Shown in pieces: positions 1 to 62,992 of a stretch of 62,992 bases of DNA; position 1 is the first letter of the stretch, and each line of letters begins with the position of its first letter. A program made the translations under genes and the position numbers. Source of the DNA: Pseudomonadota bacterium (GTDB lineage Bacteria; Pseudomonadota; Gammaproteobacteria; Xanthomonadales; Xanthomonadaceae); contig JAIUOJ010000005.1 of the NCBI GenBank assembly GCA_020161335.1, forward strand, positions 1 to 62,992, written 5' to 3'. The notes under the pieces were generated by a model. It worked only from the letters and a program-made list of their open reading frames with translations, did not search any database and was not told the DNA's origin.

Positions 1-291
1 GCGCTGGAGATCGCACCGGTCGCCGAGGAACCGGAACCGGACGTGCCGCCCGACGTGCGCAAGGCGCTCGCGGCACATCCCGCCGCGCTCGCGACCTGGC
101 GGGACATCACCGCGCTGGCGCGCCGCGACTGGCTCCACTGGATCACCTCGGGCAAGCGGGCGGAGACGCGCGTGAAGCGCATCACCAGCGCCTGCGACAT
201 GCTTGCGTCCGGCAAGCGGCGCGCCTGCTGCTTCGACCGCTCCGGGCAGTACAGCCGCGGCAACATGGGCGCACCGAAGGCGATGGCGTAG
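1..291 (+). CDS. YdeI/OmdA-type protein, C-terminal part (5' end outside window)
   Basis: The reading frame is open from the first base to the TAG at 289-291, so this is the 3' end of a gene that starts upstream. The last part reads as the basic C-terminal helix region of the YdeI/OmpD-associated (OmdA) family: W-L-H-W-I, then K-R-x-E-T-R-x-x-R and D-M-L-A-S-G-K-R. Members are small cytoplasmic proteins linked in some species to bacteriocin or peptide tolerance; their biochemical role is not settled. The Cys-Cys and the tail after the K-R are not informative. The family call rests on about 50 residues and is moderately sure. Confidence 0.6.
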   Translation, partial: ALEIAPVAEEPEPDVPPDVRKALAAHPAALATWRDITALARRDWLHWITSGKRAETRVKRITSACDMLASGKRRACCFDRSGQYSRGNMGAPKAMA

Positions 292-370
292 GACGGCGCG
301 TCCCGGCCACGCATCCCGCGCCGGAGCGCGCAGGTGCGATCATGCGCGCATCACGTTCCCGGAGCCTCCC

Positions 371-1348
371 ATGCGCAGCGCAGTGCACCACACGTTCGGC
401 GAACCGGCCGAGGTCCTCGTCGCCGATGACAGGCCGGTGCCCGAACCCGGTCCGGGCGAAGTCCGCATCCGCACGCGCCTCGCGCCGATCCACAACCACG
501 ACCTGTGGACGGTGCGCGGCCAGTACGGCTACAAGCCGACCCTGCCCGCGATCGGCGGCAGCGAAGGCCTGGGCGTGATTGACGCGCTGGGCGAAGGCGT
601 CGAAGGCCTCGCGCTGGGCCAGCGCGTGAATGCGGCCTCCGGGCGCGGCACGTGGGCGGAGGCGTTCACCGCGCCGGCGCGCATGGTGATCCCGATGCCG
701 GAGGCCATCCCCGACGAGGTTGCCGCGCAGCTGGTCGCGATGCCGCTCAGCGCGCTGATGCTGCTGGAGTTCCTGTCGGTCGAGCCGGGGCAGTGGATCG
801 TGCAGAACGCGGCCAATGGTGCCGTCGGCAAGACCCTGGCGATGCTGGCGGCGGCGCGCGGCATCCCGGTGCTGAGCCTGGTGCGCCGCGCGGCCGCGGT
901 CGCGGAGATGGCGGCGCTGGGCATCGGGCACGTGGTGTCGACCGACGCCGCGGAGTGGAAGCGCGACGCGCGTGCGATCCTGGGCGAGGCCGGCGCCCGC
1001 GCGGCGGTGGATTCGGTGAGCGGGCAGGCCAGCGCGGACCTGATGTCGCTGCTCGGCAACGACGGCACGCTGGTGTCGTTCGGCGCGATGGGCGGCGAGG
1101 CGATGCTGGTCCCGCCGGGCGAGATGATCTTCAAGCACGCCACGGTCAAGGGCTTCTGGGGCAGCAAGGTCAGCCGCGAGATGTCGGTGGCCGACAAGCG
1201 ACGCCTGGTCGGCGAACTGATCCAGCGCGCCGCGAACGGCGAGCTCCGCCTGCCGGTCGACGCGATCTACCCGCTGGAAGACGTGGCACAGGCCGCGGCC
1301 GAAAGCCTGCGCCCCGGGCGCAACGGCAAGGTGCTGCTGCGGCCATAG
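371..1348 (+). CDS. MDR-family NAD(P)H oxidoreductase, MexS-like
   Basis: Predicted 325-residue zinc-independent medium-chain reductase (quinone oxidoreductase / 2-enoyl reductase-like). The ATG at 371 begins M-R-S-A-V-H-H and fits the start of the GroES-like domain. An upstream in-frame GTG would add 56 low-complexity residues and is unlikely. The N-terminal catalytic fold contains I-H-N-H-D-L-W and G-S-E-G-L-G. The Rossmann part has N-A-A-N-G-A-V-G-K in place of the usual nucleotide-binding loop. Two kilobases on lies a LysR gene divergent from an RND efflux operon. In Pseudomonas the oxidoreductase MexS sits beside the LysR regulator MexT and mexEF-oprN, so a detoxifying role that feeds that regulator is plausible but inferred. 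Confidence 0.75.
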   Translation: MRSAVHHTFGEPAEVLVADDRPVPEPGPGEVRIRTRLAPIHNHDLWTVRGQYGYKPTLPAIGGSEGLGVIDALGEGVEGLALGQRVNAASGRGTWAEAFTAPARMVIPMPEAIPDEVAAQLVAMPLSALMLLEFLSVEPGQWIVQNAANGAVGKTLAMLAAARGIPVLSLVRRAAAVAEMAALGIGHVVSTDAAEWKRDARAILGEAGARAAVDSVSGQASADLMSLLGNDGTLVSFGAMGGEAMLVPPGEMIFKHATVKGFWGSKVSREMSVADKRRLVGELIQRAANGELRLPVDAIYPLEDVAQAAAESLRPGRNGKVLLRP

Positions 1349-1374
1349 CCGCCGTCGCCGACGCGCCGCGCCCG

Positions 1375-2772
1375 CTACGGCGCCGGCGGCACCGCCAGCT
1401 CGATCCCGGGCGTGAACCAGAACGGGATCCGGTACTCGCGCTTGCGCATCATGCCGCTGGCCCCGCCGTCCTGCCCGTTCCACGCCAGGCGCAGGTCGTG
1501 GCGGCCCGGCGGCAGCGCGGCGAGCGGCAGGTAGCCGACGACGCCGCGCAGCCCGAGCTCGCGGCGCTCGATCGGGACGAAATCGTCCAGCGCCACCGGC
1601 TGTCCGTCGAGCGTCACCGTCCACAGCGCCGCCATGCACTCGACCGCCCGGCGCGCGGCGTCGGGGCCGCTGGCGAGGTTGTCGCCGTGCGCCAGCGCCG
1701 GGCAGCGCTCGCGCGCGAGCAGGTTGTCGATCTTCGGGCGATGCGGGATGAACAGCCGCAGGTAGGCCTCCGAGATGCGGTCGGACGGAATCATCGGCAC
1801 CCGCAGCAGCACGTCGTGCTCGGAGCGCATCGACTCGTAGTGCGCGCCGAGCATGCCGTGGTCGACCGCCTCGCCGGTCACGACGACGTAGCGGTTGAGC
1901 ATCGAGAACCTCGCCGAGTTCACCACCTGCACGCCGCCGAACAACATCGCCAGCATGATCACCAGGAAATACACCGCCATGAAGCCACGGCTGGGCAGGT
2001 TGCTCTGCAGCGTGAGCTGTACCGGCGAGATCAGGCGCTGGGGGATGATGAAGCCCACCACCCGCAGCAGCACGAGCGCCAGCCTCGACAGCGCCGGCGA
2101 TGGCCGCCCCGACTTCTGCCGGCGCACCACCAGCTTCTCGACCATCAGCGGCGCCATGGTGAGCACCATGAACAGCACGTAGGTCGCCAGCAGCGCGATG
2201 CCGGTGGCGCGTTCGCTGTCCTCGAACAGCGAGCCGACAAGCCCGCACAGCAGCGAACCGGCGACCACCAGCACACCCATCCACGCCATCAGCAGCGCGA
2301 CCAGGATGGTCATGGCGAACAGGATCGAGGCCGCACGGTCGGCGCGGTCGATCGCGCCGCTGAGGTCGCCGACGATCTTCTCGTAGAACGGGCGCGAGAC
2401 CGGGCCCATCAGCGGCACCTTGTCCCAGCGGATGCCGTCGGGGAAGGTCGACTTCAATCCGATCAGGCCGACCCAGTAGCCGCGGATGGCGAGGTGGCTG
2501 ATGAAGGCGAACGCCAGCGAGTAGCACAGCCCCACGCCGATCAGGAACGCGAACTGCAGCACGGTGTCGAACACGCCGTCGACGTGCACGCTGTTGCGCG
2601 CCCAGGCCTCGAAGATGCGGCCCGGCGCGGTGAGCAGCGCGAACGCGAGCAGGCCGGAGATGATCAGCTCGAGTTCGTCGGTGCGCTCGCGCAGGCGCTC
2701 GAACGCGATGCGGCCGCCCGTGGCCGGGCCGTCGCCGGCCAGGGGCGTGGTGGAAGGTGTTTCGCTGGTCAT
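1375..2772 (-). CDS. Hypothetical multi-pass membrane protein
   Basis: 465 residues; not assigned to a named family. Several hydrophobic stretches can be read: about residues 35-60, 70-100, 150-180, 185-210 and 265-285. They are followed by a soluble C-terminal part of about 180 residues that includes a beta-rich segment ending near residue 460. The start MTSETPST at 2772 follows a short intergenic gap and suits an N-terminal cytoplasmic tail. It faces the oxidoreductase gene tail to tail, with only 26 bases between the stops, and runs in the same direction as the LysR gene upstream. No catalytic motif is visible; a transport or envelope role is only a guess. Confidence 0.75.
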   Translation of the reverse strand: MTSETPSTTPLAGDGPATGGRIAFERLRERTDELELIISGLLAFALLTAPGRIFEAWARNSVHVDGVFDTVLQFAFLIGVGLCYSLAFAFISHLAIRGYWVGLIGLKSTFPDGIRWDKVPLMGPVSRPFYEKIVGDLSGAIDRADRAASILFAMTILVALLMAWMGVLVVAGSLLCGLVGSLFEDSERATGIALLATYVLFMVLTMAPLMVEKLVVRRQKSGRPSPALSRLALVLLRVVGFIIPQRLISPVQLTLQSNLPSRGFMAVYFLVIMLAMLFGGVQVVNSARFSMLNRYVVVTGEAVDHGMLGAHYESMRSEHDVLLRVPMIPSDRISEAYLRLFIPHRPKIDNLLARERCPALAHGDNLASGPDAARRAVECMAALWTVTLDGQPVALDDFVPIERRELGLRGVVGYLPLAALPPGRHDLRLAWNGQDGGASGMMRKREYRIPFWFTPGIELAVPPAP

Positions 2773-2868
2773 GGCGCGCCAACCCGTGCAGGGACGGGGG
2801 AGTGTAGCGGCGCATGCGACGGCGCGGGGCGCGCGCGCATTGCGCGGCGCGCGCCGAAGCGCCGTGGG

Positions 2869-3915
2869 TCAGCCGCCGGTGACGGTCTCCAGGATGCGCT
2901 TGCCGGTGGCGATGTCGGCCTGCGCCTCGGCGTCGGCGGCGTCATCGGCCTCGGCGTCGTGCGCGCTGCCCTGGCCGCAGGTGCCCGCCATCAGCGGACA
3001 GTGCGTGCTCATGTAGTCGATCTCGAGGTTCAAGCGCTCCAGCAGGAAATCGACGAATGCGCGCACCTTCGGCGACTGGCCGTGGCCGCGCGGGAACACG
3101 GCGTTGAGCTCGTACTCGCCGCCGGTCCAGCCCGCCAGCACGCGCTTGACCAGCCCCTGTTCGACGAACGGCTTGACCATCACGTCGGCGGCCACGATCA
3201 GGCCTTCGCCGCACAGCAGGGCGCCCTTGAGCGCGGCCGGGTCGTTGGCCACCAGGATCGGGTTGATGGTGAAGGGCTTGCGCCCGTTGCCGTCGTCGAG
3301 GAAGAACGCATAGCCGTTGCCGTTGCGGTTCTTCGGCATCGCCAGCGTGCGGTGGTACTGCAGCTCGTCCGGATGCAGCGGCTCGCCATAGCGCGCGATG
3401 TAGGCGCTGCCGGCATAGACCTGGATCGCGAGCGTGCCCAGCTTGCGCGCCACGAAGGTGGAGTCGGGCAGTTCGCCGAAGCGCAGCGCGACGTCGATCT
3501 CGCCACCGATGAGGTCCAGCGGCTCGTTCGACAGCAGCATCTCCACGCGCACTTCGGGATGGCGCGCGTGGAACTCGCCGAGCAGCGGCGCGATCTTGTC
3601 GATGCCGATCGAATAGGGTGCGGTGAAGCGCAGCCAGCCGCGCGGGCCGGCCTGCAGCTGGCTCACCGCGCTCTCGGCTTCGTTGAGGTCGCGCGCGATG
3701 CGCTGCGAATGTTCGAAGTAGACGTTGCCGGCCTCGGTGAGCCCGAGCTTGCGGGTCGTGCGATGCAGCAGCTGCGCGCCGAGACGCGATTCGAGTTCCT
3801 GCACCTTGCGGCTGACGGTGGTCTTGGGCAGGCGCAGCGACTTGGCCGCGCCGATGAAGCTTCCGTGCTCGACCACCTTGACGAAGATCAGGGTGTCGTT
3901 GAGGTCGTGCGTCAT
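2869..3915 (-). CDS. LysR-family transcriptional regulator (MexT-like position)
   Basis: 348 residues. Residues 1-62 form the LysR winged-helix DNA-binding domain, with the pattern F-V-K-V-V-E-H-G-S-F, L-P-K-T-T-V-S-R-K-V-Q-E-L-E and L-L-H-R-T-T-R. A substrate-binding domain of the usual size follows (I-D-V-A-L-R-F-G-E-L). The C-terminus carries an extra, acidic, cysteine-containing tail of about 45 residues compared with typical 300-residue members. The gene is divergent from the RND efflux operon starting at 4040, and the shared 124-base interval holds a near-perfect palindrome of the LysR T-N11-A type. Control of that operon is the natural inference; the inducer is unknown. Confidence 0.93.
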   Translation of the reverse strand: MTHDLNDTLIFVKVVEHGSFIGAAKSLRLPKTTVSRKVQELESRLGAQLLHRTTRKLGLTEAGNVYFEHSQRIARDLNEAESAVSQLQAGPRGWLRFTAPYSIGIDKIAPLLGEFHARHPEVRVEMLLSNEPLDLIGGEIDVALRFGELPDSTFVARKLGTLAIQVYAGSAYIARYGEPLHPDELQYHRTLAMPKNRNGNGYAFFLDDGNGRKPFTINPILVANDPAALKGALLCGEGLIVAADVMVKPFVEQGLVKRVLAGWTGGEYELNAVFPRGHGQSPKVRAFVDFLLERLNLEIDYMSTHCPLMAGTCGQGSAHDAEADDAADAEAQADIATGKRILETVTGG

Positions 3916-3960
3916 GAGGGGCTCCAGGGGAGGTAGGCCGATTGGCCCACGTGCTGGACA

Positions 3961-3985
3961 ATTATTCCCTGAATTCCGGACTAAT
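3961..3985. promoter_or_regulatory. Probable LysR operator between lysR and the efflux operon
   Basis: ATTATTCC at 3961-3968 and GGACTAAT at 3978-3985 are inverted copies with one mismatch, separated by 9 bases that include GAATTC. The layout (dyad of about 25 bp, A/T-rich outer ends, T-N11-A inside) matches LysR boxes. It lies 46 bases upstream of the LysR start and 55 bases upstream of the first operon gene, so one site could serve autoregulation and activation. Confidence 0.6.
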
Positions 3986-4039
3986 CAAGTCCCGTTTCGC
4001 GGCGTATCTTGCCCCCCACTGCCCCGCGAGATCCCCGCC

Positions 4040-4285
4040 ATGCGTGCCGCTCCCCGTCGCCACCTGTCCTATGCGAGCCTCGTGCTGTTGCTGGCCGCCG
4101 ACGTGCTTGCGCTGGCCGCGCTGCTGTTGAATCAATGGTTTGCGCCCGGCGCCCTGCTCACCTGGCTGCTCGCCGCAGCGGTCACCGCGGTCGCCATGCC
4201 GGCCCTGCTGCGGCTGTCCGATCGGGTGTTCGCGGCGGCCCGCGCCAGCCGCAGTGTCCCGTTCACGGGAGAATCTTTCCCGTGA
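4040..4285 (+). CDS. Small two-helix membrane protein, first gene of efflux operon
   Basis: 81 residues with two strongly hydrophobic stretches (about 11-32 and 35-55) between basic ends. The ATG at 4040 was chosen because the open frame further upstream runs over the LysR start and operator. The stop TGA overlaps the GTG of the next gene (GTGA), so the two are translationally coupled. No named family is recognised. Its place at the head of a LysR-controlled RND efflux operon suggests an accessory membrane peptide, which is inference. Confidence 0.65.
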   Translation: MRAAPRRHLSYASLVLLLAADVLALAALLLNQWFAPGALLTWLLAAAVTAVAMPALLRLSDRVFAAARASRSVPFTGESFP

Positions 4286-5142
4286 CCGGGATAATCGATT
4301 CCGGGACGATCGGCCGCGCCGTGGTCGTGCTGGGTGCCACCGGCGCCGCCGGTCGCGGCGTGGTGCAGGCCCTGGTCGAGGCCGGGCGCCCGCTGGTGGC
4401 GGTCGCCGAGGACGCCGATGCACTGCGGGCGCTGGCCGACGCGCATCCCGGCGCGGCCCTGGCCACGCTGCCGGCGCGCATCGCCAGCGATGCCGATGCC
4501 GCGGCCCTGGCCGGGCGGCTGCGCACGTTCGACGTGGCGGTGGACGGCGTCGTCGCCGGACTCGCCGGCACGCACGCCTGCGGCCGCCTGATCGACGAGC
4601 CGGCCGAGGTCCTGCAGCGCACGCTCGACGAGGACCTGTTGCCGCACCTGTTCGCCGCGCGCCACCTGTTCCCGCTGCTGCCGCCCGATGCTGCCGGCTA
4701 CGTGCTGGTGGGCGGGCCTGGCGGCACCTATCCCTGGGCCGGCTACGGCCATTGCTCGATCGCGGCCGCGGCGCTGCGGATGATGGCGCGCGTGCTGCAC
4801 GACGAAGCGGCGCGGCATGGCCTGCGCGTGCAGTTGCTGTCGCTCGACGCGCCGCTGCACGTCGCCGCCACGCCTGGCGCGCCCGCGTCGCCACAGGCGC
4901 TGTCGCTCGGACGCCGCGTGCTTGCCCTGCTCGCCGATGCGCGCCAGGGCGTCGCGCCCGCCGTCGTCGACTACGCCACCGACGGCGCCCCGCGCCGCAT
5001 GCCGTCGTCGCGCCGCGTGCGCCATCGCCAGGTCGCCGGCAGCGCGGTCCTGCCCGCGCGCGACCTGCGCGCCGCGCGTGCGCTGCTCGATTCCATCGCC
5101 TCCCCCACGCCTCCCGGAAGCTTCCACGATGAACACTGCTGA
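4282..5142 (+). CDS. SDR-type NAD(P)-binding protein
   Basis: About 286 residues from the GTG at 4282, which overlaps the previous stop. The N-terminus gives a Rossmann loop, V-V-V-L-G-A-T-G-A-A-G-R-G. A segment around G-G-P-G-G-T-Y-P-W-A-G-Y-G-H follows where SDRs keep Ser and Tyr-x3-Lys; here the Tyr-x3-Lys is not clear, so catalysis may be altered. The 3' end overlaps the RND adaptor gene by 14 bases, so this is a true operon member. A redox or detoxification helper for compounds handled by the pump is a reasonable inference. The start could alternatively lie a few codons downstream. Confidence 0.75.
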   Translation: MTGIIDSGTIGRAVVVLGATGAAGRGVVQALVEAGRPLVAVAEDADALRALADAHPGAALATLPARIASDADAAALAGRLRTFDVAVDGVVAGLAGTHACGRLIDEPAEVLQRTLDEDLLPHLFAARHLFPLLPPDAAGYVLVGGPGGTYPWAGYGHCSIAAAALRMMARVLHDEAARHGLRVQLLSLDAPLHVAATPGAPASPQALSLGRRVLALLADARQGVAPAVVDYATDGAPRRMPSSRRVRHRQVAGSAVLPARDLRAARALLDSIASPTPPGSFHDEHC

Positions 5143-6355
5143 ACATGCCATCCGATCGATGACGGGCGCGGGTCTCGTCCGTCTCGTCCCCGTGCTGCTC
5201 GCCACCGCGCTCGCGGTCGCCTGCAGCAGCAACGCCTCGCCCGGCGATGCCGCGCCGGCCGCGCCGGAAGTGAGCGTGGCCCAGGTGGTGGCCAAGCCGG
5301 TGCGCGAATGGGACGACTTCACCGGCCGCGTCAGCGCGGTCGAGACCGTCGACCTGCGCCCGCGCGTGAGCGGCTACGTGCAGCGCGTGGCCTACGAGGA
5401 AGGCCAGGACGTGCGCAAGGGCGACCTGCTGTTCGTGATCGACCCGCGGCCGTATCGCGCCGCGCTGGACCAGGCGCAGGCGCAGCTCGAACGCGCGCGC
5501 AGCGAAGCCAAGCTGGCCCAGGCGCAGAACACGCGCGCGCAGGCCCTGGTCGAGGCACGCGCCATCTCGCGCGAGGAGTTCGAGACGCGCAACGCCGCCA
5601 CCGCGCAGGGCAACGCCGCGGTGCGTGCCGCGGAAGCCGCGGTCGCCGCCGCGCGACTGGACCTGCAGTTCACCGAAGTGCGCTCGCCGATCGACGGTCG
5701 CGCCGGACGCGCGCTGGTGACGAGCGGCAACCTCGCCCAGGCCGACGGCACGCTGCTGACCACCGTGGTCTCGCAGGACCCGGTGCACGTGTACTTCGAG
5801 GCCGACGAACAGACCTGGCTGCGCTACAACCGGCTCGCCCGCGACGGCACGCGCGCGGCCAGCGACAACCCGGTGCGCGTCGGACTGGCCGGCGAGGACG
5901 GCCATCCGCACGCCGGCACCGTCGACTTCGTGGACAACCGCGTCGACCCGGCGACCGGCACGATCCGCGCGCGCGCGGTGCTGCGCAATCCCGACCGCCA
6001 GTTCACGCCGGGCCTGTTCGCGCGCGTGCAGCTGGAAGGCAGCGGCCAGTTCGACGCGCTGCTGGTCGACGACAAGGCGGTGCTCACCGACCAGGACCGC
6101 AAGTACGTCTACGTGCTGGGCGCCGACAACACCGCGCAGCGCCGCGACGTGCAGCTGGGTCGCATGATCGACGGCCTGCGCGTGGTGCGCGCGGGACTGG
6201 CCGCGGACGACCAGGTGCTGGTCAGCGGCCTGCAGAAGGTGTTCATGCCGGGCATGCCGGTGGCGCCGAAGTCGGTGGCGATGGCGCGTGCGACGAACGA
6301 CGCACAGCACGTAGCGGCCGCCGGCTCGACCGCTGCCCCTGTCGCGAACAACTGA
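5129..6355 (+). CDS. RND efflux periplasmic adaptor (MexE-like)
   Basis: 408 residues, membrane fusion protein of a tripartite drug efflux pump. The N-terminus has a lipoprotein signal with lipobox-like A-L-A-V-A-C, so the mature protein should be lipid-anchored in the inner membrane. Lipoyl halves flank a helical hairpin (V-S-G-Y-V-Q-R-V, then R-S-P-I-D-G-R-A-G-R), followed by beta-barrel and membrane-proximal domains (D-P-A-T-G-T-I-R-A-R). ATG 5129 was taken, with ATG 5159 as an alternative. It lies between the SDR gene and the RND pump, and its order adaptor-pump-outer membrane factor matches MexEF-OprN systems. Confidence 0.93.
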   Translation: MNTAEHAIRSMTGAGLVRLVPVLLATALAVACSSNASPGDAAPAAPEVSVAQVVAKPVREWDDFTGRVSAVETVDLRPRVSGYVQRVAYEEGQDVRKGDLLFVIDPRPYRAALDQAQAQLERARSEAKLAQAQNTRAQALVEARAISREEFETRNAATAQGNAAVRAAEAAVAAARLDLQFTEVRSPIDGRAGRALVTSGNLAQADGTLLTTVVSQDPVHVYFEADEQTWLRYNRLARDGTRAASDNPVRVGLAGEDGHPHAGTVDFVDNRVDPATGTIRARAVLRNPDRQFTPGLFARVQLEGSGQFDALLVDDKAVLTDQDRKYVYVLGADNTAQRRDVQLGRMIDGLRVVRAGLAADDQVLVSGLQKVFMPGMPVAPKSVAMARATNDAQHVAAAGSTAAPVANN

Positions 6356-6376
6356 TCCAGCGACGGTCTCCTGAAA

Positions 6377-6458
6377 GATGCCATCCCGAACGTAGCGAGG
6401 GATCTACGACCCGAAGCGGGGACAAAGATCTCCCGCTGCGCTCGAGATGACACCACAA
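6377..6458. repeat. Extragenic palindromic repeat of the CHPERSEGS type
   Basis: The stretch contains two opposed, similar halves (ATCCCGAACGTAGCGAGGGATC and its partner ending CTGCGCTCGAGATGAC) around GACAAAGATC. In translation one strand reads C-H-P-E-R-S-E-G-S, the well-known false-protein signature of a widespread bacterial intergenic repeat. It sits inside the adaptor-pump gap and could form a hairpin in the operon mRNA. Confidence 0.75.
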
Positions 6459-6617
6459 GGACCGCGAAAGCTCCCCCGGGCCGCTCCCTCCGGCCCGTCC
6501 GGCCGACGGCCTCCCCCACGCTTCTTTCCCCGGAAGCGGGAGGCCGCCGGGCCGGAATCTCTTCCCTTGGCCGCGCACCGCGCGGCGATCGCGACCCGGC
6601 TGCACAGGACCTCGACC

Positions 6618-9600
6618 ATGGATTTCTCCAGATTCTTCATCGACCGGCCGATCTTCGCCGCCGTGCTGTCGATCGTGATCTTCGCCGCCGGCCTGATCTC
6701 CATCCCGCTGCTGCCGATCGGCGAGTACCCCGAAGTGGTGCCGCCGTCGGTGGTGGTGCGCACGGTGTACCCGGGCGCCAATCCCAAGGTGATCGCCGAA
6801 ACGGTGGCGACGCCGCTGGAGGAAGCGATTACCGGCGTCGAGGACATGATGTACGTCAAGTCCGTCGCCGGCTCCGACGGCGTGCTGCAGCTCACCGTCA
6901 CCTTCCGCCCCGGCACCGATCCCGACGAGGCCACCGTCAAGGTACAGAACCGCGTGTCGCAGGCGCTCGCGCGCCTGCCCGAGGACGTGCGCCGCCAGGG
7001 CGTGACCACGCAGAAGCAGTCGCCGGTGTTCCTGATGGTGGTGCACCTGACCTCCAGCGACGGCCGCTATGACTCGCTGTACCTGCGCAACTACATGCGC
7101 CTGCACGTCAAGGACGAACTTGCGCGCATCCCGGGCGTGGGCGACGCCCAGCTGTTCGGCGGCGGCGACTACGCGATGCGGCTGTGGCTGGATCCGGACA
7201 AGGTTGCCTCGCGCGGGCTCACCGCCGGCGACGTGCTGCGCGCCGTGCGCGAACAGAACGTGCAGGTCTCGGCCGGCCAGCTCGGCGCCGAACCGATGCC
7301 CAACGGCAGCGACTTCCTGCTGCCGATCAATGCCAAGGGCCGGCTGGAGAGCGTCGATGAATTCGGTGCGATCGTGCTCAAGAGCGGTGCCGGCGGCGAG
7401 ATCGTGCGCCTGTCCGACGTCGCCCGGATCGAGCTGGCGGCCGGCGACTACACGCTGCGCGCGCGGCTGGACGGCAAGAACGCCGCCGCCATCGGCATCT
7501 TCCAGGCGCCTGGCGCCAACGCGCTCGACATCCGCGACGCGGTGGTCGCGAAGATGGACGAGCTGCGGCCGATGCTGCCGCCGGGCGTGGAGATCCAGTC
7601 GATCTACGACACCACGATCTTCGTGCGCGACTCGATCAAGTCGGTGATCACCACGCTGCTGGAAGCGACGCTGCTGGTGGTGCTGGTGGTGATCCTGTTC
7701 CTGCAGACCTGGCGCGCGTCGATCATCCCGCTGCTGGCGGTGCCGGTGTCGGTGGTGGGCACCTTCGCCGCGCTGTACCTGCTGGGCTACTCGATCAACA
7801 CGCTGACCCTGTTCGGCCTGGTCCTGGCGATCGGCATCGTGGTCGATGACGCCATCGTGGTCGTGGAGAACGTGGAGCGGCATATCGAGGCCGGGCAGAC
7901 GCCGCTCGAGGCCGCGCACCTGGCGATGCGCGAGGTCTCCGGGCCGATCATCGCGATCGCGCTGGTGCTGTGCGCGGTGTTCGTGCCGATGGCGTTCCTG
8001 ACCGGGGTCACCGGGCAGTTCTACAAGCAGTTCGCGGTCACCATCGCGATCTCGACCGTGATCTCCGCGATCAATTCGCTGACCCTGTCGCCGGCGCTGG
8101 CGGCCAAGCTGCTGCGCCCGCACGGCGCGGAAAAGGACGCGCCGTCGCGCCTGATCGACCGCCTGTTCGGATGGCTGTTCCGTCCGTTCAACCGCTTCTT
8201 CAAGCGCAGCTCGCAGCGCTACGAACACGCGGTGTCGCGCTCGCTCGGTCGCCGCGGCGCGGTGTTCGTGGTCTACCTCGTGCTGCTGGCCGGCGCCGCG
8301 CTGATGTTCAGGACGGTCCCGGCGGGCTTCATCCCGGTGCAGGACAAGCTCTATCTGATCGCCGGGGTGAAGATGCCGGAAGGCGCGTCGATCGAGCGCA
8401 CCGATGCGGTGCTCAGGCGCATGGCCGCGATCGCGAAGGAGGTCGAGGGCGTGGAGAGCGAGGTGGCGTTTCCCGGCCTCAACCCGCTGCAGTTCACCAA
8501 CACCCCCAACAACGGCGTGGTGTTCTTCACCCTCAAGCCCTTCTCCGAACGCGCGCGCAGCGCGGAAGCGATCACCGCGGAACTCAACCAGAAGTTCGCG
8601 TCGATCCAGGAAGGCTTCACCTTTGCCTTCATGCCGCCGCCGATCCAGGGGCTGGGCAACGGTTCGGGCTGGTCGCTGTTCGTCGAGGACCGCACGCGCC
8701 TGGGCTACGGTGAACTGCAAAGCGCGGTGCAGGCGTTCCAGGGCGCGGCGGTGCAGACGCCGGGCCTGGGCTACCCGATCACCAGCTACCAGGCCAACGT
8801 GCCCCAGCTCGATGCGGAAGTGGATCGGGTCAAGGCCAAGGCGCAGGGCGTGCCGCTCACCGACCTGTTCGAGACGCTGCAGGTCTACCTCGGCTCGGCC
8901 TACGTCAACGATTTCAACATGTTCGGCCGCACCTGGCAGGTGATCGCGCAGGCGGACGGCCCCTTCCGCGACGACGTCGAGGACATCGCCAACCTGCACA
9001 CGCGCAATGCGGCCGGCGACATGGTGCCGATCGGCGCGATGGTCGACGTGCGCCAGACCTACGGGCCGGACCCGGTGATCCGCTTCAACGGCTATCCGGC
9101 GGCCGACCTGCTGGGCGAGGCCGATCCGCGCGTGCTGTCCTCGGGCGAGGCGATGGCGCAGGTGACCGAGCTGGCGCAGCAGGTGCTGCCGACCGGCATG
9201 GGCATCGGCTGGAGCGACCTCAGCTTCCAGCAGGCCACGCAGGGCAAGGCGGCGCTGGTGGTGTTCCCGTTGGCGGTGCTGCTCGCCTTCCTCGTGCTGG
9301 CGGCGCTGTACGAAAGCTGGACGCTGCCGCTGGCGGTGATCCTGATCGTGCCGATGACCCTGCTGGCCGCGCTGTTCGGCGTGTGGCTGACCGGCGGCGA
9401 CAACAACGTGTTCGTGCAGGTGGGCCTGGTGGTGCTGATGGGGCTGGCCTGCAAGAACGCGATCCTGATCGTCGAGTTCGCGCGCGAGCTTGAGCTGCAG
9501 GGCAAGGGCATCGTGGAATCCGCGCTGGAAGCCTGCCGCCTGCGCCTGCGCCCGATCGTGATGACCTCGGTGGCCTTCATTGCCGGCACGGTGCCGCTGG

Positions 9601-9782
9601 TGCTGTCCACCGGCGCCGGCGCCGAGGTGCGCTCGGTCACCGGCATCACCGTGTTCGCCGGGATGCTCGGCGTCACCGCCTTCGGCCTGTTCCTGACCCC
9701 GGTGTTCTACGTCGCCTTGCGCAAGCTGGCCAACCGTCCGCTGGTGTCGCATGGCCCGGTGCCGGCCGCGGCGCATGATTGA
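6618..9782 (+). CDS. RND multidrug efflux inner-membrane pump (MexF-like, HAE1)
   Basis: 1054 residues from the ATG at 6618 (M-D-F-S-R-F-F-I-D-R-P-I-F), the standard start of HAE1 pumps; upstream in-frame codons lie in repeat DNA. It is the proton-driven trimeric transporter that takes drugs from the periplasm or inner membrane. TM1 is at residues 9-29 and the TM4 proton-relay pair is D410-D411 in V-V-D-D-A-I-V-V-V-E-N. Two large periplasmic porter regions and a second TM half, with G-L-A-C-K-N-A-I-L, complete the usual layout. The sequence most resembles the MexF group by motif. A 262-base gap separates it from the adaptor gene, unusually long for such operons and filled by a repeat. Confidence 0.95.
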   Translation: MDFSRFFIDRPIFAAVLSIVIFAAGLISIPLLPIGEYPEVVPPSVVVRTVYPGANPKVIAETVATPLEEAITGVEDMMYVKSVAGSDGVLQLTVTFRPGTDPDEATVKVQNRVSQALARLPEDVRRQGVTTQKQSPVFLMVVHLTSSDGRYDSLYLRNYMRLHVKDELARIPGVGDAQLFGGGDYAMRLWLDPDKVASRGLTAGDVLRAVREQNVQVSAGQLGAEPMPNGSDFLLPINAKGRLESVDEFGAIVLKSGAGGEIVRLSDVARIELAAGDYTLRARLDGKNAAAIGIFQAPGANALDIRDAVVAKMDELRPMLPPGVEIQSIYDTTIFVRDSIKSVITTLLEATLLVVLVVILFLQTWRASIIPLLAVPVSVVGTFAALYLLGYSINTLTLFGLVLAIGIVVDDAIVVVENVERHIEAGQTPLEAAHLAMREVSGPIIAIALVLCAVFVPMAFLTGVTGQFYKQFAVTIAISTVISAINSLTLSPALAAKLLRPHGAEKDAPSRLIDRLFGWLFRPFNRFFKRSSQRYEHAVSRSLGRRGAVFVVYLVLLAGAALMFRTVPAGFIPVQDKLYLIAGVKMPEGASIERTDAVLRRMAAIAKEVEGVESEVAFPGLNPLQFTNTPNNGVVFFTLKPFSERARSAEAITAELNQKFASIQEGFTFAFMPPPIQGLGNGSGWSLFVEDRTRLGYGELQSAVQAFQGAAVQTPGLGYPITSYQANVPQLDAEVDRVKAKAQGVPLTDLFETLQVYLGSAYVNDFNMFGRTWQVIAQADGPFRDDVEDIANLHTRNAAGDMVPIGAMVDVRQTYGPDPVIRFNGYPAADLLGEADPRVLSSGEAMAQVTELAQQVLPTGMGIGWSDLSFQQATQGKAALVVFPLAVLLAFLVLAALYESWTLPLAVILIVPMTLLAALFGVWLTGGDNNVFVQVGLVVLMGLACKNAILIVEFARELELQGKGIVESALEACRLRLRPIVMTSVAFIAGTVPLVLSTGAGAEVRSVTGITVFAGMLGVTAFGLFLTPVFYVALRKLANRPLVSHGPVPAAAHD

Positions 9783-9843
9783 CCCATCCCGCCGGGGACG
9801 CGCCCTGTGATCCCCGGCATCCCCTGAAACAAAGGACAACGAC

Positions 9844-10593
9844 ATGAACTCCGCATCGAAGATCGCGCTGGTCACCGGCGCCACCCGTGGCATCGGTTTC
9901 GAGACCGTGAAGCAGCTGGCCGAGAACGGCGTGCACGTGCTGCTGGCCGGCCGCAACCGCGAGCGCGCGGTCGAGGCCGCGCTGACGCTTCAGGCGCAGG
10001 GCCTGCCGGTCGAAGCGATCGTGCTCGACGTGACCGACCCCGCCACCATCGCCGCCGCCGCGCAGGAGATCGAACAGCGCCACGGCCGGCTCGACATCCT
10101 GGTCAACAACGCCGGCATCATCGCCGACGACGCCACCAAGGGCGTGTCCGGCCAGTCGCTCGACACCTGGCGCAAGACCTTCGACACCAACCTGTTCGGC
10201 GTGATCGAGACCACGCAGGCGCTGTTGCCGCTGCTGCGCAAGTCCGCGGCGGGTCGCATCGTGAACGTGTCCAGCCTGCTCGGCTCCCTGTCCGAACACC
10301 AGAACCCGGCATCCTTCATCTACGCGTTCAAGGGCGTGCCGTCCTACAACGTCTCCAAGAGCGCGGTGAACGCATGGACGATCCACCTGGCGCACGAGCT
10401 GAAGGACAGCGGCATCAAGGTCAACACGCTGCACCCGGGCTACGTGCAGACCGAGATGAACAAGTCCGGCGACGAGCAGCGCGGCGAGCTGTCCGTGCCC
10501 GAGGGCGCGCGCACCAGCGTGCGCCTGGCGCTGATCGACGACGACGGCCCCACCGGCGGCTTCTTCTACTTCGACCAGGCGCTGCCGTGGTGA
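9844..10593 (+). CDS. SDR-family oxidoreductase embedded in efflux operon
   Basis: 249-residue classical short-chain dehydrogenase. T-G-A-T-R-G-I-G-F at residues 12-20 binds NAD(P), N-N-A-G marks the central strand, and S with Y-N-V-S-K form the catalytic Ser/Tyr/Lys set. The C-terminal end G-F-F-Y-F-D matches plant-type carbonyl reductase-like bacterial SDRs. A good ribosome site (AAAGGA) precedes the ATG. It lies between the RND pump and the outer-membrane factor, whose ATG overlaps this stop by one base (TGATG). The pairing suggests reduction of electrophilic or carbonyl substrates alongside export; the substrate is unknown. Confidence 0.93.
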   Translation: MNSASKIALVTGATRGIGFETVKQLAENGVHVLLAGRNRERAVEAALTLQAQGLPVEAIVLDVTDPATIAAAAQEIEQRHGRLDILVNNAGIIADDATKGVSGQSLDTWRKTFDTNLFGVIETTQALLPLLRKSAAGRIVNVSSLLGSLSEHQNPASFIYAFKGVPSYNVSKSAVNAWTIHLAHELKDSGIKVNTLHPGYVQTEMNKSGDEQRGELSVPEGARTSVRLALIDDDGPTGGFFYFDQALPW

Positions 10594-12041
10594 TGCGCTT
10601 CGCCACGACGCTGCTGGCGACGGCGCTGGTGACGGCGTGCGCGGTCGGGCCCGACCACGTGCGCCCGTCGATGGCGGTGCCGGCGACATTCTCGTCGGTG
10701 TCGGCGTTGCCGCCGCAGGCGACGGCGGCCGAAGCCCCGACAATCGACGACGCCTTCCTGCAGGGGCTGGGCGACCCGCAGTTGACCCTGCTGGTCGACG
10801 AGGCTCTGCAGGCCAACCACGACCTGCGCATCGCGCTGGCGCGCTACGACCGCGCCAACGCCCTGTTGCGCGGTGCGCGTTTCGACGCATTGCCGGCGAT
10901 CACCGCACAGGCCGAAGCGGCGGACGTGCGCCGCAGCGCCGACCAGGCACCGGGCACCGCGCGTGGAGCGCGCGATGGCGAGCAGTGGAGTGCCGGCATC
11001 GTCGCCGGCTGGGAGCTCGACCTGTTCGGCCGCGTGCGTCGCGGCATCGAGGCCGGCCGCGCGGAGACCGCCGCCAGTGCCGCCGACCTGCGCGCGCTGC
11101 AGGTCGCGATCGCCGGCGAGGTTGCGCGCACCTACGTCGACCTGCGCGGCACGCAGGAACGCCTGCGCGTGGCCCGTGCCAACCGGGACAACCAGCAGCG
11201 CACGCTCGACCTGGTGCAGGCGCGCCTCGATGCCGGCGCCGGCACCGACTTCGATACCGCCCGCGCGCGTGCGCAGCTCGACACCACCGCATCGCGCATC
11301 CCGGCGCTGGACGCGCGCCAGCAGGTGGCGATGCACCGCCTCGCCGTGCTGGTCGGGCGCGATCCGACCGCCCTGGTCGACGCGCTGGCGGCGCAGGCGC
11401 CGCTGCCCGCGCTGCCGCCGCGCATCGATGCCGGCACGCCCGGCGAGCTGCTGCGCGACAGGCCCGACATCGCCGCTGCCGAAGCACGCCTGCATGCGGC
11501 CACGGCCCGCATCGGCGTGGCCACCGCCGACCTGTATCCGCGCTTCACGCTCGGCGGCCTGGTCGGCAGCCAGGCGATCGCCGGCAACGCCTTGTTCGAG
11601 CGCGACAGCGAAACGCGCATCGTTGCGCTCGGCATCGACTGGTCGTTCCTCGACGCCGGTCGCGTGCGTGCGCGCATCGCGGCCGCCAATGCCGATGCCG
11701 AAGGCGAACTGGCGCGCTACCAGCAGGTGGTGCTGCTGGCGCTGGAGGAGACCGAGAACGCGCTGGTCGGGCATTCGCGCGCGCGGGTGGAGGATGCGCA
11801 CCTCGAACGCGCCGCACTCGACGCCGCGCAGGCCGCGCGGCTGGCGCGCACGCGCTTCGAGGCCGGCGCCTCGGGGTTGCTCGAGGTGCTCGACGCCGAG
11901 CGCGTGCAGCTGCAGGCGCAGGACGCCTTCGCCGAGGGCCGTACCCGCAGCGTCGCCAGCGCGGTCGCACTGTACAAGGCGCTGGCCGGCGGCTGGCCGC
12001 AGGTGCTGCCCGAGCGCGAGCGGATCGCCGGGCGGCGTTGA
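10593..12041 (+). CDS. Outer-membrane efflux factor (OprM/OprN/NodT family)
   Basis: 482 residues, the TolC-like outer-membrane channel of the tripartite pump. The signal peptide ends in a lipobox (L-V-T-A-C), followed by A-V-G-P-D-H typical of the NodT lipoprotein group (usual form C-x-x-G-P-x-Y). The two repeated helical halves are visible (about 50-250 and 260-470), with [12 protein letters not shown] and T-E-N-A-L near the expected places. The start overlaps the SDR stop. A palindromic GC hairpin just after the stop may end the transcript. Confidence 0.93.
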
Positions 12042-12054
12042 GCGCAAACCCAGT

Positions 12055-12079
12055 CCTTCCCCCGCTTGCGGGGGGAAGG
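12055..12079 (+). terminator. GC-rich hairpin after the efflux operon
   Basis: CCTTCCCCC-GC-TT-GC-GGGGGGAAGG is an almost perfect inverted repeat starting 13 bases past the outer-membrane factor stop. There is no T-run after it, so it may be a weak terminator or an mRNA-protecting hairpin rather than a classical intrinsic terminator. Confidence 0.45.
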
Positions 12080-12133
12080 TGCCGAAGGCGGATGCGGGCG
12101 CACCAAAGGCGCGCGCCGGATCAACCCTGCCGC

Positions 12134-12205
12134 GGCCCTCGCCCGCAGGCGGGGCCGGGGCAACGGCAGGTGCGGCGCGGCGTCTTCCGCCTGCGGGCGA
12201 GGGCC
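12134..12205. repeat. Long inverted repeat, 19-bp perfect arms
   Basis: Arm 12134-12152 (GGCCCTCGCCCGCAGGCGG) is exactly complementary to 12187-12205, with 34 bases between. Together with the hairpin at 12055 it fills the 218-base gap between the efflux operon and folE. It resembles the scattered palindromic units common between genes in this bacterial group. It ends 54 bases upstream of the folE start, so it may also affect folE translation. Confidence 0.7.
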
Positions 12206-12259
12206 GGGGCGGGGCCCGCGCTACCATAGGCAGCCCGATCCCGCAGGCAGGCCCCGGAC

Positions 12260-12865
12260 GTGAGCAATCAAGACGACGCACGCAACGGCGTTCCGCGCGC
12301 GCAGGCGGAAGACGCCGTGCGCACGCTGCTGCGCTGGGCCGGCGAGGATCCCGGGCGCGAGGGCCTGCTCGACACGCCCAAGCGCGTGGTCAACGCCTAT
12401 ACCGAATGGTTCAGCGGCTACGCGCTCGATGCCGACGAATACCTCGAGCGCACCTTCAAGGAGGTCGCCGGCTACGACGAGATGATCGTGCTGCGCGACA
12501 TCGAGTTCGAAAGCCACTGCGAGCACCACATGGCGCCGATCATCGGCCGCGTGCACGTGGGTTACCTGCCCGACGGCAAGGTGGTGGGGATCAGCAAGCT
12601 GGCGCGCGTGGTCGAGGCCTATGCCAAGCGCTTCCAGGTGCAGGAGAAGATGACCGCGCAGATCGCCAGCTGCATCCAGCGCGCGCTGGTGCCGCACGGC
12701 GTGGGCGTGGTGGTCGACGGCAGCCACGAATGCATGACCACGCGCGGCGTGCACAAGCGCGGCGTGAGCATGATCACCTCGACCATGCTCGGCACGTTCC
12801 GCGAGGATGCGCGCACGCGCGCCGAGTTCCTGCGCTTCATCGAGACCGGCCACGGTCGTCGCTGA
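12260..12865 (+). CDS. folE: GTP cyclohydrolase I (FolE)
   Basis: 201 residues, GTG start. It catalyses GTP to 7,8-dihydroneopterin triphosphate plus formate, the first step of folate/tetrahydropterin synthesis. The zinc ligands show as C-E-H-H in E-S-H-C-E-H-H-M and the Cys of H-E-C-M-T-T-R-G. The catalytic His is in V-P-H-G-V, and G-I-S-K-L-A-R and Q-V-Q-E are also intact. Length is normal for bacterial FolE. Its TGA overlaps the ATG of ychJ by one base, so the two are co-translated. Confidence 0.96.
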
Positions 12866-13248
12866 TGGCGGCGTGTCCCTGCGGCAGCGGCGGCGGCTAC
12901 GACACCTGCTGCGGGGTGCTGCACGCGGGCGGCGCGGCCGGTGACGCCGAAGCCCTGATGCGGGCGCGCTACAGCGCCTACGCGCGCGAGGACGCGGCCT
13001 ACCTGCTGCGCAGCTGGCATGCCTCGACGCGACCGGCGGACCTGTCGTTCGATGCGGCCGCCGCGGAGAAGCCGACCTGGCTGAAGCTCGAGGTATTGCG
13101 CCACGCGGTGACCGGCGACGACCGCGCCGAAGTGGAGTTCGTCGCCCGGTACCGCATCGGTGGCGGCCGCGTGGTCCGCATGCGCGAACACAGCCGTTTC
13201 GTGCGCGAACGCGGGCACTGGCTGTACCTCGACGCGGTCCAGCGATGA
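12865..13248 (+). CDS. ychJ: YchJ/UPF0225 family protein with SEC-C-type metal site
   Basis: 127 residues. It begins with C-P-C-G-S-G-x4-D-x-C-C, a SEC-C-like zinc site, followed by the NTF2-like YchJ_M fold ([10 protein letters not shown], then F-V-A-R-Y, R-x-x-H-W-L-Y-L-D). The family usually also has a second C-terminal SEC-C motif in the E. coli protein; this copy is the short form lacking it. Function is unknown. It overlaps folE upstream and the sensor kinase gene downstream by 4 bases (13245-13248). Confidence 0.9.
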
Positions 13249-14777
13249 GTGGTGCCGCGCAAGGCGCGCGAGCTTCGCGGGACGTCGGCGGTGGCCTGCG
13301 CGGCCTGCCGGCCGCCTTCGCGGCGCTGGCCTTGCCGGCGGCTGCGACTGCGGCCTGCATGGCCTTCGATACGCAGGTCTCCGAGGCCGCCAAGGCACTG
13401 GCCTACCTGCTCGCGGTGATCGCCGCGGCAACGTGGCTGCCGCGCTGGGCCGGGGTGCTGGCCTCGTTGCTCGGGGTCACCGCGCTGAACTTCTTCTTCG
13501 TGCCGCCGCGGCATACGTTTGCGGTGGATGGCGTGGAGTACTGGTTCACGCTGTCGGTCCTGCTCGCGGTGTCGCTGCTGCTCAATGCGCTCGTCGGTTC
13601 GCTGCGGCGGCGGCGCGCCGAAGCGGAACGGCGCGGCCGGGATGCGATCGAGCTGGCGGCGCTGGCTTCGGTCCTGGCTCTGGAGCAGGGGCCGGATGCG
13701 ATCGCCCGCCAGGCCGTGGCGTGGTGGCGCGCGCACCGGGACGAGCGATGCGCGTTGTACCTGCAGGCGACCGGCGGCGGCGCGTTGCGGCGCATCGCCG
13801 ACGGCGAGGCGGCCCGCGACGAGGAGGGCGCGGCGCGCTGGGCGATGGAGCATCGACGCCCGCTGGGCGCCGGATGCGCCGACTGGCCTGCACTGCAGTT
13901 CTGGTGCACCCCGCTCAACGATGCCGCGCCCATCGGCGCATGGCTGGTGCCGTGGACGGCCTCGGCCGCGCCCGATGCGGCGCGCGTGCGCCAGTGGCGT
14001 GCCCTCGCGGCACTGGTCGGGCAGCGCCTCGAGCGCGCCGCGATCGCGGCCGATGCCGATGCCGCGCGCGCGCGCGCCGAAGCCGAAGCCCAGCGCAACG
14101 CGGTGCTGGCGTCCCTGTCGCACGACCTGCGCACGCCGCTGACGGTGTTGCTCGGGAACGCAAGCCTGTTGCGCGAACGGGATGCAGACCTGCTGCCGGC
14201 GCAGCGCGCGTCGCTGCTCGCAGGGCTCGAGCACGAGGCGCGCGACATGGTGGCGATGGCCGAGAACATCCTGCAGTCGGCGAGGTTCTCGTCCCCGCCC
14301 TGGCGATTGCGCACGCAATGGGAGTCGCCGGAGGAGCTGCTGGGCGCCGCGATCGCGCGCCTGCGCCGCAGATGGCCGGATGCCGCGCTCGAGGCCCGCG
14401 CGGAGCCGGGCCTGCCGCCGGTGCAGGTCGAGTCCGGACTGGTGCTGCAGGTGATGTCCAACCTCGTCGACAACGCCTTGCGCCATGGCGGCCCGGGCGT
14501 GCGGGTCGGGATCGAGGTGACGAAGCGGGACGACCGCCTGCGCATCGCGGTGCGCGACGACGGCAAGGGCCTGCCGCCGGGCGATCTGCAGCGGTTGTTC
14601 GAACCGGCCGGCAGCGCGGCCTCGCGGGACGGGACCGGCCTGGGCCTGTCGCTGTGCCGCCGGTTGGTGCAGGCGCATGGCGGCAGCATCGAGGCGCATC
14701 GCGCGGCGCCGGGCGCCGAGTTCGTGGTCGAGCTGCCGCTGGCGGCGGCCGCCCCTGCCGAAGGCGCGCCGCGATGA
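13245..14777 (+). CDS. KdpD-like sensor histidine kinase lacking the KdpD/Usp N-terminus
   Basis: 510 residues. Four hydrophobic helices with the DUF4118 signature ([12 protein letters not shown]) occupy about residues 25-115. A GAF-like linker follows, then the HisKA box S-H-D-L-R-T-P-L with His293, and HATPase motifs [15 protein letters not shown] and G-L-G-L-S-L. Full KdpD (about 890 residues) has an extra cytosolic KdpD plus universal-stress domain at the front, absent here. The stop overlaps the response regulator start (ATGA). A potassium or osmotic sensor feeding the next two genes is the likely role. Confidence 0.9.
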
Positions 14778-15481
14778 GGGGCGAGGCGATCCTGCTGGTC
14801 GAGGACGATCCGGGCGTGGTGCAGTTCGTCTCGGCCACGTTGTCGGCCCAGGGCTACCGGCCGCTGCATGCCGGCGGCATCGAGGAGGGCTGGGCGCGGC
14901 TGGGCGCGAACCCCGAGCCGCAGGCACCGCGCCTGGTGGTCCTCGACCTCGGGCTGCCGGACGGTGACGGCGTGGCGCTGGTGTCGCGACTGCGCGCCGA
15001 CCCGCGCTTCGCGGCGCTGCCGGTGCTGGTGCTGTCCGCCCGCCACGACGAGGACCAGAAGATCGCCGCGCTCGACGCGGGCGCCGACGACTACCTGACC
15101 AAGCCGTTCTCGGCAGGCGAGCTGCTGGCGCGGATGCGCGCCATGTTGCGGCGTGCGGCGCTGGTGCCGGCACCCGCGCGGGTGCTGCGCGTCGGCGCGC
15201 TCGACATCGACCTGGACCGGCGCGAGGTGAAGCGCGACGGCCAGCCCGTGCGGCTGACGCCGATCGAGTACCGGCTGCTGGCCTGCCTCGCGTCCCGCCC
15301 GGGCCACGTGGTGACCCATCGCCAGCTGCTGTCGACGGTCTGGGGCGCGGAGCAGATCGACCAGCTGCACTACCTGCGCATCTACATGGGCCACCTGCGC
15401 GCCAAGCTCGAGGACAACCCGGCCGAGCCGCGCCACCTGCTGACCGAGCTGGGCGTGGGCTACCGGCTCGCCGACGAGTAG
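14774..15481 (+). CDS. KdpE-like OmpR-family response regulator
   Basis: 235 residues. The receiver domain (1-120) has acidic pair E-D-D, phospho-acceptor Asp58 in V-V-L-D-L-G-L-P-D-G-D-G, and the conserved Lys in Y-L-T-K-P-F. The C-terminal winged helix (about 130-230) shows L-T-P-I-E-Y-R-L-L and V-W-G, then a recognition helix Y-L-R-I-Y-M-G-H-L-R-A-K-L-E as in KdpE. It is translationally coupled to the kinase gene and is followed 115 bases later by kup, not by kdpFABC. Confidence 0.93.
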   Translation: MRGEAILLVEDDPGVVQFVSATLSAQGYRPLHAGGIEEGWARLGANPEPQAPRLVVLDLGLPDGDGVALVSRLRADPRFAALPVLVLSARHDEDQKIAALDAGADDYLTKPFSAGELLARMRAMLRRAALVPAPARVLRVGALDIDLDRREVKRDGQPVRLTPIEYRLLACLASRPGHVVTHRQLLSTVWGAEQIDQLHYLRIYMGHLRAKLEDNPAEPRHLLTELGVGYRLADE

Positions 15482-15546
15482 GCGAAACCGGGTCGCTGGC
15501 GGTGGCCGCCGCCCGCCAGGCGCGTGCCTCCTTCTATATGCGTTTT

Positions 15547-15566
15547 TTATCCGCCTGCGCGGATAA
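15547..15566. promoter_or_regulatory. Palindrome upstream of kup
   Basis: TTATCCGC-CTGC-GCGGATAA is a perfect 8-bp-arm inverted repeat preceded by a T-run (15543-15548) and a TATATG box (15535-15540). It lies 31 bases before the kup ATG. It could be an operator, possibly for the adjacent KdpE-like regulator, or an RNA hairpin in the kup leader; no U-run follows, so it is not a normal terminator. Confidence 0.4.
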
Positions 15567-15596
15567 AGCCGGCCTCTCCACCACCGGTTCGCGTCC

Positions 15597-17483
15597 ATGA
15601 CGGCCTCCACCCCCCGCAGAAGCACGACGGGCGCCCTCGCGCTGGCGGCCCTTGGCGTGGTGTACGGAGACATCGGCACCAGTCCGCTGTACGCGGTCAA
15701 GGAAACCTTCTCGCCCTCCACCGGCGCGGTGCCGCTGTCGCCGGAGAACGTCGTCGGCGCGACCTCGGCGCTGTTCTGGCTGATCATGCTGGTGGTCAGC
15801 CTCAAGTACGTCACCCTGGTCCTGCGGGCCGACAACCGGGGCGAAGGCGGGGTCATGGCGCTGCTCGCGCTGGTGCGCGACACCATGGCGAGCCGCCCGC
15901 GCCTGCAGCACGCGCTGGTGGTGCTGGGCATCTTCGGTGCCTGCCTGTTCTACGGTGACAGCGTATTGACCCCCGCGATCTCGGTGATGAGCGCGGTCGA
16001 GGGCATCGGCGTCGTGGCGCCGGGCCTGGAGCGCTGGGTCTTGCCGGTTTCGCTGGGCGTCCTGGCCGGCCTGTTCCTGCTGCAGCGGCGCGGCACCGCC
16101 GCCGTGGGGCGCTGGTTCGGGCCGGCGGTGGTGGTGTGGTTCGTGATGCTCGCGCTGGTCGGTGCGTGGCAGGTCGCGCAGGCGCCGCAGATCCTGCTCG
16201 CGCTGGATCCGCGACAGGCGCTGGCCTTCATGCTCGCGCGCGGACCGGGGGTCTTCCTCGCCGTCGGCGCACTGGTGCTGGCCGTCACCGGCGCCGAGGC
16301 GCTGTATGCGGACATGGGCCACTTCGGCCGCCGCGCGATCCGCCTGGCCTGGACCGGACTGGTCCTGCCCGCGCTCGCACTCAACTACCTCGGGCAGGGC
16401 GCCCTGTTGCTGCGCGTCCCGGAGGCTGTGGCCAATCCCTTCTACCGCATGTTCCCCGAACCGTTGCTCGCGCCGGCGGTGGCGGTGGCCACCGTCGCCA
16501 CGGTGATCGCTTCGCAGGCGGTGATTTCCGGCGCCTATTCGCTCACCCGCCAGGCGATCCAGCTCGGGTACCTGCCGCGCATGCGCATCCTGCACACCTC
16601 GGCAAGCGAGCAGGGGCAGATCTACATCCCGGCGGTGAACTGGCTGCTGCTGGGGGCGGTGGTGCTGACCTGCGTCGGCTTCGGCAGCTCCTCGGCGATG
16701 GCGGCGGCCTACGGCATCGCGGTGACACTCACGATGCTGATCACCACGGTGCTCACCTATTTCGTGGTGCGCTATCGCTGGGGCATGCCCGGCTGGCTGG
16801 CGACCATCGCGACCGTCGGCTTCCTGCTGCTGGACGCCTTGCTGGTGGCGGCGTGCCTGACCAAGTTCATGCACGGGGGCTGGTTCCCGGTCGCGCTGGC
16901 GCTGGTCGTGCTGGTGCTGATGCTGACCTGGTCGCGCGGACGCGACCTGCTCCTGCTCGGCATGCGCGATTCGCAGCCGGAACTCGCCGCGTTCGCGCCC
17001 CTGCTGGCGGCGGATGCCGGCCTGGCGCGCGTGCCGCGCACGGCGGTGTACCTCGCTGCCGAGCCGGGCATCGTGCCGCAGGCGTGGCTGCACAACCTCA
17101 AGCACAACGGCGTGCTGCACGCACGCAACCTGGTGGTGACCGTGCGCTTCCACGACGCCCCGGTGGTGGCGCCCGCGCAGCGGATCGAGGTCGTGCAGGT
17201 CTCGGCAGGTGCGTGGCAGGTCGTGCTGCACTTCGGCTTCATGGAGCGACCGGACGTGCCTGCGGCCCTCGAAGGACTGGCCGGGCACGGGATCGCCATC
17301 GATCCGTTTGCCACGTCGTACTTCCTCAGTCGCGAGACGGTGGTGCCGGCGGCGACCTCCGGCATGGTGCGCTGGCGACAGCGCCTGTTCGGCGCGATGT
17401 CGCGCAATGCGGGGCGCGCCGCGGACTTCTTCCGCATTCCGCACAACGCGGTGATCGAGCTGGGCACGCGGGTGCAGGTGTAG
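15597..17483 (+). CDS. kup: Low-affinity potassium uptake protein Kup
   Basis: 628 residues, the length of E. coli Kup/TrkD (622). The N-terminus carries the family hallmark [15 protein letters not shown]. About 12 transmembrane helices run to residue 450, including D-N-R-G-E-G-G and [11 protein letters not shown] cytosolic C-terminal domain ends with a motif like S-Y-F-L-S-R-E. It imports K+ with H+. Position just after a KdpDE-like pair suggests the potassium-sensing system drives a Kup carrier here. Confidence 0.96.
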
Positions 17484-17485
17484 CG

Positions 17486-17713
17486 ATGGCATCGGTGTCG
17501 CGTCGGCGGCCGGCCCCCGTCGCGCCCGGCTGCGCCTGGACCGACTTCGGCAATGGCGCCGGCTTGCTGCACTGGACTGCGGGCGCGCCGCCGGTCGGCG
17601 CCGGCACGTTGCCGGGCGACGGCTGGCGGGTGGTGGCGCAGGCGACGTCGCGCAATGGCCGGCAGGGCGTGTGGATGCTGCGCTGGCAGGCGGATGGCGC
17701 CGATAGGCACTGA
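17486..17713 (+). CDS. Small hypothetical protein after kup
   Basis: 75 residues, ATG two bases after the kup stop. It is rich in Gly, Ala and Trp (C-A-W-T-D-F-G-N-G-A-G-L-L-H-W) and has no signal peptide or membrane helix. The short spacing supports real translation, but the high GC makes chance open frames common, so it may be spurious. No family recognised. Confidence 0.4.
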   Translation: MASVSRRRPAPVAPGCAWTDFGNGAGLLHWTAGAPPVGAGTLPGDGWRVVAQATSRNGRQGVWMLRWQADGADRH

Positions 17714-17824
17714 GACGCGTCCCCGGCGCCGCGCCTGCCTGCCCGCCGCGTTGCGGCGCGATTCAACCGGACCCCCGGGACCCCGGGCTATGCTCCACCC
17801 GATCCCGCCACGCATGTCCGCCGC

Positions 17825-19141
17825 ATGATCCGCTCCTTCGCCTGCCTGCCCCTGCTGCTCGCCGTCCCGGTGCTGGCCGCGGGCGCGCAGGTCCCGGCGG
17901 CGCCGACGCCGGCGGTCCCGGCGCCGCTGCAGCAGGCACCGGCGACGCCTGCGCCCGTGCCCGATCCCGAGTACGACAACTGCATGGTGCGGATGAAGGC
18001 GCAGGCGGCGACGCGTGGCGTGCCTGCGGCCAGTTTCGAGCGTTTCATGGCCGGCGTCAGCGCCGACCGCAGCGTGCTCGACCTGCTCGACGCGCAGCCC
18101 GAGTTCACCACGCCGATCTGGGATTACCTGGCCGGCCTGGTCGACGGCGAGCGCGTGGCCGATGGCCTGAAGATGCTGGAGACGCATCGCGAACTGCTGG
18201 CGCGCGTGGAACGCGAGTACGGGGTCGATCCGGCGACCGTGGTCGCGGTATGGGGCGTGGAGAGCGACTTCGGCCGCGTCTCGGGCAAGCGTCCCCTGCT
18301 GCAGTCGCTGTCGACGCTGTCGTGCTTCGGCCGGCGCCAGGACTTCTTCCGCGGCGAGTTCCTGGCGACGCTCAAGCTGCTGCAGGACGGCGATCTGTCC
18401 GATCCGGCGATCACCGGGTCGTGGGCCGGCGCCTTCGGGCACACCCAGTTCATGCCGAGCACCTACGCGCGGATTGCGGTGGACTTCGATGGCGATGGCC
18501 GGCGCGACCTGGTGGCCAGCATCCCCGATGCGCTGGCGTCGACCGCGCACTACCTCAAGCGCAGCGGCTGGCAGACCGGGCAGCCCTGGGGCCAGGAAGT
18601 GACGCTGCCGGCGAACTTCGATGCGTCGCTGGCCGGACGCACCAATCGTCGCCCGCTGTCGGACTGGATCGCGCGTGGCGTGACCCGCGTCGACGGCGCG
18701 CCACTGGCATCGTCCGACGCGCGCAGCGCGGTGATCCTGCCCGCCGGCCGCACCGGCCCGGCCTTCGTGGTGTTCCGCAACTACGACGCGATCTATTCGT
18801 ACAACGCCGCCGAAAGCTATGCGCTGGCCATCGCCACGCTGGCGGATCGCCTGCGCGGCGGCCGTGGCCTCGCCACGCCGTGGCCGACCGACGATCCGGG
18901 CCTGTCGCGCGCGCAGCGTCGCGACCTGCAGGCCCTGTTGCTCGCGCGCGGCCACGCCATCGGCGCGGTGGACGGCATGATCGGCAACGCCACGCGGCGC
19001 GCGATCGTGCTCGAACAGCAACGGCTCGGCATCGTGCCCGCGGATGGGCGTGCCGGGCGCCGGATCCTCGACGCCCTGCAGGCCGAGGCGGCCGCCGTGG
19101 TGCCGCCGACGGTCACGCCCGCGCCGCCCGCCGTGCGCTGA
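17825..19141 (+). CDS. Lytic murein transglycosylase, MltB family, with peptidoglycan-binding domain
   Basis: 438 residues. A signal peptide (about 1-20, ending A-A-G-A-Q) leads to a proline-rich linker. The SLT_2/MltB catalytic domain has the catalytic Glu146 in W-G-V-E-S-D-F-G, then S-W-A-G-A-F-G-H-T-Q-F-M-P-S-T-Y, and D-F-D-G-D-G-R-R-D. The C-terminal ~60 residues (L-S-R-A-Q-R-R-D-L-Q to the end) form a PG_binding_1 domain. It cleaves the MurNAc-GlcNAc bond to 1,6-anhydroMurNAc in the periplasm. It appears to be a stand-alone gene. Confidence 0.94.
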   Translation: MIRSFACLPLLLAVPVLAAGAQVPAAPTPAVPAPLQQAPATPAPVPDPEYDNCMVRMKAQAATRGVPAASFERFMAGVSADRSVLDLLDAQPEFTTPIWDYLAGLVDGERVADGLKMLETHRELLARVEREYGVDPATVVAVWGVESDFGRVSGKRPLLQSLSTLSCFGRRQDFFRGEFLATLKLLQDGDLSDPAITGSWAGAFGHTQFMPSTYARIAVDFDGDGRRDLVASIPDALASTAHYLKRSGWQTGQPWGQEVTLPANFDASLAGRTNRRPLSDWIARGVTRVDGAPLASSDARSAVILPAGRTGPAFVVFRNYDAIYSYNAAESYALAIATLADRLRGGRGLATPWPTDDPGLSRAQRRDLQALLLARGHAIGAVDGMIGNATRRAIVLEQQRLGIVPADGRAGRRILDALQAEAAAVVPPTVTPAPPAVR

Positions 19142-19206
19142 TCGCCGGCTGCGCGACGCCGGTTCGCGCATAATCCGCGCCTTCGTGCCGCCGCACCGGA
19201 CGCGCC

Positions 19207-20454
19207 ATGACCACCCCCGCCGCACCCCGCAAGGCCGCGCTGGCCTTCATCTTCCTCGTCGTGCTGATCGACGTGCTGGCGTTCGGCCTGATCATCCCGG
19301 TGCTGCCGCACCTGGTCGAGCAGTTCACCGGCAGCAAGGCGCAGGCGGCGCTGTGGATCGGCATCTTCGGCACCTTGTTCGCCGCGATCCAGTTCGTGTG
19401 CTCGCCGATCCAGGGCGCGCTGTCGGACCGCTACGGCCGGCGCCCGGTGATCCTGCTGTCGTGCCTGGGGCTGGGGCTGGACTTCGTCATCATGGCGCTC
19501 GCGCCCGGGCTGTGGTGGCTGCTGCTGGCGCGCGTGTTCTCCGGCCTGTTCTCGGCCAGTTTCACCACCGCCAACGCCTACATCGCCGACATCACGCCGC
19601 CCGAGCAGCGCGCGCGGAACTACGGGCTGATCGGCGCCGCCTTCGGCCTGGGCTTCACCCTCGGCCCGGTGCTCGGCGGCTGGCTGGGCGAGATCGACCT
19701 GCACCTGCCGTTCTGGTTCGCCGCGGGGCTGGCGCTGCTCAACTTCTGCTACGGCCTGTTCGTGTTGCCCGAGTCGCTGGCGCCGGCCTCGCGCGCGCAG
19801 CGCTTCGACTGGAGCGCGGCGCGGCCGCTGGCGGCGATCCGCCTGATCGGGCGTTACCCGGCGATCATCGGCCTGGCCGGCGTGGTGTTCATCGCCAACC
19901 TCGCGCACTACGTGTACCCGAGCGTGTTCGTGCTGTTCGCCGACGTGCGCTACGGCTGGGGCCCATGGCAGGTGGGTTGGGTGCTGTTCGTGGTGGGCGT
20001 GTGCAGCGTGATCGTCAACGTCGCGGTGGTCGGGCGCGCGGTCAAGGCGATGGGCGAGCGGCGCGCGCTGATCTTCGGGCTGTCCTGCGGCGTGGTCGGG
20101 TTCCTCGTCTACGCCTTCGCATCGAGTGGCTGGATGTTCCTTGCCGGCGTGCCGGTCAGCGCACTGTGGGCGATGGCCGGGCCGGCCAGCCAGGCCCTGA
20201 TCACGCGCCAGGTGGCCGTCGACATGCAGGGCCGCATCCAGGGCGCACTGATGAGCCTGGTCTCGGTGGCGGGCATCCTCGCGCCGATCGCGTTCGCGTC
20301 GATCTTCGGCCTGTTCATCAGCGACCACGCGCCGGTTGCGTTCCCCGGCGCGCCGTGGATGCTGGCGGCGTTGCTGCTGCTGGCGGCGGTGCTGATCGCA
20401 GCGCGCTACGCACCGCGCGGCGTGCCGCGCGCGGGCGTGGCCGACGCGGGCTGA
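19207..20454 (+). CDS. MFS exporter, TetA (TCR/Tet) type
   Basis: 415 residues with 12 hydrophobic helices. Motif A between TM2 and TM3 reads G-A-L-S-D-R-Y-G-R-R-P, and the TM1 pattern V-V-L-I-D-V-L-A-F-G-L-I-I-P-V-L-P matches the tetracycline:H+ antiporter group (TetA with T-x-x-D-x-x-G-x-G-x-x-x-P-V-L-P). Chromosomal members in this bacterial group are often annotated TCR/Tet family; actual tetracycline export is not proven from sequence. Stands alone, and no tetR-like gene is adjacent. Confidence 0.88.
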   Translation: MTTPAAPRKAALAFIFLVVLIDVLAFGLIIPVLPHLVEQFTGSKAQAALWIGIFGTLFAAIQFVCSPIQGALSDRYGRRPVILLSCLGLGLDFVIMALAPGLWWLLLARVFSGLFSASFTTANAYIADITPPEQRARNYGLIGAAFGLGFTLGPVLGGWLGEIDLHLPFWFAAGLALLNFCYGLFVLPESLAPASRAQRFDWSAARPLAAIRLIGRYPAIIGLAGVVFIANLAHYVYPSVFVLFADVRYGWGPWQVGWVLFVVGVCSVIVNVAVVGRAVKAMGERRALIFGLSCGVVGFLVYAFASSGWMFLAGVPVSALWAMAGPASQALITRQVAVDMQGRIQGALMSLVSVAGILAPIAFASIFGLFISDHAPVAFPGAPWMLAALLLLAAVLIAARYAPRGVPRAGVADAG

Positions 20455-20472
20455 GCCCGCGCCGGCGGCGGG

Positions 20473-20898
20473 TCAGCCGCAGCGCAGCGACTGGATGACG
20501 CCCTGTTCGTCGAGCGCAATGTCGAGGCGATCCTGGCGGAAGTCCATTGTCGCCGGTTCGCCGGGCTTGAGTGCGCGCACGGTGTTTGCGCCGCTGTCGG
20601 TCCTGGCCTTCTCCAGGACATCCTCGCTGCCCGTCTGGCCGACCAGTCCCTGCACGGCATCGGCATTGCATTGGCCGCTCGTTACGGGAGCGTCCGCGGC
20701 CGGCACGCCATCCGCAGGCGCCGCGACCGTGGCATCGGCCGGCACGGTGGCTTCGGGGCTTGCGGCCGGTGCGGCGGCCACCGGGTCGGTGGCGGCTTCG
20801 GACGGCTTCTGCTGCGAGCAGGCCGCCAGCGCCAGCACCAGCGACATGGCAAGCAGGGCGGGCGCGGCCTGCGGCCGGCGAAGGATCGAAAGCGTCAT
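20473..20898 (-). CDS. I78-family peptidase inhibitor lipoprotein
   Basis: 141 residues. Signal peptide with lipobox L-A-L-A-A-C gives a lipoprotein. An Ala/Pro/Glu-rich linker follows (27-70). The C-terminal ~70 residues carry the I78 pattern: C-N-A-D-A-V-Q-G-L-V-G-Q-T, A-R-T-D-S-G-A-N-T-V-R, then M-D-F-R-Q-D-R-L-D-I-A-L-D and the final C-G. The family includes an Aspergillus elastase inhibitor; bacterial copies are periplasmic and presumed to protect against host or own proteases. It converges on the MFS gene, with 18 bases between the stops. Confidence 0.88.
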   Translation of the reverse strand: MTLSILRRPQAAPALLAMSLVLALAACSQQKPSEAATDPVAAAPAASPEATVPADATVAAPADGVPAADAPVTSGQCNADAVQGLVGQTGSEDVLEKARTDSGANTVRALKPGEPATMDFRQDRLDIALDEQGVIQSLRCG

Positions 20899-20973
20899 GG
20901 CGGGTTTCCTGCGGGGCTTGGGACGGGAGCGCCACCATAGCAGCCGTCGCCCGGCGCCGGCGTCAATGGTTCC

Positions 20974-21855
20974 TCAGCCCACCGCGGCGCGCTTGCCGGG
21001 CAGCGCGGCGCGGATCATCGCGTTCAGGCCCGGCGCGAGGATCCCGAAACCGGCCTCGGTGGGATGGATCTCGTCGTACCAGAACGCCTTGTCGTCGGCG
21101 TCGGCGATCCCCGAGAAGTCGGCATACGTGAACAGGCCCGGGAACGCGCGTTTGCTCGGGGCCAGCACCTGGTCGCGGAAGCCGTCCACCAGCAGCCGGC
21201 GCGCGAAGCGTTCGGCCTCGGGCTTGTTGTTGCCGAGCACCGGCTTCATCGCCGGCCACAGCCAGGGGCCGACGTTGCCGATCAGCGGCGCCGCCAGGCC
21301 GAGGTTCTTGATGTCGACCCGGCCCTTCGCGCCGATCGCCTCGCGCGACAGCGGCACGTAGCCGTGGCCCACGGCGCGGAAGCCGCCGCCGATGCCGGCC
21401 AGCGCCGACAGCAGGATGTCGTAGCGCTCGCGCAGCCGGTCGAAGGTGCCGGCCGCGACCACGCGGTCGAACGCGGCGTCGGCGTCGAGGCGGCCGATGC
21501 CGGCGAAGATCCGTTCCAGCCGCGGCCCGAGGCAGTCGTTGCCGCCGATGCTGATGCAGGCCAGGTCGAACTCGCGCGACTGCAGGCGCTCGGCGGTGTC
21601 CGCGCAGTTGTCCGGCGTGCACATCCTGGCCGCGGTCAGGCCGGGTCCGCCGAGGCGCAGCGACATGCCGTCGATGCGCGCGAAGCTGTTCCAGTACAGG
21701 TTCTTGTACAGCGGCGTGCTGAACCACGAATCGCCCCAGTAGGCGATCGCGGGGCGCTTCTCGAGGTAGCTGCGCCACGCCTGGCGCTGGCGCGAATTGG
21801 GCGTGCCGGTGGCCGCCTTCACCTGGGTCCAGTCGTCGTAGACGCGCTTGAGCAT
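20974..21855 (-). CDS. SGNH/GDSL-type hydrolase
   Basis: 293 residues from the ATG at 21855 (M-L-K-R-V-Y-D-D-W); a 13-residue upstream extension is possible. Block I is W-G-D-S-W with Ser43, block III is I-G-G-N-D, and block V is D-E-I-H-P, giving the Ser-Asp-His set of SGNH esterases/lipases. No signal peptide is evident. Divergent from the giant patatin gene across 142 bases, so both lipid-ester hydrolases may share regulation. Substrate unknown. Confidence 0.85.
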   Translation of the reverse strand: MLKRVYDDWTQVKAATGTPNSRQRQAWRSYLEKRPAIAYWGDSWFSTPLYKNLYWNSFARIDGMSLRLGGPGLTAARMCTPDNCADTAERLQSREFDLACISIGGNDCLGPRLERIFAGIGRLDADAAFDRVVAAGTFDRLRERYDILLSALAGIGGGFRAVGHGYVPLSREAIGAKGRVDIKNLGLAAPLIGNVGPWLWPAMKPVLGNNKPEAERFARRLLVDGFRDQVLAPSKRAFPGLFTYADFSGIADADDKAFWYDEIHPTEAGFGILAPGLNAMIRAALPGKRAAVG

Positions 21856-21997
21856 GTGTCCGGCCTCCCTGCGTACGCAGCGTACCCGGTCCAACGCGAT
21901 GGGCGCGCCGGACCGGCCGCGTCCGCACGCCGCATCGCGGCGCGTTAGTCTTGGCGCGGATCCGGGGGGATCGCCGATTCTTCACAAGGAGGCGCCC

Positions 21998-24900
21998 GTG
22001 CGCCTGCACGAGAGCTTGTCCCCGGACCGCGATGCCGCGGAGCAGGTACCGCCGCCGGATGCCGCGGCGGTGCGCGATGCCGAACTGCGGCTCGTGCTCG
22101 GGCAGACGCTGCGCGGCGACCCGTCCGCGGTCGAAGCCTGGGGCCTGGCGCTGTCGGGCGGCGGCATCCGCAGCGCGACCTTCGGGCTGGGCGTATTGCA
22201 GGCGCTGGCGCGCAACGGGTTGCTGAAGTGCTTCCACTACCAGTCGACCGTCTCCGGTGGCGGCTACATCGGCGCGTTCCTGCAGGGACTGGTGCGGCGC
22301 CACGGGTTCGAGGGCGCGCAGTACGTGCTGGCGCCGCCGCAGGACGATGCCGCGGCCGACGCCGCACCCGGCACGCAGCCGATCCGCCACCTGCGCGAGT
22401 ACAGCAACTACCTCAGTCCGCGCAAATCGCCGTTCTCCGGCGACACGCTCGGCATGGCCGGCACCTACGTGCGCAACGTGCTGCTGGTGCAGGTGCAGCT
22501 GTGCGCGCTGATCCTGGCGCTGAGCCTGCTGCCGCTGCTGCTGTTCGCCGGTGCCAGCGAAGTGACGGTGCGCAATCCGGCGCTGCTGCTGTCGCTGGCG
22601 GGCCTGACCGGAATGCTCGCGGTGGTGCTGCTGGCCTATGTCAGCACCTATGCCAACCGGCGCGCGCCCAACGCCGACGGCGAGATGCCGCCACCGCCGC
22701 GGCGGGTCGCGCTTGCCGCGGTGGCGACGATCGCGGCACTGTCGATCGCGGCCCTGCTCGGCGCGCTCGGGCTGGCCTTCTTCAAGCGCCTGCCCGGGCC
22801 GTTCGCGACGGTGGCGCAATGGCTGCCGGCATCGTGGAGCGAGGCCGCGCACCTCGGCGTCGTCACGGCGGCGCTGTATCTGCTCGTGTGGATGGCGTGG
22901 CTGGCGTTCGACGTGTGGTATTCGCGTTACGTCGACAGCGGCGACGCGCCGCCGCCGGCGCTGCAGCGGCATCCCTGGCGCTTCGTGTTCGCCACCCTCG
23001 GCACCGCTGCGTTTGCGGGACTGGCGATCCTGGTCCTGCAGCACGGGCTGCAGGCGTGGGGCACGCCGGCGGGCATCTGGCACCTGCTCGCGTTCGGTCC
23101 ACCGCTGGTGGTGCTGGCGGTGGTGCTGACCGCGATCGTGCACCTGGGCCTCGCCGGTCCGTCGCTGAGCGACCTGCAGCGCGAGATCTGGGCGCGCGTC
23201 GGCGGCAAGACCGCGGGCCTGGTGGTGTTGGGAATGACGGTCACGCTGGCGCTCACGATCTACGGCCCGTGGCTGCTCAGCAGCCTGTTCGGCTGGGGCA
23301 GCGAGCGGCTGTCCTCGAGCGTCGGCTGGGCCGGCGTGCTGGCGTGGCTGTCGACCACCGGCATCGGCCTGCTGGTGGCGCACGGCAAGCGCGGCGATCC
23401 GGGCGCATCGAAGCGCTCGCGCGTGCTCGACCTGGTCGCGCGGATTGCGCCGTGGGTGTTCCTGCTCGGCCTGCTGATCGGGCTGAGCCTGGCCGGCCAC
23501 AAGCTGCTCGATGCGCACGGCGCGACGCTGCAGGCGCGCATCGGCGACCCGCCGGCGGTGGCGGACGCGGGCGACAGCGGCTGGGTGGCGGCGGCGCAGC
23601 CGGCGGCGGCGCCGTCGTTGCGCGACAGCCTCGATGCCTACCTCGCCAACCTGCAGCACGACGTCACCGGATACCGGCAGGCGCTGTGGCTGCTGTTCGG
23701 CCTGGCGCTCGCGGTATGGCTGCTGTTCGGCTGGGCGGTCAACGTCAACGAATTCAGCCTCAACGCCTTCTATCGCAACCGGCTGGTGCGCTGCTATCTC
23801 GGCGCGGGCAACGCGCAGCGCAACCCGGAGCCCACCACCAACTTCGACGTGCACGATGACCTGGTGCTGGCCGACCTGGTCCAGGTGAAGCGCCTCGACG
23901 GCACGCGCCCGCTGTATCCGCTGGTCGGCACCGCGCTCAATCTGGTCGCGGCCAAGCAGCTCGACTGGCAGGACCGCAAGGCCGCGTCGTTCTGCCTGAC
24001 CCCGGGCTGGTGCGGCTACCTGCCGCCGGATTCGCGCCGTGGCGACGCGCCGATCGGCGACCTCGCCGCGGCCACCGCCGGCACCGCCGACGCCTCGCAG
24101 GCGGCGCCGCGCACCGAATCGCTGGCCGCCTCGCTGACGCTGGGCAGCGCCATCGCCATCTCCGGAGCCGCGGTCAATCCGAACATGGGCTACCACAGCT
24201 CGCCGGCGGTGACCTTCCTGCTCACGCTGTTCGACGCGCGCCTGGGCTGGTGGCTGCCCAACCCGAGCCATCCGCAGCGGCCGCGTGCCGACAGCACGCC
24301 GTTCTTCGGTCGCTGGCTGCTGGCCGAGATGCTCGGACGCACGCATGCCGGCGGCAAGTTCGTGCACCTGTCCGACGGCGGGCACTTCGAGAACCTCGGC
24401 CTGTACGAACTGGTCCGGCGCAAATGCCGCTTCATCCTGTGCGTGGACGCCGCGGCCGACGGCGACCGCGCTTTCGCCGACCTCGGCAACGCGGTGCACA
24501 AGTGCCGCGTCGACTTCGGCGCCAACCTCGACATCGACGTCGCCGCGCTCGCGCCGCAGGCCGACGGCCTCGCCGAACGCAGTTGCGCGGTGGGGCGCAT
24601 CGCCTACGCCGACGGCAGCCACGGCACCGTGCTGTACCTCAAGCCGACGCTGACCGGCGAGGAGCCGGCCGACATCCTGCACTACGCGCGCTCGCACGCC
24701 TGCTTCCCGCACGAACCGACCTCCGACCAGTTCTTCGACGAAGCGCAGTTCGAAAGCTACCGGCGGCTGGGCGAAGACATCGCGCAGCGCGCGCTGGACC
24801 CGGTGCTGGAGCGCGTCGGCGCCGAGCCGGGCACGCCGCGCAACGGCGAACTCGACGTGCAGGATTCCGCGCTCAAGGAAAAGCTGCTGATCGCGCTGCG

Positions 24901-25924
24901 CCAGCGCTGGGTGGCGCCGCTGCCGGGGGTCGCGGACCGCTTCGCGCTGCACACCAAGGCGCTGACGCGGCTGTTCGGCAAGCTGCGCGACACGCCGACG
25001 CTGTCGGTGCTCGACGCGCAGTTCTACCCGGCGTGGACCGACCTCGTCGCCGATGCCGGTGCCCCGGCCGGGAGCGACGCCGCGGCGCCGCTGGGACGGC
25101 GCACGCGGATGCCGGCGCCGGCCGACTTCCGCGCCTGCTTCTACTTCTGCCAGGAACTGATCCGGTTGATGGAGGGCGTGTACCACGACCTCGGGCTCGA
25201 ACACGCCTGGGACCATCCCGACAACCGCGGCTGGCTCAATGCCTTCCGCCACTGGAGCTGGTCGCCGATGTTCCGCATCGCGTGGATCGTCGGCGCGCCC
25301 ACGTTCGGCGCGCGCTTCGTCGCGTTCTGCCAGCAGCGGCTGGAGCTGCCGCGGCTGGACAACGACGCCGAGGACCGCCAGCGCGTGCTGCGCGTGGTCG
25401 ACCTGTCGCCGGCCGAGGGCGTCGGCTGGCAGGCGCAGTGCGACCAGCTGCTGGCCAATGGCGCGATCAACCATGTCGAGCACTCGATCCTGCTGTCCGA
25501 CCCGATGCTCAAGGGCGAGGGTGCGCCGACGCAGCTGTTCGCGCTGCGCCTGAAATGGTCGGCGGTGCTGGCCGGCACCGATGCGCGCATCCCGGACACC
25601 ACGCTTGGCGTCGCCGCGCTGGTCGACGGCCGCCTGCGCCTGCTGCGCATCCAGGACCACGTGCGCCGCCTCGGCCTGGCCTCGGAGTTCATGCGCCTGC
25701 TGATCAACCGGCGCGAGGTGGAGACGGTGGACATCCGCGGCGGCTACTACGGGCTGGGCGGGGTGTGCCGCAACCGGCGCGCGCTGCAGATCCAGCGCTG
25801 GCTGGAGAGCGTGCTGGCGCTGGCCTTGAAGCGGCAGCGTGCGCGCAACGATGCCGCGCGCGCGCGGCGCGCGGCGCATCGCGCGCGGATGGCGGCCCGG
25901 CGCGATTCGCCGCCACCTGCATGA
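21998..25924 (+). CDS. Giant patatin-like phospholipase with inserted membrane domain
   Basis: 1308 residues from the GTG at 21998, which has an excellent ribosome site AAGGAGG at 21986-21992. Patatin blocks: oxyanion loop S-G-G-G-I-R-S-A near residue 52, nucleophile in T-V-S-G-G-G-Y near residue 84, and catalytic Asp in D-G-G-H-F-E-N-L-G near residue 793. Between them lie about ten hydrophobic helices (about 155-525 and 560-590) not found in ordinary patatins. The C-terminal ~450 residues are soluble and unassigned. It should hydrolyse acyl lipids at a membrane. The long split between Ser and Asp is the striking feature. Confidence 0.85.
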   Translation: MRLHESLSPDRDAAEQVPPPDAAAVRDAELRLVLGQTLRGDPSAVEAWGLALSGGGIRSATFGLGVLQALARNGLLKCFHYQSTVSGGGYIGAFLQGLVRRHGFEGAQYVLAPPQDDAAADAAPGTQPIRHLREYSNYLSPRKSPFSGDTLGMAGTYVRNVLLVQVQLCALILALSLLPLLLFAGASEVTVRNPALLLSLAGLTGMLAVVLLAYVSTYANRRAPNADGEMPPPPRRVALAAVATIAALSIAALLGALGLAFFKRLPGPFATVAQWLPASWSEAAHLGVVTAALYLLVWMAWLAFDVWYSRYVDSGDAPPPALQRHPWRFVFATLGTAAFAGLAILVLQHGLQAWGTPAGIWHLLAFGPPLVVLAVVLTAIVHLGLAGPSLSDLQREIWARVGGKTAGLVVLGMTVTLALTIYGPWLLSSLFGWGSERLSSSVGWAGVLAWLSTTGIGLLVAHGKRGDPGASKRSRVLDLVARIAPWVFLLGLLIGLSLAGHKLLDAHGATLQARIGDPPAVADAGDSGWVAAAQPAAAPSLRDSLDAYLANLQHDVTGYRQALWLLFGLALAVWLLFGWAVNVNEFSLNAFYRNRLVRCYLGAGNAQRNPEPTTNFDVHDDLVLADLVQVKRLDGTRPLYPLVGTALNLVAAKQLDWQDRKAASFCLTPGWCGYLPPDSRRGDAPIGDLAAATAGTADASQAAPRTESLAASLTLGSAIAISGAAVNPNMGYHSSPAVTFLLTLFDARLGWWLPNPSHPQRPRADSTPFFGRWLLAEMLGRTHAGGKFVHLSDGGHFENLGLYELVRRKCRFILCVDAAADGDRAFADLGNAVHKCRVDFGANLDIDVAALAPQADGLAERSCAVGRIAYADGSHGTVLYLKPTLTGEEPADILHYARSHACFPHEPTSDQFFDEAQFESYRRLGEDIAQRALDPVLERVGAEPGTPRNGELDVQDSALKEKLLIALRQRWVAPLPGVADRFALHTKALTRLFGKLRDTPTLSVLDAQFYPAWTDLVADAGAPAGSDAAAPLGRRTRMPAPADFRACFYFCQELIRLMEGVYHDLGLEHAWDHPDNRGWLNAFRHWSWSPMFRIAWIVGAPTFGARFVAFCQQRLELPRLDNDAEDRQRVLRVVDLSPAEGVGWQAQCDQLLANGAINHVEHSILLSDPMLKGEGAPTQLFALRLKWSAVLAGTDARIPDTTLGVAALVDGRLRLLRIQDHVRRLGLASEFMRLLINRREVETVDIRGGYYGLGGVCRNRRALQIQRWLESVLALALKRQRARNDAARARRAAHRARMAARRDSPPPA

Positions 25925-26006
25925 GGACGACCTGCAGGCGCGGGCATCCTCACCGCGGCCAGGGCCGCTAGACTCTTCGTCACTGCCGCTCCGGAAACTG
26001 ACCGCC

Positions 26007-27686
26007 ATGCGACTGCTCGCAACGCTGCCCCTGCTGCTCGTTCCGCTGCTCTCGCCGCTCGACGTCCGCGCGCAGGCGCCGTCGAAAGCGGAAGTGGCCG
26101 CGTTTGCAAAGCGCACGCTGGACGGCAACTGCGACCCGCAGGCGCCGGGCATGGCGGTGCTGCTCGCGCGCGGCGACGAGGTGCTGTACCGCGGCGCCTG
26201 CGGCAGGGCGAACCTCGAGCTGGATGTCCCCCTCTCGCCGACACAGGTGTTCCGCATCGGCTCGGTGACCAAGCAGTTTGCCGCCGCCGCGGCGCTGAAG
26301 CTGGCCGAGGACGGCAGGCTGGCGTTGTCCGATCCACTGTCGAAGTTCGTGCCCGGCTATCCCGGCGGCGACAGGGTCACGGTGGAGATGCTGCTCAACC
26401 ACACCTCCGGCATCCGCAGCTACACCGACATCGAGTCGATCATGGCCGGCGGCGGCATCATGAAGGACCTCACCACCGCGCAGCTGATCGACACGTTCAA
26501 GGACGAGACGCCCGATTTCGCCCCCGGCGAGGGCTGGCACTACAACAACTCCGGCTACGTGCTGCTTGGCGCGGTGATGGAGGCCGCGAGCGGCAAGGCG
26601 TGGCATGCCTACCTCGACGAGGCGTTCTTCAAGCCGCTCGGAATGGCGCACACCGGCTACGGCAACGAGGCCGACGCGGTGATCCCCGGGCATGTCGACG
26701 GCTACACGCGCAAGGACGGGCACTGGGCCCGCGCGCCCTACCTGAGCATGACCCAGCCGCATGCGGCCGGCGCACTGGTGTCGACCGTCGACGACCTGCT
26801 GAAGTGGAACCGCGCGCTGCACGAAGGCAAGGTGCTGCGGGACGCAAGTTACCGCGCGATGGTCGCGCCGACGGGCAAGGCCGTGGGCGACAAGTACGGC
26901 TTCGGCATCGTCGCCGATACCCTGCGTGGCCAACCCCGACTGCAGCACGGCGGCGGCATCCACGGCTTCAGCAGCTACCTGCTGTACCTGCCCGGCAGCG
27001 ACACCACGGCCGCGGTGCTCTACAACGCCGACAGCGGCGGCCCCGGCATGCTCGGCACTGGCTACATCGCCAGCCAGCTGGCGGCCTATGCGATCGGCAA
27101 GCCGTATCCGGAGAAGAAGGCGATCGACGTCGACGTCGAAGCGTTGCGCGAATACGAAGGCGTGTATCGCATCGACAAGGATGCCGCGCGCGTGCTGCGG
27201 GTGAAGGATGGCGCGCTGACCTCGCAACGCACCGGCGGCCTGGCCTACCCGCTGATCCCGGTCGCGAAGGACGTGTTCCTGTTCGAAGAAGGCTTTTCGC
27301 GCATGGCATTCGAACGCGGTGGCGACGGCAAGGTCGCGGGGATGCGCTTCTTCCCCGAGGACGAAGGCGAAGGCGAAGTGGTGGCACGCAGCGACGAAGC
27401 GTTGCCTGCCGTGCGCGAGGAAACGAAACTGCCGCACGCGGCGCTGGAACGCATCGCCGGCGAGTACGTGCACCAGGGCGTGGTGATGCGCGTCTTCCTC
27501 GAAGGCGAAACGCCCAAGGTGCAGCTCACCGGCCAGCCGGCGTTCGAGCTTTTCGCCGAATCACCGTCGACGTTTTTCCTCAAGGTGGTCGAAGCCACGC
27601 TCACGTTCTCCCCGGCACAGGGCACGCCGGACAAGGTCACGCTGCGCCAGGGCGGCGCGGTGATCGAGTACGTACGAAAGCGGTGA
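26007..27686 (+). CDS. Class-C beta-lactamase-like serine hydrolase
   Basis: 559 residues. Signal peptide 1-23 (ends V-R-A-Q-A). The beta-lactamase/D-alanyl-D-alanine esterase fold has S86-V-T-K89 as SxxK and Y-N-N near residue 179 as YxN, and H-G-G-G-I-H-G-F serves as the KTG-equivalent. A C-terminal extension of about 170 residues resembles the DUF3471/lipocalin-like tail of many exported members. It probably acts in the periplasm or outside on a peptide or ester; a resistance role is not implied. The DNA composition is still backbone-like up to its stop. Confidence 0.9.
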   Translation: MRLLATLPLLLVPLLSPLDVRAQAPSKAEVAAFAKRTLDGNCDPQAPGMAVLLARGDEVLYRGACGRANLELDVPLSPTQVFRIGSVTKQFAAAAALKLAEDGRLALSDPLSKFVPGYPGGDRVTVEMLLNHTSGIRSYTDIESIMAGGGIMKDLTTAQLIDTFKDETPDFAPGEGWHYNNSGYVLLGAVMEAASGKAWHAYLDEAFFKPLGMAHTGYGNEADAVIPGHVDGYTRKDGHWARAPYLSMTQPHAAGALVSTVDDLLKWNRALHEGKVLRDASYRAMVAPTGKAVGDKYGFGIVADTLRGQPRLQHGGGIHGFSSYLLYLPGSDTTAAVLYNADSGGPGMLGTGYIASQLAAYAIGKPYPEKKAIDVDVEALREYEGVYRIDKDAARVLRVKDGALTSQRTGGLAYPLIPVAKDVFLFEEGFSRMAFERGGDGKVAGMRFFPEDEGEGEVVARSDEALPAVREETKLPHAALERIAGEYVHQGVVMRVFLEGETPKVQLTGQPAFELFAESPSTFFLKVVEATLTFSPAQGTPDKVTLRQGGAVIEYVRKR

Positions 27687-28243
27687 GCGGCATCAGCCGC
27701 CAAGTGGTACTGCTGGCGGGGCCGGGCACTGCGGCACGGCTTCCGGCCCCTCGCGCATGCTGCCGAGCGTACAGCAATCGTCCAGCAAGGAGCGGTAGCA
27801 AGCACCCAGAGCGATGAGGTGCCATGTGCGCTTGAATGTGTTCCAAGGCGGCACCGGGTGATGATTGCCCCGAGCTTATGAGATCAGCGAACTCTCCTGC
27901 AAATACTGCGGTATTAGCGCGTCACGATCTCAGGCGCGCCTGCTGAAGAGCACCAGTCGCTGGCAGGCCATGAGCCAGCTGTCTACCTTGGGCGCTAACA
28001 TGGTCTCGCTCCTGGCCATACCGGTCGTCAGCGAATGCACAGCGAGACGAGCAAGATCGACCGACGCGTGAGTGTCGCACTGCAGCATCAAAGAAGCGCA
28101 CCGGTGATGGCTGTCGAGTCGATCTTTCCTTCGGCTTCCGAAGCGCAGGCCAGATTTCAACCAGTGCGAGGTGGATCACGGCAGTCATGGCGCCCGCGAC
28201 GCTATCATCGCATTCGACACATTGCTCACGTGCGGAATCTGAC
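27687..28243. other. 557-base interval with no supported gene
   Basis: GC content falls partway through. Short open frames exist on both strands (for example 27865-28071 plus, 27930-28160 minus), but none has a convincing start, family motif or neighbour coupling. The stretch is likely decayed foreign DNA brought in with the next gene. No tRNA, clear direct repeat or insertion-sequence end could be seen. Confidence 0.5.
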
Positions 28244-29698
28244 ATGACTGGTCAGAAAATCTGGTGGATTGGGGAGCTGTCCAAGGAGTCGATCTTCGAC
28301 TACGAAAGAAGATCGATACTGCTCATGGAGCACTTACCGAGTCATGGTCATGCAGAAACGAGAAGGATGGACCGCTTCGAGGAAGAGATGTCGGTAGGAG
28401 ACATCGTCGTCGCCCGTCAGTGCGGCGAGATGGTCTTCGGTTGCCTTCAAAGCGAAGCTATCAGGCGCCCTGGTAGGCACTGCATGCAGAGCATCAGATC
28501 GACAGTTTGGGCTCGCGACAGCGGTGGCTGGGAAGGGTCGTTCCTGGAGGGGGCCACCTCAAACGTCGGAGAATTCGAAGCCATCGAGAATCTGCCTGAA
28601 GAAGAGCTGCAGGTGATCCTGAGCTCCCTGACAAGCGGTCTGGTGGATCGCAGCGAGCCGCTGAGCATCGATCGCCGCCCACCGCCGCTCCCGCCGCCGG
28701 AATTGCCAACCTTTTATCAATTCCCGTTCTCAGGAAACATCATCAGGGATTTTCGCTGGCGCGAGTACCTCGCAGCCAATCCGGATGTCGCCGAAGCTGG
28801 TGGCGGCGAGGCGGAGGCATTCGCGCATTTCTTCCATCAGGGTTATTACGAGCGCAGGATCTTTGACCCAAAGCGGCTCGACGGTTTCGATCCAGGATTT
28901 TACAGGAAGCGGTATCCGGAACTTGCGCTTACGTCTGATGCCGCGGCCCAGGTCCATTACTGCTATCAAGGTTGGTATGAACAGCGCGTTCCGAACAGCG
29001 ACAGCGCCTGGCTGAGTGATGCGCGGCTACATGTCTATCAGATGGGCAAGGTCGGTTCGCATTCGATCGCGGACGCCCTGCTGGCGTCCGGGTATGAGGG
29101 AGGCGTCGTTCACGCGCACTGGATGACCGACATCATGACGGCTTTCCCAGGCAACAGGCTCTGCTATTCAAGGATACTGGTGCACGACCGTGACGAGCCG
29201 GTCAGGGTTATTTCCGCAACGCGCGAAATCGTCTCTTGGACCCTGTCGACGCTGTTCCAGTACCACGGCGATCGGATGCTCAATGCCGCGGATGCAAAGG
29301 TGCTCATCGAGGAGCGCTTCTGGAACCAGTGCAAGAACGGCTTGCAATGGTTCGATCACCAGTACTACTGTGGCCTCGACGTCTATGCCCATCCGTTTAA
29401 TTCTGAGGAAGGCTACACACGTATCCGGCATCCTGGCATGGACTTGATGATCTATCGGCAGGAGGACTTACCGCGATTGGACAAGCCCATCGCTGACTTC
29501 CTCGGTCTTCCGGAGTTGCGCTTCCGGGCTCGGAACGTCGGAGGCAGCAAGGCATACTCGTCGATATACGCTTCGATCCTACGCAACACTCGCCTGCCGG
29601 CCGCGCTACTAGATGAAATCTACGACACGCCTTTCATGCGACATTTCTACAGCGATGCAGAGCGGGACAAGGCGCGTGCGCGTTGGGGCATGAACTGA
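28244..29698 (+). CDS. Sulfotransferase/capsule-synthesis-like protein with unusual N-terminus
   Basis: 484 residues. Three parts can be seen. Residues 1-130 have a small beta-rich look with G-D-I-V-V-A-R-Q, reminiscent of PUA/EVE-like folds. Residues 160-255 carry two Y-L/Y-R-x-x-x-P modules (Y-L-A-A-N-P-D-V, Y-R-K-R-Y-P-E-L) of the kind found next to glycosyltransferases. Residues 260-484 contain V-Y-Q-M-G-K-V-G-S-H-S-I, the phosphosulfate-loop-like signature of the putative capsular polysaccharide synthesis/sulfotransferase family. Lower GC and different codon choice than both neighbours indicate transfer. A cell-surface sugar modification role is inferred. Confidence 0.7.
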   Translation: MTGQKIWWIGELSKESIFDYERRSILLMEHLPSHGHAETRRMDRFEEEMSVGDIVVARQCGEMVFGCLQSEAIRRPGRHCMQSIRSTVWARDSGGWEGSFLEGATSNVGEFEAIENLPEEELQVILSSLTSGLVDRSEPLSIDRRPPPLPPPELPTFYQFPFSGNIIRDFRWREYLAANPDVAEAGGGEAEAFAHFFHQGYYERRIFDPKRLDGFDPGFYRKRYPELALTSDAAAQVHYCYQGWYEQRVPNSDSAWLSDARLHVYQMGKVGSHSIADALLASGYEGGVVHAHWMTDIMTAFPGNRLCYSRILVHDRDEPVRVISATREIVSWTLSTLFQYHGDRMLNAADAKVLIEERFWNQCKNGLQWFDHQYYCGLDVYAHPFNSEEGYTRIRHPGMDLMIYRQEDLPRLDKPIADFLGLPELRFRARNVGGSKAYSSIYASILRNTRLPAALLDEIYDTPFMRHFYSDAERDKARARWGMN

Positions 29699-29716
29699 AG
29701 GAACGCTCGCGGGTCC

Positions 29717-32700
29717 TCAGGCCGCCTGCACCACCACCCGCAGCGGGTTGTCCCACTCGCGCAGCAGTTCCGCCTCGCGCGCCTTGGCCTGGTGGAAGTG
29801 CGCTTCCTTGACGTGGCCGTAGCCGCGGATGTGCTCGGGGATGCCGGCGATCTCGGCGGCAAGGCCGACGTTGCCGCCGTCGAGCTTCGCCAGCAGGCCG
29901 CCGACGGTGCGTTCGTAATCCTCGATCAGCTGGCGCTCCATGCGCCGCTCTTCGGTGCGCCCGAAGACGTCGAAAGTGCCGCCGCGCAGGAACTTCAGCT
30001 TCGCCAGCAGGCCGAAGGCCTTGAACATCCACGGGCCATACTCGCGCTTCACCAGTTCGCCCTTGGCGTTCTTCTTCGCGAGCAGCGGCGGCGCCAGGTG
30101 GAAGTGGACCTGGTAGTCGCCGTCGAACTGCTGTTCGATGCGGCGGCGGAACTCGCCGCTGGTGTACAGCCGCGCGACTTCGTACTCGTCCTTGTAGGCC
30201 ATCAGCTTGAAGAAATAGCGGGCGACGGCTTCCGACAGGTCGGTGCTGCCCGGCGCCTTCGCGCGTTCGGCCTCGCGCACCTTCGCGACGAAGTCCGAAT
30301 AGCGCTTCGCGTAGGCGGCGTCCTGGTACTCGGTGAGGAAGTCGACGCGGCGCGACACCACTTCATCGAGCGAGCGCGACAGGCGCAGGTCGTCCAGCGG
30401 CAGGAAGGCGAAGCCGTCGGTGCCGGCGTGCGCGGGCACGTGCCGCAGCTCGTCCTCGTTGCGCAACGCCTTCGGGGCGGACGTCGCGCCCCATTCGGTG
30501 CTCTCCCATTCGCCCGGCGGCAGCGCGCGCAGCGCGTGCGGGGTTTCCTCGGCGGCGGTCGGCGCGTTGCGCACGATGCCGGCGGCCTCGAACACCGCTT
30601 CCGGGTCCACAGACGCCAGCCGGCCCCAGGCGAACGCGGTCTTGTTCATCTCGACCGCCGCGCCGTTGAGCTCGACCGCGCGCATCAGCGACGCGTACGA
30701 CAGCGGCACAAGTCCGCGCTGCCAGGCGTAGCCGAGCATGAACAGGTTCGAGGCGATGGCGTCGCCCATCAGCGCGGTCGCCAGTTCGGTCGCATCGATC
30801 TGCAGCGGTGCCTGCCCGCCCATCGCCTGGGTGATCGCCTGCACGATGTCGGCGGCGGGGAACTGCATGTCCGGGCGCGTGGTGAAGGTGCCGGGCATCG
30901 CCTCGTAGGTGTTGATCACCACCTGCGTGCGGCCGGCGCGGACCTTGGACAGCGCCCAGTAGTCATTGACCACCACCATGTCGCAACCGAGCACGAGGTC
31001 GGCTTCGCCCGCGGCGATGCGCACGGCGTGGATGTCGTCGGGCGCCCTGGCGATGCGGATGTGGGTGGTGACCGCGCCGCCCTTCTGCGCGAGGCCGGTC
31101 TGGTCGAGCACGGTGGAGCCGCGGCCTTCGAGGTGCCCGGCCATGCCCAGCAGCGCGCCGATGGTGACCACGCCGGTGCCGCCGACGCCGGTGATCAGGA
31201 TGTTCCAGGGCTGCGACAGGTCGCTCTCGAACGTCGGCATCGGCAGGCTGGACAGGCGTTCGGCCGCGGAGACCTTGTTGCCCTTGCGCGGCTTGCCGCC
31301 GTGCACGGTGACGAAGCTCGGGCAGAAGCCCTCGACGCAGGAGTAGTCCTTGTTGCAGTTGCTCTGGTCGATCTCGCGCTTGCGGCCGAACTCGGTGTCC
31401 TTGGGCAGCACCGACACGCAGAACGACTTCTTGCCGCAGTCGCCGCAGCCCTCGCAGACCAGGGTATTCACGAACACGCGCTTTTGCGGGTCGACCATCT
31501 TGCCGCGCTTGCGGCGGCGGCGCTTCTCGGTGGCGCAGGTCTGGTCGTAGATCAGCACGCTGGCGCCCTTGACCTGGCTCAGGCGCTTCTGCACCGCGTC
31601 GAGGTCGCGGCGGTCCTCGAACTCCATGCCCGACGGGAAGATCGACCGGTCGCGCCACTTGCCGAGGTCGTCGCTGACCAGCACGATCGTGTACACGCCT
31701 TCGCTGCGCACCTGGTGCGCGATCTGCGGCACCGACAGCGTGCCGTCCACCGGCTGGCCGCCGGTCATCGCGACGGCGTCGTTGTAGAGGATCTTGTAGG
31801 TGATGTTGACGCCGGCCGCGACCGACTGCCGGATCGCCAGCGAGCCGCTGTGGAAATAGGTGCCGTCACCGAGGTTCTGGAACACGTGCGGCGTCTCGGT
31901 GAAGCCGGCCTGCCCGCACCACGTCACGCCTTCGCCACCCATCTGGGTGAAGGTGTCGGTGTTGCGGTCCATCCACGTGACCATGTAGTGGCAGCCGATG
32001 CCGCCGAGCGCGCGCGAACCCTCGGGCACCACCGTGGAGGTGTTGTGCGGGCAGCCCGAGCAGTAGTGAGGCACGCGCGGGAACTGCGCGCGCGGCAGCG
32101 CCAGCGCGGCTTCCTTCTCGTCCATCCAGCGCAGCACGTCGCGGATGTGCGCGGTGTCGCGACTGCCTTCCGGGATGAACTGCTGCAGGCGGCGTGCGAT
32201 CACGCCGGCGATGGTCGCGGGCGTGAGCTCGCCGGTGCTGGGCAGGATCCACTGGCCCTGTTCGTCGTACTTGCCGACGATGCTGGGGCGGTCGCCCTCG
32301 AAGTTGTAGAACAGCTCCTTCATCTGGCTTTCGATGAAGGCGTGCTTCTCCTCCACCACCAGGATGTCGCGCAGCCCGCGCGCGAAGGCGCGGATGCCCA
32401 GCGGTTCCAGTGGCCAGGTCATGCCGATCTTGTACACGCGGATGCCAAGCTCGCGGCAGCGTTCGGCGTCGAGGCCGAGGTATTCGAGTGCCTGCAGCAC
32501 GTCGAGGTAGCTCTTGCCGGTGGTGACGATGCCCAAGCGCGCGTCCGGCGCGTCCAGCACCATGCGGTCGATGCGGTTCGCGCGTGCGAACGCCTGCGCC
32601 GCCTTGACCGCGTAGCGATGCAGGCGCATCTCCTGGTCGAGCGGCGGATCGGGCCAGCGGATGTTGAGCCCGCCGGGCGGGAGCTCGAAGTCTTCCGGCG

Positions 32701-33427
32701 TGACGATCTGCAGCGCCAGCGGGTTCACGTCCACCGAGGCCGAGGATTCCACCGTCTCGGCGATGGTCTTGAAGCCCACCCAGCGCCCGGTGAAACGCGA
32801 CATCGCCCAGCCCACCAGGCCCATGTCGAGGATGTCCTGCACGCCGGCCGGGTTGAGGATCGGCATCATCGCGCTGGTGAATTCGCCTTCGCTGCCGTGC
32901 GGCAGGGTCGACGACCGGCAGGCATGGTCATCGGCGGCCAGCGCCAGTACGCCACCGTATCGAGACGTGCCCGCGGCATTGCCGTGCTTGAACACGTCGC
33001 CGCAGCGGTCCACACCCGGGCCCTTGCCGTACCACATCGCGTACACGCCATCGACGGTCGCGCCGGGGAACAGGTTGGTCTGCTGCGTGCCCCAGACCAT
33101 GGTCGCGCCGAGGTCCTCGTTGAGCCCCGGCTGGAACTTGACGTTGGCCTCGGCCAGGTAGCGCTTCGCGCGCCACAGCTCGAGGTCGAAGCCGCCCAGC
33201 GGCGAGCCGCGGTAACCGGAGATGAAGCCGCCCGTGTTCAGGCCCGCCGCCTGGTCGCGCAGCCGCTGCATCAGCGGCAGGCGCACCAGTGCCTGCACGC
33301 CGGACAGGTAGATGCGGCCTTCGGTGCGGGTGTACTTGTGGTCGAGTGTGTAGTCCGGATCACCGATGCCCTGGGTCAGGGCGGTGTTGGCGGACGCGGG
33401 CGAGGACAGTTCGGCGGTGCTGGTCAT
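29717..33427 (-). CDS. Fused indolepyruvate:ferredoxin oxidoreductase family protein
   Basis: 1236 residues combining IorA and IorB functions. It oxidatively decarboxylates aryl- or branched-chain 2-oxo acids to acyl-CoA using TPP and ferredoxin. Order: pyrimidine-binding domain (about 40-220), TPP domain with G-I-G-C-H-Y and M-G-G-E-G-V (about 460-620), a Cys-rich Fe-S region C-E-G-C-G-D-C-G and C-N-K-D-Y-S-C-V-E-G-F-C-P (about 650-720), and the gamma-type domain G-V-G-G-T-G-V-V with Q-K-G-G-A-V. A C-terminal DUF6537-like domain completes it. Length fits the long proteobacterial form used in amino-acid catabolism. It is a single gene, divergent from the EAL protein. Confidence 0.95.
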   Translation of the reverse strand: MTSTAELSSPASANTALTQGIGDPDYTLDHKYTRTEGRIYLSGVQALVRLPLMQRLRDQAAGLNTGGFISGYRGSPLGGFDLELWRAKRYLAEANVKFQPGLNEDLGATMVWGTQQTNLFPGATVDGVYAMWYGKGPGVDRCGDVFKHGNAAGTSRYGGVLALAADDHACRSSTLPHGSEGEFTSAMMPILNPAGVQDILDMGLVGWAMSRFTGRWVGFKTIAETVESSASVDVNPLALQIVTPEDFELPPGGLNIRWPDPPLDQEMRLHRYAVKAAQAFARANRIDRMVLDAPDARLGIVTTGKSYLDVLQALEYLGLDAERCRELGIRVYKIGMTWPLEPLGIRAFARGLRDILVVEEKHAFIESQMKELFYNFEGDRPSIVGKYDEQGQWILPSTGELTPATIAGVIARRLQQFIPEGSRDTAHIRDVLRWMDEKEAALALPRAQFPRVPHYCSGCPHNTSTVVPEGSRALGGIGCHYMVTWMDRNTDTFTQMGGEGVTWCGQAGFTETPHVFQNLGDGTYFHSGSLAIRQSVAAGVNITYKILYNDAVAMTGGQPVDGTLSVPQIAHQVRSEGVYTIVLVSDDLGKWRDRSIFPSGMEFEDRRDLDAVQKRLSQVKGASVLIYDQTCATEKRRRRKRGKMVDPQKRVFVNTLVCEGCGDCGKKSFCVSVLPKDTEFGRKREIDQSNCNKDYSCVEGFCPSFVTVHGGKPRKGNKVSAAERLSSLPMPTFESDLSQPWNILITGVGGTGVVTIGALLGMAGHLEGRGSTVLDQTGLAQKGGAVTTHIRIARAPDDIHAVRIAAGEADLVLGCDMVVVNDYWALSKVRAGRTQVVINTYEAMPGTFTTRPDMQFPAADIVQAITQAMGGQAPLQIDATELATALMGDAIASNLFMLGYAWQRGLVPLSYASLMRAVELNGAAVEMNKTAFAWGRLASVDPEAVFEAAGIVRNAPTAAEETPHALRALPPGEWESTEWGATSAPKALRNEDELRHVPAHAGTDGFAFLPLDDLRLSRSLDEVVSRRVDFLTEYQDAAYAKRYSDFVAKVREAERAKAPGSTDLSEAVARYFFKLMAYKDEYEVARLYTSGEFRRRIEQQFDGDYQVHFHLAPPLLAKKNAKGELVKREYGPWMFKAFGLLAKLKFLRGGTFDVFGRTEERRMERQLIEDYERTVGGLLAKLDGGNVGLAAEIAGIPEHIRGYGHVKEAHFHQAKAREAELLREWDNPLRVVVQAA

Positions 33428-33619
33428 GGCAGGTGTCTTGGCGGGCGGCGGTCGCCGCTGGCTGGACGCAGCATGCGCGCTGCAGGTCCCGGAATCGTGT
33501 CAAGTGTAACAGTGGCCCGTCGCGCGACTGGCCGGTTTGCGCCCCCGCAGGCGTGGGTATACAAAGGCCACGGGGCATCGCATCGGGGGCAAGGCCGATG
33601 CCCGCCAGCAGGGGTGTTC

Positions 33620-35470
33620 ATGCCAGTCAGACGTCAGTCGGACGAGCGGCGGGACCGCGGCGCCTGGGCGCGCCGGCACAACCATGCGCTGGTGTCACTG
33701 GCCCGGCGCGTGTGGCAGGACGGCTGTACCCTCGAAAGCGCGTTCGCCCTGATCTGCGAGACCGCGGCGGAGACGCTCGAGGTGGAGCGCGTCAACATCT
33801 GGCGCCACGACGCCGAGGCCGGCACGCTCTACTGCCTGCACCACTACGAACGCGGCAGCGGCACCCACAACCCGCCGGGGTCGCGCGTCGCGCTGCACGT
33901 GGGCGGGGACTACAGCGCGGCGCTCGACGAAGTGCGCGTGATCAACCTCGGCAACAGCGCGCAGGCGCCGGGCGAGGAAGACCTGCAGCGCTACCTGCGG
34001 CGACACGGCATCGGCTCGCTGCTGGATGCGCCGGTGCGGCTGGCCGGGGAACTGCTCGGCGTGATCTGCCACGAGCATGTCGGCGCGGCGCGGGCGTGGA
34101 CGCCGGAAGACCAGGCCTTCGCCGGCAGCATCGGCGACTACGTGGCGATGGCCTACGAGATCGACCGCCGGCGCCGGCTCGAGAACCGCGTGCGCTACCT
34201 CGAGCTGCACGATCCGCACACCAACCTGCCCAACCGCGACCACCTGCTGGAAGTGGTGCATTCGGCGCTGCGCCCGATGCATGGCGACGACAACGGCCTG
34301 GTGGCGATCCACCTGCAGCTGGACGCCTCGCCGCACGACGGCGACGCCGGCCATGACCTGGTGGTGGATGCCGCCGACCGCCTGCGCAGCCTGCTCGGCG
34401 GCACCGCGACGCTGGCGCGCGTGCGCGGCAACGCCTTCGCGGTGCTGCCGCACCGGCACCTGCACGAAACCGAGGCGCTGAACCTCGCCGAGCGCTGCGC
34501 CGACGAAGTGCAGGCCTACTTCGACGCACGCGGCACGACCACGATCGTGACCGCCGGCATCGCGTTCTCGCGCGACCTGGCGGCGCCGTCCGCCGACAAC
34601 CTGCTGCGCAACGCCGAGACCGCCAGCCACAACGCGCGCAACGCGCGGATCAACCGCTGCGAGATCTTCGACGCCGAGCACCATCGCGGCCTGGTCGCGC
34701 GCCTGCGCCTGGAGCGGGTGCTGCGCGAGGCCTTCGAGGCCGGCCGGATGCGGGTGCACTACCAGCCCGAGGTCGACCTGCACAGCGGGCGTTGGGTCGC
34801 GGCCGAGGCGCTGCTGCGCTGGATCGACGAGGACGGCCGCTGCCGCCCGGCACAGGAGTTCGTCGACATCGCCGAAGGCTGCGGCCTGATCGTGCCGATC
34901 GGGCGTTGGGTGCTGGGCGAGGCCTGCCGCACCGCGCGCCAGTGGCCGCGGCACGAAGGGCTCGGGGCCAAGGTCCGGGTGAACCTGTCGGCGCGCCAGT
35001 TCGAACAGGCCAGCCTCGTCAATGACGTGGTCGCCGCGCTCAACGAGAGCGGCCTGCAACCCGGCCGGCTGTGCCTGGAGTTGACCGAGAGCGCGCTGGT
35101 GCCGGACATCGACATCGCGGCGCAGACGCTGACGCGATTGCGCGAGATCGGCGTGTCGGTGGCGCTGGACGACTTCGGCACCGGCTATTCCTCGCTGTCC
35201 TACCTCAAGCGCCTGCCGATCGACGTGCTCAAGCTCGACCAGAGCTTCGTCGGCGGCCTGCCCGACGATCCCTACGACCTCGCCATCGTCCAGGCGGTGA
35301 GCGGGCTGGCCCGCAAGACCGGGCTGGAGATCGTGGCCGAGGGCGTCGAGACCGAGTCGCAGGCGCAGGCGCTGCGCGACGCCGGCATCGAACGCGCGCA
35401 GGGCTACCTGTTCTCGCCGCCGGTCGACGCCGAGACCCTGCTGCAGGCATGGGCGACCGCCGGTGACTGA
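33620..35470 (+). CDS. GAF-GGDEF(degenerate)-EAL c-di-GMP phosphodiesterase
   Basis: 616 residues, no membrane helices. A GAF domain (about 25-175) opens the protein. The GGDEF fold (about 195-345) has V-R-G-N-A-F where G-G-D-E-F should be, so cyclase activity is not expected. The EAL domain (about 365-610) is intact: E-A-L-L-R-W, N-L-S-A-R-Q-F, E-L-T-E-S, D-D-F-G-T-G-Y-S-S-L, and E-G-V-E-T. It should hydrolyse c-di-GMP to pGpG, with GAF and the dead GGDEF as sensors. ATG 33620 begins where similarity begins; the longer upstream frame is antisense to the oxidoreductase gene. Confidence 0.92.
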   Translation: MPVRRQSDERRDRGAWARRHNHALVSLARRVWQDGCTLESAFALICETAAETLEVERVNIWRHDAEAGTLYCLHHYERGSGTHNPPGSRVALHVGGDYSAALDEVRVINLGNSAQAPGEEDLQRYLRRHGIGSLLDAPVRLAGELLGVICHEHVGAARAWTPEDQAFAGSIGDYVAMAYEIDRRRRLENRVRYLELHDPHTNLPNRDHLLEVVHSALRPMHGDDNGLVAIHLQLDASPHDGDAGHDLVVDAADRLRSLLGGTATLARVRGNAFAVLPHRHLHETEALNLAERCADEVQAYFDARGTTTIVTAGIAFSRDLAAPSADNLLRNAETASHNARNARINRCEIFDAEHHRGLVARLRLERVLREAFEAGRMRVHYQPEVDLHSGRWVAAEALLRWIDEDGRCRPAQEFVDIAEGCGLIVPIGRWVLGEACRTARQWPRHEGLGAKVRVNLSARQFEQASLVNDVVAALNESGLQPGRLCLELTESALVPDIDIAAQTLTRLREIGVSVALDDFGTGYSSLSYLKRLPIDVLKLDQSFVGGLPDDPYDLAIVQAVSGLARKTGLEIVAEGVETESQAQALRDAGIERAQGYLFSPPVDAETLLQAWATAGD

Positions 35471-35670
35471 AGCTCGCGGGCGACCGCGTAGCCGTTGCCA
35501 CCGTCTCCTGCGTTGATGCCGTGCCGGATCGCGATGCCCGGCATCGCGCCGCGCCGCATCCTTCGATGGAAGCCGGAAAGCGCGAAGCCGGTTCCAGAAC
35601 GCGCGGCGGCGTGCATCCGCACGCCCCTTACAATCGGCGGCGGGGTGGGTCCGGACAGGTTGCAAGGGTG

Positions 35671-36312
35671 ATGCCAGGAATCAGGGTGTGGCGGCACGTG
35701 CTCGTGCTGACGCTGTTGTCTCCGTTCGCGGCGCAGGCACAGGGCGTGCCCCGGCCGGCGGAGTTCTACTTCGACCAGGACGCGGGCGTGGCCGCGCCGA
35801 TCGTCGCCGTGCCCGAACAGGGCGACGCCGCGGTCGCCGCGCTGATGCGCCTGCGCGAACGCAGCCGCCGCGACGCCGACCGCGCAACCGCGCAACTGGC
35901 CCACGTGGCGATGGCGGCCGGACGCACCGACACCGGGCAGGCGCTGTACCGCGAGCTGCTGGGCAGGCCAAGCCTCAACGGCGTGTCGCGCCCGGCCCTG
36001 GCCTGGAACTACGGCTGGGACCTGTACCGCAGCGGCGAGGTCGAGGCGGCCCTGCAGCAGTGGAGCGAGCTCGTCTCCGGACGGCTGGTGAAACCCGCCT
36101 GGGCGCCACCGACGCTGGCACTGGCGCTGTGGCGGCTGGATCGCAAGCCCGAAGCAGTGCGCTGGTACGCGGCGGCGGTGCGCACCGAACCGGCACTGTG
36201 GCGCGATCCGGCGCGCCTGCCTGCCCTGCTGCCGGACTGGACCGAGGCCGATCGCGCGCTCCTCGGCGAGGTGCTGGCCGCGTGGGCGGCCGATCCGCCC
36301 CCCTGGCCCTGA
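35671..36312 (+). CDS. Exported tetratricopeptide-like hypothetical protein
   Basis: 213 residues. The ATG at 35671 gives a clear signal peptide (V-W-R-H-V-L-V-L-T-L-L, cut after A-Q-A); an upstream in-frame ATG would bury it. The mature part consists of Ala-rich amphipathic helices (A-L-M-R-L-R-E-R, A-L-Y-R-E-L-L-G-R, L-Y-R-S-G-E-V-E-A-A-L-Q-Q-W) in a TPR-like rhythm. Probably a periplasmic scaffold protein; function unknown. It lies between the EAL gene and the broken yifB, converging with the latter by a 10-base gap. Confidence 0.72.
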   Translation: MPGIRVWRHVLVLTLLSPFAAQAQGVPRPAEFYFDQDAGVAAPIVAVPEQGDAAVAALMRLRERSRRDADRATAQLAHVAMAAGRTDTGQALYRELLGRPSLNGVSRPALAWNYGWDLYRSGEVEAALQQWSELVSGRLVKPAWAPPTLALALWRLDRKPEAVRWYAAAVRTEPALWRDPARLPALLPDWTEADRALLGEVLAAWAADPPPWP

Positions 36313-36322
36313 GCGCGCGCGT

Positions 36323-37610
36323 TCAGGCCGCCTGCTGGTCCGTGCCGCGATCGATCCGGCGATAGCCCAACGCCTCGGCGAGGTGCGTGGAGGCGATCCC
36401 GGGGCTGTCGGCGAGGTCGGCGATGGTGCGCGCGACGCGCAGGATGCGGTGCATGGCGCGCGCGGACAGTTGCAGCGAATCGATCGCGCGTTCGAGCAGG
36501 GCCTGGTCGCGCGGCTCCAGCCGGCAACAGGCCAGGGTCTCCGCCTGCGACAGGCGGGCGTTGGCCACGCCTGCGCGCCGGACCTGCAGCGCCCGTGCCC
36601 GCCCCACCCGTGCCCGGATCGTGGCGCTGGCTTCGCCCTCGGGAGCGTCCGGACGCAGGTCCGACGGCGGCAGCCGTGGCACGTCGACGTGCAGGTCGAT
36701 GCGGTCCAGCAGCGGCCCTGAAATGCGCGCACGGTAGCGGCGCACGGCCTCGGCATGGCAGCGGCAGCGTCCGGACGCGTCGCCGGCCCAGCCGCAGGGA
36801 CAGGGGTTCATCGCCGCCACCAGCTGGAAGCGCGCCGGGAACTCGCTCTGCCGCGCCGCGCGCGAAATCGTCACCACGCCCGATTCCAGCGGCTCGCGCA
36901 GGACTTCCAGCGCGCGGCGGTCCCATTCGGGAAGTTCGTCGAGGAACAGCACGCCGTGATGCGCCAGCGAGATCTCGCCCGGCCGCGGTTCGGCCCCGCC
37001 GCCGACCAGGGCGACGGCGCTGGCGGTGTGGTGCGGGGCGCGGAACGGCCGTTCGCGCCAGCGCGCGGGGTCGAGCCCGCGGCCGCTGACCGAGGCGATC
37101 GCCGCGGTCTCCAGCGCCTCGTCCTCGCTGGCGTCGGGCAGCAGTCCGGGCAGGCGCGAGGCCAGCAGGGTCTTGCCGCAGCCGGGCGGACCGACCAGCA
37201 GGAGATGGTGGCCACCGGCCGCGGCGACTTCCAGCGCGCGGCGCGCATGGGCCTGGCCGCGGACGTCGCGCATGTCCGGGCCGCCGCCGTGCCGTGGCGG
37301 CGGGGCGACGGCGACCGGCAGCGTGCGCTGCCCGCCGAGCAGGGCGCAGACCTCCAGCAGGGTGCGTGCGGTCAGCGTCTCCAGCCCTGAAGCCAGTGCG
37401 GCCTCGGCGCCGTTGCCCTCGGCCACCACCAGCTTGCGCCCGGCCCGCGCCACCGCCAGCGCGGCGGGCAGCACGCCGTCGACCGGCCGCAGTTCGCCGG
37501 TCAGGCCGAGTTCGCCGACGAATTCGTAGTCGGCCAGCGCGTCCAGCGGCACCTGGCCGCTGGCGGCGAGGATGCCCAGCGCGATCGGCAGGTCGAAGCG
37601 GCCACCGCCC
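36323..37610 (-). pseudogene. comM: yifB/comM Mg-chelatase-like ATPase, N-terminus removed by transposon
   Basis: The frame reads about 429 codons and begins abruptly at K-G-G-G-R-F-D-L-P-I-A-L-G-I-L, a segment that in intact YifB/ComM (about 505 residues) lies roughly 80-90 residues in. Missing is the N-terminal part of the Lon-like domain. The rest is intact: L-L-L-V-G-P-P-G-C-G-K-T (Walker A), H-H-G-V-L-F-L-D-E-L-P-E (Walker B), and C-P-C-G-W, plus the C-terminal helicase domain. ComM promotes branch migration in natural transformation. Upstream sequence switches to A/T-rich transposon end, so the gene is disrupted; an internal GTG start at 37552 would give only a fragment. Confidence 0.9.
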
Positions 37611-37648
37611 TTAGTATTTTTTTCACAAATCAGGCATAACTAGGGCCG

Positions 37649-37714
37649 TGTTTCGACACTCCATAGGCAGGGAAGCCGCCCTTATGTCTTTGCCATTGGA
37701 GGCTAGTTTCGACA
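37649..37714 (+). repeat. Left transposon end with paired TnsB-type sites
   Basis: GTTTCGACA occurs at 37650-37658 and again at 37706-37714, 56 bases apart. The first copy begins with TGT (37649), the usual terminal triplet of Tn7-like ends. The second copy abuts the tnsA ATG (37715), so TnsB binding there would also repress the operon. The 38 bases between the yifB break and 37649 are unexplained. CCGCCCTTA is also repeated at 37605-37613 and 37676-37684. Confidence 0.5.
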
Positions 37715-38410
37715 ATGAAGCGGGTAAACCCAAAACCGCGGCGCTCAGCCCACTTCAAGACCCGTAGTCGCCGAGGCAGCTATCTCGGGGTCACGGGGAA
37801 GTACCCCAGCCCGCACAACCGCCATTGCCTGTTCTTCGAGGGGTTCCGGGAGCGGGACCTGATCGTCCTCCTGTCCTTTGACGATACGGTGGAGGGTCTT
37901 GAGGACCACCCTTTTAGGATCGAATATCTGGTCAAGGGCAAGGCTAGGATCTATACGCCGGACCTCTTCGTCCGGTTCCGCAAGGAGGCCGGCCGGGCCG
38001 ACCTGTTGGTGGAGGTCAAGCTTTCTAGCGAGCTACGAAGAACCGGCAAGGAGTACGGGGCCCGGTTTCGAGCAGCAAGGGGGTACTGCCGATCCCGGTC
38101 GATGAAGTTCCGGGTCGTTACTGAAAGAAGCCTCCCCCGTCCCTTGGTGGGAAACCTGCGGTTCCTCCTTCCGTACCGACGAGAACCGCCAGAGCCCGCT
38201 CTGGACGAAGCATTCCTCGACTTGGCGCAGCGCGGGGTTCAGCCGCTACGGAACTACGTGCAGGACCTCGGCAAGCTCGGGTTTGATCAAGGGGACGTGA
38301 TCTTTGGCGCTTGGCGGCTCGCAGCTCGTCAGCTGCTGAAGGTTGACTTGAATGCACCCCTCTCAATGGACACCAGAATGGAGGCCGGCGCATGGACACT
38401 GACGATCTAA
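37715..38410 (+). CDS. tnsA: Tn7-like transposase subunit TnsA (5'-end endonuclease)
   Basis: 231 residues. The restriction-like core shows F-R-E-R-D, then Y-T-P-D83-L-F and V-E100-V-K102, the PD-(D/E)xK arrangement of TnsA, followed by a small winged-helix C-terminal region. In Tn7, TnsA cuts the 5' ends so that transposition is cut-and-paste; its presence separates this element from Tn5053/CAST types that lack it. The ATG directly follows a TnsB-like repeat. The 3' end overlaps tnsB by 19 bases. Confidence 0.9.
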   Translation: MKRVNPKPRRSAHFKTRSRRGSYLGVTGKYPSPHNRHCLFFEGFRERDLIVLLSFDDTVEGLEDHPFRIEYLVKGKARIYTPDLFVRFRKEAGRADLLVEVKLSSELRRTGKEYGARFRAARGYCRSRSMKFRVVTERSLPRPLVGNLRFLLPYRREPPEPALDEAFLDLAQRGVQPLRNYVQDLGKLGFDQGDVIFGAWRLAARQLLKVDLNAPLSMDTRMEAGAWTLTI

Positions 38411-40359
38411 GTGTCATCGAAGGTGGTGGCTCACGAGTTATCGATATTGAGGTTGGCCAGAACTTCGCATTAGCGGATCGGCCTGGCTTGTGCACCGTGG
38501 TGCAGTTTGAATCGAGCGAAGAGGTTGTTGTTCGAGAATTCGGAACGAAGATTCTCTTCAACGTGCCGGTCTCAAGTCTCAGGTCGTTGACGGAGCCGGC
38601 AGCGAACAACAGGGTTGATCTCAACCTGGAAGACGCTGAAAGAATCAAGGAAGCCGAAAGAAAGCTCGAAGCCATTCGAGAGCTGTTGCCTTATCGGCGA
38701 GTCCCATCAAAAGTATGGGAAGAACAATCCAAAAAGACTGGCCACTCAGTCAAGAAACTGCGGGAGTGGTTTCGCAGGTACAGGAAAGACAAGCGGTTGA
38801 GCTCACTCATGCGAAAGCGTCGGAATGACGCGGGCGTGGCTCGATTGAATCCTCTTGTCGAAGCGTTGGTCAAGATACGAATCAATGCGCTGAGAGAAGA
38901 CGGGAATTTGCTGCCAACCGCGGCCTATGAAGATCTTGAGGACGATGTCTCTGAGCTCAACTCGAGACTTCCGGAAGATCAGCGAGTCAAAGCGCCCGTA
39001 TTCTCGACCTTCTACGAAAGGTATCGATCATTGCCGGAGTACGACAAGGACGCGGCAAAGCTCGGGAAGCGACAGGCGGGACTTCTTCATAGCTTACAAA
39101 AAGGATCGATCCAGGACGTCAACCATCCACTTTCGTTGATCCAGATTGATCATCTGGAGCTTCCGGTCATGGTGGTTGACGAGGAAGACAGGATACCCAT
39201 AGGGAAAGGATGGATCACGATCCTGATCGACATCTGGAGTCGATGCGTCATGGGATATTACGTCACGTTGGAGGCGCCTGGGGATCTGTCGCTGGGCATG
39301 GCGATGTGCCACGCCATCCTGCCCAAAGAAGAGACGCTCAAGCAGCTCGACTATGAGGCCCAATGGCCCGTCAGCGGATTCATGTGGACGGTGATGGCAG
39401 ACAACGCGGGCGAATTCCACGGCAACATGCTTGAACTGGCCGCTAAGGAATACACCGTCGAGCTTCGATTTCGAAAGGTAAAGCAGCCGCAGTATGGCGC
39501 GCACATCGAATCGTATCTGGGAAAGCTCTCAAAGAAGCTGAGGCGAATTCCGGGGGCGACGAGAGAAGGAAAAGATGCTTTGGGAGATTACGATCCCGCC
39601 GAGCACGCGATCATGACGTTGGCCGAGCTAGAGCTCTACGTGCTCAACCTCCTCGTTGAGTATCACGGAAGTCCACACTCTGGCATTCATGACATGCCCC
39701 CATTGGCGATGTTCAAGGAAGGACTGAAGGGCGGGCACGGCGCGACACCGATTGGACGTATCCGACGCCCCGCTGACGCGACAAAGCTGCGACTGGACTT
39801 TCTTCCAGCAGAAGAGCGTGCCATCAGTGAGAAGGGCGTGGTCATCGACTACGTCTGGTACATGGATGACTGCCTGCAGCGCTGGGTCAATGCGAAAGAC
39901 CCCGACGACATTGGCAATTCTAGGAAATTCCTCTTCCGGAGAGATCCGCGTGACATCACGCGCATCTATTTCTGGGATCCGGATGATCGTGTGTACAAGC
40001 GGATTCGGACGCGCAACGTGACACGCCCGTCAATGAGTCTTTGGGAGTTCACTGCCCTTCGGAAATTCCTTGAAATCCAGGGCATCAAGCATATCGATGA
40101 AGACCTAATCTTCAAATCTAGGGCTGCGCGAAGAAAAGTCCTGGCAGATGCCGCCACCAAAACCAGGAAAGCAAAGGCCGCAAGAGATCGAGAGCGCACC
40201 AGAAGAGCTAGCGCTGGGGCAAGCACGTTTCAAAACCAGGTCTCCGATCAAGCCCCGCCGCGGGAATCATCGCAACCTCCCGACTCTTCCGAAACGTCGA
40301 GCCCGTCGCTGCCTGACGATTCAATCGCCACACCTTACACGATGAACTGGGATGACTAG
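38392..40359 (+). CDS. tnsB: Tn7-like DDE transposase TnsB
   Basis: 655 residues. N-terminal helix-turn-helix domains (about 85-230, including V-K-K-L-R-E-W-F-R-R-Y) should bind the end repeats. The RNase H-like catalytic core has Asp253 in I-Q-I-D-H, Asp337 in M-A-D-N-A-G-E-F and Glu373 in A-H-I-E-S-Y, so the DDE triad is intact. A beta-barrel Mu-C-like domain and a charged, Ser/Pro-rich tail (590-655) follow; in Tn7 the tail contacts TnsC. The stop overlaps tnsC by 8 bases. Confidence 0.94.
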   Translation: MDTDDLSVIEGGGSRVIDIEVGQNFALADRPGLCTVVQFESSEEVVVREFGTKILFNVPVSSLRSLTEPAANNRVDLNLEDAERIKEAERKLEAIRELLPYRRVPSKVWEEQSKKTGHSVKKLREWFRRYRKDKRLSSLMRKRRNDAGVARLNPLVEALVKIRINALREDGNLLPTAAYEDLEDDVSELNSRLPEDQRVKAPVFSTFYERYRSLPEYDKDAAKLGKRQAGLLHSLQKGSIQDVNHPLSLIQIDHLELPVMVVDEEDRIPIGKGWITILIDIWSRCVMGYYVTLEAPGDLSLGMAMCHAILPKEETLKQLDYEAQWPVSGFMWTVMADNAGEFHGNMLELAAKEYTVELRFRKVKQPQYGAHIESYLGKLSKKLRRIPGATREGKDALGDYDPAEHAIMTLAELELYVLNLLVEYHGSPHSGIHDMPPLAMFKEGLKGGHGATPIGRIRRPADATKLRLDFLPAEERAISEKGVVIDYVWYMDDCLQRWVNAKDPDDIGNSRKFLFRRDPRDITRIYFWDPDDRVYKRIRTRNVTRPSMSLWEFTALRKFLEIQGIKHIDEDLIFKSRAARRKVLADAATKTRKAKAARDRERTRRASAGASTFQNQVSDQAPPRESSQPPDSSETSSPSLPDDSIATPYTMNWDD

Positions 40360-41209
40360 TCAACGAAAGCCGCCTGTCCGCGAACAGCGAGATACGCCTT
40401 CACCCAAGGCCAGGTTTCAGGACCCATGGGTTCCATTTCCTGAGGGCGCCGAAGTCGTCAAATCGATGGGCAAGCTCATTGCCAGGCCCAATGAGGGAAG
40501 ACCACACAACCTTGCGCTTATTGGCGACTCGGGTTTCGGGAAGTCCCATCTATTCGATTACTTCGCCGACTGCTACCCAGACATCGCTGAGGAAATGCCG
40601 CCGCGTATTCAGGTGGTCAATCTACGGGTGACCTCAGATTGCGATGGAAAGGGACTGATGCGAGGTTTGCTGTCGGAAATCGGTGCGACCTACCGCGCAA
40701 ACGATGCATATGATGATTTGCTCAGGGACTTCTGCATCAAGGCGGAAGTTTGTGAGGTCGGAATTGTTCTCCTGGACGAGTTCCATAACGGCATCAACAC
40801 TCGACGGGATAGGACGTTGAACTTCATCAGGGCGGTACGTGACCTGAGCAACTATCTTCGAAGGCCTATTGCTGTTGCTGGTGATGAACGAGTCCGGGAG
40901 TTGCTTCGGTACGACAAGCAACTGGATGAGCGGTTCCAGATTCGCCAGCTACCGGTCTGGGATGATAAGGAACGCGTCAGACAGCTCCTCGCCACGTTCG
41001 ATGAGAGGCTTGGACTGACGGAAAAGTCGATGCTCGGCACCACCAAGTTCGCAGAAAAGGTCATGGAACTGGCGGGTAACCATATGGGGTCAATCTCCGA
41101 ACTCATTCGGGAGGCTGGGCATATTGCAGTTCGCGAAGGGGCAGCCAAAGTCACTACCGATCATCTGGCCAAAGCGCGAATCGTTGTCAGTCGCGGCCTG
41201 GCCGCGTGA
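40352..41209 (+). CDS. tnsC: Tn7-like AAA+ regulator TnsC/TniB
   Basis: 285 residues, shorter than Tn7 TnsC (555) and close to TniB size. Walker A is G58-D-S-G-F-G-K-S, Walker B is V-L-L-D-E-F near residue 137, and the sensor/arginine region R-F-Q-I-R-Q-L-P-V-W lies near residue 195. It forms ATP-dependent filaments that link the target selector TniQ to the transposase. It overlaps tnsB at the start and tniQ at the stop (GTGA). Confidence 0.93.
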   Translation: MTSQRKPPVREQRDTPSPKARFQDPWVPFPEGAEVVKSMGKLIARPNEGRPHNLALIGDSGFGKSHLFDYFADCYPDIAEEMPPRIQVVNLRVTSDCDGKGLMRGLLSEIGATYRANDAYDDLLRDFCIKAEVCEVGIVLLDEFHNGINTRRDRTLNFIRAVRDLSNYLRRPIAVAGDERVRELLRYDKQLDERFQIRQLPVWDDKERVRQLLATFDERLGLTEKSMLGTTKFAEKVMELAGNHMGSISELIREAGHIAVREGAAKVTTDHLAKARIVVSRGLAA

Positions 41210-42513
41210 GTTTCCGTACTCCGCATCATCCAGCACTGGACATCTACCTCCCGCCAATCCCTTCTGAATCGGTGCTGTCCTGGCTCGTGCGGATCGCGCG
41301 CGCCAATGCGATCGGGTTGCATGAACTTGGATCGCGAATTCAAGGAGTCGCCGTCCACAGTACGATGAACGGGGATCTCGACGTTCTAGTGAACAGGCGA
41401 CTGTCGACGGGCCTGGCGCGGATATCTGGTTTGTCAATCGAAGAAATTGAACTCGCCGGACTGGGAAGCTGGGACTGGCTGCTCAGTGCTGAAGCTTCTG
41501 GGCGCAGGTGGATTCTTAGCCCTCGAAAGGCTCCCGATGGATCTAGAAGTGGACGCTGGGTGCAGGCTTGCTTCTCATGCTTCGCCGAGGATGACAAACC
41601 ATTCTTCAGACAGCACTGGCGCTATGCGTTCATCACAGACTGCGTTGTACATCAGACGCCACTGCATGACGCCTGTCCGAGATGCACAGAAACTTTGGAC
41701 TATCGACGCATCGATCGCGGCCCCAGCCGCGCGATGCGCCTACTTCCACTCTCTGTTTGTCCACATTGTTTCGTCGACTGGCGGATCTATGGGCAGCGTA
41801 CCCAGCGTTCCGTTTCAACCACAGTTGCATTGCAACGCAAGATTCTCAAGGGAATCACCTCGCGATGGGTTCCTCATTGCGGCAGGATGTTGTTGTTACC
41901 GCTGCTGCTTGACGGAATGCATCGACTCATCAGGTGCTTCAGAACGGAGACTGGTCGTCGCGTCGCTTCGAGGGTTCTCGGCGAGCATTTGAGTACTCGC
42001 TCCAAGGAGCAGATCGAACGCCTGTGCATTCATGACAGACGTCCCCTCATGCATGCGTTAGGCCTCTCTCTTTCGGACTGGCCGTCATCGTTCCTCGATT
42101 CCGCAGCGCGAGAGGGACTGACCATGTCGCAACTCAGGGAACGGGGCCCTGCGCCATGGTGGATCGAGAAAGGGATCGGCGAAAAGCTCGACAAGAGCTG
42201 GTATGCACCATCACCAGAAGAGGCGGCTAGCGCCAGAGTCACATTGAATAAGTATGGAATCAACGCAACGCCGTGGGTCTTGCGGGAATGGCTCGGGTGT
42301 CACGTGCCAGTTAGGCGCCTTATCCAGGCTCGACCTGTTTACGAGCCGAGACAGCTCTCACTTTGGAGGCATCCTGAAGAAGTCAGCCATACAATCAGAG
42401 CCATGCTTCTTCGCAGAATATCGAGGATTCTTATCCGCTATTGCACCCGTGGCTTGGGGCGCATGGCAGGGGAAAAGCAGATGCAATTGACGCTGGAATT
42501 CACATTCCGGTAG
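41206..42513 (+). CDS. tniQ: TniQ/TnsD-type target-selection protein
   Basis: 435 residues with GTG start overlapping the tnsC stop. The N-terminal TniQ domain begins P-S-E-S-V-L-S-W-L-V-R-I-A. Zinc ligands are visible as C-F-S-C, H-x4-C-P-R-C and C-P-H-C. C-terminal helix-turn-helix-like parts (about 270-420) would read the attachment site. As the only target selector in the window it is the best candidate to recognise the comM site where the element sits. Confidence 0.9.
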   Translation: MSFRTPHHPALDIYLPPIPSESVLSWLVRIARANAIGLHELGSRIQGVAVHSTMNGDLDVLVNRRLSTGLARISGLSIEEIELAGLGSWDWLLSAEASGRRWILSPRKAPDGSRSGRWVQACFSCFAEDDKPFFRQHWRYAFITDCVVHQTPLHDACPRCTETLDYRRIDRGPSRAMRLLPLSVCPHCFVDWRIYGQRTQRSVSTTVALQRKILKGITSRWVPHCGRMLLLPLLLDGMHRLIRCFRTETGRRVASRVLGEHLSTRSKEQIERLCIHDRRPLMHALGLSLSDWPSSFLDSAAREGLTMSQLRERGPAPWWIEKGIGEKLDKSWYAPSPEEAASARVTLNKYGINATPWVLREWLGCHVPVRRLIQARPVYEPRQLSLWRHPEEVSHTIRAMLLRRISRILIRYCTRGLGRMAGEKQMQLTLEFTFR

Positions 42514-42579
42514 TTGAGTACCGTGCCTATTTATTGAAGGTAGGTGCGTCCGCAGCATGATCTGCAGAGTCTAGTAATG

Positions 42580-43173
42580 CTAGTTCGACGGTTGCGTCCA
42601 GAACCTCATGTCCACATCGGCGGCGACGTTTCCGTAACCCGGATCGACCTGTTGAGCAAAAGATCCCGAATACTGTGTTGCGCCATCGCAATCAGAGAAG
42701 ATGATCTGGGCCACCAGAAGCCCCGGGTACAGTACAAGCGGAACCTCCCCAAGGTTTACGAGTTCGAGTGTTATGGTTCCGGTGAAGCCTGGTTGGATAG
42801 CTGTAGCAGTGGCGATCACGAGCCCAACTCGACCCCATCGCGACCTCGAGGTCACCCACGCGGACAAGTTCAGTGGCAGCTTCACGTACTCCAATGTGCT
42901 CGCGAGAACCAGCTCGTTGGGGTGCAGATAGAATTTAGAGCCAAAGTTCGCGTAGTGCCGGGAGTTGTATCTCGCGGATCTTGGATCAGAGCCCGCAGGG
43001 TCAATCGATGGAAGATTTCCTCTTCGCGTTACGACGAAATCGTTGCCTAGACGAACATCGATTGATGCCTCACCTACTTGGCTCGGATTGAGTAGGGGTG
43101 TGACGACAAGTTGGCTCTGAGGATTCTCATCCTGGATTGCACGGATAAGCCTCTGCTTACCTAGAACGCTCAT
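42580..43173 (-). CDS. Dcd-like dCTP deaminase/dUTPase-fold protein, candidate phage-defence effector
   Basis: 197 residues. The trimeric dUTPase/dCTP deaminase fold is recognisable: S-I-D-V-R-L-G, T-S-R-S-R-W-G-R near 109-115, P-G-F-T-G-T-I-T-L-E137 and L-Y-P-G. Glu137 matches the catalytic Glu of dCTP deaminase. Housekeeping Dcd exists elsewhere in most genomes; a second, divergent copy as cargo with two other genes fits the phage-defence deaminases that drain dCTP. It overlaps the upstream metalloprotease gene by 4 bases. Activity as deaminase versus diphosphatase cannot be told from sequence alone. Confidence 0.85.
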   Translation of the reverse strand: MSVLGKQRLIRAIQDENPQSQLVVTPLLNPSQVGEASIDVRLGNDFVVTRRGNLPSIDPAGSDPRSARYNSRHYANFGSKFYLHPNELVLASTLEYVKLPLNLSAWVTSRSRWGRVGLVIATATAIQPGFTGTITLELVNLGEVPLVLYPGLLVAQIIFSDCDGATQYSGSFAQQVDPGYGNVAADVDMRFWTQPSN

Positions 43174-44567
43174 TCGGCTGTGCCCCGAGTTCCGAGCCTG
43201 TAGCGACGCTGAAGTACGACGTACTCCAAACCCCGCAAAGCCTTCTCGTTGAGCCGGCCCAGATCCGCGATTGCTTGACCGGTGTCAGCGCTTGCTTGCG
43301 AGGCCTCAAGAGACACCAGCCAACCGGCGAGCACGGAGGACCGCTCGTCAACCGCCGTTGGGTCTATCGAGTTCCCAATCTCATTTGGCGGTAGCCCTTG
43401 CTTGAGGCGCTTGACTAAACCAGGAACCTCGCTTCGAATTGTCGACTCTCCGTAGAGAGCCTGGCCAACTGCATTGCGCGCAAATGCCTGGGCACTGGGC
43501 AACGTTGCCGCCACCCAATCGTATGCAATTCTCGCGGCATTCGAAGTCGCTATCTGCTGCTCATCAGACTTGTCTTGGACTAGGTTTTCCAGATGCTCGA
43601 ACAGCAAGGTTGCGTACGAGACCGTTGTCCCTATGGAGGGGTCAGCGGCCATGTCTCTCATTACGCCGATGTACCCTTCACGCTCAGCGGCTTCCATTGA
43701 TACGCGGATGCGCATTCTTCCCGGCGGATAGCCTCCATTCTGATCCGATGGAATGGCATTCAAGTTGTTCCACATGAAGATTTCGTAGCCAGCGAAGATG
43801 GCGCTTGGCCCGAACAGATACACGCCAACCATGTCAGAGATGAGTTCCTCTAGCGCTCTCTCTCTTAGTTGAAATACCTCCTGCATCGCTTCATGCAAAT
43901 CCGTAAGCGAGGGCTTGCCTCCCAGCGCCTGGAGGATGTCTAGGCGTGCTTGCGTTTCCCTAGCCTGACGCTCTGAAGATCCACCTTCCTTCTGGAGAAA
44001 ATCGTTGGCAATTTCGTGCCCTAGTTCATGCCCAAATATGGCGAGCATAGAAACGTTGTCTCTTTCAACGCGAGGGAAGGAAACTAGATAGTGCGGTCCC
44101 GTGTACTCCGCAAACACTTCGGACACTTCTGCGTCGGCACCCAAGTGCCTGAAGAGTACTTTCAGAGTCTCAATCAGGCTGCGGATCGTGAAGTTGTAAT
44201 CGGCCTGAGGCCATGCCAGGAATTTGGATTGGCGATTAAGACGTTCGTACAGCGAGCGCAGAAGGCAAACAAGCCCTCGAGGCGTTTGATCTGTTCCGGC
44301 GTTGTCGAAATACTTCAGCGTCTCGCCCAACTCTACGATCGCCCGGCTAGTCATAACCAGCGTTCGTTCGTCGGTGAGGCCTTCAATGCGCTTTCTTACT
44401 ATGACAAGTAGTTTGCCTAGAAGCTCAAGCGCCTCGCCCGCTCCTTCGTCCGGATAGTCTCTAGACCGTAGTTCTTCAAACCGGCGTTGCAACGCCAAGC
44501 AAAGCGCCGCCGAGCGGAGCCGATGATGATCGAGCGTTCGAAACGCTGTATTAGATGAGTTGGCCAA
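43170..44567 (-). CDS. Hypothetical HExxH metalloprotease in defence operon
   Basis: 465 residues, cytoplasmic by lack of signal or clear membrane helices. G-H180-E-L-G-H184-E is a classic zinc-protease motif, and E-E-L-I-S-D-M-V-G about 57 residues later can supply the third ligand, as in gluzincins. The N-terminal half is helical and the C-terminal ~150 residues are unassigned. Beyond the zinc motif I do not recognise the family. It lies between a small protein gene (overlap 17 bases upstream) and the Dcd-like gene (overlap 4 bases), so all three are one transcript. A proteolytic activator of the Dcd-like enzyme is an attractive but untested idea. Confidence 0.8.
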   Translation of the reverse strand: MANSSNTAFRTLDHHRLRSAALCLALQRRFEELRSRDYPDEGAGEALELLGKLLVIVRKRIEGLTDERTLVMTSRAIVELGETLKYFDNAGTDQTPRGLVCLLRSLYERLNRQSKFLAWPQADYNFTIRSLIETLKVLFRHLGADAEVSEVFAEYTGPHYLVSFPRVERDNVSMLAIFGHELGHEIANDFLQKEGGSSERQARETQARLDILQALGGKPSLTDLHEAMQEVFQLRERALEELISDMVGVYLFGPSAIFAGYEIFMWNNLNAIPSDQNGGYPPGRMRIRVSMEAAEREGYIGVMRDMAADPSIGTTVSYATLLFEHLENLVQDKSDEQQIATSNAARIAYDWVAATLPSAQAFARNAVGQALYGESTIRSEVPGLVKRLKQGLPPNEIGNSIDPTAVDERSSVLAGWLVSLEASQASADTGQAIADLGRLNEKALRGLEYVVLQRRYRLGTRGTAE

Positions 44568-45036
44568 GAAGTGCGCTCCGACCGACAGCGGTAGGCCGGA
44601 GACGATTGCTTTCGATGAGCTCTAGTATGGATGCATAGAGCCGATCGAAGAAGGCGCGAGCGTTCACTATATCGGCCTCGTTCAAGGTGGAGGCCTGCCC
44701 TGCTGCAATTTCGTGCACGGCCTTTGCCAGACCATCAAACACTTCTGGCGCTTGGCGATCCTTGAGCAGATCCAATGACTCAATTGGATGAAGCGCGAAG
44801 CCGAAGACGTACGTTGAGTTGATGACGCTGCCTCGGGAGTGCGTGCCGGTTGAGATGAACGCGGCACCCTCGGCAACTTGCTTGAGGAACTCTTCCGCCT
44901 CTCCCAGGATGTCCTGATCCTCTCTACTCAACGCCTGCTGTGCCTCAGCCCGGCTGATGGCTTCGGACGACCGCGCCGCGAGCAAACCGTACTTGATCGA
45001 TTCGGCGCTACGCAGCTGGAGGCTGGGATCACTCAT
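44551..45036 (-). CDS. Small hypothetical protein, first gene of metalloprotease/Dcd operon
   Basis: 161 residues from the ATG at 45036 (M-S-D-P-S-L-Q-L-R), which has GGAG a few bases upstream; the longer frame starts 21 codons earlier without a clear ribosome site. Mainly helical and acidic, with I-S-T-G-T-H-S-R-G-S-V-I in the middle. No family recognised. Being first, overlapping the protease gene by 17 bases, it may be the sensor or inhibitor of the system. Confidence 0.7.
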   Translation of the reverse strand: MSDPSLQLRSAESIKYGLLAARSSEAISRAEAQQALSREDQDILGEAEEFLKQVAEGAAFISTGTHSRGSVINSTYVFGFALHPIESLDLLKDRQAPEVFDGLAKAVHEIAAGQASTLNEADIVNARAFFDRLYASILELIESNRLRPTAVGRSALLGQLI

Positions 45037-45144
45037 AAAGATCTCCGTGAGGGTCACTTGAGCAAGAGACCATTTCGGCCCAAACTGGTTGTCCCACAAG
45101 CTCGAAGCGGTTCCGACGCAAGTGAGATCGATGGCTGTTCGAGC

Positions 45145-45165
45145 AGGGCCTTTGTAGGGCCTTTG
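45145..45165. repeat. Tandem 10-bp direct repeat in divergent promoter region
   Basis: AGGGCCTTTG at 45145-45154 and again at 45156-45165, an 11-base period that places both copies on the same DNA face. It lies in the 241-base gap between the minus-strand operon (start 45036) and the divergent AbrB/MraZ-like gene (start 45278). MraZ-type proteins bind short direct repeats, so this is a candidate operator for the neighbour. Confidence 0.45.
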
Positions 45166-45199
45166 AGGCAGCTTAAACCTTTTGCCAGATCATGTCCAC

Positions 45200-45221
45200 A
45201 AGCCCAAGATATCGGGCTTTT
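45200..45221. promoter_or_regulatory. Short hairpin AAGCCC/GGGCTT with T-run
   Basis: AAGCCC (45200-45205), an 8-base loop, GGGCTT (45214-45219), followed by TT. It looks like a small terminator or attenuator on the plus strand, within the leader of the gene at 45278. No upstream plus-strand gene needs terminating, so an attenuating or small RNA role is possible. Confidence 0.3.
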
Positions 45222-45277
45222 CCTAGGATCGGGTAACAACAAGTGGTACTTCAATGAGGGTCTGTTGAGATCAGAAG

Positions 45278-45769
45278 ATGGGCCATACCGACCCAAATAT
45301 TGTTACCGCATCCGGGATTGTTCTGCTGGATCCAAGACGGCGATTCAGGGTGCCGCGAGCCCTGCTGGCGGCTCTGGATTGGGAGGCACCGAAGGGCCCC
45401 ACTCAGTTGGTCGCTGAGGTTGTTGAGACCGGTCGGCTGAGGCTGTGGGACAAAGGAGCCGTCGACTCGCGTTTAGTCGAGCTGGAGCGAGAGATCCGGG
45501 ACATGGAGAAGGAGGACGAAGACAGGCGCCCTTCCGCTGACCGTTATGAAGCGCTCAGGGCCTTTCACGATCGCTATCGAGAGCTAACGCTGCGACCTTC
45601 GGATGGGCGGGTTCAGCTACCCGAGATCCTGCACTCGATAATCGATGTGAAGCAAGAATCGACACATCTCTACGTAGAGCTTGGGATAAGGTGCCTGGAA
45701 GTCTTTTCTCTGCATGCGCGAATCGAAAGGTTCCGGAGATTTCGCAGGGAAACTGATTTGCCAGAGTGA
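45278..45769 (+). CDS. AbrB/MraZ-like double-domain protein, putative regulator
   Basis: 163 residues. Two similar beta-rich units can be read: 13-58 (V-L-L-D-P-R-R-R-F-R-V-P) and 108-150 (G-R-V-Q-L-P-E-I-L), each followed by a strand and L-R-L-W or L-E-V-F-S. They are joined by a charged helix (E-L-E-R-E-I-R-D-M-E-K-E-D-E-D-R). The spacing recalls the two SpoVT-AbrB halves of MraZ. Divergent from the metalloprotease/Dcd operon, with a tandem repeat between them, so local control is likely. The family call is tentative because key residues are weakly conserved. Confidence 0.6.
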   Translation: MGHTDPNIVTASGIVLLDPRRRFRVPRALLAALDWEAPKGPTQLVAEVVETGRLRLWDKGAVDSRLVELEREIRDMEKEDEDRRPSADRYEALRAFHDRYRELTLRPSDGRVQLPEILHSIIDVKQESTHLYVELGIRCLEVFSLHARIERFRRFRRETDLPE

Positions 45770-45816
45770 TGAGATCTGCTAGCGAAGCACCATAGCCTGC
45801 AGATTACAAGGCGTGT

Positions 45817-46704
45817 CTATTTTCGCCATCTAAGAGCTTGGTCAACCGGGATGAGGAGATCATCCTCTGGCAGTTCCCAGAGGGGTGTTGCATCAGGTAG
45901 CAACAGCAAACCCAATGTGTAAGGGTAATCTCCGCCTATTGCGAGCGCGTGCTCTACCAGTTCAATGTCGCCAGGTTCTTTTTCGAACCACAGGTTGGCT
46001 CGTTGCTTTGCGGTAACAGGCCCACTCCTGACGCTGACTTGGTTGAGAATTGATTCTTCTGGAACTGGAATTGTCAGCTTCTTGGCGGGCAAGTACACCC
46101 TCGATCTGAAGGCGGCGTTGTTCGATCGTGCCCACAGAACAAAGCCATCCCGAGCTGCAACCACGACCGCCCGTTTCGTTGCGATTTCCGTCCATTTCAG
46201 AGCCGCGGCCATCAACGATACTCCGTACCTGTTGCCGCAATGACGAAGCATTTCTATCGAGGGCAACAGGCCGGCAACCTGATTGCGATAGTCGTCCAGC
46301 GGCATGAGTAGATAAGAAGCAAAGACATCGGCTTCAGCTTCTATGTCCCGCTGATCCCACTCGTGCATGTCACGCAATGAGCACCGGAACTCGCTCTTCA
46401 TCTCGCGATGCAAGATGTAGTGTCCGAATTCATGGGCCAGCGTGAAACGGATCCTTCCTGGAGATTGGATCCGGTGGTTGTAGCCGATTTTCCATTTCCT
46501 GTCGGTGGGGTGCCGACCGAGGAGACCTTCGACCCCATCTATATCAAAAGTATTGATCGAGACGATGGGGTCGTCTGAGTAACGAACGCGGCTTAGCTCT
46601 AGGGCTACTTTCTCGACGTCCACAGGGAAGCGTTCGTCGTCGGGAAGTACACGGAGCAATTGCGAAATCTTGTTGGCCTCTGCCATCGGCCTTTTCGCAC
46701 CCAT
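45817..46704 (-). CDS. ImmA/IrrE-type metallopeptidase
   Basis: 295 residues from the ATG at 46704, two bases after the XRE stop; a GTG at 46725 would overlap the XRE gene. The COG2856 zinc site is H-E-F-G-H-Y, followed by E-A-E-A-D-V-F-A-S-Y-L-L-M-P, the standard third-ligand helix. Such enzymes cleave their XRE partner repressor after a stress signal, as ImmA does to ImmR. The C-terminal half (about 170-295) is an extension of unknown role. Transcribed with the XRE gene, divergent from the ubiquitin-like operon. Confidence 0.92.
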   Translation of the reverse strand: MGAKRPMAEANKISQLLRVLPDDERFPVDVEKVALELSRVRYSDDPIVSINTFDIDGVEGLLGRHPTDRKWKIGYNHRIQSPGRIRFTLAHEFGHYILHREMKSEFRCSLRDMHEWDQRDIEAEADVFASYLLMPLDDYRNQVAGLLPSIEMLRHCGNRYGVSLMAAALKWTEIATKRAVVVAARDGFVLWARSNNAAFRSRVYLPAKKLTIPVPEESILNQVSVRSGPVTAKQRANLWFEKEPGDIELVEHALAIGGDYPYTLGLLLLPDATPLWELPEDDLLIPVDQALRWRK

Positions 46705-46706
46705 GC

Positions 46707-47033
46707 TCAGCCCTCGTCGTCCCACATCTCCAAGAACTTGCGAACCTTCTCCTTCCGCTTGGAATCAAGTTCCTTGTAGCGACGGAAGAAAGCTTGATCC
46801 AGCACGCCTGTCTCGGGCTCGACTTCAGCAGAGTGATCTAGCAGGAACTCTGTCGTGACACCAAGTGCAAAAGCGATCTTGATGAGCTTATCGGCCGAAG
46901 GATTGGCCTTATCCCGGTTCTCAAGCTCCCACAGGTAGCCCTTGCTGGAGTCAGTGGCTTTGGCCAATTGATCCAGGCTCAAGTCGAGTTCGGCCCTGCG
47001 GGCGCGGATCTTCTCTCCGAGCGGTGATGCCAT
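46707..47033 (-). CDS. XRE-family HTH repressor
   Basis: 108 residues. The Cro/C1 helix-turn-helix spans about 7-65 (L-D-Q-L-A-K-A-T-D-S-S-K-G-Y-L-W-E-L-E) and the tail is charged (Y-K-E-L-D-S-K-R-K-E-K-V). It precedes the ImmA/IrrE gene with two bases between stop and ATG, the normal repressor-protease pair order. It starts 139 bases from the divergent triple-Ubl gene, and the intervening DNA holds an 18-bp palindrome, so it likely represses the ubiquitin-like operon and itself. Confidence 0.93.
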   Translation of the reverse strand: MASPLGEKIRARRAELDLSLDQLAKATDSSKGYLWELENRDKANPSADKLIKIAFALGVTTEFLLDHSAEVEPETGVLDQAFFRRYKELDSKRKEKVRKFLEMWDDEG

Positions 47034-47126
47034 GCGTGCCTCCGAGGGGGTCAGCGATTGTACGGTATAACAAACGAAGTTGTAATGGTTGACAGGACAA
47101 AGAAGATGCGACAGAGTTCTCGCCGA

Positions 47127-47144
47127 CGTTCGGTATTACGAACG
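47127..47144. promoter_or_regulatory. Operator-like palindrome before the ubiquitin-like operon
   Basis: CGTTCG-GTATTA-CGAACG is a perfect 6-bp-arm dyad. It ends 7 bases before a TATCAT -10-like box (47152-47157), and GGAG (47160-47163) then leads to the ATG at 47173. A repressor bound here would cover the -35 position. A weaker dyad around ACAA-ACGAAG-TTGT (47070-47083) lies nearer the XRE gene. Confidence 0.6.
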
Positions 47145-47172
47145 AACAAATTATCATTTGGAGAACTTGCGC

Positions 47173-48282
47173 ATGAATACCATCGAAGCTGAACAAGCCC
47201 CTGTCGATCACGCCTCCCACCGTCAGTTGGAGGTCCGTGTCAACGGCGAACGCGTCCCCCTGACTGACCATACCCCGACTGGGCGGCAGGTACTCGCCGC
47301 GGCCAATTTGCGGCCGGATACCGAGTTCGCCCTGTTGTTGTGGCCGGCGGTGGGGCCCACCCGCGAGATCGGGTTGGAAGAAGTGACGCGGGTACCCAAG
47401 GATGGGCCCGGTCTGGAGTTCTTCGCCATGCGAGCGGATCGCGTTACTTACTTCGTCCTCGACGGCGATCGTTACGCTTGGGCAGGCCCCCTCGATCTCG
47501 AAACGATTCGGCGTATCGGCCGCGTTCCCGCCGACCGACAGGTCTGGCTGGAACGGCGCGACGAGCCCGACGTGCTCCTGCAGGACGGACAATTGGTGGA
47601 TTTGGATCCTGCGGGGGTCGAGCGCCTGTACACGCGTGAGAAGACTTGGCGACTGGACGTCCAGGGCGAACCGACTGAATGGGATCGCCCCGATGTGATC
47701 GTTCGCGACGCACTCATCAAGGCGGGCATCGATCTGGCGAAGCAATGGACGATCGTGCTGAAGGTGAAGGGTAAGCCTCATCGTCAGGTCAAGCTCATCG
47801 ATGTCATCGATCTCGAGCAGCCCGGCATCGAACGGCTGTGGTTGCGCCCGCGACAGGTCGATAACGGTGACGGCCAGATCCTCCGGCGGCGAGAGTTCAC
47901 GCTATTGCCTGGTGACGATGCTTTTCTGAATGCCTCGGGCTATCAGTGGGAAACAATCGCGGACGGAGCGCGCCGCTGGCTGATCATTGATAACTATGCC
48001 GTCCCCGATGGCTACAACATGTCCAATTGCCGCGTCGCGCTTGAAATCCCGCAGAGCTACCCCGCGGCGCAGATCGACATGTTCTACTGCGACCCGCCCC
48101 TCTCGCTCCGGAGTGGCGTTGTTCCAGCTGCTACAGACGTGCGCCAAAGCATAGCGGGGGTTTCGTTCCAGAGGTGGTCCCGTCACAGGAACGCCGCGAG
48201 CCAGTGGTCCCCGACGCACGACAATGTCTCCACCCATCTGGGGTTGGTCGACGAGGCTCTGGGGCGAGAGGTGGGGGCATGA
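47173..48282 (+). CDS. Triple ubiquitin-like protein fused to an E2 (Prok-E2_E type)
   Basis: 369 residues from the ATG at 47173 (GGAG 9 bases upstream). Three ubiquitin-like units: about 18-88 (R-Q-L-E-V-R-V-N-G), 90-155 (Y-F-V-L-D-G-D-R) and 158-228 (T-W-R-L-D-V-Q-G), each closing with a strand such as V-E-R-L-Y or I-E-R-L-W-L. The linker N-G-D-G (231-234) leads to an E2-like domain, 238-369, with Cys306 in M-F-Y-C-D-P-P-L, then F-Q-R-W-S-R-H and a late His in N-V-S-T-H-L. E2 type E normally stands alone or joins an E1; fusion to multi-Ubl is unusual. Translation is coupled to the E1 gene (ATGA). Confidence 0.87.
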   Translation: MNTIEAEQAPVDHASHRQLEVRVNGERVPLTDHTPTGRQVLAAANLRPDTEFALLLWPAVGPTREIGLEEVTRVPKDGPGLEFFAMRADRVTYFVLDGDRYAWAGPLDLETIRRIGRVPADRQVWLERRDEPDVLLQDGQLVDLDPAGVERLYTREKTWRLDVQGEPTEWDRPDVIVRDALIKAGIDLAKQWTIVLKVKGKPHRQVKLIDVIDLEQPGIERLWLRPRQVDNGDGQILRRREFTLLPGDDAFLNASGYQWETIADGARRWLIIDNYAVPDGYNMSNCRVALEIPQSYPAAQIDMFYCDPPLSLRSGVVPAATDVRQSIAGVSFQRWSRHRNAASQWSPTHDNVSTHLGLVDEALGREVGA

Positions 48283-49676
48283 TCCGACCTCGTACCCTGG
48301 TCTTGCCAGGCACCGTTCATCGGCGCCTCGAACAACACCTATTCCCTGGTGATGGAAAGGAAGCTGCGGCCGTCCTTCTATGTTCCCGCACCGAGAGTAT
48401 GGGACTGAAGCTGATGGTTCGCGACATCATCTTGGTGCCTTACCAGAATTGCCATCGCACCGAGGTGTCCCTCAGCTGGCCAGGGGATTACATAGATCAT
48501 GGTTTGGAGGCAGCGGCTGGGGAGGATTTGTCCATCATCCTGCTTCACTCGCACCCGACTGGGGTCTACGGATTCTCACCGGTGGACGACCGATCTGATC
48601 AAGACGTTATCCGCTCGCTGATCATGGCAGCCCCGGTGGAGCGTGGTGATTACGAGCCTTGGCACGGTAGCGCGATCATGATTCCAGGCGGCGCGATCAA
48701 GGCTCGCGTCTACGACCGGGCCATGCAGGCCCATGCCGTAGACCTAGTGGCAGCTTACGGCGACGAACTCCAGTTTTACTGGGGAGAAGACAACGAGCCG
48801 CACCATCACATAATGGCTTTTGGCGATGGAATGGCCGCCCTATTGGCCAAGCTCAGCATTGCGGTGATCGGGGTCTCTGGCACGGGAAGCGTGGTCGCAG
48901 AGCAGCTACTTCGCATGGGGGTGGGAGAGCTGATCGTCGTGGATTACGATCATGTGGAAGAGAAAAATCTCAACCGCATCCTGAACACCACATTGGCGGA
49001 TTCAATCGGGAAATCTCTGAAAGTTGACGTGTTCGAGCGCGCCGCGGCCTGCATTCGTCCAGCGACAAAGGTCAGGGCTGTCTGTAGCGATATCGGCGCA
49101 AGGGATGCCATCGAAACCGTCGCCAAAGCGGATGTCGTGTTCTGCTGTGCCGACAGCCTTGAGGCGCGCCACATTTGTGATCGAATCGCTGCGGCCATGC
49201 TCCAGCCATTGTTCGACGTAGGAGTGACCATCCCCGTTAGAACGCCGGCGCGGGGCATGGTCATTTCGAACGTGAGTGGTCGCGTGGACTATGTCCAGCC
49301 GGGTGGTTCCACACTAGGTGACCGTGGCGTTTATACGCCCGAGTTGCTTGAGGCGGAGTATCTCAAGAAGGCCGACCCTGCGTCCTACGTCGATCGTGTC
49401 AGGGAAGGCTACATGCCAGGTTCCGGCCAGGAAGCACCCTCTGTTATCTGCGTGAACATGCATGCAGCGAGCGCGGTGGTTCTTGAGTTTCTGGCACGTG
49501 CCTTTCCCTTTCGATTGGACGGTAATACCTCGTTCGCCCGCGTCGAGTATGACCTTGCATCCGAATATCGCCATCACGTCACAGAAAAAACTTTCACAAC
49601 AAATTCTATGAGTCTGCTTGGAGTAGGTTTGCGACGTCCGCTGCTAGGCTTGCCTGTGCTGGAGGATCTCGCGTGA
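48279..49676 (+). CDS. JAB deubiquitinase-like domain fused to ThiF/E1 activating enzyme
   Basis: 465 residues. The N-terminal JAB/JAMM domain has Glu28 and H90-S-H92-x7-S100-x2-D103, the full zinc set of an active isopeptidase. The C-terminal E1/ThiF domain has the nucleotide loop G-V-S-G-T-G-S near 198-204, V-D-Y-D-H-V-E-E-K-N-L-N-R near 221-233, and C-C-A-D at 289-292; the transfer Cys cannot be named with certainty. One chain thus both activates and removes the Ubl. The ATG overlaps the Ubl-E2 stop, and the end overlaps the DUF6527 gene (GTGA). Confidence 0.9.
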   Translation: MIRPRTLVLPGTVHRRLEQHLFPGDGKEAAAVLLCSRTESMGLKLMVRDIILVPYQNCHRTEVSLSWPGDYIDHGLEAAAGEDLSIILLHSHPTGVYGFSPVDDRSDQDVIRSLIMAAPVERGDYEPWHGSAIMIPGGAIKARVYDRAMQAHAVDLVAAYGDELQFYWGEDNEPHHHIMAFGDGMAALLAKLSIAVIGVSGTGSVVAEQLLRMGVGELIVVDYDHVEEKNLNRILNTTLADSIGKSLKVDVFERAAACIRPATKVRAVCSDIGARDAIETVAKADVVFCCADSLEARHICDRIAAAMLQPLFDVGVTIPVRTPARGMVISNVSGRVDYVQPGGSTLGDRGVYTPELLEAEYLKKADPASYVDRVREGYMPGSGQEAPSVICVNMHAASAVVLEFLARAFPFRLDGNTSFARVEYDLASEYRHHVTEKTFTTNSMSLLGVGLRRPLLGLPVLEDLA

Positions 49677-50029
49677 TCTTTTGGCTGAAAAGTACCTTCG
49701 AACGACTCGCAGCTTGGTGGCGAGGCGATCTGAAAGTCGTGCCTGGAGAGGGCGATACGCTGCCTGCTCGCATCCAGCGCCAACGTCTCATCCACATGAT
49801 GGAAGCTGGCGAAAGCTGGTCTGTCGGTTTTCACTGCCCATGCGGTTGCGGTGATGTTATTGAGCTGCTTCTACTAAGCACGGTAAATCCTCACTGGACT
49901 CTCTCAGTGGATAGATTGGATCGGCCAACACTGCATCCTTCTGTATGGAAGTCCACCGGTTGCAGATCGCATTTCTGGGTAAAGAATGGCCAGATCATTT
50001 GGTCGGGGCCAAAACAAGGACGTCACTGA
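49673..50029 (+). CDS. DUF6527-type Cys-rich protein of the ubiquitin-like operon
   Basis: 118 residues, GTG overlapping the previous stop. C-P-C-G-C-G-D, then S-T-V-N-P-H-W, L-H-P-S-V-W and T-G-C-R-S-H-F-W are the hallmarks of the DUF6527 family. The Cys pattern suggests a zinc ribbon. Members are often found at the end of bacterial Ubl-E2-E1-JAB operons. Role unknown: target, adaptor or E3-like factor are all possible. Confidence 0.85.
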   Translation: MIFWLKSTFERLAAWWRGDLKVVPGEGDTLPARIQRQRLIHMMEAGESWSVGFHCPCGCGDVIELLLLSTVNPHWTLSVDRLDRPTLHPSVWKSTGCRSHFWVKNGQIIWSGPKQGRH

Positions 50030-50328
50030 TATCCGTGGCCTCGTAGGTAGAACGAAGGGCCTAGCTCAGCCTAAAGGGGAGCTACTGATACATGGGGAAT
50101 CAACCCGCATCTGTACGAATCCAGAACGATACAAAAACGAGAATTTAATGTTCCCCTTAATGCTGGCCATCCCAGCAGCCAAAGGCCGTATGGAGAAGTC
50201 TTGACGCCACAACGATGTACGCGCACAGTTCCCACGCTGCATATGACGGACTAGTTGTAGGCGTCTGAATCGGAGACCCATTGTCCGATCAGTCAGGTAA
50301 ACAGGGCATCCCCAACTTTTCTTTTCGC
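50030..50328. other. 299-base spacer between defence and envelope/metal cargo
   Basis: No convincing gene. A 72-codon frame (49986-50204) overlaps the DUF6527 gene and has no family features. The strip marks the change from the defence block to the czc/lipid A block and may be a scar of an earlier junction; no terminal repeat could be identified. Confidence 0.4.
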
Positions 50329-50643
50329 ATGACCAAGTGTTTTGCCCGTAGTCGAAGACTGATCATGGCATTGCTTCTTGCAATGCTGGTGATCGTGCCT
50401 GCGATCGACGCAGCAGCTTGCATGGTCGAGCCGGAAACGATCCAACACGATATCGACTCGGATCCCGATACCGCAGATCATGCCGTTTGCGGGCATGGTC
50501 ACTGCCACCATACCGGGACGCAGTTGGTACCGTCCTTTGCCTACTGTCCGCTGGTCGTTCATACGGATCTTGTCCTCGCGCCTGAGAGGCTGGCGCCAGA
50601 GTCTTTGCTGCCCGAAGGGTTGAAGCGTCCGCCCCGAGTCTGA
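50329..50643 (+). CDS. CzcI-like small periplasmic metal-responsive protein (copy 1)
   Basis: 104 residues from ATG 50329 (an upstream TTG would add 16). Signal peptide M-A-L-L-L-A-M-L-V-I-V-P ends A-A-A-C. The mature part carries C-G-H-G-H-C-H-H, a dense metal-binding cluster, and closes L-K-R-P-P-R-V. It is clearly paralogous to the gene at 55996 (V-C-A-H-N-H-C-H-H, ends M-R-P-P-R-I). Such proteins head czcCBA operons and modulate their expression. Here it is followed not by czcC but by the glycosyltransferase cassette. Confidence 0.75.
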   Translation: MTKCFARSRRLIMALLLAMLVIVPAIDAAACMVEPETIQHDIDSDPDTADHAVCGHGHCHHTGTQLVPSFAYCPLVVHTDLVLAPERLAPESLLPEGLKRPPRV

Positions 50644-50801
50644 TCGCAATGTTTGCGGCGTTCGCCGCAGTGATTGCCATCTAGCCAGACTCACGAGCAT
50701 CCCATGCATGACCTTATCGACTGGTCGCCTTCGGCGACCGGTGGCTACGTCATTGCGTGTCCTGCCTGCCGGCCAAAAGCCGGCACGGGCGGGAGCGCAA
50801 G

Positions 50802-52502
50802 ATGACGGCCACATCTCTTCCTCGCCTGAGCTTCACTCAATTCCGCCCGCCGAACATCGTCGTCCTGTTGCTCGTATCACTTGCCGTGCTTGGCGCGGGA
50901 CTGGGGCTGCGAGATCCCTGGCCTGCGGACGAACCGCGCTTCGCGCTCGTAGCCAAGCAGATGGTCGAAAGCGGCGACTGGCTGTTTCCGCACCGGGGCG
51001 CTGAGCTCTACTCGGATAAGCCACCGCTGTTCATGTGGATCCAGGCCGCGCTGTACTGGACAACGGACAATCTGCGCATCTCCTTCCTGCTTCCATCGTT
51101 GTTGGCAGGCCTCCTGACAATCGTACTGACGTACGACCTTGGTCGTCGGCTTTGGAACCGACAGATCGGGCTGTATGCCGGCTGGGCATTGCTTCTCACC
51201 GCGCAGTTCACACTGCAAATGAAGCGTGCACAGATCGACCCTTTGCTGATCGCTTGGGTCACGCTCGCACACTACGGGCTGCTGCGGCATATCCTCCGGG
51301 GGCCTGATTGGCGAATGTGGACACTGGGGTGGTTTGCCGCGGGACTGGGCGTCATCACCAAAGGTGTGGGCATCATCGCCTTGTTTGTCCTGATCCCCGC
51401 GATAGCCGCAACCTGGTGGCAACGTAGCGTCTCGAGCTCATGGTGGCGCGACTGGAAGTGCTGGCTGGGACCCGTTGCGCTGCTGGCGGCCATCTCGCTC
51501 TGGCTCGGGCCCATGCTGGTTGCTGTCCGGCTTGCGCCTACCACCGAGCACCTGGCCTACGTCCAAGACATCCTGTTCCGACAAACCGTCGAGCGGTACG
51601 CGGAATCCTGGACGCACATCAAACCTGTCTGGTATTTCGCAGGTGTAATGGCGAGCGCGTGGTTGCCGCTCATGTTGGCGATGCCTTGGGCACTCGCACC
51701 ATGGAAGCGAAGAATTTTTCGTGGAGATCCTCGCTTCCTGCTCTTGCTGGGCAGTTGGCTGCTGATCGTGTTGTTCTTCTCGCTTCCATCCGGCAAGCGA
51801 GACATGTACATCCTGCCGGCCTTGCCATTGGCCTGCTTGGCATTCGCGCCATTGCTTCCTGGTCTGCTCAGGCGTGACGGACCGCGTCTGCTGCTCCTTG
51901 GATTCGTGGTGGCGTTGGCTATCGCGCTCTTATTGGCGGGTTTGGCAATGCTGTTCGCAGACCCGGGTTTCGAGAAGCGATTCCTGCTGATGCGTGGCAT
52001 GTCCACAGGATCAGAGGGCATCGCCTGGCTTGTCCTTGGCATGGCAGTGCCCGCGTTGTTCGGGGCAGTCGTTGCCATGGGGGGCAGGGTCGCAACAGGT
52101 GCAATCGCTAGCTTGGCAGGAATGTGGATCGTCTTCGGTATCGTGAGTGCAATCGTGCTCAATGATGCGAGTTCATCGCGGGGCATGATGCAGTCCGTCG
52201 CCCGACGGATCGGCCCGGATGCGCAACTTGGTCTCGTGGGATGGCGAGAGCAGCAGTTGTTGATGAGCCAGTCGCCGACCACGGAGTTTGGTTTCAAGCG
52301 ACCGGAGAAGGATCAGCTGGAGAGCGGACTCGCGTGGCAAGCGCAGGCGCCCGCTGACAGGTGGTTGCTCATCGTGGGCTCAGCGATTCCACAAGAATTT
52401 CGCGATGGGGAACTACTGGCCGTGGGTATTGCAAATCGCCGAACGTGGTGGCTGCTGCCCGGACGTGCAAGAGACGTCGACAAGAGGGAGAGCCAGCCAT
52501 GA
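50802..52502 (+). CDS. ArnT-like GT39 glycosyltransferase
   Basis: 566 residues, about 12 membrane helices. The first periplasmic loop has P-W-P-A-D-E-P-R-F-A, the catalytic Asp-Glu of PMT/ArnT enzymes, followed by S-D-K-P-P-L-F-M-W. GT39 enzymes use polyprenyl-phosphate sugars, and ArnT adds L-Ara4N to lipid A. The substrate here is unknown, but the next genes (GT2, LAB_N, EptA-like, DgkA) all fit lipid A or envelope modification. ATG 50802 follows GGGAG. The stop overlaps the GT2 gene (ATGA). Confidence 0.85.
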   Translation: MTATSLPRLSFTQFRPPNIVVLLLVSLAVLGAGLGLRDPWPADEPRFALVAKQMVESGDWLFPHRGAELYSDKPPLFMWIQAALYWTTDNLRISFLLPSLLAGLLTIVLTYDLGRRLWNRQIGLYAGWALLLTAQFTLQMKRAQIDPLLIAWVTLAHYGLLRHILRGPDWRMWTLGWFAAGLGVITKGVGIIALFVLIPAIAATWWQRSVSSSWWRDWKCWLGPVALLAAISLWLGPMLVAVRLAPTTEHLAYVQDILFRQTVERYAESWTHIKPVWYFAGVMASAWLPLMLAMPWALAPWKRRIFRGDPRFLLLLGSWLLIVLFFSLPSGKRDMYILPALPLACLAFAPLLPGLLRRDGPRLLLLGFVVALAIALLLAGLAMLFADPGFEKRFLLMRGMSTGSEGIAWLVLGMAVPALFGAVVAMGGRVATGAIASLAGMWIVFGIVSAIVLNDASSSRGMMQSVARRIGPDAQLGLVGWREQQLLMSQSPTTEFGFKRPEKDQLESGLAWQAQAPADRWLLIVGSAIPQEFRDGELLAVGIANRRTWWLLPGRARDVDKRESQP

Positions 52503-53293
52503 CGCAGGCCGCGCCGCTCCCAACTGCAACTCTCCGAGTCAGTTCGAGTCCCTCGGTTACAGTCGATTCGATATCAGTCGTTATCCCGGCATACAACGAA
52601 GCCGGCAATATCAGAACTTTGCTGCAAGAAGTCTGCGACGCACTACGTGGCCGTATCGAGTTCGAGATTATCTGCGTTGATGATGGTTCGAGCGATGGCA
52701 CCGCACAAGTACTCTTGGATTCAAAGAACGAGATTCCAGAACTGCGGGCCTTCCAGCACGAGAAATGTAGCGGTCAGAGCGTTGCCCTGCTCACCGGCGT
52801 GCAGAATGCCTATGGCCCTTGGATTGCAACGCTGGACGGAGATGGCCAGAACGATCCGTCTGACATTCCGGGCCTGATCACTTGCCTGCAGAGTTCATCC
52901 TGTGACGTAAAGCTGATAGCAGGATGGCGCGTCTCGCGCAACGATGGTCCAGCCAAGCGGATTGCGTCTCGGTTGGCCAATTGCATTCGGCGATTTTTCT
53001 TGCGTGACGGCACGCCGGACACAGGGTGTGGGATCAAGCTCTTCGAGCGTGACGCGTTTCTAGCCTTGCCTGCCTTCAACCACATGCACCGCTATCTGCC
53101 AGCGCTAATGCAGCGCGCTGGCTGGAAGACAGTCAGCGTGTCTGTCAATCACCGACCACGCGGCATGGGTAGATCGAAGTACACCAACTTCGGTCGCGCC
53201 ATGGTGGGCGTGCGCGATCTCATGGGCGTGGCTTGGCTGATAGATCGTCACACACGCAGAAACGCCCACGTGGTTCGGGAACGTCAGCTGTGA
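52499..53293 (+). CDS. GT2 glycosyltransferase, polyprenyl-phosphate sugar synthase type
   Basis: 264 residues. The GT-A fold starts V-V-I-P-A-Y-N-E-A-G-N-I, then V-D-D-G-S-S-D-G-T, L-D-G-D-G-Q-N-D-P (metal-binding) and D-T-G-C-G-I-K. The pattern is that of DPM1/ArnC-like enzymes that load a sugar onto undecaprenyl phosphate. There are no C-terminal membrane helices. It should supply the lipid-linked sugar to the GT39 encoded just upstream. Overlaps both neighbours by 4 bases. Confidence 0.9.
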   Translation: MTQAAPLPTATLRVSSSPSVTVDSISVVIPAYNEAGNIRTLLQEVCDALRGRIEFEIICVDDGSSDGTAQVLLDSKNEIPELRAFQHEKCSGQSVALLTGVQNAYGPWIATLDGDGQNDPSDIPGLITCLQSSSCDVKLIAGWRVSRNDGPAKRIASRLANCIRRFFLRDGTPDTGCGIKLFERDAFLALPAFNHMHRYLPALMQRAGWKTVSVSVNHRPRGMGRSKYTNFGRAMVGVRDLMGVAWLIDRHTRRNAHVVRERQL

Positions 53294-53616
53294 ATTCTCC
53301 GATCGAATGGCTGTCTTGGTTCGGAATCGTCATGACACCCTGGAAGATCATCGGCCTTACGGGGGCGCTGATGTTCGGTGCTCGATGGGTTGTGCAGTTC
53401 CTGGCCAGCCGCAAGGCGGGCAGACCCGTGATACCTCGACTGTTCTGGTACATGAGTCTGACAGGAAGCCTCATGACGCTGTCGTACTTCGTGTTCTCGA
53501 ACAAGCAGGATCTTGTCGGGGTTCTACAGAACCTGTTGCCCGCATTCACGGCGGGCTACAGCCTCTATCTCGACCTGCGTTCTGAACCGGCGCATCCGAA
53601 GCACAGCTCCCATTAG
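53290..53616 (+). CDS. Lipid A biosynthesis N-terminal (LAB_N) domain membrane protein
   Basis: 108 residues, GTG overlapping the GT2 stop. Three hydrophobic helices and the motif G-A-R-W-V-V-Q-F-L-A-S-R-K-A-G-R-P-V-I-P are characteristic of LAB_N. In other genomes this small domain stands beside DPM1-like GT2 and GT39 genes. Its job is probably to assist handling of the lipid-linked sugar at the membrane. Confidence 0.88.
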   Translation: MNSPIEWLSWFGIVMTPWKIIGLTGALMFGARWVVQFLASRKAGRPVIPRLFWYMSLTGSLMTLSYFVFSNKQDLVGVLQNLLPAFTAGYSLYLDLRSEPAHPKHSSH

Positions 53617-53712
53617 CGAGTTCTGAGTCCTTCTCCCAAGGCGAGATCCAACGCCTTCCTTGAGCAAACATCGTCTGCAATTTGGCGGAAGAACCCAATC
53701 AGAAAGCCAGAA

Positions 53713-55431
53713 ATGAACAAAGTAAGTGGATCACTAAAAAACCAGGCGAGTACAGAGCGTGGGATGAATCGCGCCACCGCAAACTTGAGCGCGCGGCTGC
53801 AAAGATGGGCGCCACCCGTCGTTGAAATGGAAACGTTGATCGCTGCAGTAGCGATCTACTTTGTCCTCGTGACGAACAGTTCATTCTGGTCGTCGCTGTG
53901 GGGGACAGGAGCTCTCGTAGGAGTTTCTGGTGTGCAAGTCTCGATCTGCATCGGCATGGCGATCTTCGCTTTGCACGCGCTTCTCATTACGCTATTCGGC
54001 ACGCGATGGCTTATTAAGCCGGTCTTGACGTTGCTTCTTCTTGTGGCGTCTGGAGCATCTTATTTTTCCAGCAAGTATTCGGTGTACATCGATCCGAGCA
54101 TGATCCGGAATGTCCTACGCACTGACATGACTGAGGCGAGAGAGCTGATGACAGCGGGGCTGTGGATCCAGATTCTGGTACTAGGCATTATTCCCGCATT
54201 GCTGGTATGGACAGTACGAATTAGGCCCAGATCAATCAGGCAAATGATCGCTCGCCGGGCGACGTTCGTAGTTGCCATGTTGGCTTTGGCCTCGATCAGT
54301 TTGTTCTCGATCCTGGATGAGTTCTCCCCCATCATGAGAAACCATCCGTCCATGCGCTATCTGATTGCGCCCGGGAATGCATTAGTCGCCATGACGAAAG
54401 TGATCTCAGAGACGACGCGCACCCCTCGTGGTCCACGAAATGTTGTCGGTGCCGACGCCACACTGATGGGGCACGAAGCTGTGGCCAAACCTCATTTCCT
54501 GGTAATCGTGGTCGGCGAGACCGTGCGCGCCCAGAACTGGGGGCTCAACGGCTATTCCCGGCAAACGACGCCGCAGCTTGCGGCGTTGGATGTCATTAAC
54601 TTCACGGATGTGACTGCATGCGGATCGAATACGGAGGTTTCGGTGCCCTGCATGTTCTCGTCCATCGGCAGGCGCAGCTACGACCGAGAGCGAATCGTCA
54701 ACTCGGAATCCCTGCTGCACGTCTTGGAACGGGCCGGCATAAAAACACTGTGGCGCGATAACCAGACAGGCTGTAAAGGTGTTTGCGATGGCCTGTCATT
54801 CGAGTCCTATCGAGACCCGAGGGAAGATCCATTGTGCGACGGCCAGTCGTGTCGGGACGCGGTCATGCTGCAGGGCTTGCACGACGCAATCGACGATAAC
54901 CCAGGAGATGTCGTCGTGGTGCTTCACCAATTGGGAAGCCATGGCCCAAGCTACTTCAAACGCTATGCGGCAGAGTTCAGGAAGTTTGTTCCTGATTGCG
55001 TGAATCCAGATCTTGGGAAATGTAGTCGCCTAGAGATCGTCAACGCTTACGACAATGCCATTCTCGCAACCGACGACTTTCTAGCTGAAGTCATTCGAAT
55101 GCTGGCGGAAGATGCGTCTCATGACACGGCGATGATCTACCTATCGGATCACGGTGAATCTCTCGGAGAGAACAACGTATACCTACACGGATTTCCATAT
55201 GGCATTGCACCAGATACCCAGATTAAGGTGCCGATGTTGGCTTGGCTTTCAGAAGGGATGGCATCGAGTACCGGAACTAGTACTGGCTGCCTCAAGCAGC
55301 GCTCCAGATTGCCCACGAGCCACGACAATCTCTTCCATTCCGTTCTCGGATTGATGGATGTCCAGACAGAGGCCTACGAGCGAAGTCTTGATGTATTCGC
55401 AGGCTGCAGGGGTGAGGAAGAGACGCGCTGA
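53713..55431 (+). CDS. EptA/MCR-like phosphoethanolamine-lipid A transferase
   Basis: 572 residues, or 555 from the alternative ATG 53764. Five N-terminal membrane helices (about 40-200) lead to a periplasmic sulfatase-fold domain. V-V-G-E269-T, C-G-S-N-T307-E-V-S-V-P-C with nucleophile Thr307, G-S-H-G-P-S-Y and S-D-H-G-E-S-L-G-E-N supply the zinc site; paired cysteines match EptA. It transfers phosphoethanolamine from phosphatidylethanolamine to lipid A, lowering negative charge and polymyxin binding, and releasing diacylglycerol. Followed by dgkA, which would recycle that diacylglycerol. Whether it gives resistance depends on expression and substrate preference. Confidence 0.93.
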   Translation: MNKVSGSLKNQASTERGMNRATANLSARLQRWAPPVVEMETLIAAVAIYFVLVTNSSFWSSLWGTGALVGVSGVQVSICIGMAIFALHALLITLFGTRWLIKPVLTLLLLVASGASYFSSKYSVYIDPSMIRNVLRTDMTEARELMTAGLWIQILVLGIIPALLVWTVRIRPRSIRQMIARRATFVVAMLALASISLFSILDEFSPIMRNHPSMRYLIAPGNALVAMTKVISETTRTPRGPRNVVGADATLMGHEAVAKPHFLVIVVGETVRAQNWGLNGYSRQTTPQLAALDVINFTDVTACGSNTEVSVPCMFSSIGRRSYDRERIVNSESLLHVLERAGIKTLWRDNQTGCKGVCDGLSFESYRDPREDPLCDGQSCRDAVMLQGLHDAIDDNPGDVVVVLHQLGSHGPSYFKRYAAEFRKFVPDCVNPDLGKCSRLEIVNAYDNAILATDDFLAEVIRMLAEDASHDTAMIYLSDHGESLGENNVYLHGFPYGIAPDTQIKVPMLAWLSEGMASSTGTSTGCLKQRSRLPTSHDNLFHSVLGLMDVQTEAYERSLDVFAGCRGEEETR

Positions 55432-55508
55432 AACTCTGGCGCTTGTGGTGAAAAAGAAAGCCGCCTCGCGCTGGTCGTTGAGTAAATCATTTGAACAGGA
55501 GCTTATGA

Positions 55509-55880
55509 ATGGCCGACAACTATGGCCACGTACCAAGGGGGCCCACCCGCTTGATGAAAGCGCTTCGTTGGTCGATGCAAGGGATCCGCGCGGCCTGGCT
55601 TCACGAGTCGTCGTTCCGTCTGGAGGCAGTACTAGCCGCTGTCATGCTTCCCCTCGGGGCATGGCTTGGCGAAACCGGTGTGGAAAAGGCGTTGCTGGTG
55701 TCCACGGTCCTGATGGTGCTGTCGATGGAATTGCTCAACTCGTCAATCGAGGCTGTCATCGAGAGATACGGCCCCGAACATCATGAGCTGGCAGGTCGAG
55801 CAAAGGACATGGGGTCGGCCGCGGTGTTCGTTTCCCTGTCGGCCGTGGTCGCGGCTTGGGTGTTGATCCTGGCCTCGTAG
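55509..55880 (+). CDS. dgkA: Diacylglycerol kinase DgkA
   Basis: 123 residues, normal for the small trimeric bacterial enzyme. ATG 55509 follows AGGAG (55497-55501). Three membrane helices surround the signature V-L-S-M-E-L-L-N-S-S-I-E, with A-G-R-A-K-D-M-G-S-A-A-V next to the third. It phosphorylates diacylglycerol to phosphatidic acid at the inner membrane. Placed 77 bases after the EptA-like gene, it fits disposal of diacylglycerol made by that reaction. Confidence 0.95.
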   Translation: MADNYGHVPRGPTRLMKALRWSMQGIRAAWLHESSFRLEAVLAAVMLPLGAWLGETGVEKALLVSTVLMVLSMELLNSSIEAVIERYGPEHHELAGRAKDMGSAAVFVSLSAVVAAWVLILAS

Positions 55881-55995
55881 GCGATCGAGCCGCCCCCTCG
55901 TTTCAGGCTGAACGGAGGGTCGGAATCGACGCCCAGAGGCTATTGAATAGCGTTTGTTATTGTATCCGTAGGGACTATCCCCAATACTTGCCACC

Positions 55996-56343
55996 ATGCC
56001 ACGGTTATTCCGAAAATTCGGGCGAACGCTAGCCGTACTGCTAATTGCAGTCATGGTCGTGGTGCCCGTGGCTGATGCATTTGCCTGTGCGCTTGAATGG
56101 GATGTGGGGCACGCCACTGAACTGGCTCTTGCCGATGACGCCGACGCTCAAGGCAATGATGGCCAAGGCGAAACTGCCCACGGTGTTTGCGCACATAACC
56201 ACTGCCACCATTCGACGGTAGGTGTGCCCGCGACGGCAGTTGTTACGGAGCCGCCGTTTGACGGTAGCGCGCAGTTGTCCTTAGTGGCCAGCGGCCACCT
56301 TCAGGACGTTACTGACGGATTGATGAGGCCTCCCAGGATCTGA
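55996..56343 (+). CDS. CzcI-like small periplasmic protein (copy 2)
   Basis: 115 residues. The signal peptide (L-A-V-L-L-I-A-V-M-V-V-V-P) ends A-D-A-F-A. The mature part is acidic and has V-C-A-H-N-H-C-H-H, then ends M-R-P-P-R-I. It directly precedes czcC, the normal position of CzcI in Cupriavidus-type operons. It is a paralogue of the gene at 50329. Probably modulates metal induction of the pump; the direct role is not proven. Confidence 0.75.
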   Translation: MPRLFRKFGRTLAVLLIAVMVVVPVADAFACALEWDVGHATELALADDADAQGNDGQGETAHGVCAHNHCHHSTVGVPATAVVTEPPFDGSAQLSLVASGHLQDVTDGLMRPPRI

Positions 56344-56406
56344 CGTGCGTTTCCTGCCCGCCGAGGGCGGGCACCCCACGTCAATATCTAGATCCCGGAG
56401 TGTCCA

Positions 56407-57663
56407 ATGTTCATGTTGCTTGGACGATCGCTGATGGCGATCGGACTGGTGGCGACTGCTTTGGTCTGCGCGCAGCCTACGATGGCCGCGCAGCCAGATC
56501 AGGTCGCGCCCTCTTACGATTCCCTTGTTGCCCGCCTCGATGAGATGCCTTCGGCGATGGAGGCTGCCGCGCTGTCGGATGCAGCCGATGCCCGCGCACA
56601 ACAAGCGCGTGCGATTCCCAACCCATCCATCGGATGGGAAATGGAAAACATCTATGGGTCCGGCCCCTACAAAGGCCTCGGCAATGCCGACACCACGGTG
56701 TCGATCAGTCAACCTCTGGAAATCTTCGGGCAACGCAGTGCGCGCATCGGTGCAGCCAGGGCGGAAGCAAATGCCATTGGACTGCGCAGCGAGCAGATGC
56801 GCTGGCTCGCCGCCGGGCGTCTGGCACAGGTTTACGCGGAAGCAGAAGCCGCGTCCCGTCGCCATGACCTTGCAGCCGAGGCCCTCGCATTAACCGAGGA
56901 AGACACTAGGGCGGTAGGGCTCCTAGTGAAGGAAGGCCGTGAGGCCACGCTCCGCGGCGTGCAGGCGGAAAGCGAAGCGGAAGCCGCCCGTGCTACCAGG
57001 GACGAAGCCCGCGCGATCCGGGATGCCGCGTTCGCACGACTTTCTGCCATTGCGATGCTCGATGCACCCGTATCGGCCATCCAGGACAGCATCCTAGATC
57101 GCGTACCTGATGCCCCTCTCGTCCATGCGAGCGCCCCCTTGGCGGTGCAGATTGCACAGGCTGAACTGGACGCAGCAGATCGTCAGATCACAGTCGAGAG
57201 AACGCGCGCGCGTCCAGATCTCAACGCCACGGTTGGGATGCGACGCTTTCGGGAAACTGGTGATGATGCGCTGACCATTGGATTGTCGTTGTCGATCCCT
57301 TTGTTCGACCGCAACCGAGGTGGTATCAGCGCCGCTTATGCAGATCGCCGTGCTGCAGAGGCGCGACTGGCAACCCAGCAACAAGAAGCACGTGCAGATC
57401 GGCTGGGAGCCGAAGCCACCCTAACGGCTTCAAATACACGCACCCGCGCCGCTGACAGTGGCGTTCAAGCCGCCGAGGAAGCGTATCGCCTTGCACGCAT
57501 CGGCTTCGATGCCGGGCGCATCTCACAGCTCGAGCTCCGGAGTACGCGCGCCGCCCTTGTCGCTGCGCGCAACGCCGCCGTGGACGCACGTATCTCGCGC
57601 GTCCTTGCAGAAATCGCATTGGCGGGCCTGGAAGGCCGCGCACCGTTTGGGGAAACACGATGA
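56407..57663 (+). CDS. czcC: CzcC-like outer-membrane factor of metal RND pump
   Basis: 418 residues, TolC family. The signal peptide ends A-Q-P-T-M-A-A. The repeated helical halves show N-P-S-I-G-W-E, S-I-S-Q-P-L-E-I-F-G-Q-R and R-P-D-L-N-A-T-V-G-M-R, L-S-I-P-L-F-D-R-N-R-G, typical of CzcC/CnrC. It forms the outer channel for Co/Zn/Cd efflux. The ATG has CGGAG upstream, and the stop overlaps czcB (ATGA). Confidence 0.92.
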   Translation: MFMLLGRSLMAIGLVATALVCAQPTMAAQPDQVAPSYDSLVARLDEMPSAMEAAALSDAADARAQQARAIPNPSIGWEMENIYGSGPYKGLGNADTTVSISQPLEIFGQRSARIGAARAEANAIGLRSEQMRWLAAGRLAQVYAEAEAASRRHDLAAEALALTEEDTRAVGLLVKEGREATLRGVQAESEAEAARATRDEARAIRDAAFARLSAIAMLDAPVSAIQDSILDRVPDAPLVHASAPLAVQIAQAELDAADRQITVERTRARPDLNATVGMRRFRETGDDALTIGLSLSIPLFDRNRGGISAAYADRRAAEARLATQQQEARADRLGAEATLTASNTRTRAADSGVQAAEEAYRLARIGFDAGRISQLELRSTRAALVAARNAAVDARISRVLAEIALAGLEGRAPFGETR

Positions 57664-58895
57664 AAGCTAAGAACAACCGAGTGATTCTTGTCATCGCACT
57701 GCTTGTCGCACTCGCGGCGGGATTCGGTCTGGCCAAGCTCACGGGAGGCACCAGTAGCGCTGCCCACGCAGATGACGACGGTCATTCCTCCCAGGGAGAT
57801 GACCAGCAAGCCGAGAGCCACACCGATCATGGCGCCGAAAATGGGCATGACGAGGACAGTGGACATGCAGATGAAGGGGAAGAAGACGAGGGCCTCATTG
57901 CACTGACGCCGCAGCAGGTAGACGCTTCCGGTATTCGCGTCGTTGCTCTTGGACGAGGCGGCGGAAGCGCAACCCGCCTAAGTGGGCGCGTTGAGCCCAC
58001 CATCGGTGCACGCGCGTCGGTCGCAGCCTCGATTGGTGGTCGCGTGGAGCGCGTCATCGTTGCACCCGGAACACAAGTGCGCGCGGGTCAGCCACTTGCC
58101 GTGATTGTCAGTGGCGAAGCCGCCACCATGCGAGCCAATGCCGATGCCGCGCGGGCCGAAGCCGAAGCCGCTCGGCTGGTTTTTCAGCGTGACCAGTCCC
58201 TCGTCACACAAGGGGTTGTCGCTCGTCAGGAACTGGAAGCCTCGCGCGCGCGCTCATTGGCAGCCAATGCCGCGGCGCGCGCGGCGGTAGCCCAGGCCAG
58301 TGCGGCAGGCACGCCGGATGCGAATGGTCGGATCACGATCACCAGCCCTGTCCCCGGTGTCGTCGGGGCCGTGCAGGTGAGCCCTGGCGGATTCGTCAAC
58401 GCTGGCGACATCGTTGCCAATGTTTCCGACCCTCTGCAGACAGAGATTGTCTTTTCGGCACCTCCATCGCTGGCAGCGCAGATCACACCGGGTGCAAAGA
58501 TCGAAGTCTCCGGACCTGACGGCAATTTTGAAGCGATCGTCATCGGCGCCGCAGCCGATGTGCGCGAGCAAGGCGGACTGGCGATCATCCGCGCCCGCCC
58601 TGTCACCGGCCCTCTGCCTCCCGCCGGATCACCTGTGGCGGGCGTGATTGTTGCGGCAGGGGATGAGGGCACGCTGACTGTGCCCGCCGACGCCGTACAG
58701 AGTATTGAAGGGCGCTCGGTCGTGTTCGTGGCCGAGGAGAAAGGCTTCCGCGCCACACCTGTGCTCGCTGGGCGCCGCGCGGGGGATCGCATCGAGATCC
58801 TCAACGGGTTGTCAGGTGAAGAACGTATCGCTGGCAGCAATGCGTTCTTGCTGAAGGCCGAGCTCGCCAAGGGCGAAGCCGAGCACGGTCACTGA
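57660..58895 (+). CDS. czcB: CzcB-like periplasmic adaptor with His/Asp-rich metal-binding segment
   Basis: 411 residues. A single N-terminal membrane anchor or signal is followed by a His/Asp/Glu-rich stretch (about 36-80) with several H-x-D and D-x-G-H units that could bind Zn, Co or Cd. Lipoyl and hairpin regions (V-A-A-S-I-G-G-R-V-E-R-V; A-A-A-R-A-A-V) and a beta-barrel domain follow. It links CzcA to CzcC and may hand over metal. It overlaps czcC by 4 bases; czcA starts 10 bases downstream. Confidence 0.92.
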   Translation: MKAKNNRVILVIALLVALAAGFGLAKLTGGTSSAAHADDDGHSSQGDDQQAESHTDHGAENGHDEDSGHADEGEEDEGLIALTPQQVDASGIRVVALGRGGGSATRLSGRVEPTIGARASVAASIGGRVERVIVAPGTQVRAGQPLAVIVSGEAATMRANADAARAEAEAARLVFQRDQSLVTQGVVARQELEASRARSLAANAAARAAVAQASAAGTPDANGRITITSPVPGVVGAVQVSPGGFVNAGDIVANVSDPLQTEIVFSAPPSLAAQITPGAKIEVSGPDGNFEAIVIGAAADVREQGGLAIIRARPVTGPLPPAGSPVAGVIVAAGDEGTLTVPADAVQSIEGRSVVFVAEEKGFRATPVLAGRRAGDRIEILNGLSGEERIAGSNAFLLKAELAKGEAEHGH

Positions 58896-58905
58896 GGAAA
58901 CCAAC

Positions 58906-61900
58906 ATGTTCAAGATCATTATTGAAACCGCGGTTCGCTTCCGATGGGCCGTGGTCTTCGTCGCAGCGCTCATCGTTGCGTTTGGCTTGTTTCAACTCAG
59001 CAAGCTACCCATTGATGCGGTCCCTGACATCACCAACCGGCAGGTGCAGATAAATACGATCGCGCCCGCACTGGCCCCCGGCCAGATCGAGCGCCAAGTC
59101 ACCTACCCACTCGAAACTGCATTGGCGGGCATCCCCGGTCTGAACAACACGCGCTCGATCTCGCGCAACGGGTTCTCACAAGTCACAGCGATCTTCACCG
59201 ATAAAACCGACATCTACTTCGCACGCCAGCAGGTTGCAGAGCGCATGCGCGAAGTGCAGGAAGACCTGCCCGAGGGCGTGGTGCCCATGATGTCACCTGT
59301 CACCACAGGCTTGGGTGAGGTGCTGATGTGGACGGTGGACTTCGTCCCGTTCGATCCCAAAAACACGGCAAAGTCGAGCGAACCCGGTTGGCAAGCCGAC
59401 GAAAGCTATCTCACGCCAGAAGGAGACCGACTCACGACATCGCAAGCGCGCGCGACGTATCTGCGCACTGTGCAGGACTGGATCGTTGCGCCCCAGATGC
59501 GTACGGCGCCGGGACTGGCCGGGGTCGACACCATCGGTGGCTACGTCAAGGAGTACGCGATTCGTCCGGACGCAGCGCGATTAGCCGCTTACGGACTGGG
59601 CCTGGGCGACCTCGTTCAGGCACTCGAACGCTCCAACGTGCAAGCAGGTGCGGGTTTCGTACAGCGTGCAGGCGAAGGGCTGATCGTCAGGGCGGATGCG
59701 CTGGCTCAGACCGTCGACGACCTTGCGCAGGCACCTGTTGCAAACCGCAATGGCTTGGTGATCCGAGTTTCAGATGTTGCACGCGTTGAGCTAGGACAGG
59801 CCCCACGCCTAGGCGCAGCAACACGCGATGGGCATGAGGCAGTGCTCGGAACTGCTTTGATGATTGCCGGTGGCAATAGCCGCACGGTGGCCCAGGCAGC
59901 GGCAGAAAGATTGGCCGAGGTCAATCGCTCCTTGCCGCCGGGTATCGTCGCCGAGCCAGTGCTCGACCGCAGCGTGCTGGTCAACTCCACTATCAAGACG
60001 GTGGCGAAGAACCTGACCGAAGGTGCATTGCTCGTCATCGCGGTGCTGTTCCTGCTGCTGGGCAACATCCGTGCTGCGGCGATCACCGCGCTCGTGATCC
60101 CGCTGTCGTTCCTGTTTGCCGTGATTGGCATGAATCGCTTCGGGATCAGCGGCAACTTGATGAGCCTGGGCGCGCTGGACTTCGGCATCCTGGTTGATGG
60201 CGCGGTGATCGTGATCGAGGCCACGCTGCTCATGCTGGGCAAAAAGCAGGCCGAGTTGGGCCGCAGACTGTCGGCTGGTGAACGACTTGGTGTTGCAATC
60301 CAGGCGGCGCGCAAGATGGTGCGTCCCGCAGCGTTCGGTCAGCTCATCATCTTGCTGGTCTTCGCACCGATCCTCACGCTCCAGGGTGTCGAAGGAAAGA
60401 CGTTCCAGCCGATGGCCGCAACCTTCATGTTGGCACTGATCGGCGCCTTCATCTTCTCCTTCACCTTCGTGCCAGCCATGGCAGCGTTGTTCGTTCGTGA
60501 GCCGAAAGTCCCCGAAGGTGGTGCCCATGCTCACGGCAATGATGATGGTGAGCACGAAACCCGCATCATCCGCTTCGTCCGTGGCAAGGTTGAACCGGTG
60601 ATCCGCGCCGCCGTTGCTCGGCCACGCATGGTCTTGATCGGGGCACTGGCGACACTGGCTGTGGGTGCTGCCACCTTCATGTCGCTGGGTCGTGAGTTCA
60701 TGCCCACGCTGGATGAAGGCAACCTTGCGATGCAGGCATTACGCGTGCCGTCGGCCTCGTTGGAGCAGTCGCTGTCAATGCAACTCGCATTGGAGAAGGC
60801 ACTCACCGCCGAGCCGGAGGTGAAGACTATCTTCTCGCGTACAGGCACGGCTGAAGCTGCCATCGACCCCATGCCTACGAACATCTCCGATAGCGTGATC
60901 GTGCTTAAGCCAAAGTCGGAGTGGCCGGATCGGTCTGTTGACAAAGATGCCTTGATCAACAGGCTGGAGTCGATTGTCGGCAATCAGATCGGCAATGCTT
61001 TCGAGTTCAGCCAACCGATCGAGCTACGCTTCAATGAACTCATCTCCGGCGTGCGAACTGACCTGGCGGTGATGGTCTTCGGCGACGATTTCGACGTGCT
61101 GCAGGGCGTTGCTGATCAGGTCGCGCTGAAGCTGAGAAGCGTCCAAGGTGCGGCCGATGTGCGTGTGGAACAGGTGTCCGGTTTGCCAACGCTAACGGTC
61201 CGTGTCGATCACGCCGCCGCCGCGCAATATGGCTTGAGTGCGGCTGACGTGAGTGACGCGCTGGCAACCGGCATTGGTGGAACGGCGGCCGGCCGGATCT
61301 TTGAAGGTGACCGTCGCTTCGACGTCGTTGTGCGCTTCGACGAGGAGGCTCGCAACGATCCTGCGCAATTGGCAGCACTCCCAATCGTCGCGCCGGACGG
61401 CACTGTAGTGCCGTTGTCTTCTGTCGCTCGCATCGAGGTCAGCGAAGGACCGAACCAGATCAGCCGCAACAACGGCAGTCGTCGCATCGTGGTCCAAGCC
61501 AATGTCCGCGGACGCGACCTTGGCGGCTTTGTCACCGAGGCTCAGGCGTCGGTGGCCGAGGTCGCACTACCCAGCGGGATCTACCTGACCTGGGGCGGGC
61601 AGTTCGAGAACCTACAGCGCGCCGAAGCCCGTCTGGCCTTGGTGATCCCGATCGTGTTCCTGCTGATCGGAAGCCTCCTGTACATGGCGCTGGGTACGAT
61701 CCGAGAGGCAACACTGGTGTTTGCCTGCGTGCCGCTGGCGCTGGTAGGCGGTGCACTCGCACTCCTGGTTCGCGGCATGCCGTTCTCAGTGTCAGCAGCC
61801 GTTGGCTTCATCGCGGTTTCCGGCGTCGCGACGCTCAACGGGTTGGTGCTGATGCAGGCCATTCGCGAGCGGCTGACCTCCGGAGACACGCCGTTAGAAG

Positions 61901-62133
61901 CGGCGGCTAACGGTGCCGGCAGTCGTCTGCGTGCAGTGCTGACCACGGCGCTGGTGGCGATCGTCGGGTTCATTCCAATGGCGATCGCAACAGGCTCAGG
62001 TGCCGAGGTACAGAAGCCGCTGGCGACGGTTGTCATCGGCGGCTTGATCTCAGCCACGGTGCTGACGCTGCTGGTGCTGCCGACGTTCGCAGCGCGGGCC
62101 ATGGTGCACCGTCCAAAGCGACACGCAACATGA
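58906..62133 (+). CDS. czcA: CzcA-like heavy-metal RND pump
   Basis: 1075 residues, inner-membrane proton/metal antiporter. The HME-RND signature in TM4 is D425-F-G-I-L-V-D431-G-A-V-I-V-I-E438, the CzcA type for divalent Co/Zn/Cd rather than the Cus type for copper. The N-terminus (I-I-E-T-A-V-R-F-R-W) and P-I-D-A-V-P-D-I-T-N-R-Q-V-Q are also standard. GAGGAAA precedes the ATG. The last 4 bases overlap the CDF gene. Metal specificity cannot be fixed beyond this class. Confidence 0.95.
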   Translation: MFKIIIETAVRFRWAVVFVAALIVAFGLFQLSKLPIDAVPDITNRQVQINTIAPALAPGQIERQVTYPLETALAGIPGLNNTRSISRNGFSQVTAIFTDKTDIYFARQQVAERMREVQEDLPEGVVPMMSPVTTGLGEVLMWTVDFVPFDPKNTAKSSEPGWQADESYLTPEGDRLTTSQARATYLRTVQDWIVAPQMRTAPGLAGVDTIGGYVKEYAIRPDAARLAAYGLGLGDLVQALERSNVQAGAGFVQRAGEGLIVRADALAQTVDDLAQAPVANRNGLVIRVSDVARVELGQAPRLGAATRDGHEAVLGTALMIAGGNSRTVAQAAAERLAEVNRSLPPGIVAEPVLDRSVLVNSTIKTVAKNLTEGALLVIAVLFLLLGNIRAAAITALVIPLSFLFAVIGMNRFGISGNLMSLGALDFGILVDGAVIVIEATLLMLGKKQAELGRRLSAGERLGVAIQAARKMVRPAAFGQLIILLVFAPILTLQGVEGKTFQPMAATFMLALIGAFIFSFTFVPAMAALFVREPKVPEGGAHAHGNDDGEHETRIIRFVRGKVEPVIRAAVARPRMVLIGALATLAVGAATFMSLGREFMPTLDEGNLAMQALRVPSASLEQSLSMQLALEKALTAEPEVKTIFSRTGTAEAAIDPMPTNISDSVIVLKPKSEWPDRSVDKDALINRLESIVGNQIGNAFEFSQPIELRFNELISGVRTDLAVMVFGDDFDVLQGVADQVALKLRSVQGAADVRVEQVSGLPTLTVRVDHAAAAQYGLSAADVSDALATGIGGTAAGRIFEGDRRFDVVVRFDEEARNDPAQLAALPIVAPDGTVVPLSSVARIEVSEGPNQISRNNGSRRIVVQANVRGRDLGGFVTEAQASVAEVALPSGIYLTWGGQFENLQRAEARLALVIPIVFLLIGSLLYMALGTIREATLVFACVPLALVGGALALLVRGMPFSVSAAVGFIAVSGVATLNGLVLMQAIRERLTSGDTPLEAAANGAGSRLRAVLTTALVAIVGFIPMAIATGSGAEVQKPLATVVIGGLISATVLTLLVLPTFAARAMVHRPKRHAT

Positions 62134-62729
62134 TGAAGGATTCGGCCCAGCAGAAGAATGTCCTGCGGCAGGTGCTGCTATGGAACCTTGCCCTGTTCGC
62201 AGGCCTTGGGGTGGCGGGCTGGGCGGCCGATTCGAGTGCCCTGCTCGCCAACGCCGTCGACAACGGTTCGGATGCGGCCGTCTACCTGCTGAGCTACCTC
62301 GCCATCGATCGCCGCCCCGTCTGGAAACGCGGTGCGGCGACCGTCTCGGGGATCATGTTGCTGATCTTCGCCGTGGCGGTCCTGGCGGACGTCGTCCGGC
62401 GGTGGATGTATGGGGCCGAGCCGCTCGGTCCGGTCATGATCGGACTGGCGGTCGCCGCCGCTGCGATCAATCTGTGGTGCCTGGTGTTGTTGCGCCGCAT
62501 TCGTTCCGAGGACGTGAACATGAAAGCGGCCGAAACCTTCAGCTTCAACGACTTCATTTCCAATGGCGGCGTGATCGTGGCCGGGGGGCTCGTGCTTTGG
62601 CTCGGCACATCGTGGCCAGACCTGGTAGCCGGCGCCCTGATCGCAGCCGTTGCGTTCAAGGGCGGTATCGAGATCCTGCGGAGCGTTCGGGAAGACAAAC
62701 GTTCCGATAGCAATGACCCCGTCGCATGA
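62130..62729 (+). CDS. Short CDF-family cation transporter
   Basis: 199 residues. CDF features include L-L-A-N-A-V-D-N-G-S-D-A-A-V-Y in TM2 and F-N-D-F-I-S-N-G-G in TM5, giving the paired Asp/Asn metal sites. It ends after TM6, so the cytoplasmic C-terminal dimer domain of ordinary CzcD (about 300 residues) is missing. Overlaps czcA by 4 bases, therefore part of the operon. It likely exports Zn or Co from cytoplasm to periplasm, where the Czc pump takes over. Confidence 0.88.
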   Translation: MMKDSAQQKNVLRQVLLWNLALFAGLGVAGWAADSSALLANAVDNGSDAAVYLLSYLAIDRRPVWKRGAATVSGIMLLIFAVAVLADVVRRWMYGAEPLGPVMIGLAVAAAAINLWCLVLLRRIRSEDVNMKAAETFSFNDFISNGGVIVAGGLVLWLGTSWPDLVAGALIAAVAFKGGIEILRSVREDKRSDSNDPVA

Positions 62730-62807
62730 GCCTGCTGGTTGGCAGATCCGGCATGCGCGTCAACGGACAAGCACACCCGTAGCCCTTAATACCTGGGGAA
62801 AACGACA

Positions 62808-62992
62808 ATGACCGAGAAGCTGCGCATCGACCTTCAGATCCTCCTGCCCCACGTGCCTGACGAGGCCGATGCCTGTGTCAAGCGGCTGATCGACGATTTG
62901 GAGGGACGCAACGGGATCGAGCAGGTACACCTGCGCCCGGGCTCTGACGGTGCGCCGGCACAGATGTGCGTGCACTACAACCCGGATGTCGT
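62808..62992 (+). CDS. Start of a heavy-metal P-type ATPase (3' end outside window)
   Basis: 61 complete codons. M-T-E-K-L-R-I-D-L-Q-I-L-L-P-H-V-P-D-E-A-D-A-C opens a ferredoxin-like N-terminal domain in which one Cys sits at the start of the first helix, followed by G-I-E-Q-V-H-L-R and M-C-V-H-Y-N-P. Ribosome site GGGGA precedes the ATG. This is the usual N-terminus of ZntA/CadA-type ATPases next to czc operons. The catalytic parts lie beyond the edge, so the call is by N-terminus and context. Confidence 0.7.
   Translation, partial: MTEKLRIDLQILLPHVPDEADACVKRLIDDLEGRNGIEQVHLRPGSDGAPAQMCVHYNPDV

Follow-up and report, generated by a model that had tools for sequence, protein, structure and literature searches.

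The three-gene operon at positions 47173-50029 of the window, the 62,992-nucleotide stretch of DNA analyzed here, is an intact copy of a bacterial ubiquitination-like (Bub) operon, in which BubA and BubB form one chain, BubC and BubD form the other, and a DUF6527 protein is the partner. Its three frames are uninterrupted and lie on the plus strand: a bubAB-type gene (47173-48282; 369 aa) encoding three ubiquitin-like (Ubl) domains fused to an E2, a bubCD-type gene (48279-49676; 465 aa) encoding a JAB (JAMM) metallopeptidase fused to an E1/ThiF domain, and the DUF6527 gene (49673-50029; 118 aa), with neighboring genes sharing ATGA at 48279-48282 and GTGA at 49673-49676, overlaps that follow from the frame coordinates and the sequence. 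All Pfam matches exceed their respective cut-offs: Multi_ubiq in three stretches (1.2e-20) and Prok-E2_E at residues 244-365 (9.7e-37) of the first protein, Prok-JAB (8.2e-8) and ThiF (1e-27) in the second, and DUF6527 (6.3e-23) in the third. Among PDB sequences, the Citrobacter Bub entries (9ea4, 9ea5, 9ea8, 9eae, and 9eav, with the multi-Ubl protein 9d59/9d5a) align along both of the fused chains, the first protein matching the multi-Ubl protein 9d59 (E 7.1e-42), BubA 155-229 (9ea8; 1.8e-18), and BubB (9eav; 5.6e-30), and the second matching BubCD (9ea4; 1.3e-127); taken together, the domain and fold matches of the operon are far beyond chance. The Citrobacter proteins and those of the window share the JAMM site, the serine of a WSR motif, and the N-G end of the modifier. 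Judged by features that the analyst drew from the deposited proteins, the window combines a BubA-like multi-Ubl with a C-terminal N-G, a BubB-like E2 that lacks a conserved cysteine and has a conserved serine, a BubCD-like JAB-E1 with JAMM, and an adjoining DNA-damage regulator (CapW, CapH with CapP, or CapK with CapS in Bub operons, where it is frequent, though not required). The original prediction of three coupled genes with these domain identities, including an intact JAMM zinc site fused to ThiF/E1 and a Cys-rich DUF6527 protein, is borne out by the frames, by the profile matches, and by conservation, the JAMM residues E28, H90, H92, S100, and D103 being kept in 88 or 89 of the 89 JAB-E1 relatives.

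The same prediction had held the two-fusion layout to be unusual, and here it has to be corrected: the layout is the usual form among close relatives, is not new, and belongs to an already studied pathway. The main census comprised 89 loci (the window, 7 plasmids chosen by the analyst from 40 listed of 98, 80 genome contigs, and 1 viral contig) and leans toward close, fused relatives because only the best 80 of 288 genome relatives were used. All three genes are present in 75 of these best 80; of the remaining five, four run into a contig end and one is broken. The Ubl-E2 fusion is kept in 78. A wider sample took in, besides the window's own genome, 27 that have a Multi_ubiq match, 26 of them with flanks and one as a short locus only; in this set, the two-fusion layout is in the minority (4 of 27), and 11 of the 26 loci hold, by profile detection, an E1 that lacks JAB, followed by DUF6527, with no E2 detected. 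A DNA-level search of E. coli genomes gave no match. The architecture was already catalogued by Iyer et al. in 2006 as type 6e (PMC1779556), with a polyUbl, an E2/RWD domain fused to it in some species, a JAB-E1 fusion, and a Cys/His metal-binding protein, all of which are found here. That the arrangement is new and unusually compact, with a canonical cysteine E2 (Cys306) and a Ubl released inside N-G-D-G, is scarcely credible: the window protein does carry the Cys306 and NGDG letters and the JAMM site is intact, but Cys306 and Gly234 recur in only 28 and 14 of the 87 aligned relatives, respectively, the layout is shared with the relatives counted above and with type 6e, and solved relatives exist.

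We consider it highly probable that this Bub operon works under the control of CapH and CapP by a cycle of JAB cleavage after Gly232, E1 adenylation, oxyester transfer through Ser336, and removal of the tag by JAB. The sequence would begin with DNA damage or phage-made single-stranded DNA activating CapP, which would cut CapH and thereby open the divergent bub promoter, as is known elsewhere; the JAB domain would then cut the fused chain into a free triple Ubl and an E2. A cut separating the Ubl block from the E2 had been proposed at N-G-D-G (231-234), and the analysis supports such a cut while moving the end: the third Ubl domain (47647-47868, plus strand) has its predicted mature C-terminus at Gly232 (codon 47866-47868) and not at Gly234, because N231-G232 is invariant in 87 of 87 aligned Ubl-E2 relatives and G234 is present in just 14, on which grounds a cut at the latter was rejected; position 233 is E or D in all 87. 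This alignment, from which one census locus with broken frames and one at a contig start were left out, contains several near relatives, so that its 87 rows are not 87 independent observations; the structure alignment joined the window protein with 56 of 68 listed Ubl-E2 proteins. The fold prediction that had been asked for gives Ubl and BubB-like folds for the three-Ubl and E2 chain (mean pLDDT 91.7 overall), with Foldseek superposing the model on solved BubA(155-229) at 1.0 Å over 75 columns, the third Ubl being 48% identical to its Citrobacter relative. Conservation, the deposited constructs, and the split operons together make a JAB cut after Gly232 the most likely event.

A chain that stays uncut, so that BubAB acts as one polypeptide with the E2 built into the modifier and JAB serves only to remove conjugates, would agree with the retention of the fusion in nearly all of the best 80 genome relatives, but is very unlikely in view of four points. 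Residues 231-240, which include the invariant N-G-[E/D], are modeled with less confidence (mean pLDDT 67); the deposited BubA chains 9d59 and 9ea8 terminate at the residue aligned with Gly232 and the deposited BubB chains begin after the aligned glycine; the free Ubls of three split operons end in a glycine that aligns gap-free, by eye, with Gly232; and E1 chemistry requires a free C-terminus on the Ubl. The glycine end is not universal across the wider family, since Ubls of distant sister operons lack it (ending in QS, KS, FGL, or FGA). As the Citrobacter relative forms filaments, according to its PDB title, the three-Ubl modifier may, by analogy, do the same.

Once free, Gly232 would be adenylated by the E1 domain, for which a conventional thioester is not expected, given that its residues 316-463 contain no invariant cysteine; the E2 would then receive the Ubl on Ser336 as an oxyester, rather than on a cysteine, and pass it to targets, from which JAB could later take it off. 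The published Bub mechanism reportedly uses a serine for Ubl conjugation. In the window, the BubB-like E2 domain (47884-48279, plus strand; 45% identical to Citrobacter BubB, on which the model superposes at 0.8 Å over 130 columns) carries Ser336 (codon 48178-48180), which is invariant in 87 of 87 aligned relatives, as are W335, R337, and D350, and an S-[RW]-H motif recurs in all nine further E2s outside the main alignment. Cys306 (codon 48088-48090), earlier named as the residue of the E2 pocket, does occur in the window protein, yet it is rejected as the nucleophile: only 28 of 87 relatives have a Cys at this position, and Citrobacter BubB has Val. From conservation, Ser336 is the candidate nucleophile, although a residue so fully conserved could instead be structural. 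This departs from the reading of type 6e by Iyer et al., who judged the E2/RWD domain inactive for want of a cysteine (PMC1779556). If they were right, the domain would be catalytically dead (RWD-like), the chain would be a scaffold, and the E1 would transfer the Ubl directly or with DUF6527; the lack of a conserved Cys and the 11 of 26 wider-sample loci with no E2 detected speak for such a scheme, which we nevertheless find quite unlikely against the four invariant residues, the S-[RW]-H motif, and the existence, by PDB title, of a solved BubCD-BubB complex. The alignment yields sharp and inexpensive tests for this copy, namely Ser336 versus Cys306 and the cut after Gly232.

The DUF6527 protein stands out as the part of the operon for which neither a structure, nor a fold match, nor a paper was found: its profile has no solved relative among PDB sequences (best E 0.26), none of the 267 listed matches of its model in a fold search reached E ≤ 0.001, and a literature search on "DUF6527" returned no paper. 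Cys55, Cys57, Cys59, Cys97, and His100 are near-invariant in the alignment of 86 DUF6527 proteins and form a predicted metal site; the structure alignment joined the window protein with 67 of 75 listed ones. The gene comes after that of the E1 in operons with an E2 and likewise in 11 of 11 sister operons for which the profiles detect neither JAB nor E2, so the protein may act at a step common to both types. That it is a dedicated component of unrecognized fold serving this shared step (Ubl transfer or target choice), as a new E3-like or E2-replacing metal protein, is an unlikely possibility.

Two related systems differ from the operon. The Bil E2 has a catalytic Cys, which is not conserved in the window's E2 family (28 of 87), and type II CBASS (Cap2/Cap3) has a JAB partner to which the window's JAB can be likened by analogy. 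Bil resembles the window in its multi-Ubl modifier (residues 17-156 match Ubl-BilA 8u38, E 1.4e-10) but is described, in the relevant part of PMC11354881, as four separate genes for Ubl, E1, E2, and JAB, whereas the window has two fusions and DUF6527. The window's E1 matches PADLOC E1-E2 profiles (best 5.7e-14), but Pfam detects no E2 in its chain, and no cyclase family was matched among the neighboring proteins scanned. A passage of PMC13373217 states that an antiphage role has not been demonstrated for Bub, and a passage of a review (PMC12687455) that phages seem to be the main targets of systems of this type; an antiphage role of this operon is possible. A phage origin was rejected: the first protein has no match among phage records, and 1 of 37 viral-contig pattern matches encodes an E1 relative. 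Among the matches listed in a literature word search for BubCD, BubAB, and BubE, only "bube" occurred, in unrelated papers.

A Tn7-like element in comM carries the operon as cargo, together with a candidate CapH operator; the transposition genes of the element, TnsA, TnsB-like, TnsC (TniB), and TniQ, occupy 37715-42513 (plus strand; profile matches). Across 116 loci, the window's TnsA-TniQ genes had matches in no genome but the window's own, except for a weak one to TnsB at one other locus; with flanks of a few kb in this set, such elements may also surround the relatives. Two Tn7 papers that were searched yielded no instance of the word "ubiquitin". Upstream of bub and divergently oriented lie capH, an HTH repressor (46707-47033, minus strand; PADLOC capH 4.9e-26; HTH_3), and capP, an ImmA/IrrE-type protease (45817-46725, minus strand; PADLOC capP 1.3e-60; Peptidase_M78), whose product is expected, by analogy, to cut CapH upon build-up of single-stranded DNA. 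A consensus promoter scan listed a match toward capH (47086-47057, minus strand) and none in front of bub, and totals for promoters and terminators did not rise above those of shuffled sequence (2 versus 1.7 on average, and 1 versus 2.7); a TTGACA occurs at 47089-47094. The palindromic GTTCGGTATTACGAAC at 47128-47143, 5' of the bub start, is a candidate CapH operator, with a second, degenerate copy on the capH side at 47060-47078; of the 27 loci that have capH upstream, 7 contain the motif, and 5 of these 7 served to define it. According to a passage of PMC13373217, 219 of 544 Bub operons carry CapW or CapH with CapP. While the window operon adjoins capH/capP, its Enterobacter relative on plasmid CP109730.1 has capK/capS, the capKS pair of the E. 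roggenkampii CapS (WP_001567865.1) being placed beside a Bub operon in the text of PMC13373217, which disagrees with one of its figure legends as to whether the locus is Bub or CBASS; on the plasmid, the gene for this CapS immediately precedes homologues of the three operon genes, which speaks for the Bub assignment.

The three coupled genes form a Bub (bacterial ubiquitination-like) operon, a copy of a known kind. A Ubl-E2 gene (47173-48282) with three Multi_ubiq stretches and Prok-E2_E, a JAB-E1 gene (48279-49676) with Prok-JAB and ThiF, and a DUF6527 gene (49673-50029) overlap by four bases at each junction, and all of these Pfam matches lie above the cut-off, which confirms the gene set and domains of the original prediction. 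In a PDB sequence search, residues 23-232 of the first protein matched the Citrobacter multi-ubiquitin protein 9d59 (E 7.1e-42), residues 157-232 'Citrobacter BubA 155-229' (9ea8, E 1.8e-18), and residues 237-368 'Citrobacter BubB' (9eav, E 5.6e-30), with residues 6-463 of the second protein matching 'Citrobacter BubCD' (9ea4, E 1.3e-127). A structure model predicted for the first protein has a mean pLDDT of 91.7, its weak parts being the first 13 residues (below 50) and blocks 11-20 (64) and 231-240 (67), the last of which joins the third Ubl to the E2; by fold it lies 0.8 A from BubB across 130 aligned columns and 1.0 A from BubA(155-229) across 75, so that the proposed Ubl and E2 folds are borne out. 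An independent link of the three-gene set to Bub is provided by a shared accession: in the available text of PMC13373217, WP_001567865.1 is the accession of E. roggenkampii CapS, and the capK+capS pair is placed next to a Bub operon; a protein with this accession is encoded immediately before multiubiquitin, ThiF, and DUF6527 genes on E. roggenkampii plasmid CP109730.1, from a strain possibly other than that of PMC13373217. One figure legend of PMC13373217 labels the E. roggenkampii capK+capS locus CBASS-associated, which we take for a slip.

The observation of the three-gene operon stands, but its architecture cannot be called new, since the two-fusion layout was set out in Iyer et al. 2006 and is normal in close relatives. 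What remains are two corrected mechanistic details (Ser336 and Gly232 of the first protein), a probable regulatory switch, and an unexplained DUF6527 protein. In the relevant passages of Iyer et al. (PMC1779556), the Ubl is present as one to three repeats and in some species is joined to an E2/RWD-like domain; its partners are a small Cys/His protein and a JAB-E1 fusion, and all four elements recur in the window. A search of genome contigs by alignment of eight E1 proteins gave 288 relatives; among the best 80 of these, Ubl-E2, JAB-E1, and DUF6527 are all present in 75, the other five comprising three without DUF6527 (contig end), one without Ubl-E2 (contig start), and one with broken frames. 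Three Ubl hits were obtained in 71 of 78 Ubl-E2 proteins and one in 7, and a single Ubl ahead of the E2 was detected in close relatives L025, L042, L063, L083, L089, L098, and L099. In an Enterobacter locus (L095), both the operon copy and its capK/capS regulator have broken reading frames. The first protein matched 98 plasmid records, 53 of them over at least 80% of its length, and no match was returned from the phage records searched with it. Genome samples of the class and of the phylum, chosen independently of the E1 search, contained Multi_ubiq in 14 of 369 and 15 of 398 genomes, respectively, with the window's own genome included in each count; 26 of the 27 Multi_ubiq genomes besides the window's own were read out. 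They comprise three Ubl-E2 fusions, six loci with separate Ubl and E2 genes, five with Ubl, JAB, and E1 in which no E2 was detected, eleven with a JAB-less E1 and again no E2 detected, and one cut by a contig end; the 27th genome (G398) carries a triple-Ubl-E2 fusion with JAB-E1. On these counts the window's layout is a minority form in the wider family, and it is not rare among close relatives. At locus L172 (3267-4310), a 347-aa triple-Ubl protein ends in a C-terminal tail with the look, on visual inspection, of a diverged E2 (S-W-D); the E2 profile detected no E2 in this protein. The downstream gene of two Rhizobium plasmid operons (L016 7826-8434, L020 7828-8712) is annotated as a Clp protease proteolytic subunit.

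The E2 pocket had been placed at Cys306, a proposal that we reject: this position is Cys in 28 of 87 aligned Ubl-E2 proteins and Val in Citrobacter BubB, whereas S336 is invariant, as are Y296, P297, W335, R337, W345, and D350. An S-R-H or S-W-H motif is found in 9/9 additional E2s, taken from operons of fused or split type, and S336 precedes W345 at a spacing of nine residues; in canonical E2s, the Cys lies at about nine residues from the W-S-P motif. From its invariance, the recurring motif, and the W345 spacing, Ser336 is predicted to be the E2 acceptor. The Bub mechanism study of Ye et al. 2026 reportedly describes serine oxyester intermediates. Ye et al. 2026 is in the reference list of PMC13373217.

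The suggested cut within N-G-D-G (231-234) needs a similar adjustment: N231-G232 is invariant in the 87 Ubl-E2 proteins, all of which have E or D at position 233, but position 234 is G in only 14, so the predicted end is Gly232. The deposited 9d59 and 9ea8 terminate at the Gly aligned to Gly232, and BubB chains start just past it. Free Ubls of split operons terminate in ..NG (L148), ..EG (L149), and ..QG (L150), with 16 residues from P-G to the terminal Gly by an eye count, as from the window's P-G to Gly232, and the separate E2s of L148 and L149 have, near their putative N-terminus, residues resembling ..RREF in the fused E2. Because more distant Ubls end in ..FGA, ..FGL, ..QS, and ..KS, among others, the Gly-terminal rule holds for the near family only. 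The JAB domain would cut the Ubl-E2 chain after Gly232. Its zinc ligands H90 and H92 (89 of 89 aligned JAB-E1 proteins) and D103 (88 of 89) are kept, in agreement with the intact JAMM site described originally; the residue aligned to D103 has been mutated to Ala in complexes deposited under the name BubCD(D104A). In the E1 domain, C290 is invariant (89/89) but belongs to the adenylation domain's C-x-D motif, and no invariant Cys was found within residues 316-463 of the 89 aligned proteins. Y378 of the second protein is kept in 88/89, and the aligned residue is Phe in the deposited BubCD of 9eav and Tyr in 9ea5, a pattern that suggests functional weight for this tyrosine.

Divergent from the operon lie capH (4.9e-26) and capP (1.3e-60; PADLOC profiles), which are probably its regulatory switch. 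The text of PMC13373217, as far as available, reports that CapW or CapH+CapP adjoin 219 of 544 Bub operons and that CapP is an ssDNA-activated protease cutting CapH. Among the best 80 of the 288 loci, the upstream regulators are capH and capP in 22, capK and capS in 12, capP only in 11, capH only in 2, and another HTH gene in 5, with none of these detected by simple profiles in 28. In the window's intergenic region, GTTCGGTATTACGAAC occurs at 47128 and is repeated in degenerate form at 47060; similar sequences are present in L021-L024. Among 27 loci with capH upstream, a scan found the motif in 7, with no more than 3 of 300 shuffles scoring as high, and not in the other 20; five of the seven had served to define the motif, and two (L025, L042) had not. 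A scan for consensus promoters gave no sigma-70-like site ahead of bub; TTGACA in this place is common to relatives.

In the DUF6527 protein, P56, C57, C59, and W75 are invariant (86/86), and C55, C97, and H100 are kept in 85/86. Its structure model has a mean pLDDT of 87.1; neither a PDB sequence profile nor a fold search with the model matched a solved relative, and a literature search for the name 'DUF6527' found no mention. DUF6527 directly follows E1 in 11/11 JAB-less-E1 operons of the sample of 26 (L158-L162, L165, L166, L168-L171), in which neither JAB nor E2 was detected. Both E1s scanned from these sister operons carry DUF6791, and a Ubl gene, ending in ..QS or ..KS, was found by profile in 7 of the 11.

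The operon is probably carried by a Tn7-like element (TnsA, TnsB-like transposase, TniB/TnsC, and TniQ; 37715-42513) that splits comM. The gene is broken at about 37612, ComM query residues 1-79 are matched on a separate contig of the same genome (C61 6308-6544; L174, L175), and each of the two junctions has AAGGGC. According to the consulted part of PMC10293859, Tn6022 enters comM via TnsF at the Walker B site; the window's break, also in comM, is nearer the N-terminus, so the insertion site is probably a different one. As the right end lies beyond the window, the cargo probably takes in all of the window from about 37613 on. On the reverse strand at 42580-45099, a dCTP deaminase (TIGR02274, 133.5 bits, over cut-off) adjoins a 465-aa protein with an HELGH motif and a 182-aa protein, neither of which had a Pfam match; this group is a possible second defence-like module in the cargo. 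Downstream, 50281-62729 encodes a glycosyltransferase (PMT) and an EptA-type phosphoethanolamine transferase; a metal-efflux RND set and a DgkA-like kinase were recognised there by eye.
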